Assembly: GCF_000813745.1 (NCBI RefSeq)
Contig: NZ_JWLC01000025.1
Span: 62,001-126,000, forward strand
Direction: 5' to 3'
Source: Leisingera sp. ANG-M1
GTDB taxonomy: Bacteria; Pseudomonadota; Alphaproteobacteria; Rhodobacterales; Rhodobacteraceae
Length of the DNA: 64,000 nucleotides
Below, one piece after another: positions 1 through 64,000 of the stretch (within the stretch, counting starts at the first letter, position 1; every line of letters begins with the position of its first letter). The translations under genes and the position numbers were made by a program. The notes beneath the pieces are model-generated. The model did no database searches and was not told the DNA's origin. It worked only from the letters and a program-made list of their open reading frames with translations.

Positions 1-1243
1 TCGGCACCGCGCAGCCCATGGTGCAGAGCGCCGAGGACTGGATCAGCCCGCGCGGTTCCTGGCAGCCCCACATCTGGCTGAGCAGGATCCGGTGCGCGCC
101 GCTGTCGGCGGTGGCCAGCGTCTCGGGCGGCAGGGTGGCGCGGCATTCGGCGATGACGCCAGCCGGGCTCCAGGTGCTGTCCTGCGGGAAGGCTTCGGCC
201 AAGGCAGCTTTGACGGCGATGGGGCGGCCATTGTCCCAAGTCTCACGTGCCGGGGTGCCTAGCGAGAGCGCATCCACTGTGGGGGCAATCGCAGTCAGGA
301 AGTTCAGACCCGCCTGATGCATGTAGTGGGTGTTGGCCTCGGGCGCGATGTCGATGACGTTCTGGGTTTCCACGTCCCAGACGTTGCGCCAGCCGGGCCG
401 CATCTCAATCGGGTCGTATCCGATGGAAAGCACCAGATCCGCCTCCTGCACCAGCGGGAGCAGGTGCTTGTCGGCCAGCGGCGACAGGCCCGCTCCGCCC
501 AGGCAGAGGGGGTGGTGCTCGGGGATGATCCCCTTGGCCTTGTAGCTGGTGATGAACGGGATCTGATGTTTCTCGACAAATGCGCGGATAGCGGGCCCGG
601 CATTTTCCTGCAGCGCATCAAGGCCGATCACCGCCACTGGCCGCGCCGAGGCCGCCAGCCAGGCACGCGCCTGCGCCAATGCTTCGCCGCTTGGCGCGCT
701 TGCACTTGCAGGCGCGCGGCGGATGCCCCGCTCCCTGGCCGGCGCGTCTGCGGTTGAGATTGGCACGTCGATATGAACCGGCCCGTTGCGCGGTTCAGTT
801 GCAATGGCAACAGCCTTGTCGGCGATCAGGTCAGCCGCTTCAGCGTCCAGCCGGAAGGTGGCCTTGGTGATCGGCGTGAAGACAGCGCGGTGGTCGAGCA
901 CCTGATGGGTGTAGCTTTGCTCCTCGGCGGCATCGACGCAGCCGGTCAGCACCAGCATCGGCACCCGGTCCTGATGGGCGTTGGCCACCACATTGATGCC
1001 GTTCAGCGCGCCAGGCCCAAGGGTTGCGACCAGAATGACCGGCGCGCCATCGGCATGATGCACACCTTCGCCGATAAAGCCCGCGCAGTTTTCATGCTTG
1101 GCCAGATGAAAAGCGATGCCTGCCTTGGTGAGCGCATCCACCAGGGTCAGCACCTCGCCGCCGGGCATGCCGAATGCATGGCGGCAGCCCGCCTCGTAAA
1201 GCCGCCGGGCCAGAACGTCAGCCGCACGCAAGGGTTCTGTCAT
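1..1243 (-). CDS. TPP-dependent enzyme, acetolactate-synthase-like (partial, cut by left edge)
   Basis: About 414 N-terminal codons are visible; the rest lies beyond base 1. I translated this by hand from ATG at 1243. The start reads MTEPLRAADVLARRLYEAG, followed by FGMPGGEVL and AKHENCAGF, where Glu51 is the conserved cofactor-activating glutamate of TPP enzymes. An N-terminal pyrimidine-binding domain (about 1-170) and the central domain (about 190-330) are recognisable, and the C-terminal TPP-binding domain has just begun. The family includes acetolactate synthase large subunits and many catabolic 2-oxo acid decarboxylases. No small subunit (ilvH) is next to it, so a catabolic role is at least as likely as branched-chain amino acid synthesis. 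The substrate cannot be named. Confidence 0.85.
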   Translation of the reverse strand, partial: MTEPLRAADVLARRLYEAGCRHAFGMPGGEVLTLVDALTKAGIAFHLAKHENCAGFIGEGVHHADGAPVILVATLGPGALNGINVVANAHQDRVPMLVLTGCVDAAEEQSYTHQVLDHRAVFTPITKATFRLDAEAADLIADKAVAIATEPRNGPVHIDVPISTADAPARERGIRRAPASASAPSGEALAQARAWLAASARPVAVIGLDALQENAGPAIRAFVEKHQIPFITSYKAKGIIPEHHPLCLGGAGLSPLADKHLLPLVQEADLVLSIGYDPIEMRPGWRNVWDVETQNVIDIAPEANTHYMHQAGLNFLTAIAPTVDALSLGTPARETWDNGRPIAVKAALAEAFPQDSTWSPAGVIAECRATLPPETLATADSGAHRILLSQMWGCQEPRGLIQSSALCTMGCAVP

Positions 1244-1391
1244 CTTGTCTGTCCAATCCGTTGATTTGCCGCCAGATTGCCGAGGCTGTGCGCGCGCGCA
1301 AGCCCTCTCACGCCAGTGTGAGAATTGCTGCGGCGGAATTTGGCGCAAATGAGGGGATTAGGTATTTGAGACCAGAAAGAAGCGGCAAGGG

Positions 1392-1862
1392 TTATTTCCG
1401 GGCCCGCTCGGCGATCAGTGCAAAGCGGCGGTCAAGCTGGGCCGCCAGATTTACCAGCTCTTCGCCGCCTTCGCCGGCGTAAGGCGCAAAGACAAAGGAG
1501 GGCAGCTTGTAGGCCAGAGTGGCGCTGCCGTCCGCTTCTTCGGTCACATATATGCGGACCGGGGCTTCGATCATCGCAGCGGTGGAGAGCGCCAGGATTT
1601 TCACAGCGAAGTCATTGTTGAAGAGGCCAATCACCCGGTTGCCGGGGATGGTGATGCCGCGGGCGGCGGCGGCCTTGGTCGGGCCTGCCTGCGTAACCAC
1701 GCCCATGCCTTCGGCCTTGGCGGCGGTTCTGACATCCTGGATCAGCTGTTCATAGGTCTTGGAGGTTTCATGCACTGCCCAGCCATCACGCGGCGCGATG
1801 TTTCCTGCGGCCGCGGCAGAGGCTGCCAGGGCAAGAACGGCTGTCAGGCGCTTGAAATACAT
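1392..1862 (-). CDS. DUF302-domain exported protein
   Basis: 156 residues. The N-terminus is a typical Sec signal (MYFKRLTAVLALAASAAAAG), so the mature protein is probably periplasmic. The remainder matches the DUF302 fold, with VIGLFNNDFAVKIL and a Y-K-L-P-S-F segment. Many DUF302 proteins are found near redox or sulfur genes, but no biochemical role is established that I can rely on. It lies 155 bases downstream of the PhoX-like gene on the same strand, so co-transcription is possible but not shown. Confidence 0.75.
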   Translation of the reverse strand: MYFKRLTAVLALAASAAAAGNIAPRDGWAVHETSKTYEQLIQDVRTAAKAEGMGVVTQAGPTKAAAARGITIPGNRVIGLFNNDFAVKILALSTAAMIEAPVRIYVTEEADGSATLAYKLPSFVFAPYAGEGGEELVNLAAQLDRRFALIAERARK

Positions 1863-2017
1863 GCAATGTCTCCGGTTTGCTTGGGTCCTTGTTTAAGCCA
1901 AGCAGGCCGGGCGGTGTTTCACAATCCTGTGCGGCAAGCGGCAATCCGCCCGCCAGGGCTGAAGCCTGCGCGTGCCCCGAACGGGGCGCGCTCCGCCTGA
2001 TAACAGCGGATTTCGGT

Positions 2018-4051
2018 TCAGATGGCGATCTTGCCGCCGCCCTTGCGGGTCACGGCAACAACCGAGGGCCGGGGCGGCATGTTCGGGTCGAAATCCGGCC
2101 AGCGGGTGGCGGGGTCCTCGAAGGTCGAGGCGCGCTCAAAGCCTTTCAGCGCCTTAGTCCCGTCTGTTCCGGGGTGCTGCACCGCCAGAAACAGGGTTTC
2201 CCCGTCCGGCGTAAAAACCGGTCCGCAGAGTTCGCCGCCGGCCGGGCAGCGGAAGAACAGCTTGGAGTGGCCGCGCAGAACGCCTTCGGTCTCGACTCCG
2301 TAAAGCCCGTCCGATTTGCCGGTCTTGCCCCATTTGCTGCCCTGGTCGGTGGCGACCCACAGGCGCCCGTCCGCGTCAAAGGCGCAGTTGTCCGGCGAGG
2401 CGAACCAGCCGTTTTCCGACGTTTCCGGGTTCCACTCGGCTCCAACCCCGGCAATTTGCGGATCGCCGCATTTCACCAGGATCGACCAGGTGCCCTTCGT
2501 GGCTGCATGGTCGCCGCCGTCTTCTTTGATCTCGATGATATGGCCAAAGGCTGATTTTGCGCGCGGATTGGCTGCATCCAGCTGCGATGCGCCGCGGCGT
2601 GTGTTGTTGGTCAGCATGATATAGGCGGTGCCGTCGCCGCGCGGCTGGGCATCTTCCGGGCGGTCCATTGGAGTGGCGCCCAGGGCATCGGCCGCAAGCC
2701 GCGCGTCGATCAGAACATCCGCTTGGCTTGCAAAACCGTTTTCGGCTGTCAGCGGCCCTGTGCCATGCACCAGCGGCAGCCAGTGGACTGTGCCGCCCTC
2801 GTCGAACCGGGCCACGTACAGGGTGCCGTCGCTCAGCAACTTGGAGTTGGCGGCCGGGTCCTTTGAAACCGTGCCGGCGGAGACGTATTTGTACTGGTAT
2901 TCGAACCGCGCGTCGTCACCCATGTAGACCACCAAACGGCCTTCCTTCGAAGTGGTGGTTTCAGCACCTTCATGGCGGAAACGGCCAAGTGCGGTATGTT
3001 TCACCGGCATGGCCGCCGGATCGCGCGGGTCCACCTCGACGACCCAGCCAAAGCGGTTCAGCTCATTGGGTTCCTTGTCGATGTTGAAGCGGCCGTGGAA
3101 TTTGCCCCAGGCATACCAGAGCCCCGGTGCGCCGTAGCGTTTCATCTGCGCAGCCTCGGGCTGGTCCGACAGATCCGGCTTTCCGTCCGCATCCAGCTTG
3201 TCTGTCCAGAAATAGCCGTGGAAATTCTCTTCGGCCATCAGCCATGTGCCCCAGGGCGTCATGCCGCCGGCACAATTATTGAGCGTGCCGAGAACGCGGG
3301 TGCCCGAAGGGTCTTCGCTGGTTTGCAGCCTGGCATGGCCGGCCGCCGGACCGTCCAGGGTCATCGCGGTGGTCAGCGGTGTGATGCGCCGGTTCATAGG
3401 GCTGTTCAGGACTACGGCCCATTTGCCGTCCGCGCCGCGGATGATCTCTGCAACAGTGCCGCCATGCGCGGCCATCTCGATATCCGCCAGCTCTTTGGTC
3501 ATGCCGGCGAATTCGGCCTTGTCCTGGCGGCCCAGCCCCGGGAACATCATCTCCTCGTTGGTGTATTCGTGGTTCACGCAGAGAAGCCCGCGGGAGCCGT
3601 CGGCGTTCAGCGGCAGGAAGCCAGTGTAATCGTTGTTGTAGCCGAATTGCTGCAACTGCGCTTCGGCGCTTTGATTCATCACGTCGAATTCCGGGGCGTC
3701 CGCAACAACCGGATCGCCCCAGCGCAGCAGGATTTCCGCCTCATACCCTTCGGCCACATGATGGGTTTCATCATTTCCCCAGGCCAGTTCATTGAAGGCA
3801 TAGCGGCTTTCGCGCGCGGCGTTTGCAGCACCGGCCGGGCGCGGCGCGGCGAGGGCCGAGGCACCGAACAAAGCAGCCGAGGCGGAAACGCCGAGCAGGC
3901 CCGTCAGCATCTCCCGGCGGCCATAACGGGAGGCAATCACATCGCCAATGGAGCCGCTGAGGCGCGGGTTGGAGGGAATATCATCAAAGGCTTCAAAGGC
4001 TTCTGCCTTGTTGCCGGTTTCCGGGTCTTCAATGATCTGCTTGCGGTCCAT
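2018..4051 (-). CDS. PhoX-family (DUF839) phosphatase-like protein, Tat-exported
   Basis: 677 residues from ATG at 4051 (MDRKQIIEDPETGNK), preceded by GAG-containing sequence. An upstream in-frame start would add 37 unlikely residues. Residues about 45-75 hold a twin-arginine signal (GRREMLTGLLG, then an Ala-rich hydrophobic stretch), so the protein is exported folded. The body matches the PhoX/DUF839 family, which forms a six-bladed propeller with Ca and Fe. Recognisable segments are CVNHEYTNEE, NCAGGMTPWGTWL, EVDPRD and a C-terminal VFTPDGETLFLAVQHPG. Characterised PhoX enzymes are alkaline phosphatases of phosphate-starved cells. Relatives of this long type are common in marine bacteria, but substrate range is uncertain. 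No Pho box was located. Confidence 0.85.
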   Translation of the reverse strand: MDRKQIIEDPETGNKAEAFEAFDDIPSNPRLSGSIGDVIASRYGRREMLTGLLGVSASAALFGASALAAPRPAGAANAARESRYAFNELAWGNDETHHVAEGYEAEILLRWGDPVVADAPEFDVMNQSAEAQLQQFGYNNDYTGFLPLNADGSRGLLCVNHEYTNEEMMFPGLGRQDKAEFAGMTKELADIEMAAHGGTVAEIIRGADGKWAVVLNSPMNRRITPLTTAMTLDGPAAGHARLQTSEDPSGTRVLGTLNNCAGGMTPWGTWLMAEENFHGYFWTDKLDADGKPDLSDQPEAAQMKRYGAPGLWYAWGKFHGRFNIDKEPNELNRFGWVVEVDPRDPAAMPVKHTALGRFRHEGAETTTSKEGRLVVYMGDDARFEYQYKYVSAGTVSKDPAANSKLLSDGTLYVARFDEGGTVHWLPLVHGTGPLTAENGFASQADVLIDARLAADALGATPMDRPEDAQPRGDGTAYIMLTNNTRRGASQLDAANPRAKSAFGHIIEIKEDGGDHAATKGTWSILVKCGDPQIAGVGAEWNPETSENGWFASPDNCAFDADGRLWVATDQGSKWGKTGKSDGLYGVETEGVLRGHSKLFFRCPAGGELCGPVFTPDGETLFLAVQHPGTDGTKALKGFERASTFEDPATRWPDFDPNMPPRPSVVAVTRKGGGKIAI

Positions 4052-4194
4052 GGCTGGCTCCAAATTCTCATCAGTCTTTGCCGCAATGCGGCGGACCCGG
4101 GTCATCATGGGCAGGCTTGTAACAGATGCATAAAGGTTAATGCTGATTAACTGAATTGTCACATGAGGCGGGCTTTAGGTTCTGCCTGTTTGCA

Positions 4195-4250
4195 GCCCGG
4201 GGGCGCTGCCCCCGGACCCCCGGGATATTTCCCGCCAGAAGAAGAGCAGG
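4195..4250. repeat. Interspersed repeat, copy A
   Basis: A GC-rich block with GGGCGCTGCCCCCGGACCC, then CCCGGGATATTT, then CCAGAAGAAGAGCAGG. The same core (CCCGGGATATTT followed by a purine-rich GAAGAAG-like tail) recurs at 52257-52305, 55747-55810 and, inverted, at 61803-61853. It lies in the gap between soxT and the phosphatase gene and encodes nothing recognisable. Confidence 0.7.
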
Positions 4251-4308
4251 CCGTTTCCCCTTTGGGGCAAAGGCAGGTTTGGCGGCCTGTCCCCGCGGGG
4301 ACAGCGGG

Positions 4309-5367
4309 TTACTCTGCGGGCCGGAACCCTTCGATGAGCTGGCGCAGGCCGATGGCGGCGCCGGCAAAGATTGCTAGCATGGTGACTGGTGCCGAAACTG
4401 CCAGCAGGGAAAAGGCGCTGAGGCCCTGGCCGACGGTGCAGCCCATGGCGATCACCGCGCCTGCGCCCATGATGGCGGCACCGATGATCTGGCGGCGCAG
4501 CTCGCGCGGGTCCTCGCAGGCCTCCCAGCGGAAATGGCCTTTGATCAGCGAGCCGATAAAGGCGCCTGTCCAGACCCCGGCGATGGAGCCGACAGCAAAA
4601 GACAGCGGGCGCAAGGACCCGGTCATGGTCCAAAGGATGGTCTCGCCCAAGGGGGCAGAGAAGGAATGGGAGACCACCGGCAGCGCCTCGAAGCCTTCGG
4701 TGTTGACGTATGTGGTGCCGACCCAGCCCGAGGTGACGGCAATGCCCACGACGGCGGACCAGAACAGGGCTTGTTTGTCCTTGCGGATTTCCGCATTGGC
4801 GAGGGAAGCGAAGAGGATCAGTATGCCGGCAGTGACGCCTATTGCGGCCAGCGGCAGCCCGCTCCAGGCGGCGGCGTAGTGGGCCAGGCCCGGGGGGATG
4901 TCGGTGGTGACGTCCTGCTGCTCAAAGAAGATGTTTCGCAATGGGGCGAGGGGGCCTGCCAGCACCACGTAGGTTGATACCCCCATCACCAGCACGATCA
5001 CAAAGCTGCGCAGGTCGCCGCCGCCGAGCCGGGCGATGGCGCCGTACCCGCAGTTGCCGCTGAGCGCCATGCCATAGCCGAACATCAGCCCGCCGAGGAT
5101 CGAAGCGGCGGGCATCCAGCGGATCGAGAGGTAGAAGGATTGGCCGGCGTCCACCAGCCCAAGACCGATCAGAGAAAAGCTGGTTGTGACGGCCACACCG
5201 ATCGCCACACCCCACATCCGCATCCTCAGCGAAGAGCCGCCATAGAGCAGGTCTTCGATCGCGCCGAGGGTGCAGAACCGCCCAAGCCGTGCGGCCAGTC
5301 CCAGAAGAACACCGCCCAGCAGCCCGAAAAAGGCGGCTAGCTGGTGTTCTGTCAGGAGCTCAAACAT
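4309..5367 (-). CDS. soxT: SoxT, YeeE/YedE-type sulfur (thiosulfate) transporter
   Basis: 352 residues and very hydrophobic, with about nine or more membrane segments. It carries the paired Cys-containing motifs of the YeeE/YedE (DUF395) family: GMALSGNCGYGAIARLGGG and AMGCTVGQGLSAFSLLA. Characterised members (TsuA) pass thiosulfate across the inner membrane. As the last gene of the minus-strand soxS-soxR-soxT unit, 17 bases after soxR, it matches soxT of Paracoccus. It probably moves thiosulfate or a sulfur intermediate between periplasm and cytoplasm, possibly supplying the inducer seen by SoxR. That last step is inference. Confidence 0.88.
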   Translation of the reverse strand: MFELLTEHQLAAFFGLLGGVLLGLAARLGRFCTLGAIEDLLYGGSSLRMRMWGVAIGVAVTTSFSLIGLGLVDAGQSFYLSIRWMPAASILGGLMFGYGMALSGNCGYGAIARLGGGDLRSFVIVLVMGVSTYVVLAGPLAPLRNIFFEQQDVTTDIPPGLAHYAAAWSGLPLAAIGVTAGILILFASLANAEIRKDKQALFWSAVVGIAVTSGWVGTTYVNTEGFEALPVVSHSFSAPLGETILWTMTGSLRPLSFAVGSIAGVWTGAFIGSLIKGHFRWEACEDPRELRRQIIGAAIMGAGAVIAMGCTVGQGLSAFSLLAVSAPVTMLAIFAGAAIGLRQLIEGFRPAE

Positions 5368-5384
5368 TGACTTACTTCAGGTGT

Positions 5385-5723
5385 TTAGCTGCCATCGTTG
5401 CAGAACAGGTCATAGACTGTTTCCAGCATCCGGCGGGGTTTGTCGTCAGCCAGGCGGTAATAGATTGCCTTACCTTCGCGCCGGGGAATGACCAGGCCTT
5501 CGAGCCGCAGGCGGGAGAGCTGCTGGGAGACGGCGGCCTGGCGGGCCGACAGGAGCTCCTCCAGCTCGGTCACCGATTTCTCGCCCGAAACCAGGTGGCA
5601 CAGGATCATCAGGCGGCCCTCGTGGCTGATCGCCTTGAGAAAATTGGAGGCCTTGGTCGCGTTGTCGACCATCTTGTCCATTTCTGCCGGATCCATGTCC
5701 GCGGAAAACTGCGGTAGTGCCAT
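5385..5723 (-). CDS. soxR: SoxR, ArsR-family sulfur-responsive repressor
   Basis: 112 residues with an ArsR winged-helix fold. The recognition segment around residues 56-74 contains LLSARQAAVSQQLSRLRLEG, followed by the wing IPRREGKAIYYRL. Cys42 (LMILCHL) and Cys108 (DLFCND) sit where the SqrR/BigR subgroup has the two cysteines that form a polysulfide bridge in the presence of persulfide. In Paracoccus and Pseudaminobacter SoxR represses sox genes from sites in the soxS-soxV and soxW-soxX gaps. Here both gaps carry ATTC-N8-GAAT, and so do two further sox gaps. It is co-directional with soxS and soxT. Confidence 0.93.
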   Translation of the reverse strand: MALPQFSADMDPAEMDKMVDNATKASNFLKAISHEGRLMILCHLVSGEKSVTELEELLSARQAAVSQQLSRLRLEGLVIPRREGKAIYYRLADDKPRRMLETVYDLFCNDGS

Positions 5724-5782
5724 CTGTCGTCTCCTGAGCGGCGCGCGGGCGCCGCACTCCTCTTTTTGCCCCGTTCGGGCCG

Positions 5783-6166
5783 TCAGCTGCCGCCCTGAGT
5801 GTGCGTATTATCAACAAACCCTGTATGGGCCGTTAGCAAATCTGCAAGCAAAGGCCAAAAGAAATCTTCGCCCGGGTAGCCTTCGAGCCGGGCCTGTTCC
5901 TTGCCGTCCTCAACCACCAGAAAGGTGGGGGTGAACATGACCCTGCGGCTCACCTGCAGGTCATCCGGCAAATTGCGCAGGTCGACCCGGCGCAGCGGGG
6001 CGTGCTTGCCTTCGGCCGTTTTGGGGTAGATCGGGGCGATTTCCTCGTCCCAGCGGGCACACCATTCGCAGCCTGGCTGCTCGACCATTACCAGCTCGGC
6101 CGCCCAGGCGGGCAGGGCAGTGAGGGTCAGGGCCGCGGCTGCAGCCAGTTGCCGGATCACGCGCAT
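5783..6166 (-). CDS. soxS: SoxS, periplasmic thioredoxin-like protein
   Basis: 127 residues. A Sec signal peptide (MRVIRQLAAAAALTLTALPAWA) precedes a thioredoxin fold with the active motif GCEWC and the cis-proline loop FTPTFLV. In Paracoccus pantotrophus SoxS keeps the SoxY carrier cysteine reactive by reducing it, so the role is reductive activation in the periplasm. It is first gene of the minus-strand soxSRT unit, divergent from soxV, and shares the control region at 6184-6225. Confidence 0.9.
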   Translation of the reverse strand: MRVIRQLAAAAALTLTALPAWAAELVMVEQPGCEWCARWDEEIAPIYPKTAEGKHAPLRRVDLRNLPDDLQVSRRVMFTPTFLVVEDGKEQARLEGYPGEDFFWPLLADLLTAHTGFVDNTHTQGGS

Positions 6167-6183
6167 CTATGTCATTCCACCTG

Positions 6184-6211
6184 TTGACGGGTCTGCATAA
6201 TACAACATAAT
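6184..6211 (+). promoter_or_regulatory. Predicted soxV promoter
   Basis: TTGACG (6184-6189), 16 bases, CATAAT (6206-6211): a good sigma-70 match on the plus strand. The operator at 6210-6225 starts on its -10 element, as expected for simple repression. It overlaps the divergent soxS promoter. Confidence 0.55.
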
Positions 6212-6224
6212 TCGAATATGTGAA
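6197..6224 (-). promoter_or_regulatory. Predicted soxS promoter
   Basis: Reading the minus strand, a -35-like TTCACA (6224-6219) is followed by 16 bases and a -10-like TATTAT (6202-6197), placing the start about 25 bases before the soxS ATG. The ATTC-N8-GAAT site at 6210-6225 covers its -35 side. Sequence match only. Confidence 0.45.
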
Positions 6225-6225
6225 T
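6210..6225. promoter_or_regulatory. SoxR-type operator, soxS-soxV gap
   Basis: Perfect ATTC-N8-GAAT (ATTCGAATATGTGAAT), the half-site pattern reported for the SqrR persulfide regulator. It sits on both divergent predicted promoters. The soxS-soxV gap is a known SoxR target in related bacteria. Confidence 0.75.
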
Positions 6226-6272
6226 GACACAAGCCAGGGCCGGATAACGTTCGCGTGGGCCAGGGGGAGGCA

Positions 6273-7010
6273 ATGCTCGAGATTACCTTGTTTAGCGCCT
6301 TGATCGCAGGTTTGCTGAGCTTTTTCACCCCCTGCATTCTGCCGATGGTGCCGTTTTACCTCTCGTACATGGGCGGCTTGTCGATGGCGGAATTGCGCGG
6401 AGACGGTGCAATAAACGCAGGAGCACAGCGGCGGCTGCTGGTGTCGGCGGTTTGTTTTGCCGCCGGGGTGACCACAGTGTTCATGCTGATGGGCATGGGG
6501 GCGACGGCGCTGGGGCAGCTGTTCGGACAGTATCTGGAGGTTCTGTCTTATGGTGCGGCGGCGCTCTTGCTGCTGTTCGGGCTGCATTTCCTGGGCGTGG
6601 TAAAGATCCCGCTGCTGTACCGCGAGGCCCGCTTAGAAAGTGCGGCGGAACCCTCGACTGTGCTGGGCGCCTATCTGATGGGGCTGGCCTTTGGCTTTGG
6701 CTGGACACCTTGCGTGGGGCCGGCGCTGGCCTCGATCCTGATGATCGCGTCGGGCATGGGCGACATCTGGCGCGGAGGGGTGCTGCTGCTGGTCTACGGG
6801 CTGGGGATGACAGCGCCTTTTGTCGTGGCGGCGCTGTTTGCCAAACCGTTTCTGGGGTGGGTGGCGCGGCACCGCACGGCCTTTGCTTGGGTCGAAAAGG
6901 GCATGGGCGCGATGCTGGTGCTGTTTGCGGTGCTGATCGCCACCGGCGGGGTGCGGCTGATTGCCGAGGCGATGATCCGCTGGATGCCGGGGTTCAGCTC
7001 AATTGGATAA
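6273..7010 (+). CDS. soxV: SoxV, CcdA-family membrane thiol-disulfide transporter
   Basis: 245 residues from ATG at 6273, preceded by GGGGGAGG at 6263-6270. An in-frame GTG at 6255 is less likely. Six membrane segments are expected. The two redox-active cysteines are in FFTPCILPMVPF (segment 1) and FGWTPCVGPALASI (segment 4), as in CcdA/DsbD. SoxV takes electrons from cytoplasmic thioredoxin and passes them to periplasmic SoxW, and probably SoxS, for the Sox system. It starts the plus-strand sox arm and is followed closely by soxW. Confidence 0.92.
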   Translation: MLEITLFSALIAGLLSFFTPCILPMVPFYLSYMGGLSMAELRGDGAINAGAQRRLLVSAVCFAAGVTTVFMLMGMGATALGQLFGQYLEVLSYGAAALLLLFGLHFLGVVKIPLLYREARLESAAEPSTVLGAYLMGLAFGFGWTPCVGPALASILMIASGMGDIWRGGVLLLVYGLGMTAPFVVAALFAKPFLGWVARHRTAFAWVEKGMGAMLVLFAVLIATGGVRLIAEAMIRWMPGFSSIG

Positions 7011-7029
7011 ATGAAATGTGGAGGCCAAC

Positions 7030-7623
7030 ATGCTGAGAAGTCTTGCGAAAGTGTTAATGACGGCGGTGCTGGCCGTGCCCATGGCCATTCCCTTGTCTGC
7101 GGCAGAACTGGGGGATGACGGTCTGCACAAGACCTCTTGGATGCGGGAGACCTTCAAGGATCTGCGCGAGGATCTGGATGAGGCGAATGGCGAGGGCAAA
7201 CGGCTGGCGCTGATCTTTGAACAGCGTGGCTGCATCTACTGCACCAAGATGCATGAGGAGACCTTTCCCCGGCCGGAAATCAGCCGGTACATCGAAGAGA
7301 ACTTCTTTGTCGTGCAGCTGAACCTTTATGGCGATGTGGAGGTCACCGATTTCGACGGCCAAGCGCTGCCGGAGAAAGAGATGGCACGCAAATGGGGAGT
7401 GCTGTTCACACCGACGATTCTGTTCCTGCCGGAGGAGGTTGCCGAAGAAGCCACAGCCCCCGAAGCGGCGGTAGCGATGATGCCGGGCGCTTTTGGCGCG
7501 GGAACCACGCTGGACATGTTTACATGGGTCAATGAAAAGCGGTATGCGCTTGATAACGGGGAAGATTTCCAGCGCTACCACGCGCGGATGATCCAAGAGC
7601 GCAATAATGGATCCGCAGACTAG
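7030..7623 (+). CDS. soxW: SoxW, periplasmic thioredoxin
   Basis: 197 residues from ATG at 7030 with GGAGG upstream at 7020. A signal peptide (to about LSAAELG) leads into a thioredoxin-like fold with active site RGCIYCTKM and the proline loop FTPTILFLP. In the Sox system SoxW is reduced by SoxV. It lies 19 bases after soxV and is followed by a 127-base gap containing a sox operator before soxX. Confidence 0.9.
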   Translation: MLRSLAKVLMTAVLAVPMAIPLSAAELGDDGLHKTSWMRETFKDLREDLDEANGEGKRLALIFEQRGCIYCTKMHEETFPRPEISRYIEENFFVVQLNLYGDVEVTDFDGQALPEKEMARKWGVLFTPTILFLPEEVAEEATAPEAAVAMMPGAFGAGTTLDMFTWVNEKRYALDNGEDFQRYHARMIQERNNGSAD

Positions 7624-7647
7624 GGGTCCGGCGCACAAAATGCAAAA

Positions 7648-7663
7648 ATTCACAATAATGAAT
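7648..7663. promoter_or_regulatory. SoxR-type operator, soxW-soxX gap
   Basis: Perfect ATTC-N8-GAAT (ATTCACAATAATGAAT) with arms extended to AAATTC/GAATTT, about 90 bases before the soxX start. The equivalent gap ('wx') is a proven SoxR target in related species. A convincing promoter could not be fixed; a weak TTCACA-N18-CGTAAT overlaps it. Confidence 0.75.
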
Positions 7664-7750
7664 TTGTTGTTGCGTAATGGTCCGGCTGTGGCCTACGGTA
7701 TGCAGCAACGAAGCAACCGCACACAGATGCGGCAGCCATTGGGAGGATAC

Positions 7751-8227
7751 ATGAAGCTTACATCTCTGACACTGGCGCTGAGCCTGGCGGGTGCCGCGGC
7801 GATGGCCGGAGAGGTTGCTCCGAAAGCGGTGCAGTACGGCGAATACGGCGAAGTGGCCGCCTCGCTGACCGGGGTTGCCGGGGACGTGGAGAATGGCGCC
7901 GTTGTGGTCGGCTCCAAGTCCAAGGGCAACTGCGTGGCCTGCCATCAGCTGAGCGCGCTGGCGGATGTGCCGTTCCATGGCGAGATCGGCCCGTCGCTGG
8001 ACGGCGCAGGCGACCGCTGGAGCGAGGAAGAGCTGCGCGGCCTGGTGGCCAATGCCAAGATGACATTTGAGGGCACCATGATGCCGGCCTTCTACAAGGT
8101 CGACGGCTTCACCCGCCCGGGCGACGCCTATACCGGCAAGGCCGGGGCCGAGCCGCTGCCGCCGATCCTGACGGCGCAGGAGATCGAGGATGTGGTCGCG
8201 TTCCTCGCGACGCTGAAAGAAGAGTGA
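7751..8227 (+). CDS. soxX: SoxX, monoheme c-type cytochrome of the SoxXA complex
   Basis: 158 residues from ATG at 7751, with GGGAGG just upstream. Signal peptide cleavage is likely after AAAMAG. The single heme motif is Cys61-Val-Ala-Cys64-His65 (NCVACHQ), and Met111 in TMMPAF is the likely distal ligand. With SoxA it oxidatively joins thiosulfate to the SoxY carrier cysteine and passes electrons to cytochrome c. First gene of soxXYZA, expressed behind the operator at 7648. Confidence 0.95.
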   Translation: MKLTSLTLALSLAGAAAMAGEVAPKAVQYGEYGEVAASLTGVAGDVENGAVVVGSKSKGNCVACHQLSALADVPFHGEIGPSLDGAGDRWSEEELRGLVANAKMTFEGTMMPAFYKVDGFTRPGDAYTGKAGAEPLPPILTAQEIEDVVAFLATLKEE

Positions 8228-8287
8228 GGCGCGGGCCGGGCCTCGCGTCCGGTGCTGCAGCCTGTGTGAATGAATAGGAGAGATATG

Positions 8288-8704
8288 ATGGAGTTCTCAC
8301 GCCGTGAGACCCTGGCCCTGGGCCTGGGCGCTGCCGTGGTAACCGTGCTGCCGTTCCAGGTGAACGCCGCAGCAGACGACCGGATCGCTGCCTTTACCGG
8401 CGGTGCCGATATGGCCGAGGGCGGCGTCACCCTGAACGCGCCCGAGATTGCCGAGAACGGCAATACTGTTCCGATCTCGGTTGAGGCGCCTGGCGCCACC
8501 GCGATCCTGGTGCTGGCCACCGGCAACCCGGAACCCGGTGTGGCGACCTTCAACTTCGGCCCCGGTGCGGCGCAGCAGTCGGCCTCGACCCGGATCCGCC
8601 TTGCGGGCACCCAGGACGTTGTTGCGGTGGCCAAGCTGGCCGATGGCTCTTTCGCCAAGGCAAGCGCCACCGTCAAAGTGACCATCGGCGGCTGCGGCGG
8701 CTGA
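8288..8704 (+). CDS. soxY: SoxY, sulfur-carrier subunit
   Basis: 138 residues. Tandem ATGs occur at 8285 and 8288; I chose 8288 because AGGAG at 8276-8280 is then seven bases away. The N-terminus (FSRRETLALGLGAA) is a Tat signal. The C-terminus ends in the invariant GGCGG tail, whose cysteine carries the sulfur intermediate between SoxXA, SoxB and SoxCD. It pairs with SoxZ encoded 44 bases downstream, which usually travels through Tat bound to SoxY. Confidence 0.96.
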   Translation: MEFSRRETLALGLGAAVVTVLPFQVNAAADDRIAAFTGGADMAEGGVTLNAPEIAENGNTVPISVEAPGATAILVLATGNPEPGVATFNFGPGAAQQSASTRIRLAGTQDVVAVAKLADGSFAKASATVKVTIGGCGG

Positions 8705-8748
8705 GGCTGCCTGCTCCCTGAACGGAATTCTTAAGGAGAATTAAAGAC

Positions 8749-9078
8749 ATGGCATCCGGTGTTAAACCCCGCGTCAAGGTCCCGAAAACCGCTGCTGCCG
8801 GCGATACGGTCACCATCAAGACCCTGATCAGCCACAAGATGGAAAGCGGCCAGCGCAAGGATAAGGAAGGCAACCTGATCCCGCGCTCGATCATCAACCG
8901 CTTCACCTGCGCCTTCAACGGCGAGACCGTGCTGGACGTGGCGATGGAGCCCGCGATCTCCACCAACCCCTATTTCGAGTTCGACGCTGTCGTGCCGGAA
9001 GCCGGTGAATTTGTCTTCACCTGGTATGACGACGACGGCTCGGTCTACGACACCAAGAAAAAAATCGCCATCGGCTGA
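8749..9078 (+). CDS. soxZ: SoxZ, partner of the SoxY sulfur carrier
   Basis: 109 residues from ATG at 8749, behind AAGGAGAA. There is no signal peptide, which is normal: SoxZ is exported as a complex with Tat-targeted SoxY. An Ig-like beta sandwich is expected, with motifs TLISHKMESGQR and FNGETVL and the C-terminal FVFTWYDDDGSVYDTKK. It docks SoxYZ onto SoxXA, SoxB and SoxCD. Confidence 0.95.
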   Translation: MASGVKPRVKVPKTAAAGDTVTIKTLISHKMESGQRKDKEGNLIPRSIINRFTCAFNGETVLDVAMEPAISTNPYFEFDAVVPEAGEFVFTWYDDDGSVYDTKKKIAIG

Positions 9079-9153
9079 TCCGTTCCGGATCTTTAGGCAC
9101 GCGTTCTGTCCGGTTTGCGCCGGGCAGAGCAGGCACCCAAGGGAGGACAGGGA

Positions 9154-10005
9154 ATGAACAAGAAGGCAATCACAGCAATTGCCGCCGTGCTGGCGCTGCC
9201 TATGGCAGCAGGTGCAGGCCCCGATGACGACACGCTGGTGGTCAACGAGGAAATCGAGATGGTCACCAAGGCCGCCGCACCTGCGCATATCGCGGATGTG
9301 ATGGACGAGGTGATGTCGGGCTGGCACTTCCGCAAGGATGAAACCCAGGCCCTGCAGATGGACGACTTTGAAAACCCGGCGATGATCTTTGTCGATCAGG
9401 CCCTGGATGCTTGGAGCACTGTCGAAGGCTCCGAGGGCAAGTCCTGCGCTTCCTGCCACGATGATGTCGAGGAAAGCATGAAAGGCGTGCGCGCGGTCTA
9501 TCCTAAATGGAGCGAGGCCGCCGGTGAAGTCCGCACCCTGAACATGCAGATCAACGACTGCCGCGAAAACCACATGGGTGCCGAGAAGTGGAAGTACACA
9601 GGCGGCAAGATGTCGGCGATGGAAGCGCTGATCTCGGTCCAGTCGCGCGGTATGCCGGTGGATGTGGCCATCGACGGCCCGGCCCAGTCGACCTGGGAGA
9701 AGGGCAAGGAGATGTATTACACCCGCACCGGCCAGCTGGAGCTGTCTTGTGCGAACTGCCATGAAGACAACTATGGCAACATGATCCGCGCCGACCACCT
9801 GAGCCAGGGCCAGATCAACGGCTTCCCGGTCTACCGCTTGAAGAACACCAAGCTGAATACCGCCCATGCGCGCTTCAAGGGCTGCGTGCGCGACACCCGC
9901 GCCGAGACCTACAAGCCGGGTTCGGCGGACTTCGTGGCGCTGGAGCTCTATGTGGCCTCGCGCGGCAACGGGCTGTCGGTCGAAGCACCCTCTGTCCGCA
10001 ACTGA
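9154..10005 (+). CDS. soxA: SoxA, diheme c-type cytochrome of the SoxXA complex
   Basis: 283 residues from ATG at 9154 with GGGAGGACAGGG upstream. A Sec signal peptide is followed by two heme motifs: Cys98-x-x-Cys101-His102 (SCASCHDD) and Cys199-x-x-Cys202-His203 (SCANCHED). The active-site cysteine, which becomes the persulfide heme ligand, is Cys244 in FKGCVRDTRAE. This is therefore the two-heme type, as in Paracoccus. It is the last gene of soxXYZA, since a strong hairpin follows at 10012-10041. Confidence 0.95.
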   Translation: MNKKAITAIAAVLALPMAAGAGPDDDTLVVNEEIEMVTKAAAPAHIADVMDEVMSGWHFRKDETQALQMDDFENPAMIFVDQALDAWSTVEGSEGKSCASCHDDVEESMKGVRAVYPKWSEAAGEVRTLNMQINDCRENHMGAEKWKYTGGKMSAMEALISVQSRGMPVDVAIDGPAQSTWEKGKEMYYTRTGQLELSCANCHEDNYGNMIRADHLSQGQINGFPVYRLKNTKLNTAHARFKGCVRDTRAETYKPGSADFVALELYVASRGNGLSVEAPSVRN

Positions 10006-10011
10006 TCTTTG

Positions 10012-10050
10012 CGCCCCGCGCCTGTTGACAGGCGCGGGGCGTGTCTCTTT
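10012..10050 (+). terminator. Strong hairpin after soxA, probable terminator
   Basis: A perfect 13-bp GC stem (CGCCCCGCGCCTG, loop TTGA, mirrored arm ending at 10041) followed by TGTCTCTTT. It separates soxXYZA from soxB. Because soxB has its own operator right after it, soxB is probably transcribed at least partly on its own. Confidence 0.65.
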
Positions 10051-10056
10051 TGAAAC

Positions 10057-10072
10057 ATTCATTTGTGCGAAT
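10057..10072. promoter_or_regulatory. SoxR-type operator, soxA-soxB gap
   Basis: Perfect ATTC-N8-GAAT (ATTCATTTGTGCGAAT), lying between a possible -35 TTGAAA (10050-10055) and -10 TATGTC (10072-10077). It is 33 bases before the soxB start and directly after the terminator-like hairpin. I know of no report of SoxR acting in this gap. Confidence 0.65.
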
Positions 10073-10104
10073 ATGTCGCGCAAGCACACAGGATACCGGT
10101 ACAC

Positions 10105-11802
10105 ATGATCTCGCGCCGCGATTTTCTGCAGGTTTCCATGGCCGCCTCGGCCATGGTGGGGGCGTCAGGCTTTGGCAACTGGGCGCGGCTGGCTGCGCAG
10201 CAGTCGCTGACCCAGGACCAGCTTCTGGAGTTTGACACCTTCGGCAACATCAGCCTGATCCATGTGACTGATATTCATGGGCAATTGAAGCCGATCTATT
10301 TCCGCGAGCCGTCGATCAATCTGGGTGTCGGCGGCAACAAGGGCCATGTGCCGCATATCACCGGCGCCGACTTCCGCAAGGCTTATGGCATCGCTGACGG
10401 CAGCCCTTCGGCCTATGCGCTGACCTATGATGACTTCTCGTCGCTCGCCAAGGGCTATGGCCGCGTCGGCGGGCTGGACCGGATGGCAACGATCATCAAC
10501 GCCATCCGCGCCGACCGCCCCGATGCGCTGCTGTTTGACGGCGGCGACACCTGGCACGGCTCCTACACCTGCCATCACACGGCAGGCCAGGACATGGTCA
10601 ATGTGATGAACGCGCTGAAACCGGATGCGATGACCTTCCACTGGGAGTTCACTCTGGGCTCTGAGCGGGTCAATGAGATCGTCGAGGGCCTGCCTTTTGC
10701 GGCGCTTGGCCAGAACATCTTTGACGCCGAGTGGGACGAGCCGGCCGAACTGTTCAAACCCTACAAGTTCTTCGAACGCGGCGGTGCCAAGGTGGCGGTA
10801 ATCGGCCAGGCCTTCCCCTATATGCCGATTGCCAACCCGGGCTGGATGTTCCCGGAGTATTCGTTCGGTATCCGCGATGAGAACATGCAGGCGATGGTGG
10901 ATGAGGTGCGCGCGGCCGGCGCAGATCTGCTGGTGGTGCTCAGCCACAACGGCTTTGACGTCGACAAGAAGATGGCCGGCAAGGTGCAGGGGATTGACGT
11001 GATCCTGTCGGGCCACACCCATGACGCGCTGCCCGAGCCGGTCCTGGTGGGCAAAACCCATATCATTGCTTCTGGGTCTAATGGCAAATTTGTCTCCCGT
11101 GTTGATTTGGATGTGCGCGACGGCCAGCTGATGGGGCTGCGGCACAAGCTGATCCCGGTGTTCTCGGATGTGATCGCGCCGGACCCGGCAGTGGCGCAGC
11201 TGATTGATGCGGAGCGCGCGCCCTTTAAGGCGCAGCTGGAGGAGGTGATCGGCCAGACCGATACGCTGCTCTACCGCCGCGGCAACTTCAACGGCACCTG
11301 GGACGACCTGATCTGCGATGCGCTGCTGAGCGAGCGGGAGGCGGATATTGCCATGTCGCCGGGCGTGCGCTGGGGACCGTCGCTGGTGCCGGGCGACAAT
11401 ATCACCCGCGAGGATATCTGGAACGTGACCTCGATGTCTTACGGGCAGGCCTACCGGTCGGAGATGACCGGCGAGTTCATCAAAGTGATCCTTGAGGATG
11501 TAGCCGACAACATCTTCAACCCGGACCCCTATTACCAGCAGGGCGGCGACATGGTGCGGATCGGCGGCATGGGTTACCGGATCGACATCACCAAGCCGCA
11601 AGGCGAGCGGATCACCGATATGACGCTTCTGAAGACCGGCGAGGCGATCGATCCGGCGAAATCCTACGTCGTGGCCGGCTGGGCCAGCGTGAACGAGGGC
11701 ACCGAAGGGCCGATGATCTGGGATGTGGTCGAGGATCATATCCGCAAGCTTGGCACCGTGACCCTGAACCCGAACACTTCCGTGCAGGTGGCAGGCGCTT
11801 AA
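10105..11802 (+). CDS. soxB: SoxB, thiosulfohydrolase (dimanganese)
   Basis: 565 residues from ATG at 10105. The N-terminus is a Tat signal (SRRDFLQVSMAASAMVG). The metallophosphoesterase-type domain has its metal ligands in VTDIHGQLKP, FDGGDTWHGS, VLSHNGFDVD and LSGHTHDALPEP. The SoxB-specific FHWEFTLG segment is present, and a 5'-nucleotidase-like C-terminal domain follows. The enzyme hydrolyses the terminal sulfonate from SoxY-bound intermediates and releases sulfate. It has its own upstream operator and is flanked by hairpins on both sides. Confidence 0.96.
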   Translation: MISRRDFLQVSMAASAMVGASGFGNWARLAAQQSLTQDQLLEFDTFGNISLIHVTDIHGQLKPIYFREPSINLGVGGNKGHVPHITGADFRKAYGIADGSPSAYALTYDDFSSLAKGYGRVGGLDRMATIINAIRADRPDALLFDGGDTWHGSYTCHHTAGQDMVNVMNALKPDAMTFHWEFTLGSERVNEIVEGLPFAALGQNIFDAEWDEPAELFKPYKFFERGGAKVAVIGQAFPYMPIANPGWMFPEYSFGIRDENMQAMVDEVRAAGADLLVVLSHNGFDVDKKMAGKVQGIDVILSGHTHDALPEPVLVGKTHIIASGSNGKFVSRVDLDVRDGQLMGLRHKLIPVFSDVIAPDPAVAQLIDAERAPFKAQLEEVIGQTDTLLYRRGNFNGTWDDLICDALLSEREADIAMSPGVRWGPSLVPGDNITREDIWNVTSMSYGQAYRSEMTGEFIKVILEDVADNIFNPDPYYQQGGDMVRIGGMGYRIDITKPQGERITDMTLLKTGEAIDPAKSYVVAGWASVNEGTEGPMIWDVVEDHIRKLGTVTLNPNTSVQVAGA

Positions 11803-11833
11803 GCGGCGCCCGCCCCGGCGGGGCAGGACAATC

Positions 11834-11849
11834 TTCCCCTGACGGGGAA
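11834..11849 (+). terminator. Weak hairpin after soxB
   Basis: TTCCCC-TGAC-GGGGAA six-bp stem, followed after CCGTA by an A/T run (AAAAAATTTT). A second small GC hairpin precedes it near 11812-11824. Possible partial terminator between soxB and soxC. Confidence 0.4.
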
Positions 11850-11873
11850 CCGTAAAAAATTTTGCTCAGTTGA

Positions 11874-11889
11874 ATTCACGAAAGTGAAT
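11874..11889. promoter_or_regulatory. SoxR-type operator, soxB-soxC gap
   Basis: Perfect ATTC-N8-GAAT (ATTCACGAAAGTGAAT), extended to a 7-bp inverted repeat AATTCAC-GAAA-GTGAATT. It is 26 bases before the soxC start and just upstream of its AGGAGG. The surrounding sequence is AT-rich, fitting a promoter, though the exact -35/-10 pair is unclear. Confidence 0.65.
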
Positions 11890-11915
11890 TTATCGATATA
11901 AGGAGGCAAAGAAAG

Positions 11916-13187
11916 ATGAGTGATGACGCCAAGAGCCTGGCGCCCTCGCGCCGCCAGTTCCTGACCGGAGCGGCGGCTGCCGGGGCAGGGGCTGTTGCCG
12001 CCGGTGCCGCTAAGGCGGCCACGCCCGATCCGCTGATTACAGAAGTGCAGGAATGGGCCTCAGGCCTCGGCGAGGGTGTGGATGCCACGCCTTACGGCAT
12101 GCCGATCCAATACGAGGGCGACGTGGTGCGCCGCAACGTGGAGTGGCTGACGGCGGACACCATCAGCTCGATCAACTTCACCCCGATCCACGCGCTGGAC
12201 GGCACAATCACGCCGCAGGGCTGTGCCTTTGAGCGCCACCATTCGGGCGCCATCGAGCTGCGCAAGGAAGACTACCGGCTGATGATAAACGGGCTGGTCG
12301 AGACGCCGCTGGTGTTCACCTATGAAGACCTGGAGCGCTTCCCGCGCGAAAACCGCGTTTATTTCTGCGAATGCGCCGCGAACTCAGGCATGGAATGGGC
12401 CGGTGCGCAGCTGAACGGCGCGCAGTTCACCCATGGAATGATCCACAATATGGAATACTCCGGCGTGTCGCTGCGGACGCTGCTGGAAGAGGCCGGCGTC
12501 AGCCCCGAGGGCAAGTGGGTCTATGTGGAGGGTGCGGATGCGTCTTCGAACGGGCGCTCGATCCCGCTGGAAAAGGCGATGGACGACGTGCTGGTCGCCT
12601 TCAAGGCCAACGGCGAGGCGCTGCGCAAGGAGCATGGCTATCCGGTGCGGCTGGTGGTGCCGGGCTGGGAAGGCAACATGTGGGTCAAATGGCTGCGCCG
12701 GGTTGAGGTCATGGACCAGCCGGTTGAAAGCCGCGAGGAGACTTCGAAATATACCGACACGCTGGCCAACGGCGTCAGTCGCAAGTGGACCTGGGAGATG
12801 GATGCGAAATCCGTTGTCACCAGCCCCAGCCCGCAGGCGCCGATCAAACATGGGCCGGGGCCGCTGGTGATCACCGGGCTGGCCTGGTCGGGGCGTGGTG
12901 CGGTTACCGGCGTGGATGTCTCGCTGGACGGTGGCAAGAGCTGGCAGGAGGCGCGGCTGGCCGCGCCTGGCACTGACAAGGCGCTGACGCGGTTCTACCT
13001 GGACATCAATTGGGACGGTTCCGAGATGCTGCTGCAAGCCCGTGCCAAGGATTCCACCGGTTACGTCCAGCCTTCCAAGGCGCAGCTGCGCGAGGTGCGC
13101 GGCTTGAATTCGATCTATCACAACAACGCCATCCAGACCTGGTGGGTCAAGGCTAACGGGGAGGCGGAAAATGTCGAAGTATCTTAA
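11916..13187 (+). CDS. soxC: SoxC, molybdenum-cofactor sulfane dehydrogenase subunit
   Basis: 423 residues from ATG at 11916 with AGGAGG at 11901. A Tat signal (SRRQFLTGAAAAG) fits cofactor insertion before export. The sulfite-oxidase-type Moco domain includes YFCECAANSG with Cys151/Cys153, the latter the likely Mo ligand. The dimerisation domain covers about residues 290-400. With SoxD it oxidises the SoxY-bound sulfane sulfur (a six-electron step), so this organism should oxidise thiosulfate fully to sulfate without sulfur globules. It overlaps soxD by 17 bases. Confidence 0.95.
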   Translation: MSDDAKSLAPSRRQFLTGAAAAGAGAVAAGAAKAATPDPLITEVQEWASGLGEGVDATPYGMPIQYEGDVVRRNVEWLTADTISSINFTPIHALDGTITPQGCAFERHHSGAIELRKEDYRLMINGLVETPLVFTYEDLERFPRENRVYFCECAANSGMEWAGAQLNGAQFTHGMIHNMEYSGVSLRTLLEEAGVSPEGKWVYVEGADASSNGRSIPLEKAMDDVLVAFKANGEALRKEHGYPVRLVVPGWEGNMWVKWLRRVEVMDQPVESREETSKYTDTLANGVSRKWTWEMDAKSVVTSPSPQAPIKHGPGPLVITGLAWSGRGAVTGVDVSLDGGKSWQEARLAAPGTDKALTRFYLDINWDGSEMLLQARAKDSTGYVQPSKAQLREVRGLNSIYHNNAIQTWWVKANGEAENVEVS

Positions 13188-14304
13188 TGGGGTGAAAATG
13201 GGCGTTGAGGGCAGCTCCCGTCCGCGGGCGGAAAGCGTAGCGCCCGCCCGGGGGGGCGGACGGGCGCTGCCCGGCCTTTCGGCCGGGCGGTACGTTGTTG
13301 CAGCTGCTATTTTTTCTTTGGCAGTTGTTTCACCGGCGGCTGCAGAGAAGTTCGGCCTGGGCCGTCCTGCACTGCCGGAGGAAATTGCCGCCTGGGATCT
13401 GGATGTGGCCCCCGATGGCACCGGCCTGCCCGCAGGCTCGGGCGATGTGTTCACCGGCGAAGAGGTCTTTGCCGAGAAATGCGCCGTTTGCCACGGCGAC
13501 TTTGCCGAAGGTGTCGGCAATTGGCCCAAGCTCGCGGGCGGGCAGGACACGCTGGACCATGACGATCCGCTGAAGACAGTGGGCAGCTACTGGCCGTATC
13601 TCTCGACCACCTGGGACTATGTGAACCGCTCGATGCCGTTTGGCGATGCGCAGTCTCTGACCGCGGACGAGGTTTATGCTATTGTGGCTTATATCCTCTA
13701 TTCCAACGATCTGGTGGATGACGAGTTCGTATTGTCGGACGGGACTTTTGCAGATGTGGAGCTGCCCAATGCGGAAGGCTTCATCCTGGATGACCGGCTG
13801 GAGGCGGAGAAGCACTTCTGGAACCCGGAGCCGTGCATGGAGAACTGCAAGGACGACGTCGAGATCACCATGCGCGCCATGGTGCTGGACGTGACGCCGG
13901 AGGAAGAGAGCGCCGCGGCTTCGGGTGATGCCGCGCCGGTTGAGGAGGCGGAGGAGCCTGTCGAAGTGGCAGCTGTTCTAGACCCGGAACTGGTGGCGAA
14001 AGGTGAGAAGACCTTTAAGAAGTGCAAGGCCTGCCACCAGGTCGGCGACGGGGCCAAGTCCAAGACCGGGCCCATCCTGAACGGCATCATCGGAGCGCCT
14101 GCCGGCTACGTGGAGGGGTTCCGTTACTCCAAGGCGATGAAGGCTGCGGCCGAAGGCGGGCTGGTCTGGGATGAGGCCGAACTGGCGGCCTTTCTGGCGA
14201 AACCGAAGAAATACATGAAGGGGACCAAGATGTCCTTTGCAGGACTGAAGAAGGAAGGGGACATCGAGGCGGTGATTGCCTACCTCAAGTCCTATTCCCA
14301 GTAA
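13171..14304 (+). CDS. soxD: SoxD, diheme c-type cytochrome, with unusual N-terminal insert
   Basis: 377 residues. ATG at 13171 lies inside the end of soxC and has GGGGAGGCGG upstream. Heme motifs are Cys104-x-x-Cys107-His108 (KCAVCHGD) and Cys285-x-x-Cys288-His289 (KCKACHQ). SoxD takes electrons from SoxC and passes them to cytochrome c. The hydrophobic signal core does not begin until about residue 41 (YVVAAAIFSLAVVSPAAA). Before it are about 30 Arg/Gly/Pro/Ser-rich residues encoded by a strongly palindromic GC block (13217-13287). That suggests an in-frame repeat insertion just before the signal sequence. Export then needs either the long N-region to be tolerated or an internal start. Confidence 0.93.
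   Translation: MSKYLNGVKMGVEGSSRPRAESVAPARGGGRALPGLSAGRYVVAAAIFSLAVVSPAAAEKFGLGRPALPEEIAAWDLDVAPDGTGLPAGSGDVFTGEEVFAEKCAVCHGDFAEGVGNWPKLAGGQDTLDHDDPLKTVGSYWPYLSTTWDYVNRSMPFGDAQSLTADEVYAIVAYILYSNDLVDDEFVLSDGTFADVELPNAEGFILDDRLEAEKHFWNPEPCMENCKDDVEITMRAMVLDVTPEEESAAASGDAAPVEEAEEPVEVAAVLDPELVAKGEKTFKKCKACHQVGDGAKSKTGPILNGIIGAPAGYVEGFRYSKAMKAAAEGGLVWDEAELAAFLAKPKKYMKGTKMSFAGLKKEGDIEAVIAYLKSYSQ
13217..13287. repeat. Palindromic GC-rich block inside soxD 5' end
   Basis: An outer inverted repeat CCCGTCCG (13217-13224) / CGGACGGG (13257-13264) encloses inner CGGGCG/CGCCCG arms. It is followed by a perfect hairpin CCCGGCC-TTTC-GGCCGGG (13270-13287). The reading frame stays open across it. It looks like a REP-type element inserted in frame. 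Confidence 0.6.
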
Positions 14305-14305
14305 C

Positions 14306-15019
14306 ATGCAGCGCCGTCTGGCGTTGGTTATCCCGGTCTGGGCTGCGCTGGCAGGCGCGGCCCAGGCCAGCGAGGGCGCCGTGCCGATCGGCGATCCAGA
14401 GCGGGGCGAAAACGTGTTTGAGCAATGCGCGTCCTGCCATGAGGTCGGGCCAGGGGCCCGCCACAAGAACGGGCCGCTGCTGAACGGGGTTTTCGGCCGC
14501 AAGGTGGCGCAGTTCGAGGATTTCAAGTATTCCAATAGCATCGTGCGTGCCCGCAAGGACGGGATGGTCTGGGACTTGGAGCATCTGGACGCCTATCTGG
14601 AAAACCCTAAGGCGCTGGTGAGCGGCACGCGGATGGCCTTCCGCGGCCTCAAGGAACCGCAGGACCGCCGGGATGTGCTGGCATACTTGCGCCGGTTCTC
14701 GGACAACCCGCAGGACATACCGGAGGCCGAGCCGACTGTGCGCAAGGTTGAAGTGGCGCTGCCGCCTGAGACGCTCGCCATTGTGGGGGACCGGGACTAT
14801 GGCGAGTATCTCTCAAGCGAATGCACCACCTGCCACCAGACCGACGGGGATTATGATGGCATCCCTTCGGTCATCGGCTGGCCGAATGAGGACTTTGTCA
14901 TCGCCATGCACGCCTACAAACGCAAGATCCGGCCCCATCCGGTGATGCAGATGATGGCGGGGCGGTTGTCGGACGAGGAGATCGCAGCACTGGCCGCGTA
15001 TTTTGGTGCGCTGGAGTGA
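14306..15019 (+). CDS. soxE: SoxE, diheme c-type cytochrome
   Basis: 237 residues from ATG at 14306, one base after the soxD stop, so translationally coupled. A short signal peptide ends near AAQA. Heme motifs are Cys41-x-x-Cys44-His45 (CASCHEVG) and Cys173-x-x-Cys176-His177 (CTTCHQTD). The first domain resembles class I cytochrome c, and the second the small heme partner of flavocytochrome c sulfide dehydrogenase. In Paracoccus SoxE associates with the flavoprotein SoxF encoded next. Confidence 0.9.
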   Translation: MQRRLALVIPVWAALAGAAQASEGAVPIGDPERGENVFEQCASCHEVGPGARHKNGPLLNGVFGRKVAQFEDFKYSNSIVRARKDGMVWDLEHLDAYLENPKALVSGTRMAFRGLKEPQDRRDVLAYLRRFSDNPQDIPEAEPTVRKVEVALPPETLAIVGDRDYGEYLSSECTTCHQTDGDYDGIPSVIGWPNEDFVIAMHAYKRKIRPHPVMQMMAGRLSDEEIAALAAYFGALE

Positions 15020-15058
15020 TCTCCGGCGCTTTGTTGTTTTGAAAGGGAGGGTAGTAAA

Positions 15059-16321
15059 ATGGCTGTAGACAGACGTAAGTTTCTTGGCACCGGAGCGGCT
15101 GCGGCGGCGGCCTTGCAGGCGCCGGCGGTTCTGGGCGCGGGCAAGCCGCGTGTCGTGGTTGTCGGCGGCGGTGCAGGCGGTGCGACTGCGGCGCGTTATA
15201 TTGCCAAGGACAGCAAGGGCGCGATTGACGTCACCCTGGTGGAGCCGACCCGGACCTACTACACCTGCTTCTTCTCCAATCTGTATATCGGCGGTTTTCA
15301 GGACCTGGCGGGCATTGCCCACAGCTATGGCACTTTGGCCAGCCAGTACGGCGTCAATGTGGTGCATGACTGGGCGGTGGGGATCGACCGGGATGCAAGG
15401 ACCGTCAGCCTGGCGGGCGGCGGGATGCTGCCCTACGACCGGCTGATCCTGTCGCCGGGGATAGATTTTGTCGACGGCGCGGTGGAGGGCTGGGACATCA
15501 CTTCCCAGAACAAGATGCCGCATGCCTATAAGGCGGGCTCGCAGTCGGAACTTTTGAAAGCGCAGATCGAGGCGATGCCGGAAGGCGGCACCTTTGCGAT
15601 GGTTGCTCCACCCAACCCCTACCGCTGCCCGCCGGGACCTTATGAGCGGGTGTCGATGGTGGCGCATGTGCTGAAGCAGCGGAACCCCACGGCCAAGATC
15701 ATTGTTGCCGACCCCAAGCCGAAGTTCTCCAAGATGGCGCTGTTCCAGGAGGGCTGGGGCAGCCATTACGACGGCATGATCGACTGGATCGGCGAGGAGT
15801 TCGGCGGCGGCAATGTCTCGGTGGACCCGGATGCGATGACGGTGACCATTGACGGCGAAGTGACCAAGGTGGATGCCTGCAACGTGATCCCGGCGATGAA
15901 GGCGGGGCGGATCTGCGAGATGGCCGGCATCACCGAGGGCAACTGGGCGCCGGTCAGCGGCCACACGATGCAGAGCCGGCTGGATGAGAATATCCATGTG
16001 CTGGGCGATGCCTGCGCGCAGGGCGACATGCCGAAATCCGGCTTCTCGGCCAATTCCCAGGCCAAGGTGGCGGCGATGGCGGTGCGCGGGGCATTGACTG
16101 ACAGCAAAGTGTTCCCGGCGAAATTCTCCAACACCTGCTGGTCGCTGATCGGCACCAATGACGGTGTGAAGGTGGGGGCGACCTATCAGGCGACGGATGA
16201 GAAGATTGCCAAGGTGGACGGGTTCATCAGCCAGACCGGCGAAGACGCTGAGCTGCGCCAGGCGACTTATGAGGAAAGCATCGGCTGGTATGCCGGGATT
16301 ACCTCCGACATGTTCGGCTGA
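15059..16321 (+). CDS. soxF: SoxF, FAD subunit of flavocytochrome c sulfide dehydrogenase type
   Basis: 420 residues from ATG at 15059, behind GGGAGG. The N-terminus has a Tat-like signal (DRRKFLGTGAAAAAAL), then the dinucleotide-binding motif VVVVGGGAGGATAARYIA. Conserved cysteines in YYTCFFSNLY and FSNTCWSLI fit the redox disulfide of this family. SoxF oxidises sulfide in vitro and, with SoxE, forms a flavocytochrome. In Paracoccus it speeds thiosulfate oxidation but is not essential. It is the last gene of the sox cluster. Confidence 0.93.
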   Translation: MAVDRRKFLGTGAAAAAALQAPAVLGAGKPRVVVVGGGAGGATAARYIAKDSKGAIDVTLVEPTRTYYTCFFSNLYIGGFQDLAGIAHSYGTLASQYGVNVVHDWAVGIDRDARTVSLAGGGMLPYDRLILSPGIDFVDGAVEGWDITSQNKMPHAYKAGSQSELLKAQIEAMPEGGTFAMVAPPNPYRCPPGPYERVSMVAHVLKQRNPTAKIIVADPKPKFSKMALFQEGWGSHYDGMIDWIGEEFGGGNVSVDPDAMTVTIDGEVTKVDACNVIPAMKAGRICEMAGITEGNWAPVSGHTMQSRLDENIHVLGDACAQGDMPKSGFSANSQAKVAAMAVRGALTDSKVFPAKFSNTCWSLIGTNDGVKVGATYQATDEKIAKVDGFISQTGEDAELRQATYEESIGWYAGITSDMFG

Positions 16322-16334
16322 CCATGGATTGAAA

Positions 16335-16355
16335 GGGGGCGCTGCTGGCGCCCCC
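16335..16355. terminator. Hairpin between convergent soxF and U32 gene
   Basis: GGGGGCGC-TGCTG-GCGCCCCC, an 8-bp perfect stem with no T-run on either strand. It fills the 35-base gap between two converging genes, so it may stop transcription from both sides. Confidence 0.5.
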
Positions 16356-16356
16356 G

Positions 16357-18018
16357 TCACATGGTTTCACCTGCTGCCAGCTTTAATTCAGAGGCTTCGG
16401 CCCGGCTGAGCATTTCTCCCTGCTTGCGTTTCTGCAGAGCAATGCGGGCCAGCTCATATTGCGGGTCCTGCCAGAAGATCAGGCAGCCGTTGCAGCCCTT
16501 GCCGCAGCAGCCCTCAGTGCCGATGCGGTTGGTCTTGAAGCGTTTTTCGTTACTGTCCTGCGCGATGCTGTCTGCCAGCGCGTCACGGCGGCGGGCGTAG
16601 GCCTTTGGGTTGCCTTTGCCTGATACTTCAATGGTTTGCGTCAGCTTGTCAAAGCGGATGCGATTCCATTGTTCCTCGGTCAGGGCGCGTTCCTTGCGCA
16701 GGACGGTATAGGCCGGGAAACGGGCCTTGAGGACCTCGATGTCCTCGTGATCGAACAGGGAGAATGGCAGGCGGATCACGGTCTGAGTGCTGCCGTGCAC
16801 CACCTCCGTGCGGGTGCCGTCTTTGGCAGCCTCAAAGTCATAGACCCGCAGCAGCACGGTTTCGCGGGCGATGGGTGAGACAAACTCCAGCACTTCGCCC
16901 GCCGTCAGCTTGGCCTTCACCAGAACGTGGAAGGCATCCTCGGCCACTTCGGTCACCACGGCGGCATATTCCCATTGCGCCAGTGATGCCGTGTGTTCGT
17001 AGTCATGCGCCAGGTTGTTCAGCCGCCCGTCGTGGAAGGCCAGCGTGTAGCCGCGGTTTCCGACGGCCTCCAGCTCCCGCATGTAGGGCTTGGGGTCCCA
17101 GCGCTCGGGATCGGCATAGTAGTCGTCAATCGCCATGCGGTAAGCACGGGCAACGATGGCGGCGTAATACTCCGACTTGCCGCGGCCCTCGACCTTGAGG
17201 CTGTCGACGCCGATTTTCAGGTAGTCGTCCAGTTTCGGCATGATGCAGAGGTCGCGGGAATTGAGGATGTAGGAGCCGCGGCCGTCCTCTTCGATAGGCA
17301 TCAGCTCGCCGGGGCGGCAGCCTTCCTCCAGCAGGAATTCGAACATGCCGGCGTTGCTCTCGTTGATGTCGAGCTCCTGCACGGTGCCGTCCTTCAGCCG
17401 CATCCGGACGCCGTAGTTCCAGCGGCAGGAGTTGGCGCAGTTGCCCTGGTTGGCACCGCGCTCAGCCATGAAATTAGACAGCAGGCAGCGCCCCGAATAG
17501 GTCATGCACATGGCGCCATGCACAAAGGCTTCGAGCTTGATATCCGGACATTTTCCGCGGATCTCCACCAGTTCCGGATAGGAGACTTCGCGCGCCAGAA
17601 CCACCAGATCGGCGCCCTGGTCCTGCCAGAATTTCACCGACAGCCAGGAGCAGATATTGGCCTGGGTGGAAACATGCAGCGGGATCTCGGGCGCGCGCTC
17701 CTTCACATATTGGAAGACGCCCGGGTCGGCGATGATCAGCCCGTCCGGCTGCACCTTGCGGACGGTCTCGATGTACTCGTCCAACTTGGGGATGTCCTTG
17801 TTGTGGGAGAACAGATTCAGCGTCAGATAGGCGCGCCGCCCGTGCCGGTGGCAGAACTTCACCCCTTCGATCACCTCTTCCAGCGAGAACTCGGACTTGG
17901 TGCGCAGGGACATGTCGGGGGTGCCGAGGTAGACGGCATCAGCCCCGTATAGAACGGCCATCTTCAGTTTGCGCAGATTGCCCGCGGGCATCAGCAGTTC
18001 AGAGCGCTTGGTGGTCAT
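16357..18018 (-). CDS. Peptidase U32 family protein (TrhP/YegQ-like)
   Basis: 553 residues. The family signature is clear: EAFVHGAMCMTYSGRCLLSN, then GANQGNCANSCRW. The N-terminus (LLMPAGNLRKLKMAVLYGADAVYLG) is the TIM-barrel start of U32 proteins. The C-terminal tail carries a Cys cluster (GCCGKGCNGCLIFW) that may bind metal. Characterised relatives (TrhP/YegQ) hydroxylate tRNA uridine-34; protease activity is doubtful for this branch. The protein is about 100 residues longer than E. coli YegQ. Transcribed alone or after the GlxA-type gene, with a 12-bp hairpin between them. Confidence 0.85.
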   Translation of the reverse strand: MTTKRSELLMPAGNLRKLKMAVLYGADAVYLGTPDMSLRTKSEFSLEEVIEGVKFCHRHGRRAYLTLNLFSHNKDIPKLDEYIETVRKVQPDGLIIADPGVFQYVKERAPEIPLHVSTQANICSWLSVKFWQDQGADLVVLAREVSYPELVEIRGKCPDIKLEAFVHGAMCMTYSGRCLLSNFMAERGANQGNCANSCRWNYGVRMRLKDGTVQELDINESNAGMFEFLLEEGCRPGELMPIEEDGRGSYILNSRDLCIMPKLDDYLKIGVDSLKVEGRGKSEYYAAIVARAYRMAIDDYYADPERWDPKPYMRELEAVGNRGYTLAFHDGRLNNLAHDYEHTASLAQWEYAAVVTEVAEDAFHVLVKAKLTAGEVLEFVSPIARETVLLRVYDFEAAKDGTRTEVVHGSTQTVIRLPFSLFDHEDIEVLKARFPAYTVLRKERALTEEQWNRIRFDKLTQTIEVSGKGNPKAYARRRDALADSIAQDSNEKRFKTNRIGTEGCCGKGCNGCLIFWQDPQYELARIALQKRKQGEMLSRAEASELKLAAGETM

Positions 18019-18029
18019 CAGTCAGGCCT

Positions 18030-18064
18030 GGCGTAAAGGAGTGTTTGAGGTGCTCCTTTACGCC
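18030..18064. repeat. Perfect 12-bp inverted repeat
   Basis: GGCGTAAAGGAG (18030-18041), an 11-base loop, and CTCCTTTACGCC (18053-18064). It lies 12 bases upstream of the U32 gene start and downstream of the GlxA-type gene, both on the minus strand. It could be a terminator without U-tract, a 5' UTR structure or an operator. Confidence 0.55.
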
Positions 18065-18106
18065 GGCTGAACCGGATGCGATTTGCGCTGGATCAAACCG
18101 GCGCCG

Positions 18107-19114
18107 TCAGCTCCAGCCCTTGCGGAAGAAATGCGGGGAAGCGCCGAACTTTCGCTTGAACTGGCGCGAGAAATGCGTGGCTGAGTTAAAGCCGGAGGCC
18201 AGCGCGATTTCGGTGACGCTCATCGAGGTTTCGTTCATCAGTGCAAAGGCATGGCTGAGGCGCATGTCGAAATAGACATGCATCGGGCTTTGGTTCAGGT
18301 AGCGCGAGAACAGCCGCTCCAGCTGGCGGCGGGAAATGTCCAGCTTATCGCAGAGCTCACCGATCGACAGTGGCTCCTCGATCGACTCCTGCATCAGCTG
18401 CAGCGCGTTCAGCAGGCGCTGGTTGCGGCTGCCGATGGCCACCGCATAGTTCGATTTCTGCGGCGCCGCCTGACCGCCTGAGCGCACGTGCAGGCACATG
18501 TCGGCGACGATGATTGCCAGCTGCTTGCCGTGGCGCTCCTCGATCAGGTGCAGCATCATGTCGGTCGCGGCATTACCGCCGCCGCAGGTCATCAGGGGGC
18601 CGGAGATTTCGAAAATGTTGGGCGATGGCGTCAGGCTGGGGTAGCTCTCCAGGAAACCGGGCTGGTTCTCCCAGTGCAGGGTGAACTTGTGGTTCTTGAT
18701 CAGACCGGCCTGGGCCAGCGCAAAGGCCCCGGTACAGACGCCGCCGATGGACCGGCCAAAGCGGCTTTCCCGGCGCAGCCAGTTCAGGGTGACTTCACTG
18801 GCCGCGTTATGCGGCTCGACGCCGGCGCAAACAAAGCCCAGCGAATCTGAGGGCAGCGGCTGCAGCGGCTGATCCGGTGTGATCACCATGCCGTTGGAGC
18901 AATGCACTGGCGCGCCGTCCTCGGTCATGATGAACCAGCGGTACAGGCGGGTGCCGGTTACCTGGTTGGCAATGCGCAGCGGCTCGATGGCGGCGGCCAC
19001 CGGCAGCATGGTCGCTTTGGGCAAAAGCAGGAAATAAAAATCCTGCGGCTCGCCTTCGAACGGAACGGCGAGATTGGCAGCGGCGCCTTTCTGAACGAAA
19101 CTGTCATCGGTCAT
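18107..19114 (-). CDS. GlxA-family transcriptional regulator (DJ-1/PfpI + AraC)
   Basis: 335 residues. The N-terminal half is a DJ-1/PfpI-like domain with the nucleophile-elbow cysteine in IGGVCTGAFALAQAG. The C-terminal half has two AraC helix-turn-helix motifs (LDISRRQLERLFSRYL and EIALASGFNSATHFSRQFKR). Close relatives (GbdR, CdhR, ArgR-type) regulate catabolism of glycine betaine, carnitine or arginine. No such catabolic gene is adjacent, so the target is unknown. Divergent from clpP across about 230 bases. Confidence 0.9.
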   Translation of the reverse strand: MTDDSFVQKGAAANLAVPFEGEPQDFYFLLLPKATMLPVAAAIEPLRIANQVTGTRLYRWFIMTEDGAPVHCSNGMVITPDQPLQPLPSDSLGFVCAGVEPHNAASEVTLNWLRRESRFGRSIGGVCTGAFALAQAGLIKNHKFTLHWENQPGFLESYPSLTPSPNIFEISGPLMTCGGGNAATDMMLHLIEERHGKQLAIIVADMCLHVRSGGQAAPQKSNYAVAIGSRNQRLLNALQLMQESIEEPLSIGELCDKLDISRRQLERLFSRYLNQSPMHVYFDMRLSHAFALMNETSMSVTEIALASGFNSATHFSRQFKRKFGASPHFFRKGWS

Positions 19115-19343
19115 GGCGGGACCCCGGCACGGAATTCAGACTTGATTGAGGTTCCTAAGGCGCCGATGCGTCCCGCAGCCCGAGAATAGCGACAGCGTTC
19201 CAGCGGATTGCGACACCGGACGCAGGTTTGCGGCAGCGTGAAATTGCCCGCCGCCCCTTGCAGGTCAAAAGTGGCGATACTAAGACTCGGGTAATACTCT
19301 GTCGGGTATGGTGCCGGACATAAATCAACGCAGGCAGGTCGAA

Positions 19344-19976
19344 ATGATTGATCCCAGAGAAACATACATGAACACCCTGGTCCCGATGGTGGTTGAGCAG
19401 ACCAGCCGGGGCGAACGGGCCTATGACATTTTTTCCCGCCTGCTGAAGGAGCGGATCATTTTTGTGAATGGTCCGGTTCACGACGGGATGAGCTCGCTGA
19501 TCGTGGCGCAGCTGCTGCACCTTGAGGCGGAAAATCCGTCCAAGGAAATCTCGATGTACATCAACAGCCCTGGCGGCGTGGTGACTTCGGGCCTGTCGAT
19601 CTATGACACCATGCAGTACATCAAGCCCAAGGTCTCGACCCTGGTGATCGGCCAGGCGGCCTCGATGGGCTCGCTGCTGCTGACGGCCGGTGAGAAGGGC
19701 ATGCGCTTCTCGCTGCCGAACTCCCGCGTGATGGTGCACCAGCCCTCGGGCGGTTTCCAGGGCCAGGCGACCGACATCATGATCCACGCCGAGGAAACCC
19801 TGAAGCTGAAGAAGCGCCTGAACGAGATCTACGTCAAGCACACCGGCCAGGAATACGACACCATCGTCGATGCGCTGGAGCGGGACAACTTCATGTCGCC
19901 CGAGGACGCCAAGGAATTCGGCCTGATCGACGAGATCGTCGAGAACCGTGCCAAGGGCGATGACCAGGAAGCGTAA
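19344..19976 (+). CDS. clpP: ClpP, ATP-dependent Clp protease proteolytic subunit
   Basis: 210 residues from ATG at 19344 (IDPRETYMN...), which aligns with alphaproteobacterial ClpP starts; AGGCAGG precedes it. The catalytic triad is visible: Ser107 in GQAASMGS, His132 in VMVHQPSGG and Asp181 in [11 protein letters not shown]. It forms the barrel-shaped serine protease fed by ClpX or ClpA. The classical clpP-clpX order is kept, with clpX 163 bases downstream. A possible promoter TTGCAG-N17-TAAGAC lies near 19258, but I would not insist on it. Confidence 0.97.
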
Positions 19977-20139
19977 GCTTTCTTTTGTGAACACCCGTGT
20001 GCCCCTGCGGAATAATTGGGGCACACTTTCACATTGTGGCGGCCTAAGCAGTGGCTTAAGCTGGCCGAAAGATGGATTGCTCCAAAGCGCGGGCGCAGAA
20101 GCACAGGCGCAGAAGACTGGGCGGACTGAAAGGTAGACC

Positions 20140-21408
20140 ATGGCGACGAATTCAGGCGGCGACAGCAAAAACACTCTCTATTGCAGCTTCTGCGGCAAGA
20201 GCCAGCATGAAGTACGCAAGCTGATCGCAGGCCCCACCGTGTTCATCTGCGATGAATGCGTAGAGCTTTGCATGGACATCATCCGCGAAGAAACCAAGGC
20301 CTCGGGGCTGAAGGCCACCGACGGTGTGCCGACGCCCAAGGACATCTGCCAGGTGCTGGATGACTATGTGATCGGCCAGGCCACTGCCAAGCGGGTGCTG
20401 TCGGTTGCGGTGCACAACCACTACAAGCGTCTGAACCACGCCCAGAAAGCGGGCTCGGACATCGAACTGGCGAAATCCAATATCCTGCTGATCGGCCCGA
20501 CCGGCTGCGGCAAGACGCTCTTGGCGCAGACGCTGGCGCGGATCCTGGACGTGCCGTTCACCATGGCGGATGCGACCACACTGACCGAGGCCGGTTACGT
20601 GGGCGAGGATGTCGAGAACATCATTCTGAAGCTGCTGCAGGCGTCTGAGTACAACGTCGAGCGGGCGCAGCGCGGCATCGTCTACATCGACGAGGTCGAC
20701 AAGATCACCCGCAAGTCTGAAAACCCCTCGATCACCCGTGACGTCTCGGGCGAGGGTGTGCAGCAGGCGCTGCTGAAGCTGATGGAAGGCACGGTGGCCT
20801 CCGTTCCGCCGCAGGGCGGCCGCAAGCATCCGCAGCAGGAATTTCTGCAGGTGGACACCACCAACATCCTGTTCATCTGCGGCGGCGCATTCGCAGGCCT
20901 CGACCGGATAATCGCGCAGCGCGGCAAGGGCTCTGCGATGGGCTTTGGCGCCGATGTGCGCGACAATGACGAGCGCGGCGTCGGTGAGATCTTCCAGGAC
21001 CTTGAGCCGGAAGATCTGCTGAAATTCGGCCTGATCCCGGAATTTGTCGGCCGCCTGCCGGTTCTGGCAACGCTGGAAGACCTGGACGAAGACGCGCTGG
21101 TGATCATCCTGACCCAGCCCAAAAACGCCCTGGTCAAGCAGTACCAGCGCCTGTTCGAACTGGAAGACACCGAGCTGGACTTCACCGACGAGGCCCTGAA
21201 GGCAATTGCCCGCAAGGCGATCGAACGCAAGACCGGCGCGCGGGGCCTGCGCTCGATCATGGAGGATATCCTCTTGGATACCATGTTCGACCTGCCGGGC
21301 ATGGACAGCGTGACCAAGGTGGTTGTGAACGAAGAGGCGGTGACCTCGGACGCGCAGCCGCTGATGATCCACGCGGATGCCGAGAAGGAGCCGGCTTCGG
21401 CGGGCTGA
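20140..21408 (+). CDS. clpX: ClpX, ATP-dependent unfoldase of ClpXP
   Basis: 422 residues. The N-terminal zinc finger is [10 protein letters not shown]... with the second Cys pair in [10 protein letters not shown]. The AAA+ core has Walker A GPTGCGKT, Walker [11 protein letters not shown] and the sensor-2 region [13 protein letters not shown]. It unfolds tagged or SsrA-marked substrates and threads them into ClpP; in alphaproteobacteria ClpXP also drives cell-cycle proteolysis. A terminator-like hairpin follows. Confidence 0.98.
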
Positions 21409-21430
21409 CAGGCAGAACGTTTTATCAAAG

Positions 21431-21456
21431 CGGCGCGGTCATTTCCGCGCCGTTTT
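21431..21456 (+). terminator. Terminator after clpX
   Basis: CGGCGCGG-TCATTT-CCGCGCCG, 8-bp stem, directly followed by TTTT. It lies between clpX and the RidA-family gene. Confidence 0.75.
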
Positions 21457-21474
21457 CATGTTGAGGAGAGAGAC

Positions 21475-21837
21475 ATGATCAAGCGGATTTCTTCCGGTGG
21501 AGAATTCGAGGCCAAGATTGGTTATTGCCGGGCTGTTGTGGCCGGCGGGTTTGTGCATGTGGCGGGCACCGTGGGGCAGGGCGACGATGTTGTGGCCCAG
21601 TGCAAGTCGGCGCTGGAAACCATTGGCGCCGCGCTGGAGAAAGCGGGTGCCGGTTTTGCCGATGTGGTGCGGGTCAACTACTACCTGCCGGATGCGGCCG
21701 AGTTCGAACCCTGCTGGCCGGTTCTGGCAGAGGCCTTTGGCGCCAACCCGCCGGCGGCGACAATGATCGAGTGCAATCTGATCGATCCCAAGTTCCGCAT
21801 TGAGATCGAAGTGACCGCGCTGGCGCCGCAAGGGTGA
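21475..21837 (+). CDS. RidA-family protein (YjgF/YER057c/UK114)
   Basis: 120 residues from ATG at 21475, with GAGGAGAGAGAC upstream. The fold is clear (VHVAGTVGQGDD, ADVVRVNYYLPD, FRIEIEVTALAP). Archetypal RidA enzymes deaminate reactive enamines using an arginine in an R-S-C-V-E-V segment. Here that segment reads ATMIECNLIDPKF, with no arginine, so it belongs to a Rid subgroup without demonstrated deaminase activity. Function is unknown. Confidence 0.85.
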   Translation: MIKRISSGGEFEAKIGYCRAVVAGGFVHVAGTVGQGDDVVAQCKSALETIGAALEKAGAGFADVVRVNYYLPDAAEFEPCWPVLAEAFGANPPAATMIECNLIDPKFRIEIEVTALAPQG

Positions 21838-22224
21838 CACCGGCACTTACACTGGCCCGGTGGACAAGCCGGGCCAAGCTAACGTAGCAGAAGCTGCCCG
21901 CTGCGCTCGTCGCCAGGATTGCCGCAGCGATGGGTTTTTGGGGCGGTGCCAGGAAGGTCTGGGCTGCCGTCAAAGATAAACTGGTAAGGCCTTCGGGCTG
22001 CAGCAGGAAACGGTTGCACGGGTTTTGGCCGCCCTGGCGGGCTCCAGGACTTAGGTCCTGCATCGCGAAGGCCCTCTGACTTACGACTATCCCCATTCAC
22101 TGCCAGAGCCGGTTGCGGAGAGATTCGCCACGGACGGCCAAGACGGCTTTGCGCGTGGACGGCCTGCAGCGGGTTGCAGTGCGGGCGGGCAATACGGCGG
22201 ACTTCTGCCTTGCGGCCAAATCAG
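21838..22224. other. Gap of about 390 bases without a recognised gene
   Basis: Lies between the converging RidA and 98-residue genes. It holds one hairpin (TGGCCCGG-TGGACAAG-CCGGGCCA, 21853-21876), probably ending RidA transcription. Short open frames of 60-140 codons here have protein-unlike composition and no convincing start, so I call none. Confidence 0.5.
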
Positions 22225-22521
22225 TTAAAAGAAAAAGCCCTGTTTCGGCGTGGTTTCCTTGCGGCGGCGGTCCATCAACTGCTGCAATTCGCTTTTTGGG
22301 GGTTCCTCATCGCGAATGCCCAGCATGACTTTGGCTGCGCGCACTGTCTTGGCGGCTGCCGAGGTGAAGAACCCTTCTTCCTCTTCTTGCTGCAGTTTGA
22401 TGGTCTTGGCGCCCTGATGCTGGGCGGTGCCGCTCTTAATCAGCAACTGGGTGGCGTCGGTCAGGTCCACGATAACAACGGTCATCGCCAGTGACGCGAC
22501 AAGGGAGAGAATGAGTCTCAT
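22225..22521 (-). CDS. Small exported or membrane-anchored hypothetical protein
   Basis: 98 residues. It has a hydrophobic N-terminus (MRLILSLVASLAMTVVIVDL) followed by a charged, Glu-rich and Lys-rich region (LQQEEEEGFF, MDRRRKETTPKQG). I do not recognise a family. The codon pattern and signal-like start favour a real gene, but the ribosome site is weak. Divergent from the NDUFA12 gene. Confidence 0.55.
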   Translation of the reverse strand: MRLILSLVASLAMTVVIVDLTDATQLLIKSGTAQHQGAKTIKLQQEEEEGFFTSAAAKTVRAAKVMLGIRDEEPPKSELQQLMDRRRKETTPKQGFFF

Positions 22522-22691
22522 AATTTTTCCGATACAAGAAATTAACTAATCGCGAGGAAGATGCGCGGGTATTGTGGCCTGAATGTGCAACAACCGGAGA
22601 AGTTTTGCGTCATCGCGCGGCCGGGGCGCAAGCCACTGGACCCCGGCGGGAAATTGGGCCATATCAGAGCTGGAAAAATCCGGAGGCACCC

Positions 22692-23078
22692 ATGGGAATC
22701 CTGAACTCTCTTCTGCGCGCTGTGACCTGGTGGAACGGCTCCACCCTGAACACGGCGCTTTATACCCGCCGTAAAGGCGTCAAGGTGGGTGAGGATGACC
22801 AGGGCAACGTGTTCTACCGCAATGCGGATGACAGCAAGCGCTGGGTGATGTTCAACGGCGAGGCCGAGGCTTCGCGGGTGAGCCCTGACTGGCACGGCTG
22901 GCTGCACCGCACTTTTGACGAAGTGCCGAGCGAAAAGCCCTTGAAGCACAAGGCCTGGGAAAAGCCGCATCAGGAAAACCTGACCGGCACCATGATGGCC
23001 TATGCGCCGGCAGGTTCGATCCGGGCAGGCGGTGCGCCCAAGGAACGCAGCGATTACGAAGCCTGGGTGCCCGAATAA
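22692..23078 (+). CDS. NDUFA12 (B17.2)-family complex I accessory subunit
   Basis: 128 residues from ATG at 22692, behind CGGAGG. It has family landmarks: [19 protein letters not shown], the GNVFYRN segment, [16 protein letters not shown], and [13 protein letters not shown]. This supernumerary subunit of NADH:ubiquinone oxidoreductase is shared by mitochondria and alphaproteobacteria and sits on the peripheral arm. It is not near the nuo genes, as usual in this group. Followed 24 bases later by the MlaD-type gene, as in many Rhodobacterales. Confidence 0.92.
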
Positions 23079-23102
23079 AACATCTGCCAGAAGGCTGGTT
23101 AC

Positions 23103-23555
23103 ATGTCCCACAATCCTACTGAAGTTTTTGCCGGCGGTGTTGTGCTGGCTGCAGCCATTGGCTTTGCCGTATATGCCGGCCAGGCGGCCGGCTTGTCGCG
23201 CGCAGGCGCAACCTATGATCTGAGTGCCTCGTTCCGCTCGCTGGAAGGGGTCAGCGTGGGCACCGATGTGCGGCTGGCCGGGGTCAAGATCGGCACTGTG
23301 ACCGGTGTCGACCTGAACCCCGAGACTTTCCGCGCAGACACTAGGTTTGCGGTGCAGGACGGTATCGAGATCCCTGACGACAGCGCAGTTGTCATCTCTT
23401 CCGAAGGCCTGCTGGGCGGTAATTTCGTCGAGATCATGCCGGGCGGCTCGCCCTTTGCCTTTGAGGCGGGCGATGAGATCGAGGACACCCAGGGCGCTGT
23501 CAGCCTGATTTCGCTGCTAGTGAAATTTGTGGCCGGAAGCGGGGACGAGTCTTGA
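23103..23555 (+). CDS. mlaD: MlaD-family outer-membrane lipid asymmetry protein
   Basis: 150 residues. One N-terminal membrane anchor (AGGVVLAAAIGFAVYAG) is followed by the MCE/MlaD domain: YDLSASFRSLEGVSVGTDVRLAGVKIG, split here by function into the YDL start and the G-T-D-V-R-L-A-G-V-K-I-G core, then SEGLLGGNFVEIMPGG. MlaD proteins form hexameric rings on the periplasmic side of the inner membrane, moving phospholipids with MlaFE. mlaE and mlaF are not in the window. Its stop overlaps the TTG start of the next gene by four bases. Confidence 0.88.
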   Translation: MSHNPTEVFAGGVVLAAAIGFAVYAGQAAGLSRAGATYDLSASFRSLEGVSVGTDVRLAGVKIGTVTGVDLNPETFRADTRFAVQDGIEIPDDSAVVISSEGLLGGNFVEIMPGGSPFAFEAGDEIEDTQGAVSLISLLVKFVAGSGDES

Positions 23556-23914
23556 GGCGTCTTGCCGCTGCATTCGCGGCTGCTTTGCTGGCTGTGCCTG
23601 CCTGGGGGCAGGAACAGGCGGCGCAGGGCAATGCTGCGGTTCTGCGGGCACTGGACAAAGTCAACGGCCACACGATGGACGCTGAGGTGGCCATTGGCGC
23701 CAGCGCCGAGATGTTCGGCCTGCTGGTCACCGTGGCCGACTGCCGCTATCCGGCGGAGAACCCGACCGGGGATGCGTTTGCGTTCCTGTCGGTCCGTGAT
23801 CCCAACGATGGCGCAACCCATTTCCAGGGCTGGATGATTGCCTCCAGCCCGGCATTGAATGCGCTGGACCACAGCCGTTACGATGTCTGGGTCATGCGCT
23901 GCAGCAGCAGCTGA
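23552..23914 (+). CDS. DUF2155-domain periplasmic protein
   Basis: 120 residues starting with TTG at 23552, overlapping the mlaD stop. A signal peptide (AAAFAAALLAVPAWG) precedes the DUF2155 domain with LRALDKVNGHT, DCRYPAENPTGDAFAFL, FQGWMIASSPALNALDH and YDVWVMRC. Function is unknown. It is consistently linked to NDUFA12/MlaD/aat in alphaproteobacteria and is sometimes suggested to relate to the envelope. Its 3' end overlaps the convergent aat gene by 37 bases. Confidence 0.85.
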   Translation: MRRLAAAFAAALLAVPAWGQEQAAQGNAAVLRALDKVNGHTMDAEVAIGASAEMFGLLVTVADCRYPAENPTGDAFAFLSVRDPNDGATHFQGWMIASSPALNALDHSRYDVWVMRCSSS

Positions 23915-24510
23915 GGCGTTGGCACTGCAGGCCTGGCAAAATCCGCATCTTTAGACAGAGCTTCGCGCAGCATGGCGCGGTAGCGGGCCCGGGTGATTTC
24001 AATCCCGCCCAATGAGGCCAGGTGGGGCGTGAGAAACTGGGTGTCGCAGAGCACATAGCCCGCCTGCACCAGCCGGTCTGTCAGATAGGCAAGCGCCACT
24101 TTGGACGCGTCGCGCTGGCGGGAGAACATGCTTTCACCGAAGAAGGCGCCGCCAAGCGAGACGCCATAGGTGCCGCCTGCCAATTCGCCGTGTAGCCAGA
24201 CCTCCAGAGAATGGGCGTTGCCCATCAGGTGCAGGTCCAGATAGCGGTTGCGGATTTCGCTGTTGATCCAGGTTTCCGCGCGGTCGGCGCAGCCGTCCAC
24301 CACGCCGGCAAAATCCCGGTTCACGGTGACCTGGAAGCCGCCATTGCGGATGCGTTTGGCCAGCGAACGGGAGATGCGGAAGCCGTCCAATGGCAGAATT
24401 CCCCGCCGCTTGGGGTCGACCCAGAACACTTCGGGATCGTCGCGGTGTTCGGCCATCGGGAAAACACCGGCGGAATAGGCGTGCAGCAAGAGATCCGCAG
24501 TCAAGCTCAT
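23878..24510 (-). CDS. aat: Leucyl/phenylalanyl-tRNA-protein transferase
   Basis: 210 residues with clear Aat motifs: HAYSAGVFPMAE, WVDPKRRGILPLD, AHSLEVWLHGELAGGTYGVS (20), GGAFFGESMFSR and CDTQFLTPHLASLGG. It adds Leu or Phe from aminoacyl-tRNA to proteins with N-terminal Arg or Lys, marking them for ClpS/ClpAP degradation. Convergent with DUF2155, overlapping it at the 3' end. Confidence 0.97.
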   Translation of the reverse strand: MSLTADLLLHAYSAGVFPMAEHRDDPEVFWVDPKRRGILPLDGFRISRSLAKRIRNGGFQVTVNRDFAGVVDGCADRAETWINSEIRNRYLDLHLMGNAHSLEVWLHGELAGGTYGVSLGGAFFGESMFSRQRDASKVALAYLTDRLVQAGYVLCDTQFLTPHLASLGGIEITRARYRAMLREALSKDADFARPAVPTPQLLLQRMTQTS

Positions 24511-24547
24511 GGTAGCGGGCAGTATAAACGGAAAATGAGCGGAAATG

Positions 24548-24579
24548 TAAAACGGGGCGCTGCCAGCGGCGCGCCCCGT
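24548..24579 (-). terminator. Terminator after accBC
   Basis: On the minus strand, ACGGGGCGC and its complement (24552-24560/24571-24579) form a 9-bp stem followed by TTTTAC. It lies just downstream of accC and before aat. Confidence 0.65.
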
Positions 24580-24585
24580 GAGGTT

Positions 24586-25935
24586 TTACCCCGGTGTGTT
24601 TTCTTCCAGCCAGCGCTCCAGCCAGTGGATGCCGTAGTCGCCGGTGTGGATGTCCTGCTCCTGCAACAGCGCATGGAACAGCGGCACGGTGGTATCGATG
24701 CCGTCGATAATCAGCTCGCCCAGGGCGCGGTTCAGACGCGCCAGCGCCTCGGTCCGGTCGCGGCCGTGCACGATCAGCTTGCCGATCAGCGAGTCGTAAT
24801 AGGGCGGGATCGAGTAGCCGTCATAGAGTGCCGAATCCATCCGCACGCCCAGCCCGCCGGGGGCGTGAAATGCGGTGATCTTGCCTGGGCAGGGGGCAAA
24901 GTTCGGCAGTTTCTCGGCGTTGATCCGGACCTCGATGGCGTGGCCGTTGATCTCCAGATCGTCCTGGGTGAAGGACATCGGCAGGCCTTCGGCCACCCGG
25001 ATCTGCTCGCGCACCAGGTCGACGCCAAAGATGGCCTCGGTCACCGGATGCTCCACCTGCAGGCGGGTGTTCATCTCGATGAAATAGAACTCGCCGTCCT
25101 CATAGAGGAACTCGACGGTACCGGCGCCGGCATAACCCATCTTGCCAATGGCATCGGCGCAGATCTTGCCGATGCGGGCGCGTTCTTCCGGAGTGATGCA
25201 GGGGCCGGGGGCTTCCTCAAAGACCTTCTGGTGGCGGCGCTGCAGCGAGCAGTCGCGTTCTGCCAGGTGGATGCCGGTCTCTTTGCCGTCGCCGAAAACC
25301 TGCACCTCGATATGACGCGGCTTTTGGAGGTATTTCTCCATGTAGACTTCGTCATTGCCAAAGGCGGCCTTGGCCTCGGAACGGGCGGTGGAGAATGCAA
25401 TGTCCAGCTCGGCTTCGTTCAGCGCAACCTTCATGCCGCGGCCGCCGCCGCCGGCGGTGGCCTTGATGATCACCGGGTAGCCCATGTCCGCGGCCACCTT
25501 CTTGGCGGTGGTCACGTCCGGAACACCGCCGTCGGAACCCGGAACAACCGGAATGCCAAGGTTCTTGGCCGTTTCCTTGGCGGTGATCTTGTCACCCATG
25601 ATGCGGATATGCTCGGCCGAGGGGCCGATGAAGGTCAGCCCGTGGTCCTCGATGATCTGCACGAAGTTGGCGTTTTCCGACAGGAAGCCATAGCCCGGGT
25701 GGATCGCCTGGGCGCCGGTGATCTCGCAGGCCGAGATGATGGCCGGGATCGACAGGTAGCTTTGGGTGCCCGACGGCGGGCCGATACAAACCGATTCATC
25801 GGCCATGCGCACGTGCATCGCGTCGGCATCAGCAGTGGAATGCACCGCAACCGACTTGATGCCCATTTCCCGGCAGGCGCGGATCACGCGCAGGGCAATT
25901 TCGCCCCGGTTGGCAATCAGGATCTTGTCAAACAT
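24586..25935 (-). CDS. accC: Acetyl-CoA carboxylase biotin carboxylase subunit
   Basis: 449 residues. The ATP-grasp fold has [20 protein letters not shown] at the start, the glycine loop [33 protein letters not shown] and the catalytic region [13 protein letters not shown]. It carboxylates biotin on AccB with ATP and bicarbonate, the first half-reaction of fatty acid synthesis. Nine bases after accB in an accB-accC operon, closed by a hairpin. Confidence 0.98.
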
Positions 25936-25944
25936 TGCAGATCC

Positions 25945-26454
25945 TTACTCGATGATGGCCAGGGGGGTTCCGAATTCCACGGCGGCGCCGTCTTCGACCA
26001 GGATGCGCTTCACGGTGCCGGATTTCGGCGCCGGGATGTGGTTCATGGTCTTCATGGCTTCGACGATCAGCAGGGTGTCGCCTTCGCTGACCTGCTGGCC
26101 GATCGAGATAAAGGCAGCGGCGCCGGGTTCCGGGGCCAGGTAAACGGTGCCGACCATCGGCGAAGTCACGGCGCCGGGGTGGCTGGCGGGATCGTCAGTG
26201 GCGGCAGCTGCTGCCGGAGCCGGAGCAGCGGCGGGGGCTGCAGCGGCGGCAACAGGGGCCGGCGCGGCAGCAGCGGCAGGCACGGCAACCTGCACCGGCG
26301 CGGCAATGGCGGTCTGGCGGGAGACGCGCACATTCAGGCTGTCCTCTTCGCCGTATTCGCGCTTCACCTGCAGTTCGGTCAGGTCGTTGTCGCGCAGCAG
26401 TTCCGCCAGCGCCTTGATGAAGGCCACATCCGCTTCGTGAGATTTGTTCGTCAT
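25945..26454 (-). CDS. accB: Acetyl-CoA carboxylase biotin carboxyl carrier protein
   Basis: 169 residues from ATG at 26454 ([19 protein letters not shown]). A longer upstream reading is unlikely. An N-terminal helical region is followed by a long Ala/Pro linker (about residues 60-95), then the biotinyl domain with the attachment lysine in [13 protein letters not shown]. The linker lets the biotin arm move between AccC and the transferase AccAD, which is encoded elsewhere. Confidence 0.96.
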
Positions 26455-26621
26455 TTTGTCCTCAAGCCGGTTCCGACGCGCCTGATTGGGCCTGAAAGGC
26501 CCGCCAGGCAGGAAATTAGCGCGCTTATACGGCAAGCTTTCCTGCAAGTGAAGCGCTGTCGATGCATGGCGTAACATGGAGACAGATTGACGGATTTGCA
26601 ATTGCCCGCCGGTTTTTTGTG

Positions 26622-27158
26622 TCAGAGCGGCATGCCTGTGAGCTTGGCTACCAGCTCGGGCAGCTTGCGGGCACCGAATTTCTGCAAGAGATGCGCGCGA
26701 TGGCTTTCCACCGTGCGGTAGGACAGATCCAGCTGCTTGCCAATCTCCTTGGCCGAGAGGCCCTTGCAGGTGAAGATCGCCACTTCACGCTCGCGCGGGG
26801 TGAGCGAGACAACCGGGCGGTCCTCGGAAATATCGGCAAAGGACCAGACCCCGGTTTGAAATGGCGCCTCGGGCGTGACCGAGCGGCCGCGCACCCGGCA
26901 CCAGAACAGTTCGCCTGCGCGGCGGCGCATGATGCGCTCGTCGTTGTAGCTGCCGGATTGCGCCTCGGGCTGCTGCAGCACCGCACCGATGCGCTGGTAA
27001 TCCTCCCGGCTGGGGTAGAGTTCTGCCACCGGCATTCCGGTGTATTCACCGGGGTCGCCGCCGAAGGTCGCGGCAAACTGCAGGTTGCACCGGGTGATGA
27101 CGCGGCGTTCCAGCACCGCGAGGCCCACAGGGGCGTGGTCAAAGGCAAGATCGCTCAT
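26622..27158 (-). CDS. PAS-LuxR transcriptional regulator
   Basis: 178 residues. A PAS domain (about 1-115; [21 protein letters not shown], then [17 protein letters not shown]) precedes a LuxR helix-turn-helix (about 118-175; [20 protein letters not shown] and [18 protein letters not shown]). No receiver domain is present, so it probably senses a small ligand or redox state directly through PAS. It is divergent from an acyl-CoA synthetase. A perfect palindrome TACCCGGGTA lies 11 bases upstream of its start. Confidence 0.88.
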
Positions 27159-27168
27159 ATGGTAGTTC

Positions 27169-27178
27169 TACCCGGGTA
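27169..27178. promoter_or_regulatory. Candidate operator between PAS-LuxR and acyl-CoA synthetase genes
   Basis: TACCCGGGTA, a perfect 10-bp palindrome in the roughly 95-base divergent gap. Position and symmetry fit a dimeric LuxR-type regulator controlling itself and the synthetase. No matching published motif is claimed. Confidence 0.4.
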
Positions 27179-27253
27179 TTTCTGCGGAATTGAAGGGGGC
27201 TGCCTCTGCGTGCCACGTTGCGCGGCGCGGGGCAAGTCGGAGAGGATGGGCAT

Positions 27254-28750
27254 ATGAACTTGGCAGTATGGCTGCAGCGTGTTGCAGCGGCAGAGGGTGC
27301 GCGGCCTGCGCTATACCTTGGTCAGGACCTGGTGGCGGATTATGCCGGTTTCCGTGCGCGAGCGGCGTCGGTGGCGGGCTGGCTGCAGACGCAGGGTATT
27401 CGGCCCGGCGACCGGGTTGGCATCTTCATGAAGAACTGCCCGGATTATCTGATTGCGCTTTATGGCATCTGGACGGCCGGCGCGGCGGCGGTGCCGATCA
27501 ATGCCAAGCTGCACGGCAAGGAGGCCGAGTTCATCCTGCAGAACTCGGGCGCTCGGCTGGTTTTTACTTCGCCTGGGCTGACCGATGCGGTTGCGCATGC
27601 AGAGGCTGACGCCCGCTGCGTGGATATCACCGGCGCGGACTACGCGGCTGCCTTGCGGTCTGACCCAGTAGCAGATCCGGTTTCCCGCGCGCCCGGAGAT
27701 CTGGCCTGGCTGTTCTACACCTCGGGCACCACCGGGCGGCCCAAGGGGGTGATGATCACCCACCGTATGCTGATGAACATGGCGCTGGCCTATTTCGCGG
27801 ACGTGGATCAGGTGAGTGCCGAGGATCATGCGCTTTATGCGGCACCTATGAGTCATGGTGCCGGGATCTATGCAATCCAGCATGTGCTGGCGGGCGCCGC
27901 CCACATTTGCCCGGTGTCGGGCGGGTTTGACGAAGCAGAGATCTTTGACCTCGCCGCGCATTTTGGCCGGGTCCACATGTTTGCCGCGCCGACGATGGTC
28001 ACACGGATGACGGCGGTGGCCAAGCAACTGGGCCGCAAAGGCGACGGGTTGCGCACCGTGGTGTATGCCGGCGGTCCGATGTATGTGGCCGATATCATGG
28101 AGGCGGTGGAGCATTTTGGCCCAGTCTTCGTGCAAGTCTACGGCCAGGGGGAATGCCCGATGGCGATTACTGCGCTTTCGCGGCACGATGTACAGGACCG
28201 TACTCATGCGCGCTGGAAGGAACGCCTGGCCAGCGTCGGCACAGCGCAGAGCGTGGTTGAGGTGCGTATCGGCACGCCAGAGGGCGAGCTGCTGCCCGCG
28301 GGCAGTCATGGCGAGATCATGGTTCGCGGCGATGCAGTGATGCCCGGCTATTGGAATAACCCTGAGGCGACAGCGAAAACTCTGGTAAATGGCTGGCTGA
28401 TGACCGGCGATATGGGCGTCTTGGATGCGGACGGCTATCTGACGCTGCAGGACCGGTCCAAGGATCTGATCATCACCGGCGGCTCAAACGTCTACCCGCG
28501 CGAGGTAGAGGAGGTGCTGCTGATGCATCCGGATGTGCAGGAAGTCTCGGTCGTGGGGCGTCCGCACGCGGATTGGGGCGAAGAAGTGGTGGCCTTTGTC
28601 GTCGGCGGCGCGCCGGACGGTGAACTGGATGAGCTGTGCAACACTCAGATCGCCCGGTTCAAACGGCCCAAGGCCTATCTCCGCATCAAGGCGCTGCCCA
28701 AGAACAACTATGGCAAGGTACTGAAGACAGAGTTGCGCAAAATGCTGTAG
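27254..28750 (+). CDS. AMP-dependent acyl-CoA synthetase/ligase
   Basis: 498 residues from ATG at 27254. ANL-superfamily motifs are clear: the P-loop FYTSGTTGRPKGVMITH (about 153-170), YGQGECPMAI, TGDMGVLDADGYL, DRSKDLIITGGSNVYPREVEE, and the C-terminal catalytic lysine region LPKNNYGKVLKTELR. It activates a carboxylic acid to its CoA ester by way of the adenylate. Length and motif set fit medium or long-chain fatty or aromatic acid CoA ligases. The substrate is unknown. Probably controlled by the divergent PAS-LuxR protein. Confidence 0.9.
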   Translation: MNLAVWLQRVAAAEGARPALYLGQDLVADYAGFRARAASVAGWLQTQGIRPGDRVGIFMKNCPDYLIALYGIWTAGAAAVPINAKLHGKEAEFILQNSGARLVFTSPGLTDAVAHAEADARCVDITGADYAAALRSDPVADPVSRAPGDLAWLFYTSGTTGRPKGVMITHRMLMNMALAYFADVDQVSAEDHALYAAPMSHGAGIYAIQHVLAGAAHICPVSGGFDEAEIFDLAAHFGRVHMFAAPTMVTRMTAVAKQLGRKGDGLRTVVYAGGPMYVADIMEAVEHFGPVFVQVYGQGECPMAITALSRHDVQDRTHARWKERLASVGTAQSVVEVRIGTPEGELLPAGSHGEIMVRGDAVMPGYWNNPEATAKTLVNGWLMTGDMGVLDADGYLTLQDRSKDLIITGGSNVYPREVEEVLLMHPDVQEVSVVGRPHADWGEEVVAFVVGGAPDGELDELCNTQIARFKRPKAYLRIKALPKNNYGKVLKTELRKML

Positions 28751-28756
28751 GGGACG

Positions 28757-29305
28757 TCAGGCCGAGCGGACGGCTTCCCCTGCGTCCGGATCCGCTTGGC
28801 GCTGCCCCATCATGGTGTCAATCATCAGGCTCATCAGTTCGGAGCGGTTGCTGGTGCCGGACTTGCGGTAAATGGCGTTGAGCTGCGCCTTGACAGTGCC
28901 CTCGGCGCTGCCGCGCATGGCGGCGATCTCGGCCGTCGACAGGCCTTTGACCAGGAAGTTGGCCACGTCAAGCTCAGCCGGTGTCAGGCCCCAGTTCGCA
29001 AATTCGGCGTCGATCACATCCTGTACCGCGGCCTGGGCGGAACTCAGGCTTTCCTCCAGATGCGCCTTGCGCCGCAAGAGCCACAGCAGGATGCGGACCT
29101 CGATCACGATGGCGGCCAGCAGGGCAATGGCAGCCAGTCCCTCAACATAGGCGTGCGGCCCTTCGCCCTGTTCCGGCTCAGCGCCCTCGAGCCCGCCGAG
29201 ATCAGCAAACATGTCGCCTAGGAACACCGCCGCGCAGAGGGCCTGCACGGCGATGACGGCAATCAGGATCCAGGGCTTGGCCGGGTCTTGCCGGTTCTGG
29301 CTCAT
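28757..29305 (-). CDS. Membrane-anchored LuxR-type regulator
   Basis: 182 residues. Two membrane segments (about 12-33, WILIAVIAVQALCAAVFLG; about 57-80, AAIALLAAIVIEVRILLWLL) flank a short acidic periplasmic loop. A coiled region (about 83-105) follows, then a LuxR helix-turn-helix (about 108-165; LTPAELDVANFLVKGLSTAE, AEGTVKAQLNAIYRKSGTSN). This architecture would put a DNA-binding domain on the inner face of the membrane. Its start overlaps the cytochrome b gene by four bases (ATGA), so they are coupled. Confidence 0.82.
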   Translation of the reverse strand: MSQNRQDPAKPWILIAVIAVQALCAAVFLGDMFADLGGLEGAEPEQGEGPHAYVEGLAAIALLAAIVIEVRILLWLLRRKAHLEESLSSAQAAVQDVIDAEFANWGLTPAELDVANFLVKGLSTAEIAAMRGSAEGTVKAQLNAIYRKSGTSNRSELMSLMIDTMMGQRQADPDAGEAVRSA

Positions 29306-29844
29306 TGGCTGGGCTCCGCTTTGGTGTCAGGCAGTTCCTTGTAGCCGGTGACCATGGCCCGCGCCAGATTGACTTTGGTGCGGCGGCTTTCGAACAGCAC
29401 CGCAGCGACGTGCAGCAGCACCGAGGCCTCGGCCCAATGGACCAGGATTTCGTGGAGCGCTTCCGGCCAGACAGCGGTGCTTAAAGGGGCGAAGGTCAGC
29501 AGCCAGCCGGTCAGGGCGATGCCCAGTATGGTGGCCAGCAGATTGTAGATCATCAGGGCGCCCAGGGGCGAGTGGCCCTTGCGGCAGCCGCTGCGCCAGA
29601 CGGCAATGTCTTCCAGCTGCCCGGCTGCCGCTTTGAAGTCTGGCGGGAAGCTGGAGAACCGGGCGTAGCGGCTGCCGATCAGCCCCCATAGGATGCGGGC
29701 GACGACAAGGGCGGCAATGAAATAGCCGATGTTTTGGTGCAGGGTGCCGTCGGGATCCGTGAACAGGGCGTTGGCAATGAAACTGCCGGCGAGCAGCCAG
29801 TGAAACAGCCGCACCAGGGGATCCCAGACATAAGAATTGTGCAT
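29302..29844 (-). CDS. Cytochrome b561-type membrane protein
   Basis: 180 residues with four membrane segments. It starts VWDPLVRLFHWLLAGSFIAN, with the heme-ligand His in the first helix, HQNIGYFIAALVVARILWGL, a W-P-E-A-L-H-E-I loop and HWAEASVLLHVAAVLFESR. It belongs to the prokaryotic cytochrome b561 family, which passes electrons between quinones and periplasmic c-type cytochromes or other acceptors. It is followed by the membrane LuxR gene and preceded by a PepSY protein, probably one operon. Confidence 0.87.
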   Translation of the reverse strand: MHNSYVWDPLVRLFHWLLAGSFIANALFTDPDGTLHQNIGYFIAALVVARILWGLIGSRYARFSSFPPDFKAAAGQLEDIAVWRSGCRKGHSPLGALMIYNLLATILGIALTGWLLTFAPLSTAVWPEALHEILVHWAEASVLLHVAAVLFESRRTKVNLARAMVTGYKELPDTKAEPSQ

Positions 29845-29901
29845 GGTCTATCCTTCCCGCCCCGGGCGCCGGTTGCAGGTGCCCGGAGCAGTGGGCTGGG
29901 A

Positions 29902-30162
29902 TCAGTCGTCGTCGCTGTCTTCTTCGATCTTCACGATTTCGAGTTGGTCATTCATGTAGAATTCATAGGCCTTGCCGTCCTTGGTGGCTTCGGCCTCGAA
30001 CATACCGTCCTCGGCTTCGATCTCGGTCACCTCATAGCCTTGGCCGGTCAGCAGGTCGCGGAGCTTGATTTCGGCTTCAGGGCTGACGGAGCCGCCGGAC
30101 GCAGAAGCGGCAGCTGCGGGCAGGGCAATGGCCAGGGCGAGGAGTTTCAGGGAAGTGCGCAT
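29902..30162 (-). CDS. Small periplasmic PepSY-domain protein
   Basis: 86 residues from ATG at 30162. A signal peptide (LLALAIALPAAAASA) is followed by one PepSY-type repeat (LLTGQGYEVTEIEAEDGMFE, YEFYMNDQLEIVKI) and an acidic tail (EEDSDDD). Such proteins often accompany cytochrome b561-like genes and their regulators; the function is not defined. First gene of the PepSY/cyt b/LuxR set on the minus strand. Confidence 0.83.
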   Translation of the reverse strand: MRTSLKLLALAIALPAAAASASGGSVSPEAEIKLRDLLTGQGYEVTEIEAEDGMFEAEATKDGKAYEFYMNDQLEIVKIEEDSDDD

Positions 30163-30346
30163 GGTATGGTCCTTTCTGCGTTGGTCGTGGTCCCGCAGCA
30201 AAACCCGCGGGCCGTGTCAGAGACTTCGGCGCAGCGGCGGCAGAGCGGAATAGGCGCAGGGTTGCAGAAGGCCGCAAATCAGGTGCGTATAACCAGGGTT
30301 TATGGCGCGGAAACAGGTGATTGCAGACGCCTGGGCAGCTCAGGCG

Positions 30347-30380
30347 AAAAAAGAGGCCAGCCCTGGGAAGAGCCGGCCTC
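30347..30380 (-). terminator. Rho-independent terminator after livF
   Basis: On the minus strand, GAGGCCGGCTCTT and its near complement GGGCTGGCCTC form a stem-loop (30353-30380) followed by TTTTTT. It ends the Liv-type operon. The remaining sequence to 30163 holds nothing recognisable. Confidence 0.85.
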
Positions 30381-30438
30381 AGTCAGCCAGTGCCGGCACG
30401 CGGGTGGCCGGCACGACGGAGATGAATTCTTTAAAGGT

Positions 30439-31194
30439 TCAGATCGCTAGGTATTCGGAGCGCAGTTCTTCGTTCAGCAGCACCTCGGCGGCGGTGCCGT
30501 CAAAGACGATACCGCCGGTATCCAGGATCACCGCGCGGTCGGCCAGCTCCAGCGCACGCACCGCGTTCTGCTCGACGATGATGGTGGTCATGCCCTGTTC
30601 CTTGATGTGGATGAGGGTCTTTTCGATCTCGTCCACGATCACCGGGGCAAGGCCCTCGTAGGGTTCATCCAGCAAGAGCACCTTGATGTCGCGGGCCAGG
30701 GCGCGGGCTATTGCCAGCATCTGCTGTTCGCCGCCGGACAGGGTGACACCTTCCTGCTTGCGGCGTTCGCCAAGGCGCGGGAACAGGTCATAGAGACGCT
30801 CCAGCGACCAGCCGATGGGTGGCGCGATCTGCGCCAGCTGCAGGTTTTCCTCCACCGTCAGGCCGGGGATGATGCGGCGGTCTTCGGGCACCAGGCCCAG
30901 GCCCGCGGCGGCGGCCTCATACGAGGACATCTTGTGCAGCGGCTTGTGGTCCAGCCAGATCTCGCCGCGGGTCACCATTGGCGAGCCGGTGCGGGCGATC
31001 GAGCGCAGGGTTGAGGTCTTGCCGGCACCATTGCGGCCCAAGAGAGCCAGGATCTCGCCCTCATGGACGTTGAAGTTGATGCCCTGCACGATGTAGCTCT
31101 CGCCGTAGTAGGCGTGCACATCCCAGACTGACAGAAAAGCCGGTGCGGTGGAGGCCACATTGGCGTTCTTGGAGAAATCGGGTTTGACGTTCAT
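30439..31194 (-). CDS. livF: Branched-chain-amino-acid-type ABC transporter ATPase (LivF-like)
   Basis: 251 residues. Walker A GRNGAGKTST, signature LSGGEQQMLAIAR and Walker B VLLLDEPYEG are all present. The family-typical opening (VWDVHAYYGESYIVQGINF) marks it as LivF. It hydrolyses ATP with LivG to drive uptake through LivH/LivM. Last gene of the operon SBP-livH-livM-livG-livF, 12 bases after livG, followed by a clear terminator. Confidence 0.92.
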   Translation of the reverse strand: MNVKPDFSKNANVASTAPAFLSVWDVHAYYGESYIVQGINFNVHEGEILALLGRNGAGKTSTLRSIARTGSPMVTRGEIWLDHKPLHKMSSYEAAAAGLGLVPEDRRIIPGLTVEENLQLAQIAPPIGWSLERLYDLFPRLGERRKQEGVTLSGGEQQMLAIARALARDIKVLLLDEPYEGLAPVIVDEIEKTLIHIKEQGMTTIIVEQNAVRALELADRAVILDTGGIVFDGTAAEVLLNEELRSEYLAI

Positions 31195-31206
31195 TTTGGT
31201 TCCTCC

Positions 31207-31962
31207 TTACGCCGACTCGCCCAGATAGGCTTCGCGCACCTTGGGGTTGCCGCGGATGTTCTGCGGGTCGTCCTCGACCAGCGGCGTGCCCTGGGCCAGC
31301 ACGGTGATCCGGTTGGCGAGGCTGAACACCACGTGCATGTCGTGCTCGATGATGGCGATGGTGATGTCGCGCTCGTCGCTGATCTGCTTCAGCAGGTCGA
31401 TGGTGTTGTTGGTATCGGCCCGCGCCATGCCGGCGGTGGGCTCGTCCAGCAGCAAGAGGCGCGGTTCCTGGCTCAGGCACATGCCGATCTCCAGCCGCCG
31501 CTTGTCGCCGCGGGACATGGCGGCGGCATGCATGTGCCGCTTGTCCGCCATGTTCATCTCTTCCAGCATGTGCTCGGCCTTCTCCAGGATGTCCTTCTGG
31601 CTCAGCACTGCGGAGAGGGCATTCAATTCGAACGCGCCGTCCCGCTTAGCAAAGCAGGGGATCATCATGTTTTCCAGCACCGTCAGATCGCCGAAGATCT
31701 CAGGCGTTTGGAACACGCGGGAAATGCCCATCTGGTTGATCTCGTACGGGGCACGGCCCAGCACTGACTGGCCGTCGAACATGACCGAACCGGTGTCGGG
31801 GATCAGCTTGCCCACCAGGCAGTTCAGCAGGGTGGACTTGCCCGCGCCGTTCGGCCCGATAATCGCGTGCACCGAGTTTTCCTTTACGCTGAGGTTCACC
31901 TCGGACAGCGCCTGCAGGCCGCCGAACCGTTTCCCCACGTTTTTGACTTCAAGGATACTCAT
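31207..31962 (-). CDS. livG: Branched-chain-amino-acid-type ABC transporter ATPase (LivG-like)
   Basis: 251 residues. Walker A GPNGAGKSTLLN, Walker B LLLLDEPTAGM and the H-loop IIEHDMHVVF are canonical. The signature reads MSRGDKRRLEIG instead of the usual LSGGQ, a variation also seen in urea-type members of this class. The true substrate therefore should not be assumed to be a branched-chain amino acid. Short spacing to livM and livF indicates one transcript. Confidence 0.9.
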   Translation of the reverse strand: MSILEVKNVGKRFGGLQALSEVNLSVKENSVHAIIGPNGAGKSTLLNCLVGKLIPDTGSVMFDGQSVLGRAPYEINQMGISRVFQTPEIFGDLTVLENMMIPCFAKRDGAFELNALSAVLSQKDILEKAEHMLEEMNMADKRHMHAAAMSRGDKRRLEIGMCLSQEPRLLLLDEPTAGMARADTNNTIDLLKQISDERDITIAIIEHDMHVVFSLANRITVLAQGTPLVEDDPQNIRGNPKVREAYLGESA

Positions 31963-31974
31963 CTGTCTGTCTCC

Positions 31975-33180
31975 TTATTCCGCAGGGTTGGTTTCATGGG
32001 AGGCCGAGCCGTTGTCTTTGGTCTTGCGGTTCTTGAGCCAGCTCCGGATCCGCTGTCCGCCTTCGACGAGGCCGCCGGGCAGGAAGATCACCACCAGCAT
32101 GAACAGGATGCCCAGGGTCAGGTGCCAGCCTTTGCCGATGAAGGGATGGATGATGAAGACCACCGCATCTTCCAGGCCGTCCGGCAGAAAGCTGAACCAG
32201 CTGTGCAGGACGTTGTCGTTGATCTTGGAGAAGATGTTCTCGAAGTACTTGATGAAGCCTGCGCCCAGCACCGGGCCGATCAGCGTGCCGGCACCGCCCA
32301 GGATGGTCATCAGCACTACCTCGCCGGAGGCGGTCCATTGCATACGCTCAGCGCCTGCCAGCGGGTCCATCGAGGCCATCAGCCCGCCTGCCAGGCCTGC
32401 ATACATGCCGGAGATCACAAAGGCTGCCAGCGTGTAGGGCCGGGTGTTCAGGCCGGTATAGTTCATCCGCTGCTGGTTCGATTTCACCGCCCGCAGCATC
32501 ATGCCGAAGGGTGAGCGGAAGATGCGGATCGCCAGGTAGAAGGAGGCAAGCAGCACCAGTGCGCAGAAGTAGTAGCCGACATTGAAGGTGAAAACCCAGC
32601 CGCCGATGACAAGATCCGCGCTGTCGCGCATCTCCAGCCCGAACAGGCCGGGAACCGGGATGTTTCCTTCTGCGGTTTGGCTCACGCCCAGGATCCGCGG
32701 GTCATTCAGGGCCAGCTGCAGGCCGGTCTCGCCGCCGGTGATGGGCGTCAGCACCGAATAGGCCAGGGCAAACATCATCTGCGCGAAAGCAAGCGTCAGG
32801 ATCGAGAAGTAGATGCCCGAGCGGCGCAGCGAGACAAAGCCGATCAGCAGCGAGAAAAGGCCGGAGACGATCACCGCCAGCAGGATCGCCGGGATGACGT
32901 TCATGCTGAGCAGCTTGAACATCCAGACAGCTGCATAAGAGCCGACACCCAGGAAGGCCGCATGGCCAAAGGACAGGTAGCCGGTGAGGCCGAAGAGGAT
33001 GTTGAAGCCGATCGCGAAGATCCCGAAGATCACAAACCGCTGCATCAGGTCCGGATAGCCCGCGTTGAACTGTGCCATCGCGCTGCCGGCGGGGAAGGGG
33101 TTCAGGATGAACGGTGCGAACAGGGTCAGCACCGCGACGATGATCAGGAGGCTCAGGTCTTTTTTGTTCAGGTTGAACAT
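31975..33180 (-). CDS. livM: LivM-type ABC transporter permease
   Basis: 401 residues with about ten membrane segments. Family motifs include [38 protein letters not shown] and [22 protein letters not shown]-terminal extension (about residues 370-401) is charged and cytoplasmic. It forms the membrane channel with LivH. It lies four bases from livH and 12 from livG. Confidence 0.92.
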
Positions 33181-33184
33181 GGTC

Positions 33185-34216
33185 TTAGTCCTCCATCACG
33201 CCTTTGCGGCCCATCAGGCCCCGCGGGCGGGTCAGCAGAATGATGATGGCGACCAGATAGATGATGATCTGGTTGATGCCCGGGATGATGTCGATGACTT
33301 CGCGCATCGAGGCAAAGCTTTCCAGCACGCCCAGCAGGAAGCCTGCCAGCACCGCGCCGGGCAAAGAGCCCATGCCGCCGACAACCACGACGACGAAGGA
33401 CAGCACCAGGAAGTCCATGCCCATGTGGTAGTTGGGGGAGTTGATCGGCGTGTACATGACACCGGCCAGGCCCGCGACGGCGGCGGCGATGCCGAACATG
33501 ATGGTGAACCGCTTGTCGATGTTGATGCCCAACAGGCCGACGGTCTCGCGGTCGGCCATGCCTGCGCGGACCACCATGCCGAAGGTGGTGAACTGCAGGA
33601 AGGCAAAGACGCCGCCGATGATCACTGCGGCAAAGCCGAAGTAGATGATCCGCCAGTAGGGATAGATGATCAGGTTCGGGTCAAAGCCCAGCATTGCGCC
33701 AAAGTCCAGCGAGCCCTTGAAGGCCGCGGGGGCCGGGGTCGGGATCGGGTTGGCGCCGTAGAAGTACTTGATGACTTCCTGCAGCACGATGGCGAGGCCA
33801 AAGGTCACAAGGATCTGGTCCGCATGGGGGCGCTTGTAGAAATGCTTAATCAGGCCGCGCTCCATCACCACGCCGACCAGGATCATGATCGGAATGGCAA
33901 AAAGCACGGACAGCGGCACTGCCCAATCGATGATTGCATCACCTGTGGCCTGGCCGAACATGTCGTGCACGTAGGGGACCTCAACTTTCAGCGGATTGCC
34001 GAGGAAGTCCTTCTGTGTTTCGTCTATGATTGTGTGGCTGAGCGTCAGGATGCGGCTCAGGGTTACGGCGCAAAAGGCACCGATCATGAACAATGCGCCA
34101 TGGGCAAAGTTCACGACGCCCAGAGTGCCGAAAATAAGTGTCAGGCCCAGCGCGATCAGCGCGTAGGCTGAGCCCTTGTCGAGCCCGTTCAGGATTTGGA
34201 GGATTATGGCGTCCAT
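33185..34216 (-). CDS. livH: LivH-type ABC transporter permease
   Basis: 343 residues, about eight or nine membrane segments. The typical start ([39 protein letters not shown]) and [18 protein letters not shown] identify LivH. A periplasmic loop of about 35 residues after the second segment (including [20 protein letters not shown]) is longer than in E. coli LivH. First permease gene after the binding-protein gene, separated by a 138-base gap with a hairpin. Confidence 0.92.
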
Positions 34217-34291
34217 TGTCCCACCCTCTGAAAGTGTGAGTGCATAAAGCGGTAGGGCCCGTCACAGGGCGGCTTTTGCGGGAGCAGCAGG

Positions 34292-34325
34292 GGGCGGGGG
34301 CTATCACTTGGAAAGCCCGCCGCCC
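34292..34325 (-). terminator. Hairpin between binding-protein gene and livH
   Basis: Imperfect GC stem (GGGCGGGGGCT at 34292-34302 with AGCCCGCCGCCC at 34314-34325). Such hairpins between the binding protein and permease genes often stabilise or partly terminate the transcript so more binding protein is made. Confidence 0.45.
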
Positions 34326-34354
34326 GTCTGTTCAGGTGCAGATCAAGCGGCCGC

Positions 34355-35701
34355 TTATGCGCCGTTGTTGCAGGTGCCCAGGGCGCCGCCGGAGAACTGC
34401 GGGTGGTCAGGCGCATAGGTGACCTGTTCAACCGGGGTGACTTCGACGATTTCGAGCAAGTCGAATTCCGAAGTCGGGTTCTCTTTCCCTTTCACGACCA
34501 GCACGTCCTTGAAGCACTGGTGGTCGGCGCCGCGATACAGCGTCTTGCCGTTGCCCAGTCCGTCGAACTCATAATCTTCGAGCGCTTCGGCGACAGCACA
34601 GGGTGCAAAGGAACCGGCGCGTTCCACCGCATCAGCATAGAGCAGGGTCTGCACATAGGTGGTGTGCGCGGCCTGGCTCGGCGGGAAGCCGTATTTGGTG
34701 CCGAAGGAGCGGACAAACGCCTTGGAGCCCTCATCCTGCAGCGTCCAGTGCCAGTTGGTGGAGCCGAAGATGCCTTTCACGTTGGCGCCGGCGCCCTTGG
34801 CCATCAGACGCGAGTAGAGCGGCACAACGATCTGGAAGTCCTTGCCGTTCACCTGCTTGTCGCGCAGGCCGAACTGCACTGCGTTGGTCAGCGAGTTCAC
34901 CATGTTGCCGCCGTAGTGGTTCAGAACCAGCGTGTCGGCGCCCGACTGGAGGACCGGAGCGATGTAAGACGAGAAGTCGGTCTGGGTCAGCGGGGTTTTT
35001 ACTGCAGCAACCGTATCCCAGCCCATGGCTTCGGTCGAAGATTTGACCGCTTCCTCGGTGGTGTAGCCCCAGTTGTAGTCCGCAGTCAGGTGATAGGCCT
35101 TGCGGTCCTTGCCATAGGCATTGGCCAATACCGGCGCGAGAGCGGCGCCGGACATGTACGAGTTGAAGAAGTGGCGGAAACCGTTGGCCCGCTTGTCCTT
35201 TCCGGTGGTGTCGTTGGAGTGGGTCAGGCCCGCCATGAAGATCACGCCTGCCTCCTGGCAGAGCGCCTGAACCGCCACAGCCACACCGGAGGACGAGCCG
35301 CCGGTGATCATGATGGCGCCGTCCTTTTCGATCATCGACTTTGCCGATGCGCGGGCGGCGTCGGACTTGGTCTGGGTGTCGCCGGTGACATACTGCACCT
35401 TCTTGCCCAGGATGCCGTTGCCTTGCAGCGCCTTAGAGCTGAAGGTGTTCATCATGCCGCCGTCGCCGCCGCCGTTCAGATGCTCGACCGCCAGCTCATA
35501 GGCGCGCAGCTCGTCGGCGCCTTCGTCGGCATAGGGGCCGGTCTGGGGAACGTTGAAGCCGAGTGTGACGGTGCCGCCGGTCGGTTCATTGGTAAATGCG
35601 TGCGCGCTTTGCGCTGTAAAGATTGTCGGCAGCGCAAGCCCTGCGCCTGCCACGGCACCGGTCCGCAAAAGACCACGGCGCGAAACGTCGAGTTTAGACA
35701 T
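34355..35701 (-). CDS. ABC transporter substrate-binding protein, Liv/urea type, Tat-exported
   Basis: 448 residues from ATG at 35701, behind AGGGAGGAATAC. The signal has twin arginines (VSRRGLLRTGAVAGAGLAL). The mature part is a type I periplasmic-binding fold (LGFNVPQTGPYADEGADEL, AIMITGGSSSGVAVAVQALC, TADYNWGYTTEEAVKSS). It captures the substrate for the LivHMGF-like importer. The ligand is not deducible; this clade includes binders of amides, urea and branched amino acids. Four cysteines in the C-terminal 160 residues (FAPCAVAEA, HQCFKDV and the terminal CNNGA among them) may form disulfides. Divergent from a ScfR-family regulator. Confidence 0.9.
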   Translation of the reverse strand: MSKLDVSRRGLLRTGAVAGAGLALPTIFTAQSAHAFTNEPTGGTVTLGFNVPQTGPYADEGADELRAYELAVEHLNGGGDGGMMNTFSSKALQGNGILGKKVQYVTGDTQTKSDAARASAKSMIEKDGAIMITGGSSSGVAVAVQALCQEAGVIFMAGLTHSNDTTGKDKRANGFRHFFNSYMSGAALAPVLANAYGKDRKAYHLTADYNWGYTTEEAVKSSTEAMGWDTVAAVKTPLTQTDFSSYIAPVLQSGADTLVLNHYGGNMVNSLTNAVQFGLRDKQVNGKDFQIVVPLYSRLMAKGAGANVKGIFGSTNWHWTLQDEGSKAFVRSFGTKYGFPPSQAAHTTYVQTLLYADAVERAGSFAPCAVAEALEDYEFDGLGNGKTLYRGADHQCFKDVLVVKGKENPTSEFDLLEIVEVTPVEQVTYAPDHPQFSGGALGTCNNGA

Positions 35702-35829
35702 GTATTCCTCCCTAATATGATTGGTCCCTTGCAGCTCCTCACTTCTGCGCGGTACCAGCACAATTCGTGCAAAATCAGTATGCGGGGGTCATGTAAATTC
35801 AGGCAATAAAACCCTTTTATCACTTGAAA

Positions 35830-35871
35830 ATTCTGTAAATAACTGAACAGTATTCTGTGGCATTCTGTAAA
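35830..35871. promoter_or_regulatory. Three direct repeats, candidate regulator-binding array
   Basis: ATTCTGTAAA (35830), ATTCTGTGG (35852) and ATTCTGTAAA (35862) are spaced 22 and 10 bases apart, two helical turns and one. They lie in the AT-rich gap between the importer operon and the ScfR-type gene. All copies have the same orientation. Confidence 0.5.
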
Positions 35872-35932
35872 CAAACTTATATTGCGTTGCAGAAAGCCCT
35901 TGAATTGGAAGTGTTTTGGGAGAGCCAGCGGA

Positions 35933-37231
35933 ATGGCACGCGACACCCTGACCGGCAGCCGGATCCGCGAGCGGCGGCTCATTCTTGGACTGCGTCAGGC
36001 CGAATTGGCGCGGGAGGCTGGGATTTCGGCCTCCTACCTCAACCTGATTGAGCACAACCGGCGCAGAATCGGCGGGAAATTGCTGGTCGATATTGCCGGT
36101 GTTCTGGGGGTGGAGCCCTCGATGCTGAGCGAAGGGGCGGAGGCGGCGCTGATCTCGACCCTGCGCGAGGCGGCGGCGGACAGCGGCGTGCCGGTGGCGG
36201 AGCTGGACCGGGTGGATGAATTTGCGGGACGGTTCCCCGGCTGGGCCGAGGTGCTGGCCACCGGCCACCGGCGTATTGCCACGCTTGAGCGCACAGTGGA
36301 AACATTGTCGGACCGGCTGACCCATGACCCTAATCTGGCGGCCTCGGTGCATGAGGTGCTGTCCACCGCCGCCGCGATCCGCTCCACCGCCTCGATCCTG
36401 GCGGAGACCGGCGAGCTGGAAGCCGAGTGGCTGGACCGTTTCCACAAGAACCTCAACGAGGACTCCCTGCGGCTGGCTGAGAGCAGCCGGGAGCTGGTGA
36501 ACTTCCTTGATGAGGGCGACACCGGTGAGGACCGCCGCGGCATGCCGCAGGAAGAGGCGGAAGCGTTCTTTCAGGAAAATGGATTTCATTTCCCGGCTTT
36601 GGAGGAAGCAGTTGCAGCGCCGGAAGATTTGCTGCAGGAGGCGCCCTTGCTGGTCAGCGATGCCGCCCGCAGCCTGGCGCTAGCGGCATTGGAGCAATAT
36701 CAGGCCGATGCACGGGCTCTGCCGCTGAAAGATCTCGGGCAGGCGCTTGCCAGCGAGGGTATTGCTCCGGTGTCGCTGGCGCGGCGCTTTGGTTGCACCT
36801 TGCCCCAGGTGCTGCGGCGGTTGGCCGCGCTGCCGGAGGAGATGCTGGGGCAGGAGGCCGGGATGGTCATCTGTGATGCCTCCGGCACCCTGTTGTTCCG
36901 TAAACCTGTGACCGGTTTTGCGATGCCGCGGTTCGGGGCCTCCTGTCCGCTTTGGCCGCTGTATACTGCGCTGGTGCATCCGAATGTGCCGGTGCGGCGC
37001 AACGTTGTGCAGCATGGCCGCAATGCAGCTGCCTTTGATTGCATGGCAGTGGCCTGGGCGCAGGAAATACCGGATTTCGGTCAGGACCCGATGTACCGGG
37101 CAGTGATGCTGATCCTGCCCGGCGGCAAGGACGCGGAGGATCCGCAGCCGGTTGGCGCCAGCTGCCGGATCTGCCCGCGCCAGGGGTGTGCCGCGCGGCG
37201 CGAGCCTTCGATTCTGAAGGAAGAGTTTTGA
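35933..37231 (+). CDS. ScfR/PccR-type transcriptional regulator (XRE + DUF2083)
   Basis: 432 residues from ATG at 35933. An XRE helix-turn-helix occupies about residues 8-65 (IRERRLILGLRQAELAREAG, SASYLNLIEHNRRRIGG). A long helical region follows, then the DUF2083 C-terminal region with GFAMPRFGASCPLWPLYTAL and the cysteine motif CRICPRQGCAARREP. Relatives (PccR of Rhodobacter, RamB, ScfR) control short-chain acyl-CoA metabolism and probably sense acyl-CoA. It is divergent from the importer and precedes a two-component module. Confidence 0.9.
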   Translation: MARDTLTGSRIRERRLILGLRQAELAREAGISASYLNLIEHNRRRIGGKLLVDIAGVLGVEPSMLSEGAEAALISTLREAAADSGVPVAELDRVDEFAGRFPGWAEVLATGHRRIATLERTVETLSDRLTHDPNLAASVHEVLSTAAAIRSTASILAETGELEAEWLDRFHKNLNEDSLRLAESSRELVNFLDEGDTGEDRRGMPQEEAEAFFQENGFHFPALEEAVAAPEDLLQEAPLLVSDAARSLALAALEQYQADARALPLKDLGQALASEGIAPVSLARRFGCTLPQVLRRLAALPEEMLGQEAGMVICDASGTLLFRKPVTGFAMPRFGASCPLWPLYTALVHPNVPVRRNVVQHGRNAAAFDCMAVAWAQEIPDFGQDPMYRAVMLILPGGKDAEDPQPVGASCRICPRQGCAARREPSILKEEF

Positions 37232-37323
37232 CAGCACTAAGGCCTCGCGGGTAACCTGCGTGAAATTGAATGCGTCTGCGGACCGGCGAGGCCGGGGGAC
37301 AGCGCCGGGAGGAAATTCTGCTG

Positions 37324-37704
37324 ATGGGCAGGCATGTTGTTCTGATCGAGGATGAGCCGAATATCACTGAGGCCATCCGGTTTCTGCTGACGCGCGACGG
37401 CTGGAGCGTGGATGCGCATACCGATGGCGCCACGGCGGTCGAAGTGATTCAGGACGCCGATCCCGACCTGGTGATTCTGGACTTGATGCTGCCGGGCAAA
37501 AGCGGGCTGGAGATCGTGCGGGAGTTGCGCGCGCAAGAGGACATGCAGGCGCTGCCGGTGCTGATGCTGACCGCCCGCGGCCAGATGCGCGACCGCGAGA
37601 TGGCCGAAAAGGCCGGCGTTACCCGCTTTATGACCAAACCCTTCTCCAATGCCGAGGTGCTGACAGCGGTGCGTGATCTGCACGCCCAGGCCAGCCAGGG
37701 ATGA
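37324..37704 (+). CDS. Receiver-only response regulator
   Basis: 126 residues from ATG at 37324, behind GGGAGGAAATT. A single receiver domain with acidic pocket EDE (residues 9-11), phospho-acceptor Asp53 (VILDLMLPGKSG) and Lys in FMTKPFSNAEV. There is no output domain, so it may act by protein contact or in a phosphorelay with the kinase two genes downstream. Its stop overlaps the next start by four bases. Confidence 0.92.
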   Translation: MGRHVVLIEDEPNITEAIRFLLTRDGWSVDAHTDGATAVEVIQDADPDLVILDLMLPGKSGLEIVRELRAQEDMQALPVLMLTARGQMRDREMAEKAGVTRFMTKPFSNAEVLTAVRDLHAQASQG

Positions 37705-38030
37705 CCCGGACCGGCGGCGAGGAGCAGACCGGCACCCGCGCGGAACGCCAGACCTACCGCCGCCGCAGGCTGATGGATATTGCCCGCCTCTTGCCGGTGC
37801 TGGGCGCCGTGCTGCTGGCACTGCCGCTTTTGTGGCCCGAAGCCTCGACTCATCCGGCAGCGCGCGATGGCGTCAGTATGTCCACTGCCATCATCTATGT
37901 CTTTGCGGTGTGGGTTGCGCTGATCGGTGCCTGTTTCGCCTTCAGCCTGGCAGTTCAGAAATGGGCTGATCATTGGACGGGCGGCGGGCCGGACGGGGCA
38001 GGGGCGCCCGGCGGGACGGAGGACAGCTGA
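37701..38030 (+). CDS. Small two-helix membrane protein
   Basis: 109 residues. A basic N-terminus is followed by two membrane segments (LLPVLGAVLLALPLLW and STAIIYVFAVWVALIGACFA) and a Gly-rich tail. I do not recognise a named family. Its ATG overlaps the response-regulator stop and its TGA overlaps the kinase ATG, so it is translated as part of the signalling operon. Small membrane partners of SLC5-type kinases occur in other bacteria, and this could be a comparable subunit. Confidence 0.8.
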   Translation: MTRTGGEEQTGTRAERQTYRRRRLMDIARLLPVLGAVLLALPLLWPEASTHPAARDGVSMSTAIIYVFAVWVALIGACFAFSLAVQKWADHWTGGGPDGAGAPGGTEDS

Positions 38031-40708
38031 TGGCCTCCCTCAACGTGCTTGCCTTTGTCTGCCTGGCTTATGTGGCCTTCCTGTTCTTTATCGCCTTTTG
38101 GGCCGACCGCATGGCAACCCGCGGCAAAAGCGCCGCCTGGATGCGCTCTCCGCTGCTCTACACGCTGTCGCTTTCGATCTATTGCACCGCTTGGACCTTC
38201 TACGGGGCAGTGGGATACGCGGCACGTTCGGGGCTGGAGTTTGTGACCATCTACCTTGGCCCGTCGCTGGTGATGATCGGCTGGTGGTGGGGTCTGCGCA
38301 AGCTGGTGCGGATCGGGCGCAGCCAGCGGATCACCTCCATCGCCGACCTCTTGTCCTCGCGTTATGGCAAGTCGAACCTTTTGGCGACCGGCGTGACCAT
38401 CCTCGCGGTGATTGGTGTCACCCCTTATATTTCTCTGCAGCTTCAGTCGATTACGCTGTCTTTTGCAATCTTTGCTGAGGCTGATCCGCTGCGCAGCTAC
38501 AATGAATCCTCCACCGTCCTCTGGGTGGCGGTGGGGCTTGCGGTCTTTGCCATCCTGTTCGGCACCCGCAACCTTAATGCGAACGAGCGCCACCATGGGG
38601 TAGTCACCGCCGTGGCGCTGGAGGCCATCGTCAAACTGGCGGCACTGCTGGCGGTCGGCGTCTTTGTGGTCTGGGGCGTGGCCGGCGGTGTAGGCGAAAC
38701 CCTGCAGCGCATTGATGCCTCGCAGATCGGTCAGTGGAATGTGGACGGCAGCCGATGGGCCACGATCACCTTCCTGGCAGCGGCGGCCTTTGTCTGCCTG
38801 CCGCGGATGTTCCAGGTGATGGTGGTCGAGAACGAGGACGAGCGCCACTTGCGGATCGCCTCCTGGGCGTTTCCATTGTATCTGCTGCTGATCTCGATGT
38901 TTGTGGTGCCGATCGCCGTCGTCGGGCTGGAGCTGCTGCCCGCGGGCGCCAATCCGGACATGTTTGTTCTGACGGTGCCTTTGCAGCAGGGGCAGCAGGG
39001 GCTGGCGGTGCTGTCGTTCCTGGGCGGGTTCTCCTCGGCGACCTCGATGGTGATCGTGGCGGCGATGGCACTGTCGACCATGGTGTCGAACCATATCGTG
39101 ATGCCGCTGTGGCTGCGGCTGCAGAGCCGCCAAGCCTCGGTCTCGGGCGATGTGCGCGATATCGTGCTGTTTTCGCGCCGGGTGTCGATCGCTGTGATTA
39201 TGGCGCTGGGGTATTTCTACTACCACCTCTCCGGCGGTGCCGCGGCGCTGGCTGCCATTGGCCTGATCTCCTTTGCCGGTGTGGCGCAAATCCTGCCGGC
39301 TCTGGTGGGCGGGCTGTTCTGGCGCGGCGCCACCCGCAGCGGTGCCCTGGCCGGGCTGACCGTGGGGTTCGCGATCTGGCTTTACACCATGCTGCTGCCG
39401 GCATTGGGCGGAGGCCTGCTGCCGGACCACATCCTGCGGGAGGGGTTGTTTGGGCTCAGCTGGCTGCGCCCGCAGGCTTTGTTTGGGATCGAAGGGCTGG
39501 ATCCGACCGTGCATGCGGTAATGTGGTCGATGAGCCTCAATGCGCTGTCTTTCTGTCTGGTCTCGCTGATGAGCTTCCCTAGCCCGATCGAACGGCTGCA
39601 AGGCGCGCAATTCGTCAACGTGTTTGAGCATTCCGCAGGTCCGCGCGGCTGGACCGGCTCGGTGGCGCAGTGCGAAGACCTGATGATTATGTCGCAGCGC
39701 ATCCTGGGCGCCCATGAGGCGCAGGCCTTTTTCCAGCGCGAGCGGCTGCGCCAGGGCGGCCGCGGCCCGCTGCCGGAACCAACACCAGCCTTTCTGGAGC
39801 GGCTGGAGCGTGAACTCAGCGCCTCCATTGGCGCCGCTGCGGCACACGCGATGATCGGCCAGATTGTTGGCGGCTCCTCGGTTTCGGTGCAGGACCTGCT
39901 GGCGGTGGCGGATGAGACCGCGCAGATGCTGGAATATTCCAGCCGCCTTGAAGCCCAATCCGCCGAGCTATCCGCTACGGCCCGCAAACTGCGGGAAACA
40001 AACGAGAAGCTCACTCAGATTTCCGAGCAGAAGGATGCTTTCCTGAGCCAGGTCAGCCATGAGCTGCGCACACCGATGACGTCGATCCGTGCGTTTTCCG
40101 AGATTCTGCGCGATGACGGCCAGCTGAATGCGCAGGAGCAGCGCCATTATGCGGGCATCATTCATGACGAAACGCTGCGGCTCACGCGGCTGCTGAACGA
40201 TCTGCTGGACCTCAGTGTACTGGAAAACGGCCAGGTGAGCCTGAACATGACGGCAGGCACGCTGACAGAAGTGCTGGATCATGCGGTCTCTACCGCATTG
40301 GCCGGATCGGAACGCGGGCTCAAGGTCCGCCGCGCGCCCGAGGCAGAGGGGTTCCGGATTTCTTCGGATCTCGACCGGCTGGCGCAAGTCTTCATCAACT
40401 TGATCGCAAATGCGCAAAAATACTGCGATGCGGAGGAGCCGGAGCTGACCATCACAGCCACGGCCGCCGGCGGCCAGCTGCTGATCGACTTCACTGACAA
40501 CGGCAGCGGCGTGCCTGCGGATTTCCAGCAGATGATTTTTGAGAAATTCTCGCGGGTTAGCCCTGAGCGCGCCGGCGGTGCCGGGCTTGGGCTGGCGATT
40601 TGCCGCGAAGTGATGCAGCGGTTGGGAGGCGATGTTTTCTATTTGCCCGGCCACAATGGCGGCGCTTTCCGGGTTTCCATACCTGCAGCGAGTGAAAAGG
40701 CGGCGTGA
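38030..40708 (+). CDS. SLC5-histidine kinase (CbrA-like transporter-sensor)
   Basis: 892 residues from ATG at 38030. The first 500 or so residues form a sodium/solute-symporter-type domain with about 13 helices (SLSIYCTAWTFYGAVGYAAR; RQASVSGDVRDIVLFSRRVS). A coiled linker follows, then a HisKA domain with His677 in SQVSHELRTPMTSIRAFSE. The HATPase has NLIANAQKYC, DNGSGVP and GGAGLGLAICREV. CbrA-type proteins sense or transport amino acids such as histidine and control carbon/nitrogen catabolism. There is no C-terminal receiver domain; the receiver protein encoded two genes upstream is the likely partner. Confidence 0.92.
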   Translation: MASLNVLAFVCLAYVAFLFFIAFWADRMATRGKSAAWMRSPLLYTLSLSIYCTAWTFYGAVGYAARSGLEFVTIYLGPSLVMIGWWWGLRKLVRIGRSQRITSIADLLSSRYGKSNLLATGVTILAVIGVTPYISLQLQSITLSFAIFAEADPLRSYNESSTVLWVAVGLAVFAILFGTRNLNANERHHGVVTAVALEAIVKLAALLAVGVFVVWGVAGGVGETLQRIDASQIGQWNVDGSRWATITFLAAAAFVCLPRMFQVMVVENEDERHLRIASWAFPLYLLLISMFVVPIAVVGLELLPAGANPDMFVLTVPLQQGQQGLAVLSFLGGFSSATSMVIVAAMALSTMVSNHIVMPLWLRLQSRQASVSGDVRDIVLFSRRVSIAVIMALGYFYYHLSGGAAALAAIGLISFAGVAQILPALVGGLFWRGATRSGALAGLTVGFAIWLYTMLLPALGGGLLPDHILREGLFGLSWLRPQALFGIEGLDPTVHAVMWSMSLNALSFCLVSLMSFPSPIERLQGAQFVNVFEHSAGPRGWTGSVAQCEDLMIMSQRILGAHEAQAFFQRERLRQGGRGPLPEPTPAFLERLERELSASIGAAAAHAMIGQIVGGSSVSVQDLLAVADETAQMLEYSSRLEAQSAELSATARKLRETNEKLTQISEQKDAFLSQVSHELRTPMTSIRAFSEILRDDGQLNAQEQRHYAGIIHDETLRLTRLLNDLLDLSVLENGQVSLNMTAGTLTEVLDHAVSTALAGSERGLKVRRAPEAEGFRISSDLDRLAQVFINLIANAQKYCDAEEPELTITATAAGGQLLIDFTDNGSGVPADFQQMIFEKFSRVSPERAGGAGLGLAICREVMQRLGGDVFYLPGHNGGAFRVSIPAASEKAA

Positions 40709-40793
40709 GGCGCTCCAAAGTACAGAAGTTGTTAACCTCCTTTCAGGTAAAACCATGAAAACGGGGCGCTAAATTAGGCAGGTTACCCAGACT

Positions 40794-42110
40794 ATGTCTG
40801 AAACAGAAGCAGCAGAGGCGGGCAGCGGCAAGCAGGGAGTGCTGGCACGCAAGCTCGCAGCGACAAAGGAAGGCGTAGGGGCGCTCAGCAGTTCCCTGAC
40901 GCTGAAGGCTTTGCGCCGCTCTGTTGCGCGCGCAGCAGCCGACTTGTGCGATCTGCCGATGGCGGTGCTGGCGGCACGCCAGGCCAACCGTATTCCCGAA
41001 GATCTTGCCCAGAACCTGTCGGACAAGGATCTGCTGGTAGTGCTGGATTGCCCGCATGGACGTATGGGCGCGGCCAGCATGGATGCCGCAACAGTGACGG
41101 CGCTGATCCAGCAGCAGACGATTGGCACCGTGATGGGCAAAGCCCCGGATGAACGCAACTATACTCCTACTGACGCGGCAATGACGTCCGAGTTCCTGGA
41201 ACGCACCTTTACCAAGGTGGTGGCGATGCTGGACGGGCATGCGGATCAGGCAATCTTTACCGGCTACCGCTTTGGCGCCCAGGTCGAGAATGTGCGCAGC
41301 CTGGTGCTGGGGATGGAGGCCGAGGATTACCGGGTGATCGAGCTGACCCTGGATCTCGCCTGCGGAGCCATGCAGGGCGTGATGAAGCTGATTCTTCCCG
41401 AACCTACCGCCGAAGAGCTGCAGGAGAGCAGCGGCAACGGTGCCAATGGCCCCTCGCTGGGCGGTAACATGGGATCGATCCGCGCAGAGCTGTCGGCAGT
41501 TCTGTGCAAGATGCGGGTGCCGCTGAACGAATTCGCGGGTCTGAAAGTTGGCGACACCCTGCCGCTGGATCAGGCCTTCCTCTATGAAACCGATCTGCTG
41601 ACCATTGGCGGCCAGCCGATTGCTCAGGGGCGCCTGGGCCAGATGAACGGATCACGGGCGGTGCGGCTGAATCAGCCGAGGACCAAGCTTGTAGGTGATG
41701 CGGGTGCGCTGGATGCCGGATTCTCAGACGGAGCAGGGCCGGAGCCGGCCGCGGCGATGCCTCCGGCCATTGATATGGGAATCGCGGCCCAAGGGCTGCA
41801 GGACCCGATGGATGATGCGGGCTTGCCTGTGCTGGAGGCTGCACCGGGACTGGGCGGCGGCATGGATTTTGACGGCGGTGCTGCGGATCTCATGAGCGGG
41901 CTGGACGGCGGCCTGGATGGAGCCATGGATCCGATGGATCTGGGCGGGCTTGGCGGTGACGGCGCGCTGGCCATGGATGGCTTGGATGGCGGCCTCCCCG
42001 ATTTGCCTGACCTGCCGGGCGGCGGAATGGGTGATTTCGATGCTGGCGACGCAGCTGCGGAAATCTCGCAACTGGCGGGGCTGGACGGGGTCCTGCCGGA
42101 AAACAGCTGA
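40794..42110 (+). CDS. Orphan FliM/FliN-like (SpoA-domain) protein
   Basis: 438 residues. The central region (about 60-210) resembles FliM-type sequences. A SpoA/FliN-like beta domain follows at about 235-300 (LCKMRVPLNEFAGLKVGDTL, LTIGGQPIAQGRLGQMNGSR). After residue 320 there is a long low-complexity tail rich in Gly, Asp, Met and Leu (GGLDGAMDPMDLGGLGGDGA). No flagellar gene is near. The family normally forms the flagellar C-ring or type III secretion switch complex. Here it stands 85 bases after the kinase. Its role is unknown; it may be a flagellar switch part encoded away from the main cluster. Confidence 0.75.
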   Translation: MSETEAAEAGSGKQGVLARKLAATKEGVGALSSSLTLKALRRSVARAAADLCDLPMAVLAARQANRIPEDLAQNLSDKDLLVVLDCPHGRMGAASMDAATVTALIQQQTIGTVMGKAPDERNYTPTDAAMTSEFLERTFTKVVAMLDGHADQAIFTGYRFGAQVENVRSLVLGMEAEDYRVIELTLDLACGAMQGVMKLILPEPTAEELQESSGNGANGPSLGGNMGSIRAELSAVLCKMRVPLNEFAGLKVGDTLPLDQAFLYETDLLTIGGQPIAQGRLGQMNGSRAVRLNQPRTKLVGDAGALDAGFSDGAGPEPAAAMPPAIDMGIAAQGLQDPMDDAGLPVLEAAPGLGGGMDFDGGAADLMSGLDGGLDGAMDPMDLGGLGGDGALAMDGLDGGLPDLPDLPGGGMGDFDAGDAAAEISQLAGLDGVLPENS

Positions 42111-42404
42111 TCCGGCAGTACAGCTGCGCAGACATTGCCACGCCGGTGCCGGGTTGCTCCGGGTGAAGTGCGGCGCAGCGCCTGCTAGCAGTGCCCCGGA
42201 TACAGCACGGACAAACTCAAGTATTTCGCCGGGTTTGGAGCGCTGGCTCAGCCTCGATTGTGTTCCGGTTTAGTCAGGAAGAATAGCGGCACTGTTTTTA
42301 GAACACATGCGAGCGGCGAAGACGCTCCGAGGGCAGGGATTGTTCAGGCGTCCTGCAGTGGACACCGGCTGCCCGGGCAGGCAGTCGGCGTGCGCTGGCG
42401 GGGA
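42111..42404. other. Gap of about 290 bases, nothing recognised
   Basis: Between convergent FliM-like and TIGR01244 genes. I see no strong hairpin with T-run, no credible small gene and no repeat copy. Confidence 0.4.
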
Positions 42405-42830
42405 TCAGTCCTCCGCCAGTGTTTCAAGCGCCGGCCGCAGGCCATCCAGCTGGTAGCCCGCTGCGCCGGTTTTTTCGAGGATATCATCGGCGCACATATC
42501 GCAGGCCTGGCTCAGCGCCCAAACAACTGAACAGCGGGTGCCAGAGGCGCAATAGGCCAGAACCGGGCCTTCGCAGCCCTCGTAGAGTTCACGCTGCAGC
42601 GCCACGTTATCCGGTGTCATGGTCTGGTGGGTCAGCGGCAGCACCTCGAACCGCAGCCCCTCGGCTTCGGCGGCGGCGCGGATGGCTTCAGCCTGATGGC
42701 TGGGCGGCACTTCCTCGTCCGGACGGTTGCAGATCACCGTCTTGTAGCCTGCGGCGGCAATGGCGGGCAGGTCCTCAGCCGAGATCTGCGGCGAGACCGA
42801 ATAGCGGGGGGTGATTACGCGTGCATCCAT
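42405..42830 (-). CDS. TIGR01244-family (DUF442) sulfur transferase/phosphatase-like protein
   Basis: 141 residues from ATG at 42830. It has the family opening SPQISAEDLPAIAAAGYKTV and the P-loop YCASGTRCSVVWAL, with the nucleophilic Cys of rhodanese/dual-specificity phosphatase folds. In BigR-regulated operons this domain is fused to a persulfide dioxygenase (Blh). Here it is a separate protein in the same operon as an MBL protein, which supports a role in sulfide or sulfane sulfur detoxification. Confidence 0.87.
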   Translation of the reverse strand: MDARVITPRYSVSPQISAEDLPAIAAAGYKTVICNRPDEEVPPSHQAEAIRAAAEAEGLRFEVLPLTHQTMTPDNVALQRELYEGCEGPVLAYCASGTRCSVVWALSQACDMCADDILEKTGAAGYQLDGLRPALETLAED

Positions 42831-42840
42831 GCCAATCCCT

Positions 42841-43275
42841 TTACGCGTTTGCGGGGCGCCGGTCCAGATGCCGGATGAGCCCAGGGGCGGCAATCATGCC
42901 GCAGATCATCGCGGCGAGGAACAGCGCGCCCTGCCAGCCGTTGTAGCTGAGCGAGGCAATGGCCGGCCCTGGGCAAAGCCCGGCCATCCCCCAGCCCGCG
43001 CCAAACAGCAGGGCGCCGAGAATCAGCCGCCGGTCCAGTCCAGCCTGCGGTGGGGCAGGAAAGCTGCCGCCGGTCAGCGGCGCGCGCGACTTTGCTAGCC
43101 GCCAGGCCAGCGCCATAGGCAGCAGGGCGCCGCCCATAACAAAGGCCAGAGTAGGATCCCAGGCGCCGAACAGGTCAAGAAAGCCTTGTACCTTGGCGGT
43201 GTCGGTCATGCCGGACAGCATCAGTCCGGCGCCGAACAGGCTTCCAGCGGTCAGGGCAAAAAACATCCGCAGCAT
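42841..43275 (-). CDS. YeeE/YedE-family protein, C-terminal-half type
   Basis: 144 residues, four or five membrane segments, with the half-channel motif FGAGLMLSGMTDTAKV and the cysteine-containing GWGMAGLCPGPAIASL. It corresponds to the second half of a full YeeE/YedE sulfur transporter, the first half being encoded upstream (shared base 43275). PmpA/PmpB-type split pairs of this kind transport sulfur compounds or persulfide equivalents. Confidence 0.88.
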   Translation of the reverse strand: MLRMFFALTAGSLFGAGLMLSGMTDTAKVQGFLDLFGAWDPTLAFVMGGALLPMALAWRLAKSRAPLTGGSFPAPPQAGLDRRLILGALLFGAGWGMAGLCPGPAIASLSYNGWQGALFLAAMICGMIAAPGLIRHLDRRPANA

Positions 43276-43703
43276 CAGATCACCCCCAGCAGCTGGCGCA
43301 GCACTGCCAGGGTGAGGATGCCTGCCAGCATAAAGCCAAGTGTGGCCGTAATGCTGCGCAGCGACAGGCGGGAGATACCGCAGACTCCGTGGCCGGAGGT
43401 GCAGCCGCTGCCGGCCCGGGTGCCGATGCCCACTAGCAGCCCAGCGATAATGAGCACTGCAGCATTTCCAGTGACGTGCGTGGCTGGCGTGCTGCCAGTC
43501 AGCGAGATGATCAGCAGCGGCGTCAGAACCACTCCGGCGAGGAAAGCGATCCGCTCAGCCGCTGTGCTCCAGCCGCTGCGGTCCGCCAGACCGCCTAAGA
43601 TTCCGCTGGCGCCCATGATGCGGCCATTGCCCAGCAGGTAGACCGCGCCGCCAAGCCCGATCAGCCCGCCGCCGGCGAGCCCCCAGATCCAATCCGATTC
43701 CAT
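43275..43703 (-). CDS. YeeE/YedE-family protein, N-terminal-half type
   Basis: 142 residues, four membrane segments. Key segments are GNGRIMGASGILGGL and the cysteine motif GIGTRAGSGCTSGHGVCGIS. It pairs with the next gene to form a two-subunit YeeE/YedE transporter; the overlapping stop and start point to coupled translation and equal amounts. It differs from the one-piece SoxT at 4309-5367, so the window carries two types of the same transporter family. Confidence 0.88.
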   Translation of the reverse strand: MESDWIWGLAGGGLIGLGGAVYLLGNGRIMGASGILGGLADRSGWSTAAERIAFLAGVVLTPLLIISLTGSTPATHVTGNAAVLIIAGLLVGIGTRAGSGCTSGHGVCGISRLSLRSITATLGFMLAGILTLAVLRQLLGVI

Positions 43704-43725
43704 GTGATTTCCCCGCTCGCTCCGG

Positions 43726-44589
43726 TCAGATCTTGTTGACCGGGATTTTCAAGAACACGTCGCCTTGCTCATCCGGTTCCGGCATCTGGCCTGCGCGCAT
43801 GTTTACTTGCAGCGACGGGAGGATCAGCCGTGGCATTCCCAGCGTCGCGTCGCGGGCATCTCGCATTTCGGTGAACTCCTCGATGCTGCGGCCTTCGCCG
43901 ATATGCACGTTCAGCGCCTTTTGTTCGCCCACGGTGGTTTCCCAGGCATAGTCATCGCGCCCCGGCGCCTTGTAGTCGTGGCCGACAAAGATCCGGGTCT
44001 CGTCCGGCAGCGCCAGGATCTTCTGGATCGAGTTGTAGAGATCCTCGGAGGAGCCGCCCGGAAAATCGCAGCGGGCGGTGCCGAAGTCCGGCATGAACAA
44101 AGTATCGCCGACAAAGGCCGCGTCGCCGATGACATAGGTGAGGCAGGCAGGCGTGTGGCCCGGCGTGTGCAGTACCTCTCCGCGCAACTGGCCGATCATG
44201 AAGATATCGCCTTCGCGGAACAGCTGGTCGAACTGGCTGCCGTCGCGCTGGAATTCGGTGCCTTCATTGAAGATCTTGCCGAAGGTGTCCTGGATTACGG
44301 TGATCTGGTCGCCGATGCCGATTTTGCCGCCCAGCTGTTCCTGCAGGTAAGGAGCGGCGGACAGGTGGTCGGCATGCACGTGGCTTTCCAGGATCCATTC
44401 CACCCGCAGTCCCGCAGCTTTAACCCAGGCGATGACTTCATCCGCCGAAGCGGTGCAGGTGCGCCCGGCCGCCTGGTCATAATCCAGCACCGAGTCGATA
44501 ATGGCGCAGGCAGAGCCTTCGGGCTCTCGCACCACGTAGGAAACAGTGTTGGTTGCTTCGTCGAAGAAGGCCTTGACGGCGGGGGTCAT
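43726..44589 (-). CDS. MBL-fold persulfide-dioxygenase-like hydrolase
   Basis: 287 residues. The metal motif is SHVHADHLSAAPYL. Further ligands are in LHTPGHTPACLTYV, FVGDTLFMPDFGTARCDFPG and RIFVGHDYKAPG. The last two patterns are typical of ETHE1/Blh persulfide dioxygenases, which oxidise glutathione persulfide to sulfite. It is the first gene of a minus-strand sulfur operon with the split YeeE/YedE pair and TIGR01244 protein. No ArsR (BigR) gene is in this operon; SoxR at 5385 is the only such regulator in the window. AT-rich sequence upstream contains ATTCAGGAATGTG, an imperfect match to the sox operator. Confidence 0.88.
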   Translation of the reverse strand: MTPAVKAFFDEATNTVSYVVREPEGSACAIIDSVLDYDQAAGRTCTASADEVIAWVKAAGLRVEWILESHVHADHLSAAPYLQEQLGGKIGIGDQITVIQDTFGKIFNEGTEFQRDGSQFDQLFREGDIFMIGQLRGEVLHTPGHTPACLTYVIGDAAFVGDTLFMPDFGTARCDFPGGSSEDLYNSIQKILALPDETRIFVGHDYKAPGRDDYAWETTVGEQKALNVHIGEGRSIEEFTEMRDARDATLGMPRLILPSLQVNMRAGQMPEPDEQGDVFLKIPVNKI

Positions 44590-44878
44590 CTGTCACTCTC
44601 CCTTAGTTCGAAAATACATATATAAATTCAGGAATGTGTTTGCAAGCCTCCGATGGCACCGGCTGGCGCTTCCGGAAATCATCGCAGCGGCATGATATGT
44701 GTCAAGGCAGGGTGTTGCTGCATTGCGGTATCCTGGCCGCACCGCAGCAATTGCCCGTCAAACCGTCAAAGGGCCGGGAAACCTGCGCAAATATGAAGCA
44801 TTGCACTCAATTTTCGCGGGTTTTCGTATTCCTGTTGCGAAATACTGGCACAATCGCATGACGTAGGGAGGACTGCTC

Positions 44879-45094
44879 ATGACCAAGGAAGAACTGCTGC
44901 ATACCGTAGAAGCGCTGGAGACCCGGATTCTGAGTGAGACTGGCGCGGACCGGCTGGCGATGCGGCCAGAATTCATCCGGCTGCTCGATTACATGCGTAA
45001 GAAAGGGGAAGAGGTTCCCGGGCGGTTCCGCCGCTTGGAGGCGGCGCTTTGCGAAGAGGCGGTCGAGGAAATGTTTGACAACATGCCGGTTTGA
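44879..45094 (+). CDS. Small conserved-type hypothetical protein
   Basis: 71 residues from ATG at 44879, with a strong AGGGAGGAC site. It is mostly helical and charged (TKEELLHTVEALETRILSE, FRRLEAALCEEAVEEMFDNM), with no membrane segment or signal. I do not recognise a family. Good initiation signal and codon use support expression. Confidence 0.7.
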   Translation: MTKEELLHTVEALETRILSETGADRLAMRPEFIRLLDYMRKKGEEVPGRFRRLEAALCEEAVEEMFDNMPV

Positions 45095-45118
45095 AGTATC
45101 GGCCGGGCATCGCCGGGT

Positions 45119-45337
45119 TTAGCCCAGGAAGATGCCGACCATCACCAGCATCAGCCCCAGGACCGACAGCAACAGCGCCCCCAGGTTATAGGGCAGCACC
45201 GATTGCACCACAGCGCGCAAGGCCTCGTCGCCCAGATTCTGGCGGCGGGCCTTGGCAACTTTGATGATGCACCAGATCAGCCCCAGGAGACCCGCGACGG
45301 ACACTGCGGCTCCGGTCCAGACGATGAGATCGAACAT
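45119..45337 (-). CDS. Small two-helix membrane protein
   Basis: 72 residues with two membrane segments (LIVWTGAAVSVAGLLGLIWC and LGALLLSVLGLMLVMVGIFL) joined by a basic loop (KVAKARRQN), which should face the cytoplasm. Family not recognised with confidence; the amphipathic loop and length are common in Rhodobacterales hypothetical proteins. Convergent with the 71-residue gene. Confidence 0.7.
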   Translation of the reverse strand: MFDLIVWTGAAVSVAGLLGLIWCIIKVAKARRQNLGDEALRAVVQSVLPYNLGALLLSVLGLMLVMVGIFLG

Positions 45338-45532
45338 AAGCGTGCTCCTGCGGGTTCATAAGTTCAAGCGCGCCTAGCCGATCCTGGCGGCTGGCGCAAG
45401 CTGTCCTGCCCGGCGTGCCGGATTTTGCTGCCCGGGGTTCCGGTTCTGCTTTCCCCGCTTGCGGCGCGGCGGACGGGGCGCTATCCCCTTGCTCCGACGA
45501 CAACAACTCAGCACCTGCCGACGGAGCCCGGG

Positions 45533-45796
45533 ATGGATATCACCGAAGACGAAAAAAGCGAAAACTACCGTGTGACCGCGGGCGAACTGCGCCAGTTTAT
45601 CGAGCGGTTCGAGCGGCTGGATGAAGAGAAAAAGACCATCGCTGAGCAGCAGAAAGAGGTGATGGCAGAAGCCAAGGCGCGCGGCTATGACACCAAGGTG
45701 ATGCGCAAGATCATCGCGCTGCGCAAGCGTGACCAGGACGATATCGCCGAAGAAGAGGCGGTGCTGGAAATGTACAAGGAAGCGCTGGGGATGTAA
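45533..45796 (+). CDS. gapR: DUF2312 (GapR-type) DNA-binding protein
   Basis: 87 residues from ATG at 45533. DUF2312 is recognisable throughout: YRVTAGELRQFIERFERLDE, VMAEAKARGYDTKVMRKIIA, LRKRDQDDIAEEEAVLEMYK. In Caulobacter GapR is an essential nucleoid protein that clamps overtwisted AT-rich DNA and helps replication and transcription. A strong terminator follows at 45821. Function here is by family analogy. Confidence 0.9.
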   Translation: MDITEDEKSENYRVTAGELRQFIERFERLDEEKKTIAEQQKEVMAEAKARGYDTKVMRKIIALRKRDQDDIAEEEAVLEMYKEALGM

Positions 45797-45820
45797 TCCA
45801 GCCTGACCTTACCGGATATC

Positions 45821-45853
45821 GGGCCGCGCAGGGGTGACCTGCGCGGCCCCTTT
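45821..45853 (+). terminator. Terminator after gapR
   Basis: GGGCCGCGCAGG-GGTGA-CCTGCGCGGCCC, a perfect 12-bp stem, then C and TTT. Confidence 0.7.
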
Positions 45854-45949
45854 CATTTGGGCTGCCGCCGGAATAAATTTTAAGCTTGAAATAAATCCGG
45901 CCCTGCAGGTAAGGTCAGCCGCAGGAGCATCAACACAAAGGAGCCCTCC

Positions 45950-46348
45950 ATGCCGGCCATTAGCGTGCATCCCGAAGGATGGAAGCCAGCCAAGGGCTAT
46001 GCCAATGGGATGGTGGCCGAAGGCAAATTGCTGTTTGTCGGCGGTCAGATCGGCTGGACGGCGGACCAGGTGTTTGAGGCGAAGGACTTTATCGGCCAGA
46101 TGAGCCAGGCGCTGCGCAACATCCTGGAGGTGGTTGAGGCGGCAGGGGGCAGTGCCACGGATATCACCCGGCTGACCTGGTATGTGACTGACAAGGCAGA
46201 GTATTTGGCTCATCAGGCCGAGGTCGGCCAAGCCTACCGCGCAGTGATGGGCTACCACTTTCCGGCAATGACCATGGTCGTGGTCTCGGCTTTGGTCGAG
46301 GATGAAGCCAAGGTGGAAATTGAGGCAACAGCGGTACTGCCGTTCTAA
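45950..46348 (+). CDS. RidA-family protein, second copy
   Basis: 132 residues with RidA fold landmarks (ANGMVAEGKLLFVGGQIGW, DITRLTWYVTDKAEYL, VEIEATAVLPF). The segment holding the catalytic Arg in archetypal RidA reads FPAMTMVVVSAL, so the arginine is absent, as in the copy at 21475. Subgroups of this kind often act in catabolic pathways of aromatic or nitrogen compounds. It is followed by a cupin gene 85 bases on. Confidence 0.85.
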   Translation: MPAISVHPEGWKPAKGYANGMVAEGKLLFVGGQIGWTADQVFEAKDFIGQMSQALRNILEVVEAAGGSATDITRLTWYVTDKAEYLAHQAEVGQAYRAVMGYHFPAMTMVVVSALVEDEAKVEIEATAVLPF

Positions 46349-46433
46349 ATCCTGGATCACACGGTTTCGTGATCGCTCTTCCGCCGGGCTGTGCAAGCCG
46401 CCACATGTCTTGCGGCAGCAAAGGGAGAGCCAC

Positions 46434-47072
46434 ATGCGGATCAACGCCGATTTCAGCAAACGTGCCGCGGTGCATTTCGACGACACGCCTTGGGTGGCGA
46501 GCCCGGCACCCGGGGTGGAGCGCAAGATGCTAGACCGGATCGGCGAGGAGGTGGCCCGGGCCACCACCATTGTCCGTTTCGCGCCGGGATCCGCTTTCGC
46601 ACCGCATGTGCATGATGGCGGCGAGGAGTTTCTGGTGCTCGACGGCGTGTTCCAGGATGAGCACGGCGACTTTCCGGCCGGCACCTACGTCCGCAATCCT
46701 CCAACCACCAGCCACACGCCTGCCGCCGCAGAGGGGGCGGTGATCCTGGTGAAGCTGCATCAGTTCGATCCGGATGACCGAACCGAAGTCACCGTTGCCA
46801 CCAGCGCCAGTACTCCAGTGCAGGAGTTGTTCCAGGATACCGCCGAGGCCGTGACGCTGCAAAACTGGGGGCCGGGGCAGGCGGTCAGCTTAGGCGCGCC
46901 CGGCGGGATTGAGGCCTTTGTGGTGGCTGGAAGCTACCGTGAAAACGGCGAGGAGTTCAGCCGCTGGGACTGGCTGCGCTTGCCGCCCGGCAGCCGGTTC
47001 AACGCCATTGCAGGCCCGGAAGGGGCGCAAGTCTGGATGAAAACCGGTCATCTCGCGCAAATGGGTGCTTAA
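46434..47072 (+). CDS. ChrR-like cupin-domain protein
   Basis: 212 residues from ATG at 46434. Two cupin halves are visible: RFAPGSAFAPHVHDGGEEFL with His/Glu metal ligands (about 46-65), and GGIEAFVVAGSYRENGEEFS with WLRLPPGSRF (about 160-195). It resembles the cupin domain of the anti-sigma factor ChrR but lacks the N-terminal zinc anti-sigma domain. It is therefore more likely an enzyme or sensor of the same fold. Role unknown; a terminator follows. Confidence 0.82.
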   Translation: MRINADFSKRAAVHFDDTPWVASPAPGVERKMLDRIGEEVARATTIVRFAPGSAFAPHVHDGGEEFLVLDGVFQDEHGDFPAGTYVRNPPTTSHTPAAAEGAVILVKLHQFDPDDRTEVTVATSASTPVQELFQDTAEAVTLQNWGPGQAVSLGAPGGIEAFVVAGSYRENGEEFSRWDWLRLPPGSRFNAIAGPEGAQVWMKTGHLAQMGA

Positions 47073-47110
47073 AGCGCCGAAAAGTTTCTGGCGTAAAAAC
47101 AAATCCTTGC

Positions 47111-47141
47111 AAGCCGCTCCTGCCGGGGCGGCTTATTTTTT
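47111..47141 (+). terminator. Rho-independent terminator after the cupin gene
   Basis: AAGCCGCTCC-TGCC-GGGGCGGCTT, a 10-bp stem with one wobble pair, then ATTTTTT. It separates the cupin gene from preT. Confidence 0.85.
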
Positions 47142-47228
47142 GCCATGATCAAAATTTTACCAGTTGATAAAAAATCAGACTGTGGCACTCTGATAGGCAA
47201 GAAGAACAGACAATCAGGGAGACACCCA

Positions 47229-48563
47229 ATGGCGACCAGCCATCAGGCATCCGGCATTCAGGCAGCGCGTTTGGACGCTGCCGGGATCGCCGAGAATTTC
47301 TCGGACTTGCATCCAGCCTATGACGCGCATGAGGCCGCGGTGGCGGCGGACCGCTGCTATTTCTGCTATGACGCGCCCTGCATGACCGCTTGTCCGACCA
47401 GCATCGACATTCCCCAGTTCATCCGGGAGATCCAGGCAGGTCACGCCGAAAGCGCCGCCCGCACCATTTTGGAGCAGAACATCCTGGGCGGCATGTGCGC
47501 CCGGGTCTGCCCGACTGAGACGCTCTGCGAAGAGGCCTGTGTGCGCGAAACCGCCGAAGGCAAGCCGGTTGAGATCGGACGCCTGCAGCGCTACGCCACC
47601 GACACGCTGATGGAGAAGGGGGAGCACCCCTTCACCCGCGCTGCCTCGACCGGCAAGAAGGCCGCCGTGGTCGGCGCCGGACCCGCAGGCCTGGCGGCAG
47701 CGCACCGGCTGGCCATGCTGGGCCATGACGTGGTGATCTATGACGCCAAGTCCAAGGCCGGCGGTCTCAACGAATTCGGCATCGCCGCGTATAAGTCCAC
47801 CAATAATTTTGCCGCGCGCGAAGTTGAGTGGCTGCTGCAAATCGGCGGCATTACAATGGATTACGGCAAGAAGCTGGGCGCGGAACTGTCACTGGACGCC
47901 TTGACAGCGGAGTATGACGCCGTGTTCCTCTCCATTGGCCTAGCTGGGGTCAACGCCCTGCGCGCCCCGGGCGAGGACAAGGATGGCGTCCGCGACGCGG
48001 TGGAATTCATCGCCGATGTGCGCCAAGCCGAGGACCTGACCATGCTGCCGGTGGGCCGCAATGTGGTGGTGATCGGCGGCGGCATGACCGCTGTGGATGC
48101 CGCGGTGCAGTCGAAACTGCTGGGCGCCGAAAACGTCACCATCGCCTACCGCCGCAGCCGCGATGACATGGGCGCAAGCCGGTTCGAACAGGATCTGGCC
48201 GCGTCCAAGGGCGTGAAGCTGATGTTCAACGTCATGCCCAAGGCGGTGCACGGAAATGGCGCAGCCGCCGAAATCGAATTGGAGTATACTGCGGTTGCAG
48301 ATGGCAAGGTCTCCGGCACCGGCGAGACCGTGCGTTTGGCCGCCGATCAAGTGTTCAAGGCAATTGGCCAGACCCTGGAGGGCCAGCCCGATGCGCTGAA
48401 GCTTGAGGGCCGCAAGATCAAGGTTTCGGAGACCGGGCGCACCTCGCTGGCCGGGGTCTGGGCCGGGGGTGACTGCGCCTCGGGCGGCGAGGACCTCACC
48501 GTGACCGCCGTGGCCGAAGGCCGCGATGCTGCAATGGACATTCACTCCAGCCTGATGGGCTGA
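47229..48563 (+). CDS. preT: PreT, NAD(P)-dependent dihydropyrimidine dehydrogenase subunit
   Basis: 444 residues from ATG at 47229. The N-terminal Fe-S region has CYFCYDAPCMTACP and GGMCARVCPTETLCEEAC, as in glutamate-synthase-type small subunits. Nucleotide motifs are VVGAGPAGLAAAHRL (FAD) and VVIGGGMTAVDAAVQ (NAD(P)H). It takes electrons from a nicotinamide nucleotide and passes them through Fe-S clusters to PreA. In E. coli PreTA reduces uracil and thymine. It precedes preA by 56 bases. Confidence 0.93.
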   Translation: MATSHQASGIQAARLDAAGIAENFSDLHPAYDAHEAAVAADRCYFCYDAPCMTACPTSIDIPQFIREIQAGHAESAARTILEQNILGGMCARVCPTETLCEEACVRETAEGKPVEIGRLQRYATDTLMEKGEHPFTRAASTGKKAAVVGAGPAGLAAAHRLAMLGHDVVIYDAKSKAGGLNEFGIAAYKSTNNFAAREVEWLLQIGGITMDYGKKLGAELSLDALTAEYDAVFLSIGLAGVNALRAPGEDKDGVRDAVEFIADVRQAEDLTMLPVGRNVVVIGGGMTAVDAAVQSKLLGAENVTIAYRRSRDDMGASRFEQDLAASKGVKLMFNVMPKAVHGNGAAAEIELEYTAVADGKVSGTGETVRLAADQVFKAIGQTLEGQPDALKLEGRKIKVSETGRTSLAGVWAGGDCASGGEDLTVTAVAEGRDAAMDIHSSLMG

Positions 48564-48619
48564 GCCAGCTCGGGCGCAGCGCAGCTGCGACCCAAGCTAG
48601 CCTTAAGAGGAGAGATCAA

Positions 48620-49924
48620 ATGGCTGATCTGACAACAGAATTTTTGGGGATCAAATCCCCCAACCCGTTCTGGCTGGCCTCGGCGCCGCCAACCGACAAG
48701 GAATACAACGTCCGCCGCGCTTTTGAAGCTGGCTGGGGCGGCGTGGTTTGGAAAACCTTGGGCTCTGAAGGTCCGCCAGTCGTCAATGTGAACGGTCCGC
48801 GCTACGGCGCGATCTGGGGGGCTGACCGCCGTCTGCTGGGCCTCAACAACATCGAGCTGATCACCGACCGGCCGCTGCAGACCAACCTTGAGGAAATCAC
48901 CCGGGTCAAGAAGGACTACCCGGACCGCGCCGTCATTGTCTCGATCATGGTGCCCTGCGAAGAGCAGGCCTGGAAAGATATCCTACCGCAGGTGGAGGCC
49001 ACCGGCGCCGACGGAATCGAGCTGAACTTTGGCTGCCCGCACGGCATGGCCGAGCGCGGCATGGGCTCTGCTGTGGGGCAGGTGCCGGAATACATCCAGA
49101 TGGTCACCGAGTGGTGCAAGAAATACTACTCCAAGCCGGTGATTGTGAAGCTGACCCCGAATATCACCGACATCCGCCACCCGGCGCGGGCTGCAAATGC
49201 GGGCAATGCCGATGCGGTCAGCCTGATCAACACCATCAACTCGATCACCTCGGTGGATCTCGACAGCATGGCGCCGGAGCCGACCATCGGCGGCAAGGGC
49301 ACGCACGGCGGCTATTGCGGCCCGGCGGTGAAGCCGATTGCGCTGAATATGGTCGCCGAAATCGCCCGCGACCCGCAAACCCATGGCCTGCCGATCTCTG
49401 CCATTGGCGGCGTGACCACCTGGCGCGATGCGGCTGAGTTCATGGCGATGGGCGCAGGCAACGTGCAAGTCTGCACCGCCGCGATGACCTATGGCTTCAA
49501 CGTGGTGAAGGAGATGATTTCGGGTCTGTCCAATTGGATGGATGAGAAGGGCTACACCTCCACGCAGGACTTCATCGGCATGGCTGTGCCGAATGTCACC
49601 GACTGGCAGTATCTGGACCTGAATTATGTGACCAAGGCCAAGATCAATCAGGACGATTGCATCAAATGCGGCCGCTGTTTTGCCGCCTGCGAGGACACTT
49701 CGCACCAGGCAATTGCGATGAGCGAAGACAGGGTATTCACTGTGAAGGACGACGAATGCGTCGCCTGCAACCTCTGTGTGAATGTCTGCCCGGTTGAAGG
49801 CTGCATCACTATGGAGGAGGTCGCGGCAGGCCAGATCGACGAGCGCACCGGCGAGGTGGTTTCGGGCGATTACGCCAACTGGACCACCCACCCGAACAAC
49901 CCGGCCGCAACCGCCGCCGAGTGA
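48620..49924 (+). CDS. preA: PreA, dihydropyrimidine dehydrogenase catalytic subunit
   Basis: 434 residues. An FMN-binding TIM barrel (about 1-310) begins TTEFLGIKSPNPFWLASAPP and includes NFGCPHGMAERGMG. A C-terminal 2[4Fe-4S] ferredoxin domain has CIKCGRCFAACED and CVACNLCVNVCP. It reduces uracil/thymine to the dihydro form, the first step of the reductive pathway. The dihydropyrimidinase and carbamoylase of the following steps are encoded downstream. Ends facing the RutR-type gene. Confidence 0.95.
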   Translation: MADLTTEFLGIKSPNPFWLASAPPTDKEYNVRRAFEAGWGGVVWKTLGSEGPPVVNVNGPRYGAIWGADRRLLGLNNIELITDRPLQTNLEEITRVKKDYPDRAVIVSIMVPCEEQAWKDILPQVEATGADGIELNFGCPHGMAERGMGSAVGQVPEYIQMVTEWCKKYYSKPVIVKLTPNITDIRHPARAANAGNADAVSLINTINSITSVDLDSMAPEPTIGGKGTHGGYCGPAVKPIALNMVAEIARDPQTHGLPISAIGGVTTWRDAAEFMAMGAGNVQVCTAAMTYGFNVVKEMISGLSNWMDEKGYTSTQDFIGMAVPNVTDWQYLDLNYVTKAKINQDDCIKCGRCFAACEDTSHQAIAMSEDRVFTVKDDECVACNLCVNVCPVEGCITMEEVAAGQIDERTGEVVSGDYANWTTHPNNPAATAAE

Positions 49925-49995
49925 TCCATCGTCAGTTCCGGCTTCGGGACTTCTCCCGCCCGTCGCCGGCCTCCTTTGCAGGAGACCGTCTCCCG

Positions 49996-50034
49996 TTGGG
50001 CCCGGCGCCGCGCATAGCGCGGCGCCGGGCCCAA
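49996..50034. repeat. Perfect 39-base palindrome between preA and rutR
   Basis: Two 18-base arms (first half starting TTGGGCCCGG, second ending CCGGGCCCAA) separated by ATA. A smaller inverted repeat GGAGAC-C-GTCTCC lies just before it at 49981. It lies between converging genes, so it may terminate both. The absence of a T-run and its perfection also fit a repeat element. Confidence 0.65.
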
Positions 50035-50121
50035 GGCCGCCAAGGGGGTATCAGCATTGCTGATGGCACCTGCGGGCGCGGGAGCGTTTCCCTTTCGGTG
50101 AAAACGTTCGCTGGCGGAAAG

Positions 50122-50736
50122 TCAGCTCTGCGGCGTAAGCATCCGGCGGTAAAGAGTTTCCAAGTATTGCGGCGCCGCGTCAAAGGGGTCTTCATCCCCC
50201 ATCAGCGTACGCACCTGCGCATCAAAATCAGCATAGTGCTGGGTGAGCGACCAGATCGAAAACAGCAGATGCTTGGGGTGGGCCCGGTTGATACGGCCGG
50301 CATCCATCCAGCCCTGCAGCAACCGCGCCTTTTCCTCCACCAGCACGTTCAGATCGCTTGCAATGACGTCATGCAAACGCGGCGCCCCCTGCACGATCTC
50401 ATTGGCGTAAAGTCGGCTTTCGCGCGGAAAATCCCGGCTCATCTGCAGTTTGCGCTGCACATAGGCAAGGATTTCTTCCAGCGGCTCCCCCTCAGGGTCC
50501 AGCGCCCGCAGCGGGTCCAGCCAGGTGTCCAAAAGCCCGGCCATCAGCTCATTGAAGATAGCTTCCTTTGAGGGGAAATAATACAGCAGGTTCGGTTTGC
50601 TGAGGCCCGCCGCCTTGGCGATCTGGTCCACGGTGGAGCCGCGGAAGCCATGGCTGGAAAAAACGTCCAGCGCGGCTTCGAGAATGGCGGCGCGATTCTT
50701 TTTCTGAATGCGGGTGGGCGCGCGGTCTGCGGGCAT
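50122..50736 (-). CDS. rutR: RutR-type TetR-family repressor of pyrimidine catabolism
   Basis: 204 residues from ATG at 50736; a much longer upstream reading is unlikely. The TetR helix-turn-helix is AALDVFSSHGFRGSTVDQIA, then KAAGLSKPNLLYYFPSKEA. The C-terminal domain is of the RutR/YcdC type. In E. coli RutR binds TTGACCA-N2-TGGTCAA and is released by uracil or thymine. A perfect copy of that site lies at 50871-50886, between this gene and the carbamoylase gene, which strongly supports the name. Confidence 0.92.
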   Translation of the reverse strand: MPADRAPTRIQKKNRAAILEAALDVFSSHGFRGSTVDQIAKAAGLSKPNLLYYFPSKEAIFNELMAGLLDTWLDPLRALDPEGEPLEEILAYVQRKLQMSRDFPRESRLYANEIVQGAPRLHDVIASDLNVLVEEKARLLQGWMDAGRINRAHPKHLLFSIWSLTQHYADFDAQVRTLMGDEDPFDAAPQYLETLYRRMLTPQS

Positions 50737-50870
50737 GTCCGTCCTTGTCTGTTTTTGCCGCACCTGCCAGCTGAAGTGCGGAATTTTACCTATTTCCGGC
50801 AAAAGCACCGTTTTTTTCAAGAGGCATGCGGCAATTTCTTGACTGAGTGTGAACCCGTGATAGCGTGAGT

Positions 50871-50886
50871 TTGACCAGTTGGTCAA
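50871..50886. promoter_or_regulatory. RutR operator
   Basis: TTGACCAGTTGGTCAA matches the E. coli RutR consensus TTGACCA-N2-TGGTCAA at every fixed position. It lies 135 bases upstream of rutR and 119 bases upstream of the carbamoylase gene, so it can serve both divergent genes. Confidence 0.88.
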
Positions 50887-51005
50887 ATCATTGGCCGGAT
50901 CCAGCCGGACCGGAACAGTGACAGGCCAGCACTCAAAGCCACCGGAAACGGCGAATACGCCGGCCGAAGCCTGCAAAGACGGGCGAACAGGGAAGGAAGC
51001 TGGAG

Positions 51006-52256
51006 ATGACGTCGCTTGGACAGAATCTGAAAATCAATGGCGACAGGCTGTGGGACAGCCTGATGGAGATGGCCAAGATCGGTCCTGGTGTCGCGGGCGG
51101 CAACAACCGCCAGACGCTGACGGACGAGGATGGCGAGGGCCGCGCCCTGTTCCGAAAATGGTGCAAGGACGCGGGCTGTTCCATGGGGCTCGACCAGATG
51201 GGCAACATGTTTGCCCGGCGCGAAGGCACCGACCCGGAGGCGCTGCCGGTCTATGTTGGCTCGCATCTGGATACCCAGCCGACCGGCGGCAAGTATGACG
51301 GGGTGCTGGGGGTGCTCGGCGGGCTGGAGCTGATCCGCTCGCTCAATGACATGAATATCAGGACCAAGCATCCGATTGTGGTGACCAACTTCACCAACGA
51401 AGAGGGTACGCGTTTTGCGCCGGCTATGCTGTCTTCGGGTGTGTTTGCCGGTATTCACACTCAGGACTGGGCCTATGACCGGGAGGATGCTGAAGGCAAG
51501 AAGTTTGGCGATGAACTGAGCCGCATCGGCTGGCGCGGCGAAGAGGAAACCGGCGCCCGCAAGATGCATGCCTTCTTTGAGCTGCACATCGAACAGGGCC
51601 CGATCCTTGAGGCGGAAGGCAAGGACATCGGCGTGGTAACTCATGGCCAGGGCCTCAGCTGGACCCAGGTGACGGTCACTGGCAAAGACGCCCACACCGG
51701 CTCCACCCCGATGCCGTTGCGGCGCAATGCAGGCCTGGCGATGGCACGGATCCTGGAGGAAGTGGACGTGATTGCCTGGAGCCATGCGCCGCACGCGGTC
51801 GGGGCAGCGGGGCATATCGACGTCTTTCCCAACTCGCGCAATGTGATCCCGGGCAAGGTGGTTTTCACCGTTGATTTCCGCAGCCCTGATCTGGACGTGA
51901 TCACGGATATGGAAAACCGTTTGCGGGAAAAGGCCAGCGAAATTGCCGAGGCGATGGGGGTGGACATCGAATTCGAAAAGGTCGGTGGCTTTGATCCCGT
52001 TGCCTTTGACGACGGCTGCGTCACCGCGGTGCGCAGCGCGGCAGAGCGGCTGGGCTATTCACATCTCGATATCATCTCGGGGGCAGGCCATGACGCCTGC
52101 TGGATCAACCGGGTGGCGCCGACTGCAATGGTGATGTGCCCCTGCGTTGACGGCCTCAGCCACAACGAGGCGGAAGAGATCAGCAAGGAATGGGCCGAAG
52201 CCGGCGCCAATGTCCTGTTCCACGCGGTGGTCGAAACTGCTGAAATCGTTTCATAG
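51006..52256 (+). CDS. hyuC: Zn-dependent N-carbamoylase / beta-ureidopropionase (M20 type)
   Basis: 416 residues. M20-family hydrolase motifs: YVGSHLDTQPTGGKYDGVLG (metal and catalytic Asp), FTNEEGTRFAPAML (Glu pair), ELHIEQGPILEAEG and SGAGHDACWINRVAPTAM. It hydrolyses N-carbamoyl-beta-alanine or N-carbamoyl-beta-aminoisobutyrate to the beta-amino acid, CO2 and ammonia, the last step of reductive pyrimidine breakdown. It is first in the plus-strand operon behind the RutR operator. Relatives also act on allantoate or other carbamoyl amino acids. Confidence 0.92.
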   Translation: MTSLGQNLKINGDRLWDSLMEMAKIGPGVAGGNNRQTLTDEDGEGRALFRKWCKDAGCSMGLDQMGNMFARREGTDPEALPVYVGSHLDTQPTGGKYDGVLGVLGGLELIRSLNDMNIRTKHPIVVTNFTNEEGTRFAPAMLSSGVFAGIHTQDWAYDREDAEGKKFGDELSRIGWRGEEETGARKMHAFFELHIEQGPILEAEGKDIGVVTHGQGLSWTQVTVTGKDAHTGSTPMPLRRNAGLAMARILEEVDVIAWSHAPHAVGAAGHIDVFPNSRNVIPGKVVFTVDFRSPDLDVITDMENRLREKASEIAEAMGVDIEFEKVGGFDPVAFDDGCVTAVRSAAERLGYSHLDIISGAGHDACWINRVAPTAMVMCPCVDGLSHNEAEEISKEWAEAGANVLFHAVVETAEIVS

Positions 52257-52305
52257 CTGGGGGCCGGCCCCAGACCCCCGGGATATTTCCGGCAAGAGGA
52301 AGAGA
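52257..52305. repeat. Interspersed repeat, copy B
   Basis: Starts one base after the carbamoylase stop: GGGGGCCGGCCCCAGACC, then CCCGGGATATTTCC and GGCAAGAGGAAGAG. Same order of blocks as copy A at 4195. Confidence 0.65.
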
Positions 52306-52372
52306 CGGCGCGCAGCGGCGGAAGAGACAAATGGAGGCGTGAAAATGCGCCCCGGTTCAGGGAGTTGTAACC

Positions 52373-53827
52373 ATGAGTAAAGTCATCAGAAACGGCACCA
52401 TCGTGACCGCCGATCTGACCTACAAGGCGGATGTGCTGATCGAAAACGGGGTGATCACACAGATCGGCCCGAACCTGAAGGGCGATGAGGAACTGGATGC
52501 CACCGGCTGTTATGTGATGCCGGGCGGGATCGACCCGCATACCCATCTTGAGATGCCTTTCATGGGCACCTACAGCTCGGACGACTTTGAGTCCGGCACC
52601 CGCGCGGGGCTTGCGGGCGGCACCACGATGGTGGTGGATTTTGCACTGCCCAATCCAGGCGAGAGCCTGCTGGACGCGCTGAAGCGCTGGGACAACAAAT
52701 CCACCCGCGCCAACTGCGACTACTCCTTCCACATGGCGGTGACATGGTGGGGCGAGCAGGTTTTTGACGACATCAAGACCGTGATCCAGGAACGCGGTAT
52801 CAACACCTTCAAGCACTTCATGGCCTACAAGGGCGCTTTGATGGTGAATGATGACGAGCTTTACGCCTCCTTCCAGCGGCTGGCGGAGCTGGGCGGCATT
52901 GCTATGGTGCATGCGGAAAACGGCGATGTGGTGGCAGAGCTATCCGCTAAGCTCTTGGCAGAAGGCAATAATGGCCCAGAGGCTCACGCCTATTCCCGCC
53001 CGCCGCAGGTGGAAGGCGAGGCCACCAACCGCGCCATCATGATTGCCGATATGGCGGGCGTGCCGCTCTACGTCGTGCATACTTCTTGCGAGGACAGCCA
53101 CGAGGCTATCCGCCGCGCCCGGATGCAGGGCAAGCGGGTCTGGGGCGAGCCGCTGATCCAGCATCTGACCCTGGATGAGAGCGAGTATTTCAACAAGGAC
53201 TGGGATCACGCTGCTCGCCGGGTGATGTCGCCGCCGTTCCGCAACAAGCAGCATCAGGACAGCCTGTGGGCCGGTCTGCAGTCGGGCTCGCTCTCGGTGG
53301 TGGCAACGGATCACTGCGCCTTTACCACCGAGCAGAAACGCTATGGGGTTGGTGACTTTACCAAGATCCCGAACGGCACCGGCGGCCTGGAAGACCGGAT
53401 GCCGATGCTCTGGACTCATGGGGTGGAAACCGGCCGGCTGACACCGAACGAGTTTGTGGCCGTCACCTCGACCAACATTGCCAAGATCCTGAACTGCTAC
53501 CCGAAAAAAGGCGCGGTTCTGGTCGGTGCCGATGCCGATCTGGTGGTTTGGGATCCGGCTAAGACCAAGACCATCTCGGCAGGCACCCAGCAGTCCTCAA
53601 TCGACTACAATGTGTTCGAAGGGCATGAAGTGAAGGGCCTGCCGCGCTTTACCCTGACCCGCGGCCATGTGGCGGTGCATGACGGCGATATCCGCTGCCA
53701 GGAGGGCCACGGCAAGTTTGTCGAGCGCGCGCCCAACACCACGGTGAACAAGGCGCTGTCGACCTGGAAAGAACTGACCGCTCCGCGTCCGGTGGAGCGC
53801 AGCGGCATCCCGGCGACAGGCGTGTAA
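52373..53827 (+). CDS. hydA: Dihydropyrimidinase (hydantoinase family)
   Basis: 484 residues. Amidohydrolase motifs: GGIDPHTHLEMPFMGTYSSD with the HxH metal ligands, HFMAYKGALM with the carboxylated lysine, HAENGD, YVVHTSCEDS and VVATDHCAF with the final Asp. It opens the dihydrouracil or dihydrothymine ring to give the carbamoyl beta-amino acid. It works between PreTA and the carbamoylase. A hairpin with TTTT follows, then the ABC importer genes. Confidence 0.96.
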   Translation: MSKVIRNGTIVTADLTYKADVLIENGVITQIGPNLKGDEELDATGCYVMPGGIDPHTHLEMPFMGTYSSDDFESGTRAGLAGGTTMVVDFALPNPGESLLDALKRWDNKSTRANCDYSFHMAVTWWGEQVFDDIKTVIQERGINTFKHFMAYKGALMVNDDELYASFQRLAELGGIAMVHAENGDVVAELSAKLLAEGNNGPEAHAYSRPPQVEGEATNRAIMIADMAGVPLYVVHTSCEDSHEAIRRARMQGKRVWGEPLIQHLTLDESEYFNKDWDHAARRVMSPPFRNKQHQDSLWAGLQSGSLSVVATDHCAFTTEQKRYGVGDFTKIPNGTGGLEDRMPMLWTHGVETGRLTPNEFVAVTSTNIAKILNCYPKKGAVLVGADADLVVWDPAKTKTISAGTQQSSIDYNVFEGHEVKGLPRFTLTRGHVAVHDGDIRCQEGHGKFVERAPNTTVNKALSTWKELTAPRPVERSGIPATGV

Positions 53828-53834
53828 ATCAGGA

Positions 53835-53863
53835 ACGGGCTGCCGGTAACGGCGGCCCGTTTT
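53835..53863 (+). terminator. Hairpin between hydA and the ABC importer genes
   Basis: ACGGGCTGCCG-GTAA-CGGCGGCCCGT, an 11-bp stem with one wobble pair, followed by TTT. May lower transcription into the importer genes. Confidence 0.65.
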
Positions 53864-53887
53864 CCTGTGTGAAATCAAGGCGAAGAT

Positions 53888-54727
53888 ATGAATATGGAAA
53901 CGACCACCCAGGCAATCCGTCCCGAGGCCGCCGCTTCCTCAACAGGTCCTGCAGATTGCGTGATCGAGGCAAAACACCTGGATCTGACGTTTGAGACCAA
54001 CGACGGCCCGGTGCACGCGCTGAAGGATGTGAGCCTGGAGATCAATAAGGGCGATTTTGTCTCCTTCATCGGTCCGTCCGGCTGCGGCAAGACCACGTTT
54101 TTGCGGTGCATTGCTGCGCTGGAGACACCCACTGGCGGCAGCCTGTCCGTGAACGGCATGACCCCGGACGAGGCGCGCCGCAACCGGGCATATGGCTATG
54201 TGTTTCAGGCGGCGGGGCTGTACCCGTGGCGGACCATTGCCAAGAACATCAAGCTGCCGCTGGAGATCATGGGATACTCCAAAGCGGAACAGGAGAAGCG
54301 CGTTCAGCAAGTGCTTGAACTTGTTGAGCTGTCGGGTTTTGGCGGCAAGTTTCCCTGGCAGCTGTCAGGCGGTATGCAGCAGCGGGCCTCCATCGCACGG
54401 GCGCTGGCGTTTGACGCTGATATCCTGCTGATGGATGAACCCTTCGGGGCGCTGGACGAGATCGTGCGCGACCACCTGAATGAACAGCTCTTGAAGCTCT
54501 GGGCGCGCACCAACAAGACCATCGGCTTTGTCACCCACTCGATCCCGGAAGCAGTATATCTGTCGACAAAGATCGTTGTGATGTCGCCGCGGCCCGGGCG
54601 CATACATGATGTGATCGACAGCACCTTGCCCAAGGAACGTCCCTTGGATATCCGCGACAGCCCTGAGTTCATCGAGATTGCGCATCGGGTGCGTGAGGGG
54701 CTTAGGGCGGGGCATGCCGATGACTGA
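53888..54727 (+). CDS. ABC transporter ATPase, nitrate/sulfonate/pyrimidine class
   Basis: 279 residues. Walker A GPSGCGKTTFLR, signature LSGGMQQRASIARAL, Walker B ILLMDEPFGALDE and H-loop FVTHSIPEA. The class (SsuB/TauB/ThiZ-like) fits the two permeases and the NMT1-type binding protein that follow. The location right after hydA makes uracil, thymine or a related base the likely cargo. ATG occurs at 53888 and again at 53894; the first is used. Confidence 0.9.
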   Translation: MNMETTTQAIRPEAAASSTGPADCVIEAKHLDLTFETNDGPVHALKDVSLEINKGDFVSFIGPSGCGKTTFLRCIAALETPTGGSLSVNGMTPDEARRNRAYGYVFQAAGLYPWRTIAKNIKLPLEIMGYSKAEQEKRVQQVLELVELSGFGGKFPWQLSGGMQQRASIARALAFDADILLMDEPFGALDEIVRDHLNEQLLKLWARTNKTIGFVTHSIPEAVYLSTKIVVMSPRPGRIHDVIDSTLPKERPLDIRDSPEFIEIAHRVREGLRAGHADD

Positions 54728-54817
54728 GTTTTGCCTTAGAAACTGGGCGGCGCCGGGCGTGCAGCCCATGTGCCGCCCCAGTGTACCGGGCGGCTGCCAG
54801 ATTGGGAGGGCAAGGGT

Positions 54818-55735
54818 ATGAAAAGCCTTGTTGCCGTTCTCTCTGTGCTCGCTGCTATCATTGCCTTTTGGTACGCCGCCTGCGTGCCGATGAACATCAA
54901 GGGTGTTTTGGATGCGGCTGAGCGGGCAGGGGCCGAAGTAACACCTGCCACGCCAAAGGCGCGCCGGGACATGAGTGAAGTAGGGCTGGTGGCAACGAAC
55001 ACCTTTGCCATTGGCGATACCTGGGTGCAGGAGCGCCCGCGTCTGCCGGCGCCGCATCAAGTGGCGGTGGAGCTGTGGAAGACCACGGTGGAAAAGAAGA
55101 TCACCTCGAAACGCAGCCTGATCTATCACGCGCAGGTGACGCTGAGCGCCACCCTCTTAGGCTTTGCCATCGGCACCGGTCTCGGCATCCTGCTGGCGGT
55201 GGGCATCGTGCACAGCCGGGTGATGGATATGTCGGTGATGCCTTGGGCGATTGTCAGCCAGACCATTCCGATCATCGCGCTGGCGCCGATGATCATTGTG
55301 GTGCTTTATTCCATCGGGGTGCAGGGGATCATTCCCAAGGCGGTGATCTCGGCCTACCTGAGCTTTTTCCCGGTGGTTGTCGGCATGGTGAAGGGGCTCA
55401 GGGCACCGGATTCGATGCAGCTTGATTTGCTGAAAACCTATAGCGCCTCGACGTCCCAAGGGTTCTGGAAGCTGCGGCTGCCGTCCTCGATGCCATACCT
55501 GTTTGCCTCGCTGAAAATCGGTATTGCGGCATCGCTGGTGGGCGCCATCGTGGGTGAGCTGCCAACCGGTGCGGTTGCGGGACTTGGCGCACGGCTGCTG
55601 GCGGGCAGTTATTACGGGCAGACCGTGCAGATCTGGTCGGCACTGTTTGCGGCGGCAATCCTGGCGGCGGCGCTGGTGGCGCTGCTGGGGCTGATTGAAA
55701 AGCTGGTGCTGAACCGGATGGGGGTGCGGGCATGA
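54818..55735 (+). CDS. ABC transporter permease, first of pair
   Basis: 305 residues from ATG at 54818, behind GGGAGGG. One membrane helix (VAVLSVLAAIIAFWYAAC) is followed by about 90 non-membrane residues (roughly 30-118). The standard binding-protein-dependent permease core then begins (QVTLSATLLGFAIGTGLGIL; AYLSFFPVVVGMVKGLRA; SLKIGIAASLVGAIVGEL). The long N-terminal periplasmic segment is more than most SsuC-like permeases have. It forms the channel with the next gene's product. Confidence 0.88.
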   Translation: MKSLVAVLSVLAAIIAFWYAACVPMNIKGVLDAAERAGAEVTPATPKARRDMSEVGLVATNTFAIGDTWVQERPRLPAPHQVAVELWKTTVEKKITSKRSLIYHAQVTLSATLLGFAIGTGLGILLAVGIVHSRVMDMSVMPWAIVSQTIPIIALAPMIIVVLYSIGVQGIIPKAVISAYLSFFPVVVGMVKGLRAPDSMQLDLLKTYSASTSQGFWKLRLPSSMPYLFASLKIGIAASLVGAIVGELPTGAVAGLGARLLAGSYYGQTVQIWSALFAAAILAAALVALLGLIEKLVLNRMGVRA

Positions 55736-55746
55736 TTGAGCGTTGG

Positions 55747-55810
55747 AAGGAGGGCTCTGCCCTCGCCGCTGCGCGGCTCACCCGGGGTATTTGGCCCAGA
55801 AAGAAGCAGG
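55747..55810. repeat. Interspersed repeat, copy C
   Basis: AGGAGGGCTCTGCCCTCG, CCGCTGCGCGGCTCACCC, GGGGTATTTGGCCCAGAA, AGAAGCAGG. It fills the gap between the two permease genes. Its purine-rich end (GCAGGAGGG) forms the ribosome-binding site of the second permease. Confidence 0.65.
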
Positions 55811-55820
55811 AGGGTGCGTC

Positions 55821-56666
55821 ATGGTGATGGTTGTCCTTGCTGTTCTCGTCTGGTGTCTGGGCTGGTGGCTGAACAGCCGCCTGGCCAACAGCCCGGCGGC
55901 GGCGACGCGTGGTGTTCAATTGCTGGTGCCTGCGATCTTTGGCGTCACCGTGCTGGTGGTCTGGGAGCTGCTGGTGCGCGGGCTGGAAGTGTCGCTGGTG
56001 ATCCTGCCTGCGCCTTCCGTGATTGCCGAACGCTTTGCCTCCAGCATTCCGATCCTGTGGGAGGACTTTGCCCAGACCATCCTGAAAGGCGCGCTTGGCG
56101 GCTATGTGATCGGATGCGGCGCGGCGTTTCTGACCGCGATCCTGGTCGATCGCAGCGATTTCCTGCGCCGCGGGCTTTTGCCGGTGGGGAACTTCGTGGC
56201 GGCGCTGCCGATTGTCGGCACCGCGCCGATCCTTGTGATGTGGTTCGGATTCGACTGGCACTCCAAGGCCGCGGTGGTTGTGGTCATGGTGTTCTTCCCG
56301 ATGCTGGTGAACACCGTGGCGGGCCTGCGCGAGACCGACCAGATGCAGCGCGACCTGATGCAGACCTATGCCGCCGGCTACTGGCAGAGTTTCTTCAAGC
56401 TGCGGCTGCCAGCGGCGCTGCCGTTTGTGTTCAACGGTTTGAAGATTTCGACCACGCTGGCGCTGATCGGGGCAATTGTGGCGGAGTTCTTCGGCTCGCC
56501 CACAGTCGGCATGGGCTTCCGGATTTCCACCAGCGTTGGCCAATTGGCGCTGGACATGGTCTGGGCTGAGATCGTGGTGGCTGCCCTTGCGGGGTCAGCC
56601 TTCTACGGGCTGGTTGCGCTGATCGAGAAGAGCTTCACCTTCTGGCACCCGTCCCAGCGGGGCTGA
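55821..56666 (+). CDS. ABC transporter permease, second of pair
   Basis: 281 residues from ATG at 55821, seven bases after AGGAGGG. In-frame starts further upstream fall inside the repeat and are unlikely. About six membrane segments. The permease core includes TILKGALGGYVIGCGAAFLT, PIVGTAPILVMWFGFDWHSK and FNGLKISTTLALIGAIVAEF. Partner of the previous permease in a heterodimeric channel. The gene's translation signal appears to come from a repeat element. Confidence 0.9.
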   Translation: MVMVVLAVLVWCLGWWLNSRLANSPAAATRGVQLLVPAIFGVTVLVVWELLVRGLEVSLVILPAPSVIAERFASSIPILWEDFAQTILKGALGGYVIGCGAAFLTAILVDRSDFLRRGLLPVGNFVAALPIVGTAPILVMWFGFDWHSKAAVVVVMVFFPMLVNTVAGLRETDQMQRDLMQTYAAGYWQSFFKLRLPAALPFVFNGLKISTTLALIGAIVAEFFGSPTVGMGFRISTSVGQLALDMVWAEIVVAALAGSAFYGLVALIEKSFTFWHPSQRG

Positions 56667-56755
56667 ATAGAGGGGTTGAGCAGATACAACACATACGGGA
56701 AAGTGAAAACAAAAAGAAACCCGGACAAACGAAAATCAATAGGGAGAACTTACCA

Positions 56756-57742
56756 ATGAAGCACATTATGACGGCAGCGGCTTTGGCGCTGGGGGCGGCA
56801 GGTGCGGCCCAGGCAGCGGACGACGTGACGCTGCAGCTGAAATGGGTGACACAGGCACAGTTCGCAGGCTACTACGTGGCGCTGGACAAGGGGTTCTATG
56901 AAGAAGAGGACCTGAACGTCACTATCCTGCCGGGCGGCCCGGACATTGCGCCGACCCAGGTGATTGCCGGCGGCGGCGCCGATGTGACGGTGGAATGGAT
57001 GCCGGCCGCACTGGCCGCGCGCGAAAAGGGTTTGCCGCTGGTCAACATTGCCCAGCCGTTCAAATCTTCGGGCATGATGCTGACGTGCTGGAAGGACACA
57101 GGTATCGCTGCACCTGCCGATCTGGCCAACCGCACCCTGGGTGTGTGGTTCTTCGGCAATGAATTCCCCTTCATGAGCTGGATGAGTCAGCTGGGCATTT
57201 CGACCGAGGGCAAGGGCGACAGCGGTGTGGAAGTTCTGAAGCAGGGCTTCAATGTCGACCCGCTGCTGCAGCGCCAGGCGGATTGCATCTCGACCATGAC
57301 GTACAATGAGTACTGGCAGGTCATTGATGCGGGTGTCGGTGCGGATGAGCTGATCACCTTCAAGTACGAAGACCAGGGCGTGGCGACGCTGGAAGACGGT
57401 CTTTATGTGCTGGAGGAGAAGCTGAGCGATCCGGAGTTCACCGGCAAGATGGAACGCTTTGTGCGTGCGTCGATGAAGGGATGGAAATACGCTGAGGAAA
57501 ACCCGGATGAGGCGGCGGAAATCGTTCTGGACAATGATGCCTCCGGTGCCCAGACCGAGACCCACCAGAAGCGGATGATGGGTGAGATTGCCAAGCTGAC
57601 CGCAGGCAGCAACGGCGCGCTGGATCCGGCGGATTACGAGCGCACGGTAGCAACCTTGATGGGCGGCGGCTCCGATCCGGTGATCACTAAGGCTCCGGAA
57701 GGCGCCTGGACTCATGCCATCACGGATGCAGCGCTGAAGTAA
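56756..57742 (+). CDS. ABC transporter substrate-binding protein, NMT1/THI5-like
   Basis: 328 residues. A Sec signal (LALGAAGAAQAAD) is followed by an NMT1/THI5-like domain: LQLKWVTQAQFAGYYVALDK, VIAGGGADVTVEWMPAAL, GVWFFGNEFPFMSWM. This family includes ThiY-type pyrimidine binders and binders in pyrimidine operons. Together with the PreTA/HydA/HyuC genes this suggests uptake of uracil, thymine or a related base. Last gene of the operon, with a strong terminator after it. Confidence 0.9.
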   Translation: MKHIMTAAALALGAAGAAQAADDVTLQLKWVTQAQFAGYYVALDKGFYEEEDLNVTILPGGPDIAPTQVIAGGGADVTVEWMPAALAAREKGLPLVNIAQPFKSSGMMLTCWKDTGIAAPADLANRTLGVWFFGNEFPFMSWMSQLGISTEGKGDSGVEVLKQGFNVDPLLQRQADCISTMTYNEYWQVIDAGVGADELITFKYEDQGVATLEDGLYVLEEKLSDPEFTGKMERFVRASMKGWKYAEENPDEAAEIVLDNDASGAQTETHQKRMMGEIAKLTAGSNGALDPADYERTVATLMGGGSDPVITKAPEGAWTHAITDAALK

Positions 57743-57777
57743 CGTCTGGCATCCTGATTGAGGATTCTAAATCTATG

Positions 57778-57811
57778 ACCCCGCTTGGCATTGATGCCTG
57801 GCGGGGTTTTC
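57778..57811 (+). terminator. Terminator of the pyrimidine importer operon
   Basis: CCCCGC (57779-57784) pairs with GCGGGG (57801-57806), with an inner GGCAT/ATGCC stem, then TTTT. Confidence 0.85.
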
Positions 57812-58232
57812 TGATTTCCGGGCTGTGGTTGCAGAAGATGTGCACACCGGCCGATGCTCAACGGCCAGGCTGCTGCCTGCGATGGAGAGCAGCCTGGCAC
57901 AGAACAATATGCTGGGCGAGGGGGCTTTAACCGGTTCCTTCTTTCTGCCCCCTCTCAACAGGCGCAGTCCAATCGGACAACCCCTGTTCTTATTGATGGG
58001 AGGCCGCGTGGTGTTCACCCGGCCTTTCGTCCGGACTATCAGGCGTTCGCGCCGCAGTGTTTGACTTCAATCCCGAAGACGTATGATCGGCTTTGAGTAA
58101 AGCGGTGCCCGCTAGTACGGCTTTTCTTCACCGTGTTTTGCCTTGCGGCGCTTGCTGCATCGGAAAGATCTGCCGCCCTGAGCCAAAGCAGTTTGGTTAA
58201 AATTGCAATAAATTGGCAGTGATTCCAAAATA
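57812..58232. other. Gap of about 420 bases without a recognised gene
   Basis: No credible protein. At 58061-58087 a TTGACT-N15-TATGAT promoter-like sequence points toward the terminator at 58233-58254, leaving room for a transcript of about 160 bases. See the matching finding. Confidence 0.4.
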
Positions 58233-58254
58233 CACGCTTTGGGCGTGGTTTTTT
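58233..58254 (+). terminator. Isolated Rho-independent terminator
   Basis: CACGC-TTTGG-GCGTG, then G and TTTTTT. No annotated gene ends here: the importer operon already has its own terminator 420 bases upstream. It may end an untranslated RNA. Confidence 0.65.
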
Positions 58255-58270
58255 GTGGTACCCTCACCTC

Positions 58271-59209
58271 ATGGGAGAGATATGTGCTCATACCCCCGAT
58301 GGGCAGAGGCAATCCAGCTACCCGCCGCATTACCTGTGCCTTTGCCCTCAGGCGGAACGTGCCGTGTGCCGATCGCGGCAGCCGGTGCGAGGATGCTCAG
58401 CCCTCCTGGCTGTGATGGACCAAGGCTGCGAATTGCCATTGATGGAATTGTGCCGGGAGGCTTATGTGCGCAAGAGCCAGACCGGCAGAGGTCAGGTTCT
58501 GGTGCTGTATGAGGCTGAGCCTGCGGAGCTGGCGGATCTGAACAGCCGGCAATGCGACATCATTCCTGTATCGGTTTGCTGCCTGAGCAGGATCGGCCAC
58601 ACGGATCTTCTGCACTCGCTGGCGAGCGGGTTTGATGTCATCCATATGCAGGTATGCGCCAGCGAACAGGATATTCCGCATCAGCGGCGCGAAGTCGAAT
58701 TGGTGCAGGCGCTTGGCGGGCTGGGGCGCGTGCTGGTTTTTGACCGCGACACGGGATTGTCCCGGCGGCTGGCGGCAAGCGTGTTTCCCTTCCCTTCGGT
58801 GACGCCGGACGTTCTGGCTATGGGCAGCCGCCGGGATACTGCCCGGGCCAGCGCCGCGGCGCTGCTGCCCGCCAGCATGGATCGTGTCTCCTTGCCGGAC
58901 CAGGCGCCTTACGGGTCCATCAGCCTGGATGAAGAGCTGTGCAACCATTGCAGCAGCTGTGTTTGGGTTTGCCCTTCGGATGCTCTCAGCTTTACTGAAA
59001 ACGGCTGCGAATTGAGTTTTGTTGAATCGCAATGCTTTCAATGCGGCCTGTGCATTACGATCTGCCCGCAACGCGCGCTGAGTATGGAGGCGGCAATGGA
59101 TTTGTCGGCTGCGGCGGTGCTGCCGCATCTGCTGGCTGGCAGGAATGACAACTTGGGGAACGTAGAGGAAACGGCCAGTGGCCCGGTGCAGGCAGAAGAC
59201 CCCAGTTGA
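58271..59209 (+). CDS. 2[4Fe-4S] ferredoxin-type protein, probably shortened at the 5' end
   Basis: About 312 residues from the first ATG (58271); ATGs at 58415 and 58442 are alternatives and none has a clear ribosome site. From about residue 70 on, the sequence is convincing: VLVLYEAEPAELADLNSRQ, VIHMQVCASEQDIPHQRREV, then two clusters CNHCSSCVWVCPSDAL and CFQCGLCITICPQRAL. It resembles the C-terminal part of longer roseobacter Fe-S proteins that I recall at about 650 residues, often near formate dehydrogenase genes. The first 50 residues look non-conserved. A truncated gene is likely; function unknown. Confidence 0.65.
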   Translation: MGEICAHTPDGQRQSSYPPHYLCLCPQAERAVCRSRQPVRGCSALLAVMDQGCELPLMELCREAYVRKSQTGRGQVLVLYEAEPAELADLNSRQCDIIPVSVCCLSRIGHTDLLHSLASGFDVIHMQVCASEQDIPHQRREVELVQALGGLGRVLVFDRDTGLSRRLAASVFPFPSVTPDVLAMGSRRDTARASAAALLPASMDRVSLPDQAPYGSISLDEELCNHCSSCVWVCPSDALSFTENGCELSFVESQCFQCGLCITICPQRALSMEAAMDLSAAAVLPHLLAGRNDNLGNVEETASGPVQAEDPS

Positions 59210-59290
59210 GCGGCAGCCCTTATCCGGCAGGGGAAAAGGGGCCGGAATTTCTGAAAGAATCCAACGCCCTGCTTGAGGTATCAGCGGCCC

Positions 59291-59791
59291 TCAGCCTTGT
59301 TCGAGAAACCCGCCGTATTGGCCGCGCTTGAAAATCAGCCCCTTGCCCGGGCGGGTGGTGACGCTGGCAACCTCGCCGATGATGATGGTGTGATCACCGG
59401 CCGGATGGGCGGCATAGTTGCGGCAGTCGAAACGGGCAATCACCCCGTCCAGAGCCGGCGCGCCGAGGGCATTCGGCTGCCAGGCAGCGGCTGTGAAATC
59501 TTCTCCGTGTGCGGCAAAGTGCTTGGCTAGTCCCAGCTGATCTTCGGCCATCACGTGAATGGCAAAATTGTCTGCCTTTGCAAAGGAATCATGGCGCATG
59601 GAAGCCCGTGCCGGGCACCACAAAAGCAGCGGCGGGTCCAGGGAAACGGAAGTGAAACTGTTGACGGTAATGGCCAGCGGGCCGCGGCTGGTCACTGTGG
59701 TGATCACGGTCACCCCGGTGCCAAAGCTGCCGAGAGCATCGCGATAGATCCGGGCAGTCTCCGGCCCGGGAATAAAGCTGGTTTCGGCCAT
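59291..59791 (-). CDS. Flavin reductase-like (FMN-binding) protein
   Basis: 166 residues. Family motifs: YRDALGSFGTGVTVITT, LAITVNSFTSVSLDPPLLLW, FAIHVMAEDQ and the C-terminal DHTIIIGEV. This fold reduces FMN or FAD with NAD(P)H, usually to feed a two-component monooxygenase or, in pyrimidine work, RutA by way of RutF. No monooxygenase gene is adjacent. The partner is unknown. It lies on the opposite strand to the Fe-S gene. Confidence 0.88.
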   Translation of the reverse strand: MAETSFIPGPETARIYRDALGSFGTGVTVITTVTSRGPLAITVNSFTSVSLDPPLLLWCPARASMRHDSFAKADNFAIHVMAEDQLGLAKHFAAHGEDFTAAAWQPNALGAPALDGVIARFDCRNYAAHPAGDHTIIIGEVASVTTRPGKGLIFKRGQYGGFLEQG

Positions 59792-59851
59792 GCCGCGCGC
59801 CTCTTGTTCGTTCCGGACAGTGACCTGCCACGCATGGCGCCGATTGTCTAC

Positions 59852-61261
59852 CTAGTTCATGTCTTCAATAAGGCGGCTGTGCTTGCGGGTCTCTTCCAGC
59901 ACTGCACCAAACGTGCTGAGGCCCCGCGCCTCCAGCATGGGAAGCATCTTGCAAAACACTTCGGCGGTGGCGCGGGCGTCGCCCATTGCGGTATGGCGCA
60001 CTGCCGCCGGAATGGTCACATCCAGGCGTTCGCACAGCGCGTCAAGCGTATGGGATTGCGACGCGCCGAACAGAACGGCGCTCAGCAGCACGGTGTCCAG
60101 AACGGGTTGATCCCAAGCGACCCCTGCGCGTTTCGCGTGGCGGTGCAGGAAAGCCATATCAAAGGGGGCGTTATGGGCTACCATCACGGCATCCGAGGCA
60201 AACCGGTGCAAGCTGCGCGCGGCCTCGGAGATATCCGGCGCACCCTGCACCATCGCATCGCTGATGCCATGCACTTTGACCGACACGGCAGGGATCGGCC
60301 GGCCCGGATCCACCAGGGTTTCAAACTGCTCCTCGTCGATGATCCGGCCGCGCACCACCCGCAGTGCGCCGATCTGCACGATCTCATCCTTATGGGGAAG
60401 CAGGCCAGTGGTTTCGGTGTCAAAGACAACATAGCTGAGACCGGCAAGTTTCTGGTCTCCTCCTGCGGCCTGACTGCCCTCCAGCAGGGCAAAATCATAA
60501 ACCAGGGGCCGTGTGTCCTCTGGCGCAAGGCCGGGATGGGAGCCTTCAAACAGGATGATGTAGCCCGGAGCGCCGCCAAGCGGTTTCAGCCGCAAATCGA
60601 ATACCTGAGCACCGCTTGCGCTTTTGACCTGTGCTGCGGCTTCCTTGCCGCTGCGCACCATCCTGCCATAGGCCGCTTCAAGCCCGGTCTGATCCAGATA
60701 GCTGGACAGCGGCGCATTTAGCCGGGGCGGAGCCTCCTGCGCCAGCACTGCAGCTGCCTGGCCGTCATACAGCACAATCCGGTGCGAAGGGCCGGCCATG
60801 AGCGTGGCAATAGGAATATCGGTCAGCAGCGCAGCAAGGCGGGTTTTCTCGGCTTCCAGATGCGCAGTCTCGAGGGCAATGGCCTCGGCAGCATTGAGGG
60901 CGGATTCTCCCAGTTTCCCGGCCAGCCCCTCCGCCGCGGCGGCCAGGTCGCCAAGATAGCGGGCGCCGTGTGTGTCCATTTGCCGGGTCACACCAGCATG
61001 CGCGCGTGCGCGCATCTCGGCCGCCAGGCGTTCGATCGGCTTGGCGACGTTTTCATCGAACAGCAGCCAAACCGCGGCGCACAGTCCCAGGATTGCAAAG
61101 ATGCTCAGCAGCCCTGAGAACAGGAACGCATCTGCCAGCTCCGGCTGGCCTGCCCGGGCGAAGCCCAGCCACAGGGCGCCGCAGGTGACAGCAATGCCGC
61201 CAAGCGCCAGCAGGCAAAAGAACAGGAAAATCCGCAAACGCAGGCTGAGCCGGGTGAGCAT
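59852..61261 (-). CDS. Membrane-anchored DnaQ-like 3'-5' exonuclease
   Basis: 469 residues from ATG at 61261 (GGAGG six bases before). Two N-terminal membrane helices (about 10-30 and 45-68) are followed by a HAMP-like or coiled linker and a PAS-like region (about 140-230). A DEDDh exonuclease domain completes it (about 280-455): Exo I FDTETTGLLP, Exo II VAHNAPFDMAFL, Exo III HTAMGDARATAEVF. The exonuclease fold is that of DNA polymerase III epsilon, but the membrane and sensory part makes a replication role unlikely. It follows the DUF294 protein and a small membrane gene on the same strand. Confidence 0.88.
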   Translation of the reverse strand: MLTRLSLRLRIFLFFCLLALGGIAVTCGALWLGFARAGQPELADAFLFSGLLSIFAILGLCAAVWLLFDENVAKPIERLAAEMRARAHAGVTRQMDTHGARYLGDLAAAAEGLAGKLGESALNAAEAIALETAHLEAEKTRLAALLTDIPIATLMAGPSHRIVLYDGQAAAVLAQEAPPRLNAPLSSYLDQTGLEAAYGRMVRSGKEAAAQVKSASGAQVFDLRLKPLGGAPGYIILFEGSHPGLAPEDTRPLVYDFALLEGSQAAGGDQKLAGLSYVVFDTETTGLLPHKDEIVQIGALRVVRGRIIDEEQFETLVDPGRPIPAVSVKVHGISDAMVQGAPDISEAARSLHRFASDAVMVAHNAPFDMAFLHRHAKRAGVAWDQPVLDTVLLSAVLFGASQSHTLDALCERLDVTIPAAVRHTAMGDARATAEVFCKMLPMLEARGLSTFGAVLEETRKHSRLIEDMN

Positions 61262-61263
61262 CG

Positions 61264-61779
61264 CTATCCTCCGCAAACAGTGGCCAGGATCGCATCACCG
61301 GCGCCCGGTTCAATCCAGTTCAGCCCCTCCGGCAGCCCGCCGCTGAATTCAGCAGCGCCGGCAGACAGCGCCCGCCGCCCGGTGCCGCAATCAAGCCAGA
61401 CCGGCAGCTTGGTCACCGCGGCCCAGCGGCCGAAGAAATAGATCTCGGCCAGGTGCACCTGCGGGTGGTCCGCGTGGCTTTTCATCGTGGCGGTATCAAT
61501 GGCGGCAAAGCGGTCAACGTAAGGCACAGCATAGGTCCACGGACGGTAGAAGCTGCGGTTCTCAACCGTTTCCGCCACCACCAGCCCCTCGGGCAGGCCG
61601 GACGCGGTGCGGGAATACCAGCCGTACTCCGAGGCAATGGTGACGCCTATCATCGCCAGCCCCGCCGCAACCGGCGCCAACCAGCGCGGCAGCCGCTCGC
61701 CTAGGGACTTGCCCAGCAGCATCACCACACCCGCCGCCGCAATGCCTGCAAAGATCACCGCAATCAGTTCCAGAAACAT
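61264..61779 (-). CDS. Membrane-anchored hypothetical protein
   Basis: 171 residues. Two membrane helices at the start (FLELIAVIFAGIAAAGVVML and WLAPVAAGLAMIGVTIA) precede a soluble part with SEYGWYSRTASGLPEGLVV, YRPWTYAVPYVDRFAAID and LDCGTGRR. I do not recognise a named family. It ends two bases before the exonuclease ATG, so it is coupled with it. Confidence 0.78.
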   Translation of the reverse strand: MFLELIAVIFAGIAAAGVVMLLGKSLGERLPRWLAPVAAGLAMIGVTIASEYGWYSRTASGLPEGLVVAETVENRSFYRPWTYAVPYVDRFAAIDTATMKSHADHPQVHLAEIYFFGRWAAVTKLPVWLDCGTGRRALSAGAAEFSGGLPEGLNWIEPGAGDAILATVCGG

Positions 61780-61802
61780 GCCAATTCCTCTTCAGAGCCC
61801 GG

Positions 61803-61853
61803 CCGGCTCTTTCATCTTGCCAAAAATACTCCCGCCGGAGGCATCCCCGGCGT
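61803..61853. repeat. Interspersed repeat, copy D (inverted)
   Basis: Read on the minus strand: GCCTCCGGCGGGAGTATTTT, TGGCAAGATGAAAGAGCC. It shares the GGG(A)GTATTT core and purine-rich end with copies A-C, in the opposite orientation. It lies between the DUF294 gene and the 171-residue gene. Confidence 0.6.
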
Positions 61854-61868
61854 CAACACGCGCAGGTG

Positions 61869-63692
61869 TCAGCCCAGTATACCTTTGCCGTGCCCAACCG
61901 CCGATTGCATTGTCTTTACCACAACAAACGCATCGCGCAGATGACTTCGCTCAAAATCTGAGAGGCTCGACGGTGCCAGGTAATTGTCCGGCGCCTGACC
62001 CGCACGGATCTGTGCCGCCTGATGCTCCAGCCGGGTCTGGGCAATCAGGTCGTAGGCGTCCATCAGATCGCGAGCACCGGAGGGGCTGAGCACGCCGGCG
62101 GCCTCAGCGGCTTCCAGCCGGGCGCGGGTGTTCACATCAGCCAGTTCCCCCTGCAGCGCATAGATCCGGCCAAGGTCCACCACCGGCACCACGCCGTTGT
62201 GCTTCATGTCCAGCGTGTTGCGGTGCTCGCCAGAACGGATGGCGGCGAGACCGCGCAAGAGCCCCAGCGGTGGCGTGTGCTTGAGCGAGTTGGCAATCAT
62301 ATGCGCGGTGAAAATCGAGTTTGCGCGGACTGCCGCCAGTGTTTGCCGCTGCAGGTCCTCGAACAGGTTGGCTTCGCCGCCGATGGGGCGCAGATCGAAC
62401 ATCACCGAGGCCAGCATCTGTGCCTCCGGGTTCGGCTTGGCGATCCAACCGCGGAAGTATTCACGCCAGACACGCAGCGGCTGCCGCCAGCGCGGATTTG
62501 AGGCCATCATCTCGCCAGGGCAGAAGACATAACCGCAGGTGTTCAGCCCATCGCAGACAAAAGCGGCCAGCTGTTCGAAATAGCTTTCGTCTTCCGGCGC
62601 TGCTTCGTCAGAAAGGATCAGACAGTTGTCCTGATCAGATACCCCGGTTTGCTCGCGCCGGCCTTGCGAGCCGCAGGCAAGCCACAGATAGGGTACCGGC
62701 GGCGGGCCGAGTTTTTCCTCGGACAGCGCCAGCAGGCGGCGGGTCGCAGTGTCGGCAATGTCCGTGATCAGCCGGGTCACAACCTCATGCCGGTTGCCGC
62801 CTGCAACCAGTTGCACCAGCAGGCGAGGGATTTCTGCGGTGACCTTTGCCATTTCCGCTGCCGAAGCGGCGCCAGCAATGGCAGAGACCATCTCGCCGGA
62901 ACTCACGGCCTGGAAACGGGTCAGGTCGGTCTGGGTCACAATGCCCACCAGCCTGCCGCCTTCGGTCACCGGGATATGGCCGATGCCGTGCTCCATCATC
63001 ATGTGCAGAACGTCAGAGCCGATGGCGGAGGGTGCCAGCGTCAGCGGGTCCGGGGTCATCACTGTGCTGACCGGGGTGGAGAAGGGCTTGCCCGCTGCGA
63101 GAATTTTGCCAGTCAGGTCGCGGGTGGTAAGGACGCCTTGCAGACGGTCTCCGTCGGTGACGCAGACCGAAGAGATGAAATGGTTGCGCATCAGCTGTGC
63201 CGCGCTTTGGCAGGTGAGGCCGCCGGAACAGGTGACCGGGTCGCGCGCCATGATCGCTTCAACGCGCGTGGTGGCCAGACTGTTGCCCTCGCGGCTGCCG
63301 GGGCGGCGGCGATCAAAGAATTTAGCGATCTGCGCATGCTCTGCCATCAGGGCGTGGAAGTCTGCTTTTGGCAGCAAAAGGAGCAGGGTATCTGTGGTCG
63401 CCTGGGCCGAGGTCACTGCGCGGCCGCTGCGGGTCAGACCGCGCTCGCCAAAAGAGTTGCGGGGGCCGAGGATCGAAACCGGGATGCTGTTCTCATCGGT
63501 CACCTCGACCTCGCCGGAATGAACCAGATAGAGCCCCTCCAGTTCTTCGTTCAGCACGTAGACCGGATCACCGGCTGCAGCTTGGATCTGGCGGAACTTC
63601 GGAGCGAGGCCGCTCAGCAATGCGGGCTCCAGGCTGTCGTAGGGATGCACCGAGGACAGGAAGCGGATCAGGCCGGTTTCATCAAGGGACAT
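61869..63692 (-). CDS. cNMP-binding / CBS-pair / DUF294 nucleotidyltransferase-like protein
   Basis: 607 residues from ATG at 63692. The order is a cyclic-nucleotide-type sensor (about 10-125; YLVHSGEVEVTDENSIPVS), two CBS domains (about 145-270; VEAIMARDPVTCSGGLT and VSTVMTPDPLTL), and the DUF294 nucleotidyltransferase domain with GSQGRREQTGVSDQDN. A DUF294 C-terminal domain ends it. This architecture is common beside VC_2705-type sodium:solute symporters, whose activity it may control by sensing nucleotides. The symporter C-terminus is indeed encoded just upstream (63796-64000). Confidence 0.93.
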   Translation of the reverse strand: MSLDETGLIRFLSSVHPYDSLEPALLSGLAPKFRQIQAAAGDPVYVLNEELEGLYLVHSGEVEVTDENSIPVSILGPRNSFGERGLTRSGRAVTSAQATTDTLLLLLPKADFHALMAEHAQIAKFFDRRRPGSREGNSLATTRVEAIMARDPVTCSGGLTCQSAAQLMRNHFISSVCVTDGDRLQGVLTTRDLTGKILAAGKPFSTPVSTVMTPDPLTLAPSAIGSDVLHMMMEHGIGHIPVTEGGRLVGIVTQTDLTRFQAVSSGEMVSAIAGAASAAEMAKVTAEIPRLLVQLVAGGNRHEVVTRLITDIADTATRRLLALSEEKLGPPPVPYLWLACGSQGRREQTGVSDQDNCLILSDEAAPEDESYFEQLAAFVCDGLNTCGYVFCPGEMMASNPRWRQPLRVWREYFRGWIAKPNPEAQMLASVMFDLRPIGGEANLFEDLQRQTLAAVRANSIFTAHMIANSLKHTPPLGLLRGLAAIRSGEHRNTLDMKHNGVVPVVDLGRIYALQGELADVNTRARLEAAEAAGVLSPSGARDLMDAYDLIAQTRLEHQAAQIRAGQAPDNYLAPSSLSDFERSHLRDAFVVVKTMQSAVGHGKGILG

Positions 63693-63760
63693 GGCAGCAC
63701 CTTTGAAATCAGAAAAATGGCCCCGCCAGCCAAAGTGCCGGACGGGACCATCAGGGAGGT

Positions 63761-63786
63761 GGCGGGCCGCCGAGGGAGGGCCCGCC
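63761..63786 (-). terminator. Hairpin between symporter and DUF294 genes
   Basis: GGCGGGCC and GGCCCGCC arms (8 bp) around a 10-base loop, without T-run. Possibly lowers read-through from the symporter gene. Confidence 0.4.
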
Positions 63787-63795
63787 CAGGGGAGG

Positions 63796-64000
63796 TTAGT
63801 GGTCCTGTGCGGCACCTGCACCGCGCGGGATGCGGACGCTTTCGACCAGCTCTTCGATCTCGGCCGGGATGGCTTCGGTCGATTTCGACACCATGAAGGC
63901 CACCGCAAAGTTCACCATCGCGCCGATCGCACCAAAGGAGGTGGATTTGACGGTGCCCAGCAGCGGATCTGCATCGGTGAAGGAGTTGGTGCCCGGGATG
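63796..64000 (-). CDS. Sodium:solute symporter, C-terminal end (cut by right edge)
   Basis: Only the last 67 residues are visible (translated by hand): TSFGAIGAMVNFAVAFMVSK is the last membrane helix, followed by a cytoplasmic tail with EIEELVESVRIPRG and ending AAQDH. This matches the C-terminus of acetate/VC_2705-type symporters of the SLC5 family, and the adjacent DUF294 gene is the usual neighbour. The start lies beyond the window. Confidence 0.75.
   Translation of the reverse strand, partial: IPGTNSFTDADPLLGTVKSTSFGAIGAMVNFAVAFMVSKSTEAIPAEIEELVESVRIPRGAGAAQDH

Follow-up and report, generated by a model that had tools for sequence, protein, structure and literature searches.

Candidate SqrR/SoxR-type operators at four gaps of the sox cluster of Leisingera sp. 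ANG-M1 and a predicted separate soxB unit

Is the sox cluster of Leisingera sp. ANG-M1 (Rhodobacteraceae) switched as a whole, or are soxB and soxC controlled from operators of their own? A sox cluster is often viewed as one operon. We analyzed a 64-kb stretch of the genome, referred to here as the window (GCF_000813745.1, contig NZ_JWLC01000025.1, positions 62,001-126,000, forward strand), and give all coordinates within it. The genes concerned are as follows:

4309..5367, - strand: YeeE/YedE transporter gene adjoining soxR, which we take to be soxT-like from synteny with related locus L118
5385..5723, - strand: soxR, ArsR-type repressor with Cys42 and Cys108
5783..6166, - strand: soxS, named from the syntenic L118 gene; no NCBIfam match
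6255..7010, + strand: soxV (CcdA family), from L118 synteny; NCBIfam matches under cut-off
7018..7623, + strand: soxW (thioredoxin family), from L118 synteny; NCBIfam matches under cut-off
7751..8227, + strand: soxX (TIGR04485)
8285..8704, + strand: soxY (TIGR04488)
8749..9078, + strand: soxZ (TIGR04490)
9154..10005, + strand: soxA (TIGR04484)
10105..11802, + strand: soxB, starting MISRRDFLQ (TIGR04486, 832 bits)
11916..13187, + strand: soxC (TIGR04555)
13171..14304, + strand: cytochrome gene, presumably soxD-like from synteny, overlapping the soxC end and found in all but three of 80 loci (best 80 of 578 relatives)

The order T-R-S is kept in most relatives (best 80 of 578).

Four operator sites and their conservation

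A sequence-only reading of this DNA had described four exact copies of ATTC-N8-GAAT, all lying between genes and ahead of a gene start, and a pattern search of the window confirmed all of them:

6210..6225: operator S/V, ATTCGAATATGTGAAT, 27.1 bits, though the training set held no S/V site
7648..7663: operator W/X, ATTCACAATAATGAAT, 30.3 bits with the cross-species matrix
10057..10072: operator A/B, ATTCATTTGTGCGAAT, 32 nt 5' of the soxB start, 24.2 bits with the same matrix
11874..11889: operator B/C, ATTCACGAAAGTGAAT, 26 nt 5' of the soxC start, 25.4 bits with the same matrix

This is the operator pattern given for SqrR of Rhodobacter capsulatus, and the dyad, exact at 4/4 sites, supports assigning them to the SqrR/SoxR operator type. 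The sequence-only reading had found no further exact match in the window; there is a fifth, at 3674-3689, which we rejected as an operator and attribute to chance because it lies inside an ORF (2018..4162, - strand), scores a noise-like 10.7 bits with the cross-species matrix (the best score of a shuffle averages 13.4) and was not found in the closest relative (L016), whose sequence covers that region. A comparison with shuffled sequence, also proposed in that reading, bore out the excess: dinucleotide shuffles of the whole window gave a mean of 0.70 matches, and 0/100 reached the five observed. The matrix was trained on other species only, with L016, L017 and L048 excluded, and its top four places in 64 kb are exactly the four sox sites (24-30 bits), with a runner-up in the window of 11.8 bits and a best score of 19.4 bits in 40 shuffles. 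The whole genome (5.37 Mb) has 37 exact places including the window's five, against 3 for a reversed-pattern control; at this density of about one site per 145 kb, a 5.7-kb stretch should hold some 0.04. The four sox sites are real and not chance.

Conservation was counted by gap in the window and 80 related loci (best 80 of 578 relatives), L016 and L048 included; L048, with the same gap sequences as L047, was dropped from the gap shuffles and the hairpin, alignment, matrix and dyad analyses, and L016, a near-copy of the window, from the alignment and dyad analyses. Among the window and these best 80 of 578 relatives, the W/X site is exact in 76/78 gaps, the A/B site is exact in 26/81 and has at most one mismatch in 63/81, and the B/C site is exact in 24/75 and has at most one mismatch in 31/75. 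Two B/C matches, exact in L083 and with one mismatch in L080, extend over the soxC start and probably arose by chance, so that 23/75 is the safer exact count in this sample. The S/V site is weaker, exact in 4/80 and with at most one mismatch in 26/80 (best 80 of 578), and the X/Y, Y/Z and Z/A gaps hold an exact site in 0/81 each (window plus best 80 of 578). With L016 and L048 dropped, 17 of 79 A/B gaps from the best 80 of 578 relatives have no site within one mismatch. Across the family, an operator stands just 5' of the soxB start in 85 of 295 genomes, the soxB start signature being present in 125.

As classes, the W/X, A/B and B/C sites thus recur in the same place in relatives, and S/V does so more weakly. 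These counts support reading A/B and B/C as conserved cis elements that are not peculiar to Leisingera sp. ANG-M1, and the earlier description of the two as extra does not hold: A/B recurs across the family, and B/C has the exact gap matches given above. In the open literature consulted, we met no account of a SoxR operator between soxA and soxB or between soxB and soxC. Three Paracoccus loci (L116, L117 and L123) differ from the window in having no site within one mismatch in A/B or B/C, nor any in W/X, while S/V has one or two; a hairpin after soxA is visible in them by eye.

Transcription signals and the predicted soxB unit

The following elements lie near the operators:

6184..6211, + strand: promoter-like TTGACG-16-CATAAT for soxVW, overlapping operator S/V; consensus match only
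6197..6224, - strand: promoter-like TTCACA-16-TATTAT for soxSR, overlapping operator S/V; consensus match only
7670..7699, + strand: promoter-like TTGCGT-18-TACGGT, conserved (75 aligned loci), just 3' of operator W/X
10010..10051, + strand: terminator-like hairpin 3' of soxA, with a 15-pair stem (12 GC pairs), then TCTCTTTT

The hairpin has the GC-rich stem and T run of an intrinsic terminator, and the segment 10006-10056 folds at -33 kcal/mol. A home-made score called a terminator-like hairpin in 61/80 A/B gaps versus 4/880 coding stretches (relatives from the best 80 of 578), and T stands just 3' of the stem in 49, 52 and 57 of 62 aligned A/B gaps (columns -17 to -15). Over 5300-15200 as a whole, terminator-like elements (9 vs 7.8 in shuffles) and promoter-like consensus matches (3 vs 2.1) show no clear excess. 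At A/B and B/C no conserved -35/-10 pair was found in the aligned loci and none above threshold in a scan with 16-18 nt spacing; position and the hairpin are what point to the predicted promoters there.

The sequence-only reading had proposed sulfur-responsive promoters of their own for soxB and soxC. For soxB the proposal fits, with a predicted terminator standing before the A/B site; for soxC it needs amending, since no terminator-like hairpin is called in the window's B/C gap (6/75 B/C gaps overall, best 80 of 578), and at B/C an added promoter is more likely than an isolated soxC. The B/C palindrome, which has a GAAA loop in the window, was also considered as an RNA hairpin, an idea set aside because the loop is not kept in most relatives.

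The putative regulator is encoded within the cluster. SoxR belongs by sequence to the ArsR/SmtB family (NF033788, 81.3 bits, cut-off 55), and its best PDB sequence matches are the ArsR-family chains 6o8k-6o8o (E 2e-36), which we take to be R. capsulatus SqrR and with which it has the segment RQAAVSQQL in common. It scores 98.2 bits against the BigR equivalog NF040642, below the cut-off of 155, and by these profiles is BigR-like but not filed as BigR. Both sensor cysteines, Cys42 and Cys108, are present at a spacing of 66 residues, the same as that of Cys50/Cys116 in Hyphomicrobium denitrificans SoxR.

Building on what is directly visible in the sequence (the four sites and their retention across species, the hairpin, the two sensor cysteines), we consider it likely that SoxR, as a sulfane-sulfur-sensing repressor of the SqrR type, acts on soxSRT/soxVW, soxXYZA, soxB and soxC from separate operators, with soxB as its own unit and soxC served by an added promoter. 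Without reduced sulfur, SoxR dimers would occupy all four sites and block transcription; persulfide or polysulfide would link Cys42 to Cys108, and SoxR would leave the DNA, so that the induced cluster would consist of several co-induced units. The divergent S/V promoter would serve soxS-soxR(-soxT) one way and soxVW the other, W/X would drive soxXYZA as far as the hairpin after soxA, soxB would start from its own promoter directly 3' of that hairpin, and soxCD would be transcribed from the added B/C promoter and by read-through from soxB. SoxR is the inferred binding protein, and the promoters, their transcription starts and any separate dosing of the gene products are predicted. Related bacteria in many genera probably switch soxB separately as well.

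A second dyad at A/B and alternative readings

The right half of the A/B site is often GCAT in relatives, and a second dyad of the type ACACATGCGCATGTGT is centered 4 bp to the right of the ATTC dyad. Mean complementarity at A/B is 0.62 for either dyad versus 0.17-0.34 for controls, and W/X and B/C favor the ATTC dyad over the offset one. By eye, six loci (L028, L030, L035, L037, L040 and L078) keep the A/B second dyad without the ATTC dyad. It is conceivable, if rather doubtful, that sox clusters across the family consist of separately switched units, with soxB placed under its own sulfur switch by a conserved module of terminator and operator. The two dyads of the soxB element, offset by 4 bp, would then form a composite through which SoxR bound in another register, or another regulator, sets the soxB threshold apart from those of the carrier and the dehydrogenase.

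The same second dyad bears on the possibility, which we regard as unlikely, that A/B and B/C are genuine regulatory elements bound mainly by another factor, either a SqrR/BigR-like paralogue or, at A/B, a reader of the second dyad. That dyad matches the ATTC dyad in symmetry and is, by eye, the only one kept in several A/B gaps, and the genome has, at C23:37176, a SoxR paralogue (52% identical) with cysteines 61 and 127, again 66 apart; moreover, in 8/8 genus loci including our own, the pmpAB-like genes have a pair of ATTC-type sites that are spaced by 58 bp and have different inner letters, a pattern that a sister regulator with its own version of the motif would leave. However, the window's A/B site has an exact ATTC dyad and a second dyad of which, by eye, one half alone is kept; the inner letters of W/X, B/C and a soxH-like site are, by matrix score, those common to the sox class; and soxR lies within the cluster, whereas the paralogue lies elsewhere. 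The paralogue could also bind the candidate sox operators.

Another reading takes the soxA hairpin as an mRNA stabilizer or processing element, with soxB transcribed by read-through and A/B and B/C acting as SoxR roadblocks or tuners of one long transcript. It would account for the lack of a convincing -35/-10 pair at A/B and B/C, for the mixed T tract of the window's hairpin (TCTCTTTT) and for the 19/80 A/B gaps without a terminator call (best 80 of 578 relatives), but we think it improbable, given that the T-rich columns after the stem in 62 aligned A/B gaps are typical of intrinsic terminators and that a conserved operator right behind a stop signal is the layout expected of a new unit. Coincidence in the AT-richer gaps of a GC-rich genome is far less probable still: 37 exact matches occur genome-wide and the one at 3674 shows that chance matches happen, but the cross-species matrix, the gap-by-gap shuffles and the 85-genome survey all oppose it. 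Any individual site may still have a chance origin; conservation as a class argues otherwise for W/X, A/B and B/C.

Known systems and sites elsewhere in the genome

In the excerpts available for R. capsulatus SqrR and Escherichia coli YgaV, the core dyad, its spacing and the ArsR subfamily with two sensor cysteines are the same as here, and the E. coli ygaV start site, with YgaV bound nearby, lies 28 bp 5' of the start codon, a position like that of A/B and B/C. The targets named in these excerpts are other genes, whereas here a sox cluster is split by several operator copies; YgaV is also reported there to bind one promoter without the ATTC-N8-GAAT motif. The H. denitrificans SoxR, likewise a sulfane-sulfur-responsive repressor, is reported to have bound 4/5 probes from the sulfur-oxidation region, the soxXA-soxYZB intergenic region yielding a pair of shifted bands; there the gene order differs (divergent soxXA and soxYZB) and no consensus operator is stated for comparison. 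In Paracoccus pantotrophus/denitrificans and Pseudaminobacter salicylatoxidans, soxR also adjoins a complete sox cluster, and later papers, as excerpted, say that these SoxR proteins bind sox promoter-operator segments.

Should soxB and soxC be transcribed from SoxR-controlled promoters of their own in much of a large group of marine sulfur oxidizers, operator strength could determine how much carrier, hydrolase and sulfur dehydrogenase are made relative to one another, giving a simple, testable model of pathway tuning in facultative sulfur oxidizers. With the matrix, further SoxR targets can be predicted beyond the cluster, the soxH-like gene being one example. It was run on the window, on 3-kb stretches around the 32 exact places elsewhere in the genome and on some longer stretches, and neighboring genes were looked up by family search at nine of the 32 places (L001, L006, L007, L008, L009, L010, L012, L100 and L103). 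L009 (11.5 bits) and L103 (7.1 bits) were rejected as SoxR sites, their inner dyads being perfect but of a different sequence. The site at L100 scores 21.2 with the matrix and overlaps the start of an ABC-transporter gene.

Predicted SoxR operators in the sox cluster

Within the window, SoxX, Y, Z, A, B and C score above the NCBIfam cut-off and the names SoxS, V, W, D and T follow from synteny; the SoxB protein is 99% identical to that of Leisingera sp. ANG-Vp. The regulator gene and the putative operators, named for the sox genes on either side of each gap, are:

5385-5723, - strand: soxR, ArsR protein
6210-6225: ATTC-N8-GAAT, S/V gap
7648-7663: ATTC-N8-GAAT, W/X gap
10057-10072: ATTC-N8-GAAT, A/B gap
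11874-11889: ATTC-N8-GAAT, B/C gap

The best PDB sequence matches of SoxR are the ArsR-family chains 6o8k-6o8o, which we take to be R. capsulatus SqrR, and the protein keeps two cysteines 66 residues apart together with the segment RQAAVSQQL, presumably its recognition helix. ATTC-N8-GAAT is the deduced SqrR recognition site as quoted in PMC9774250.

A pattern search of the 64 kb recovered all four exact sites that a sequence-only reading had placed across the cluster. That reading had seen no further exact match; a fifth lies at 3674, inside the - strand ORF 2018..4162. Its proposed comparison with shuffled sequence came out in its favor, with a mean of 0.70 exact sites per shuffled window and five reached in 0/100 shuffles. 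The 5.37 Mb draft genome holds 37 exact places, versus 3 for a reversed-pattern control; the motif alone is therefore too common to prove function, and conservation must decide.

A symmetric matrix was built from 161 other-species sites in the W/X, A/B and B/C gaps, with the window, its near-copy L016, L017 and L048 left out of training and S/V forming no training class. The four sox sites are the top four places in the whole window (30.3, 27.1, 25.4 and 24.2 bits), the next-best place scoring 11.8 bits; the maxima of 40 shuffles had a mean of 13.4 and a highest value of 19.4. The match at 3674, at 10.7 bits, falls below the mean shuffle maximum and was rejected as an operator, being judged a chance occurrence.

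Conservation among relatives and across the family

Gaps were measured by tblastn in 80 SoxB loci with their flanks, the best 80 of 578 relatives.

Table. ATTC-N8-GAAT in gaps of the window and related loci (exact; up to one mismatch; up to one mismatch, observed vs shuffled gaps). Gap shuffles gave 0.04-0.28 exact sites per gap class.
W/X: 76/78 exact
A/B: 26/81; 63/81; 63/80 vs 5.2
B/C: 24/75; 31 (2 hits overlapping the soxC start are possibly fortuitous); 31/75 vs 3.9
S/V: 4/80; 26; 26/79 vs 6.7
X/Y, Y/Z, Z/A: 0/81 each; 3, 0, 0

In a family-wide sample of 295 genomes from 294 genera, 125 carry a soxB start signature and 85 have ATTC-N8-GMAT followed after 14-44 nt by the soxB start (reversed control 0); by-eye comparison places all 85 among the 125. 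The A/B and B/C sites, which had been considered extra, are thus widespread, the former in these 85 genomes and the latter, as an exact match, in 24 of 75 gaps.

Sites with up to one mismatch are absent from A/B, B/C and W/X in three Paracoccus loci (L116, L117, L123), Rhodobacter CZR27 (L118) and Ciceribacter (L119), and from A/B and B/C in a fourth Paracoccus (L120). The first three Paracoccus loci retain such a site in S/V, and a hairpin after soxA is still visible by eye in the Paracoccus records. Methylosinus (L121) and Indioceanicola (L122) have different gene orders and no A/B gap. Sulfur sensing may differ in L116 and L117, because in the tblastn-aligned part of their SoxR the C-terminal sensor position is not occupied by cysteine (LFETD, LFGTD).

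Predicted operator architecture and proposed division of the cluster

Aligned A/B sites, whose one-mismatch members often read ATTC-N8-GCAT, contain two overlapping dyads 4 bp apart with symmetries of 0.62 and 0.62 (controls 0.17-0.34), and the ATTC dyad is favored at W/X (0.72 vs 0.38) and B/C (0.70 vs 0.34). Complementarity is no higher than the columns predict, and the signal is therefore one of symmetry, not covariation. In some A/B gaps that lack the ATTC dyad, inspection by eye shows the second one retained (L028, L030, L035, L037, L040, L078). Judged from sequence, the double dyad would reflect either two registers of SoxR or the involvement of an additional factor. The A/B gap of L040 (Leisingera sp. 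JC1) is like those of L028, L030, L035 and L037; its sox cluster resembles Ruegeria loci, unlike L016, with soxB 86% identical to the window, and was possibly transferred.

At B/C, a site with up to one mismatch is found in 27/34 gaps of at least 75 nt, 2/12 gaps of 45-75 nt and 2/29 gaps below 45 nt; presence tracks gap length, so the whole element seems to come and go as one block. Just 5' of the B/C operator, a tract of A gives way to a tract of T in the window (11854-11863) and, by eye, in L017, L020, L021, L051, L053 and L054; this is possibly an UP-like promoter element.

For H. denitrificans, SoxR binding has been reported with four of five probes tested, and polysulfide abolishes its binding to the soxXA-soxYZB region. 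Thiosulfate induces all sox genes of Roseobacter M382 (soxC >14-fold), which the same study lists as one of three strains whose sox gene order differs. No report of SoxR sites at soxA/soxB or soxB/soxC was found in the literature searched, which did not include the two founding SoxR papers. The proposal of separate sulfur-responsive control for soxB and soxC appears right in kind, with its breadth understated: in the proposed mechanism, a SoxR-type regulon would cut the cluster into separately switched units.

Candidate sites outside the cluster and unusual assemblies

The best of 32 exact places outside the window (contig C6, 211771; L010 1501-1516) scores 26.3 bits, sits 30 nt upstream of a gene for a metallohydrolase and is kept in 9/9 close genus loci, own included; two more distant homologues have no site at the corresponding place. 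The best NCBIfam matches of this gene are SoxH-related (136 bits, below the cut-off of 280), and a predicted sox-class operator thus precedes a SoxH-like gene outside the sox cluster. Another exact site (L001 1501-1516, contig C3, 162253; 16 bits) stands 41 nt before a further metallo-beta-lactamase-fold gene, itself downstream of a LysR-type regulator gene.

A second arrangement occurs on contig C6 (L124, C6:97300-106300):

2833-3978: half-size YeeE/YedE-type transporter gene pair, presumably pmpAB-like
4001 and 4059: ATTC-N8-GAAT-type sites

These two sites, 58 bp apart, stand before the gene pair and recur in 8/8 genus loci, own included. Their inner letters are unlike the sox class, which suggests that a sister regulator may act there; the SoxR paralogue at C23:37176 is one candidate. 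Roseobacter-type sox clusters also occur in assemblies titled Nocardioides marinus (L017), Flavobacteriia (L048) and Enemella evansiae (L078), which are possibly mislabelled or contaminated.
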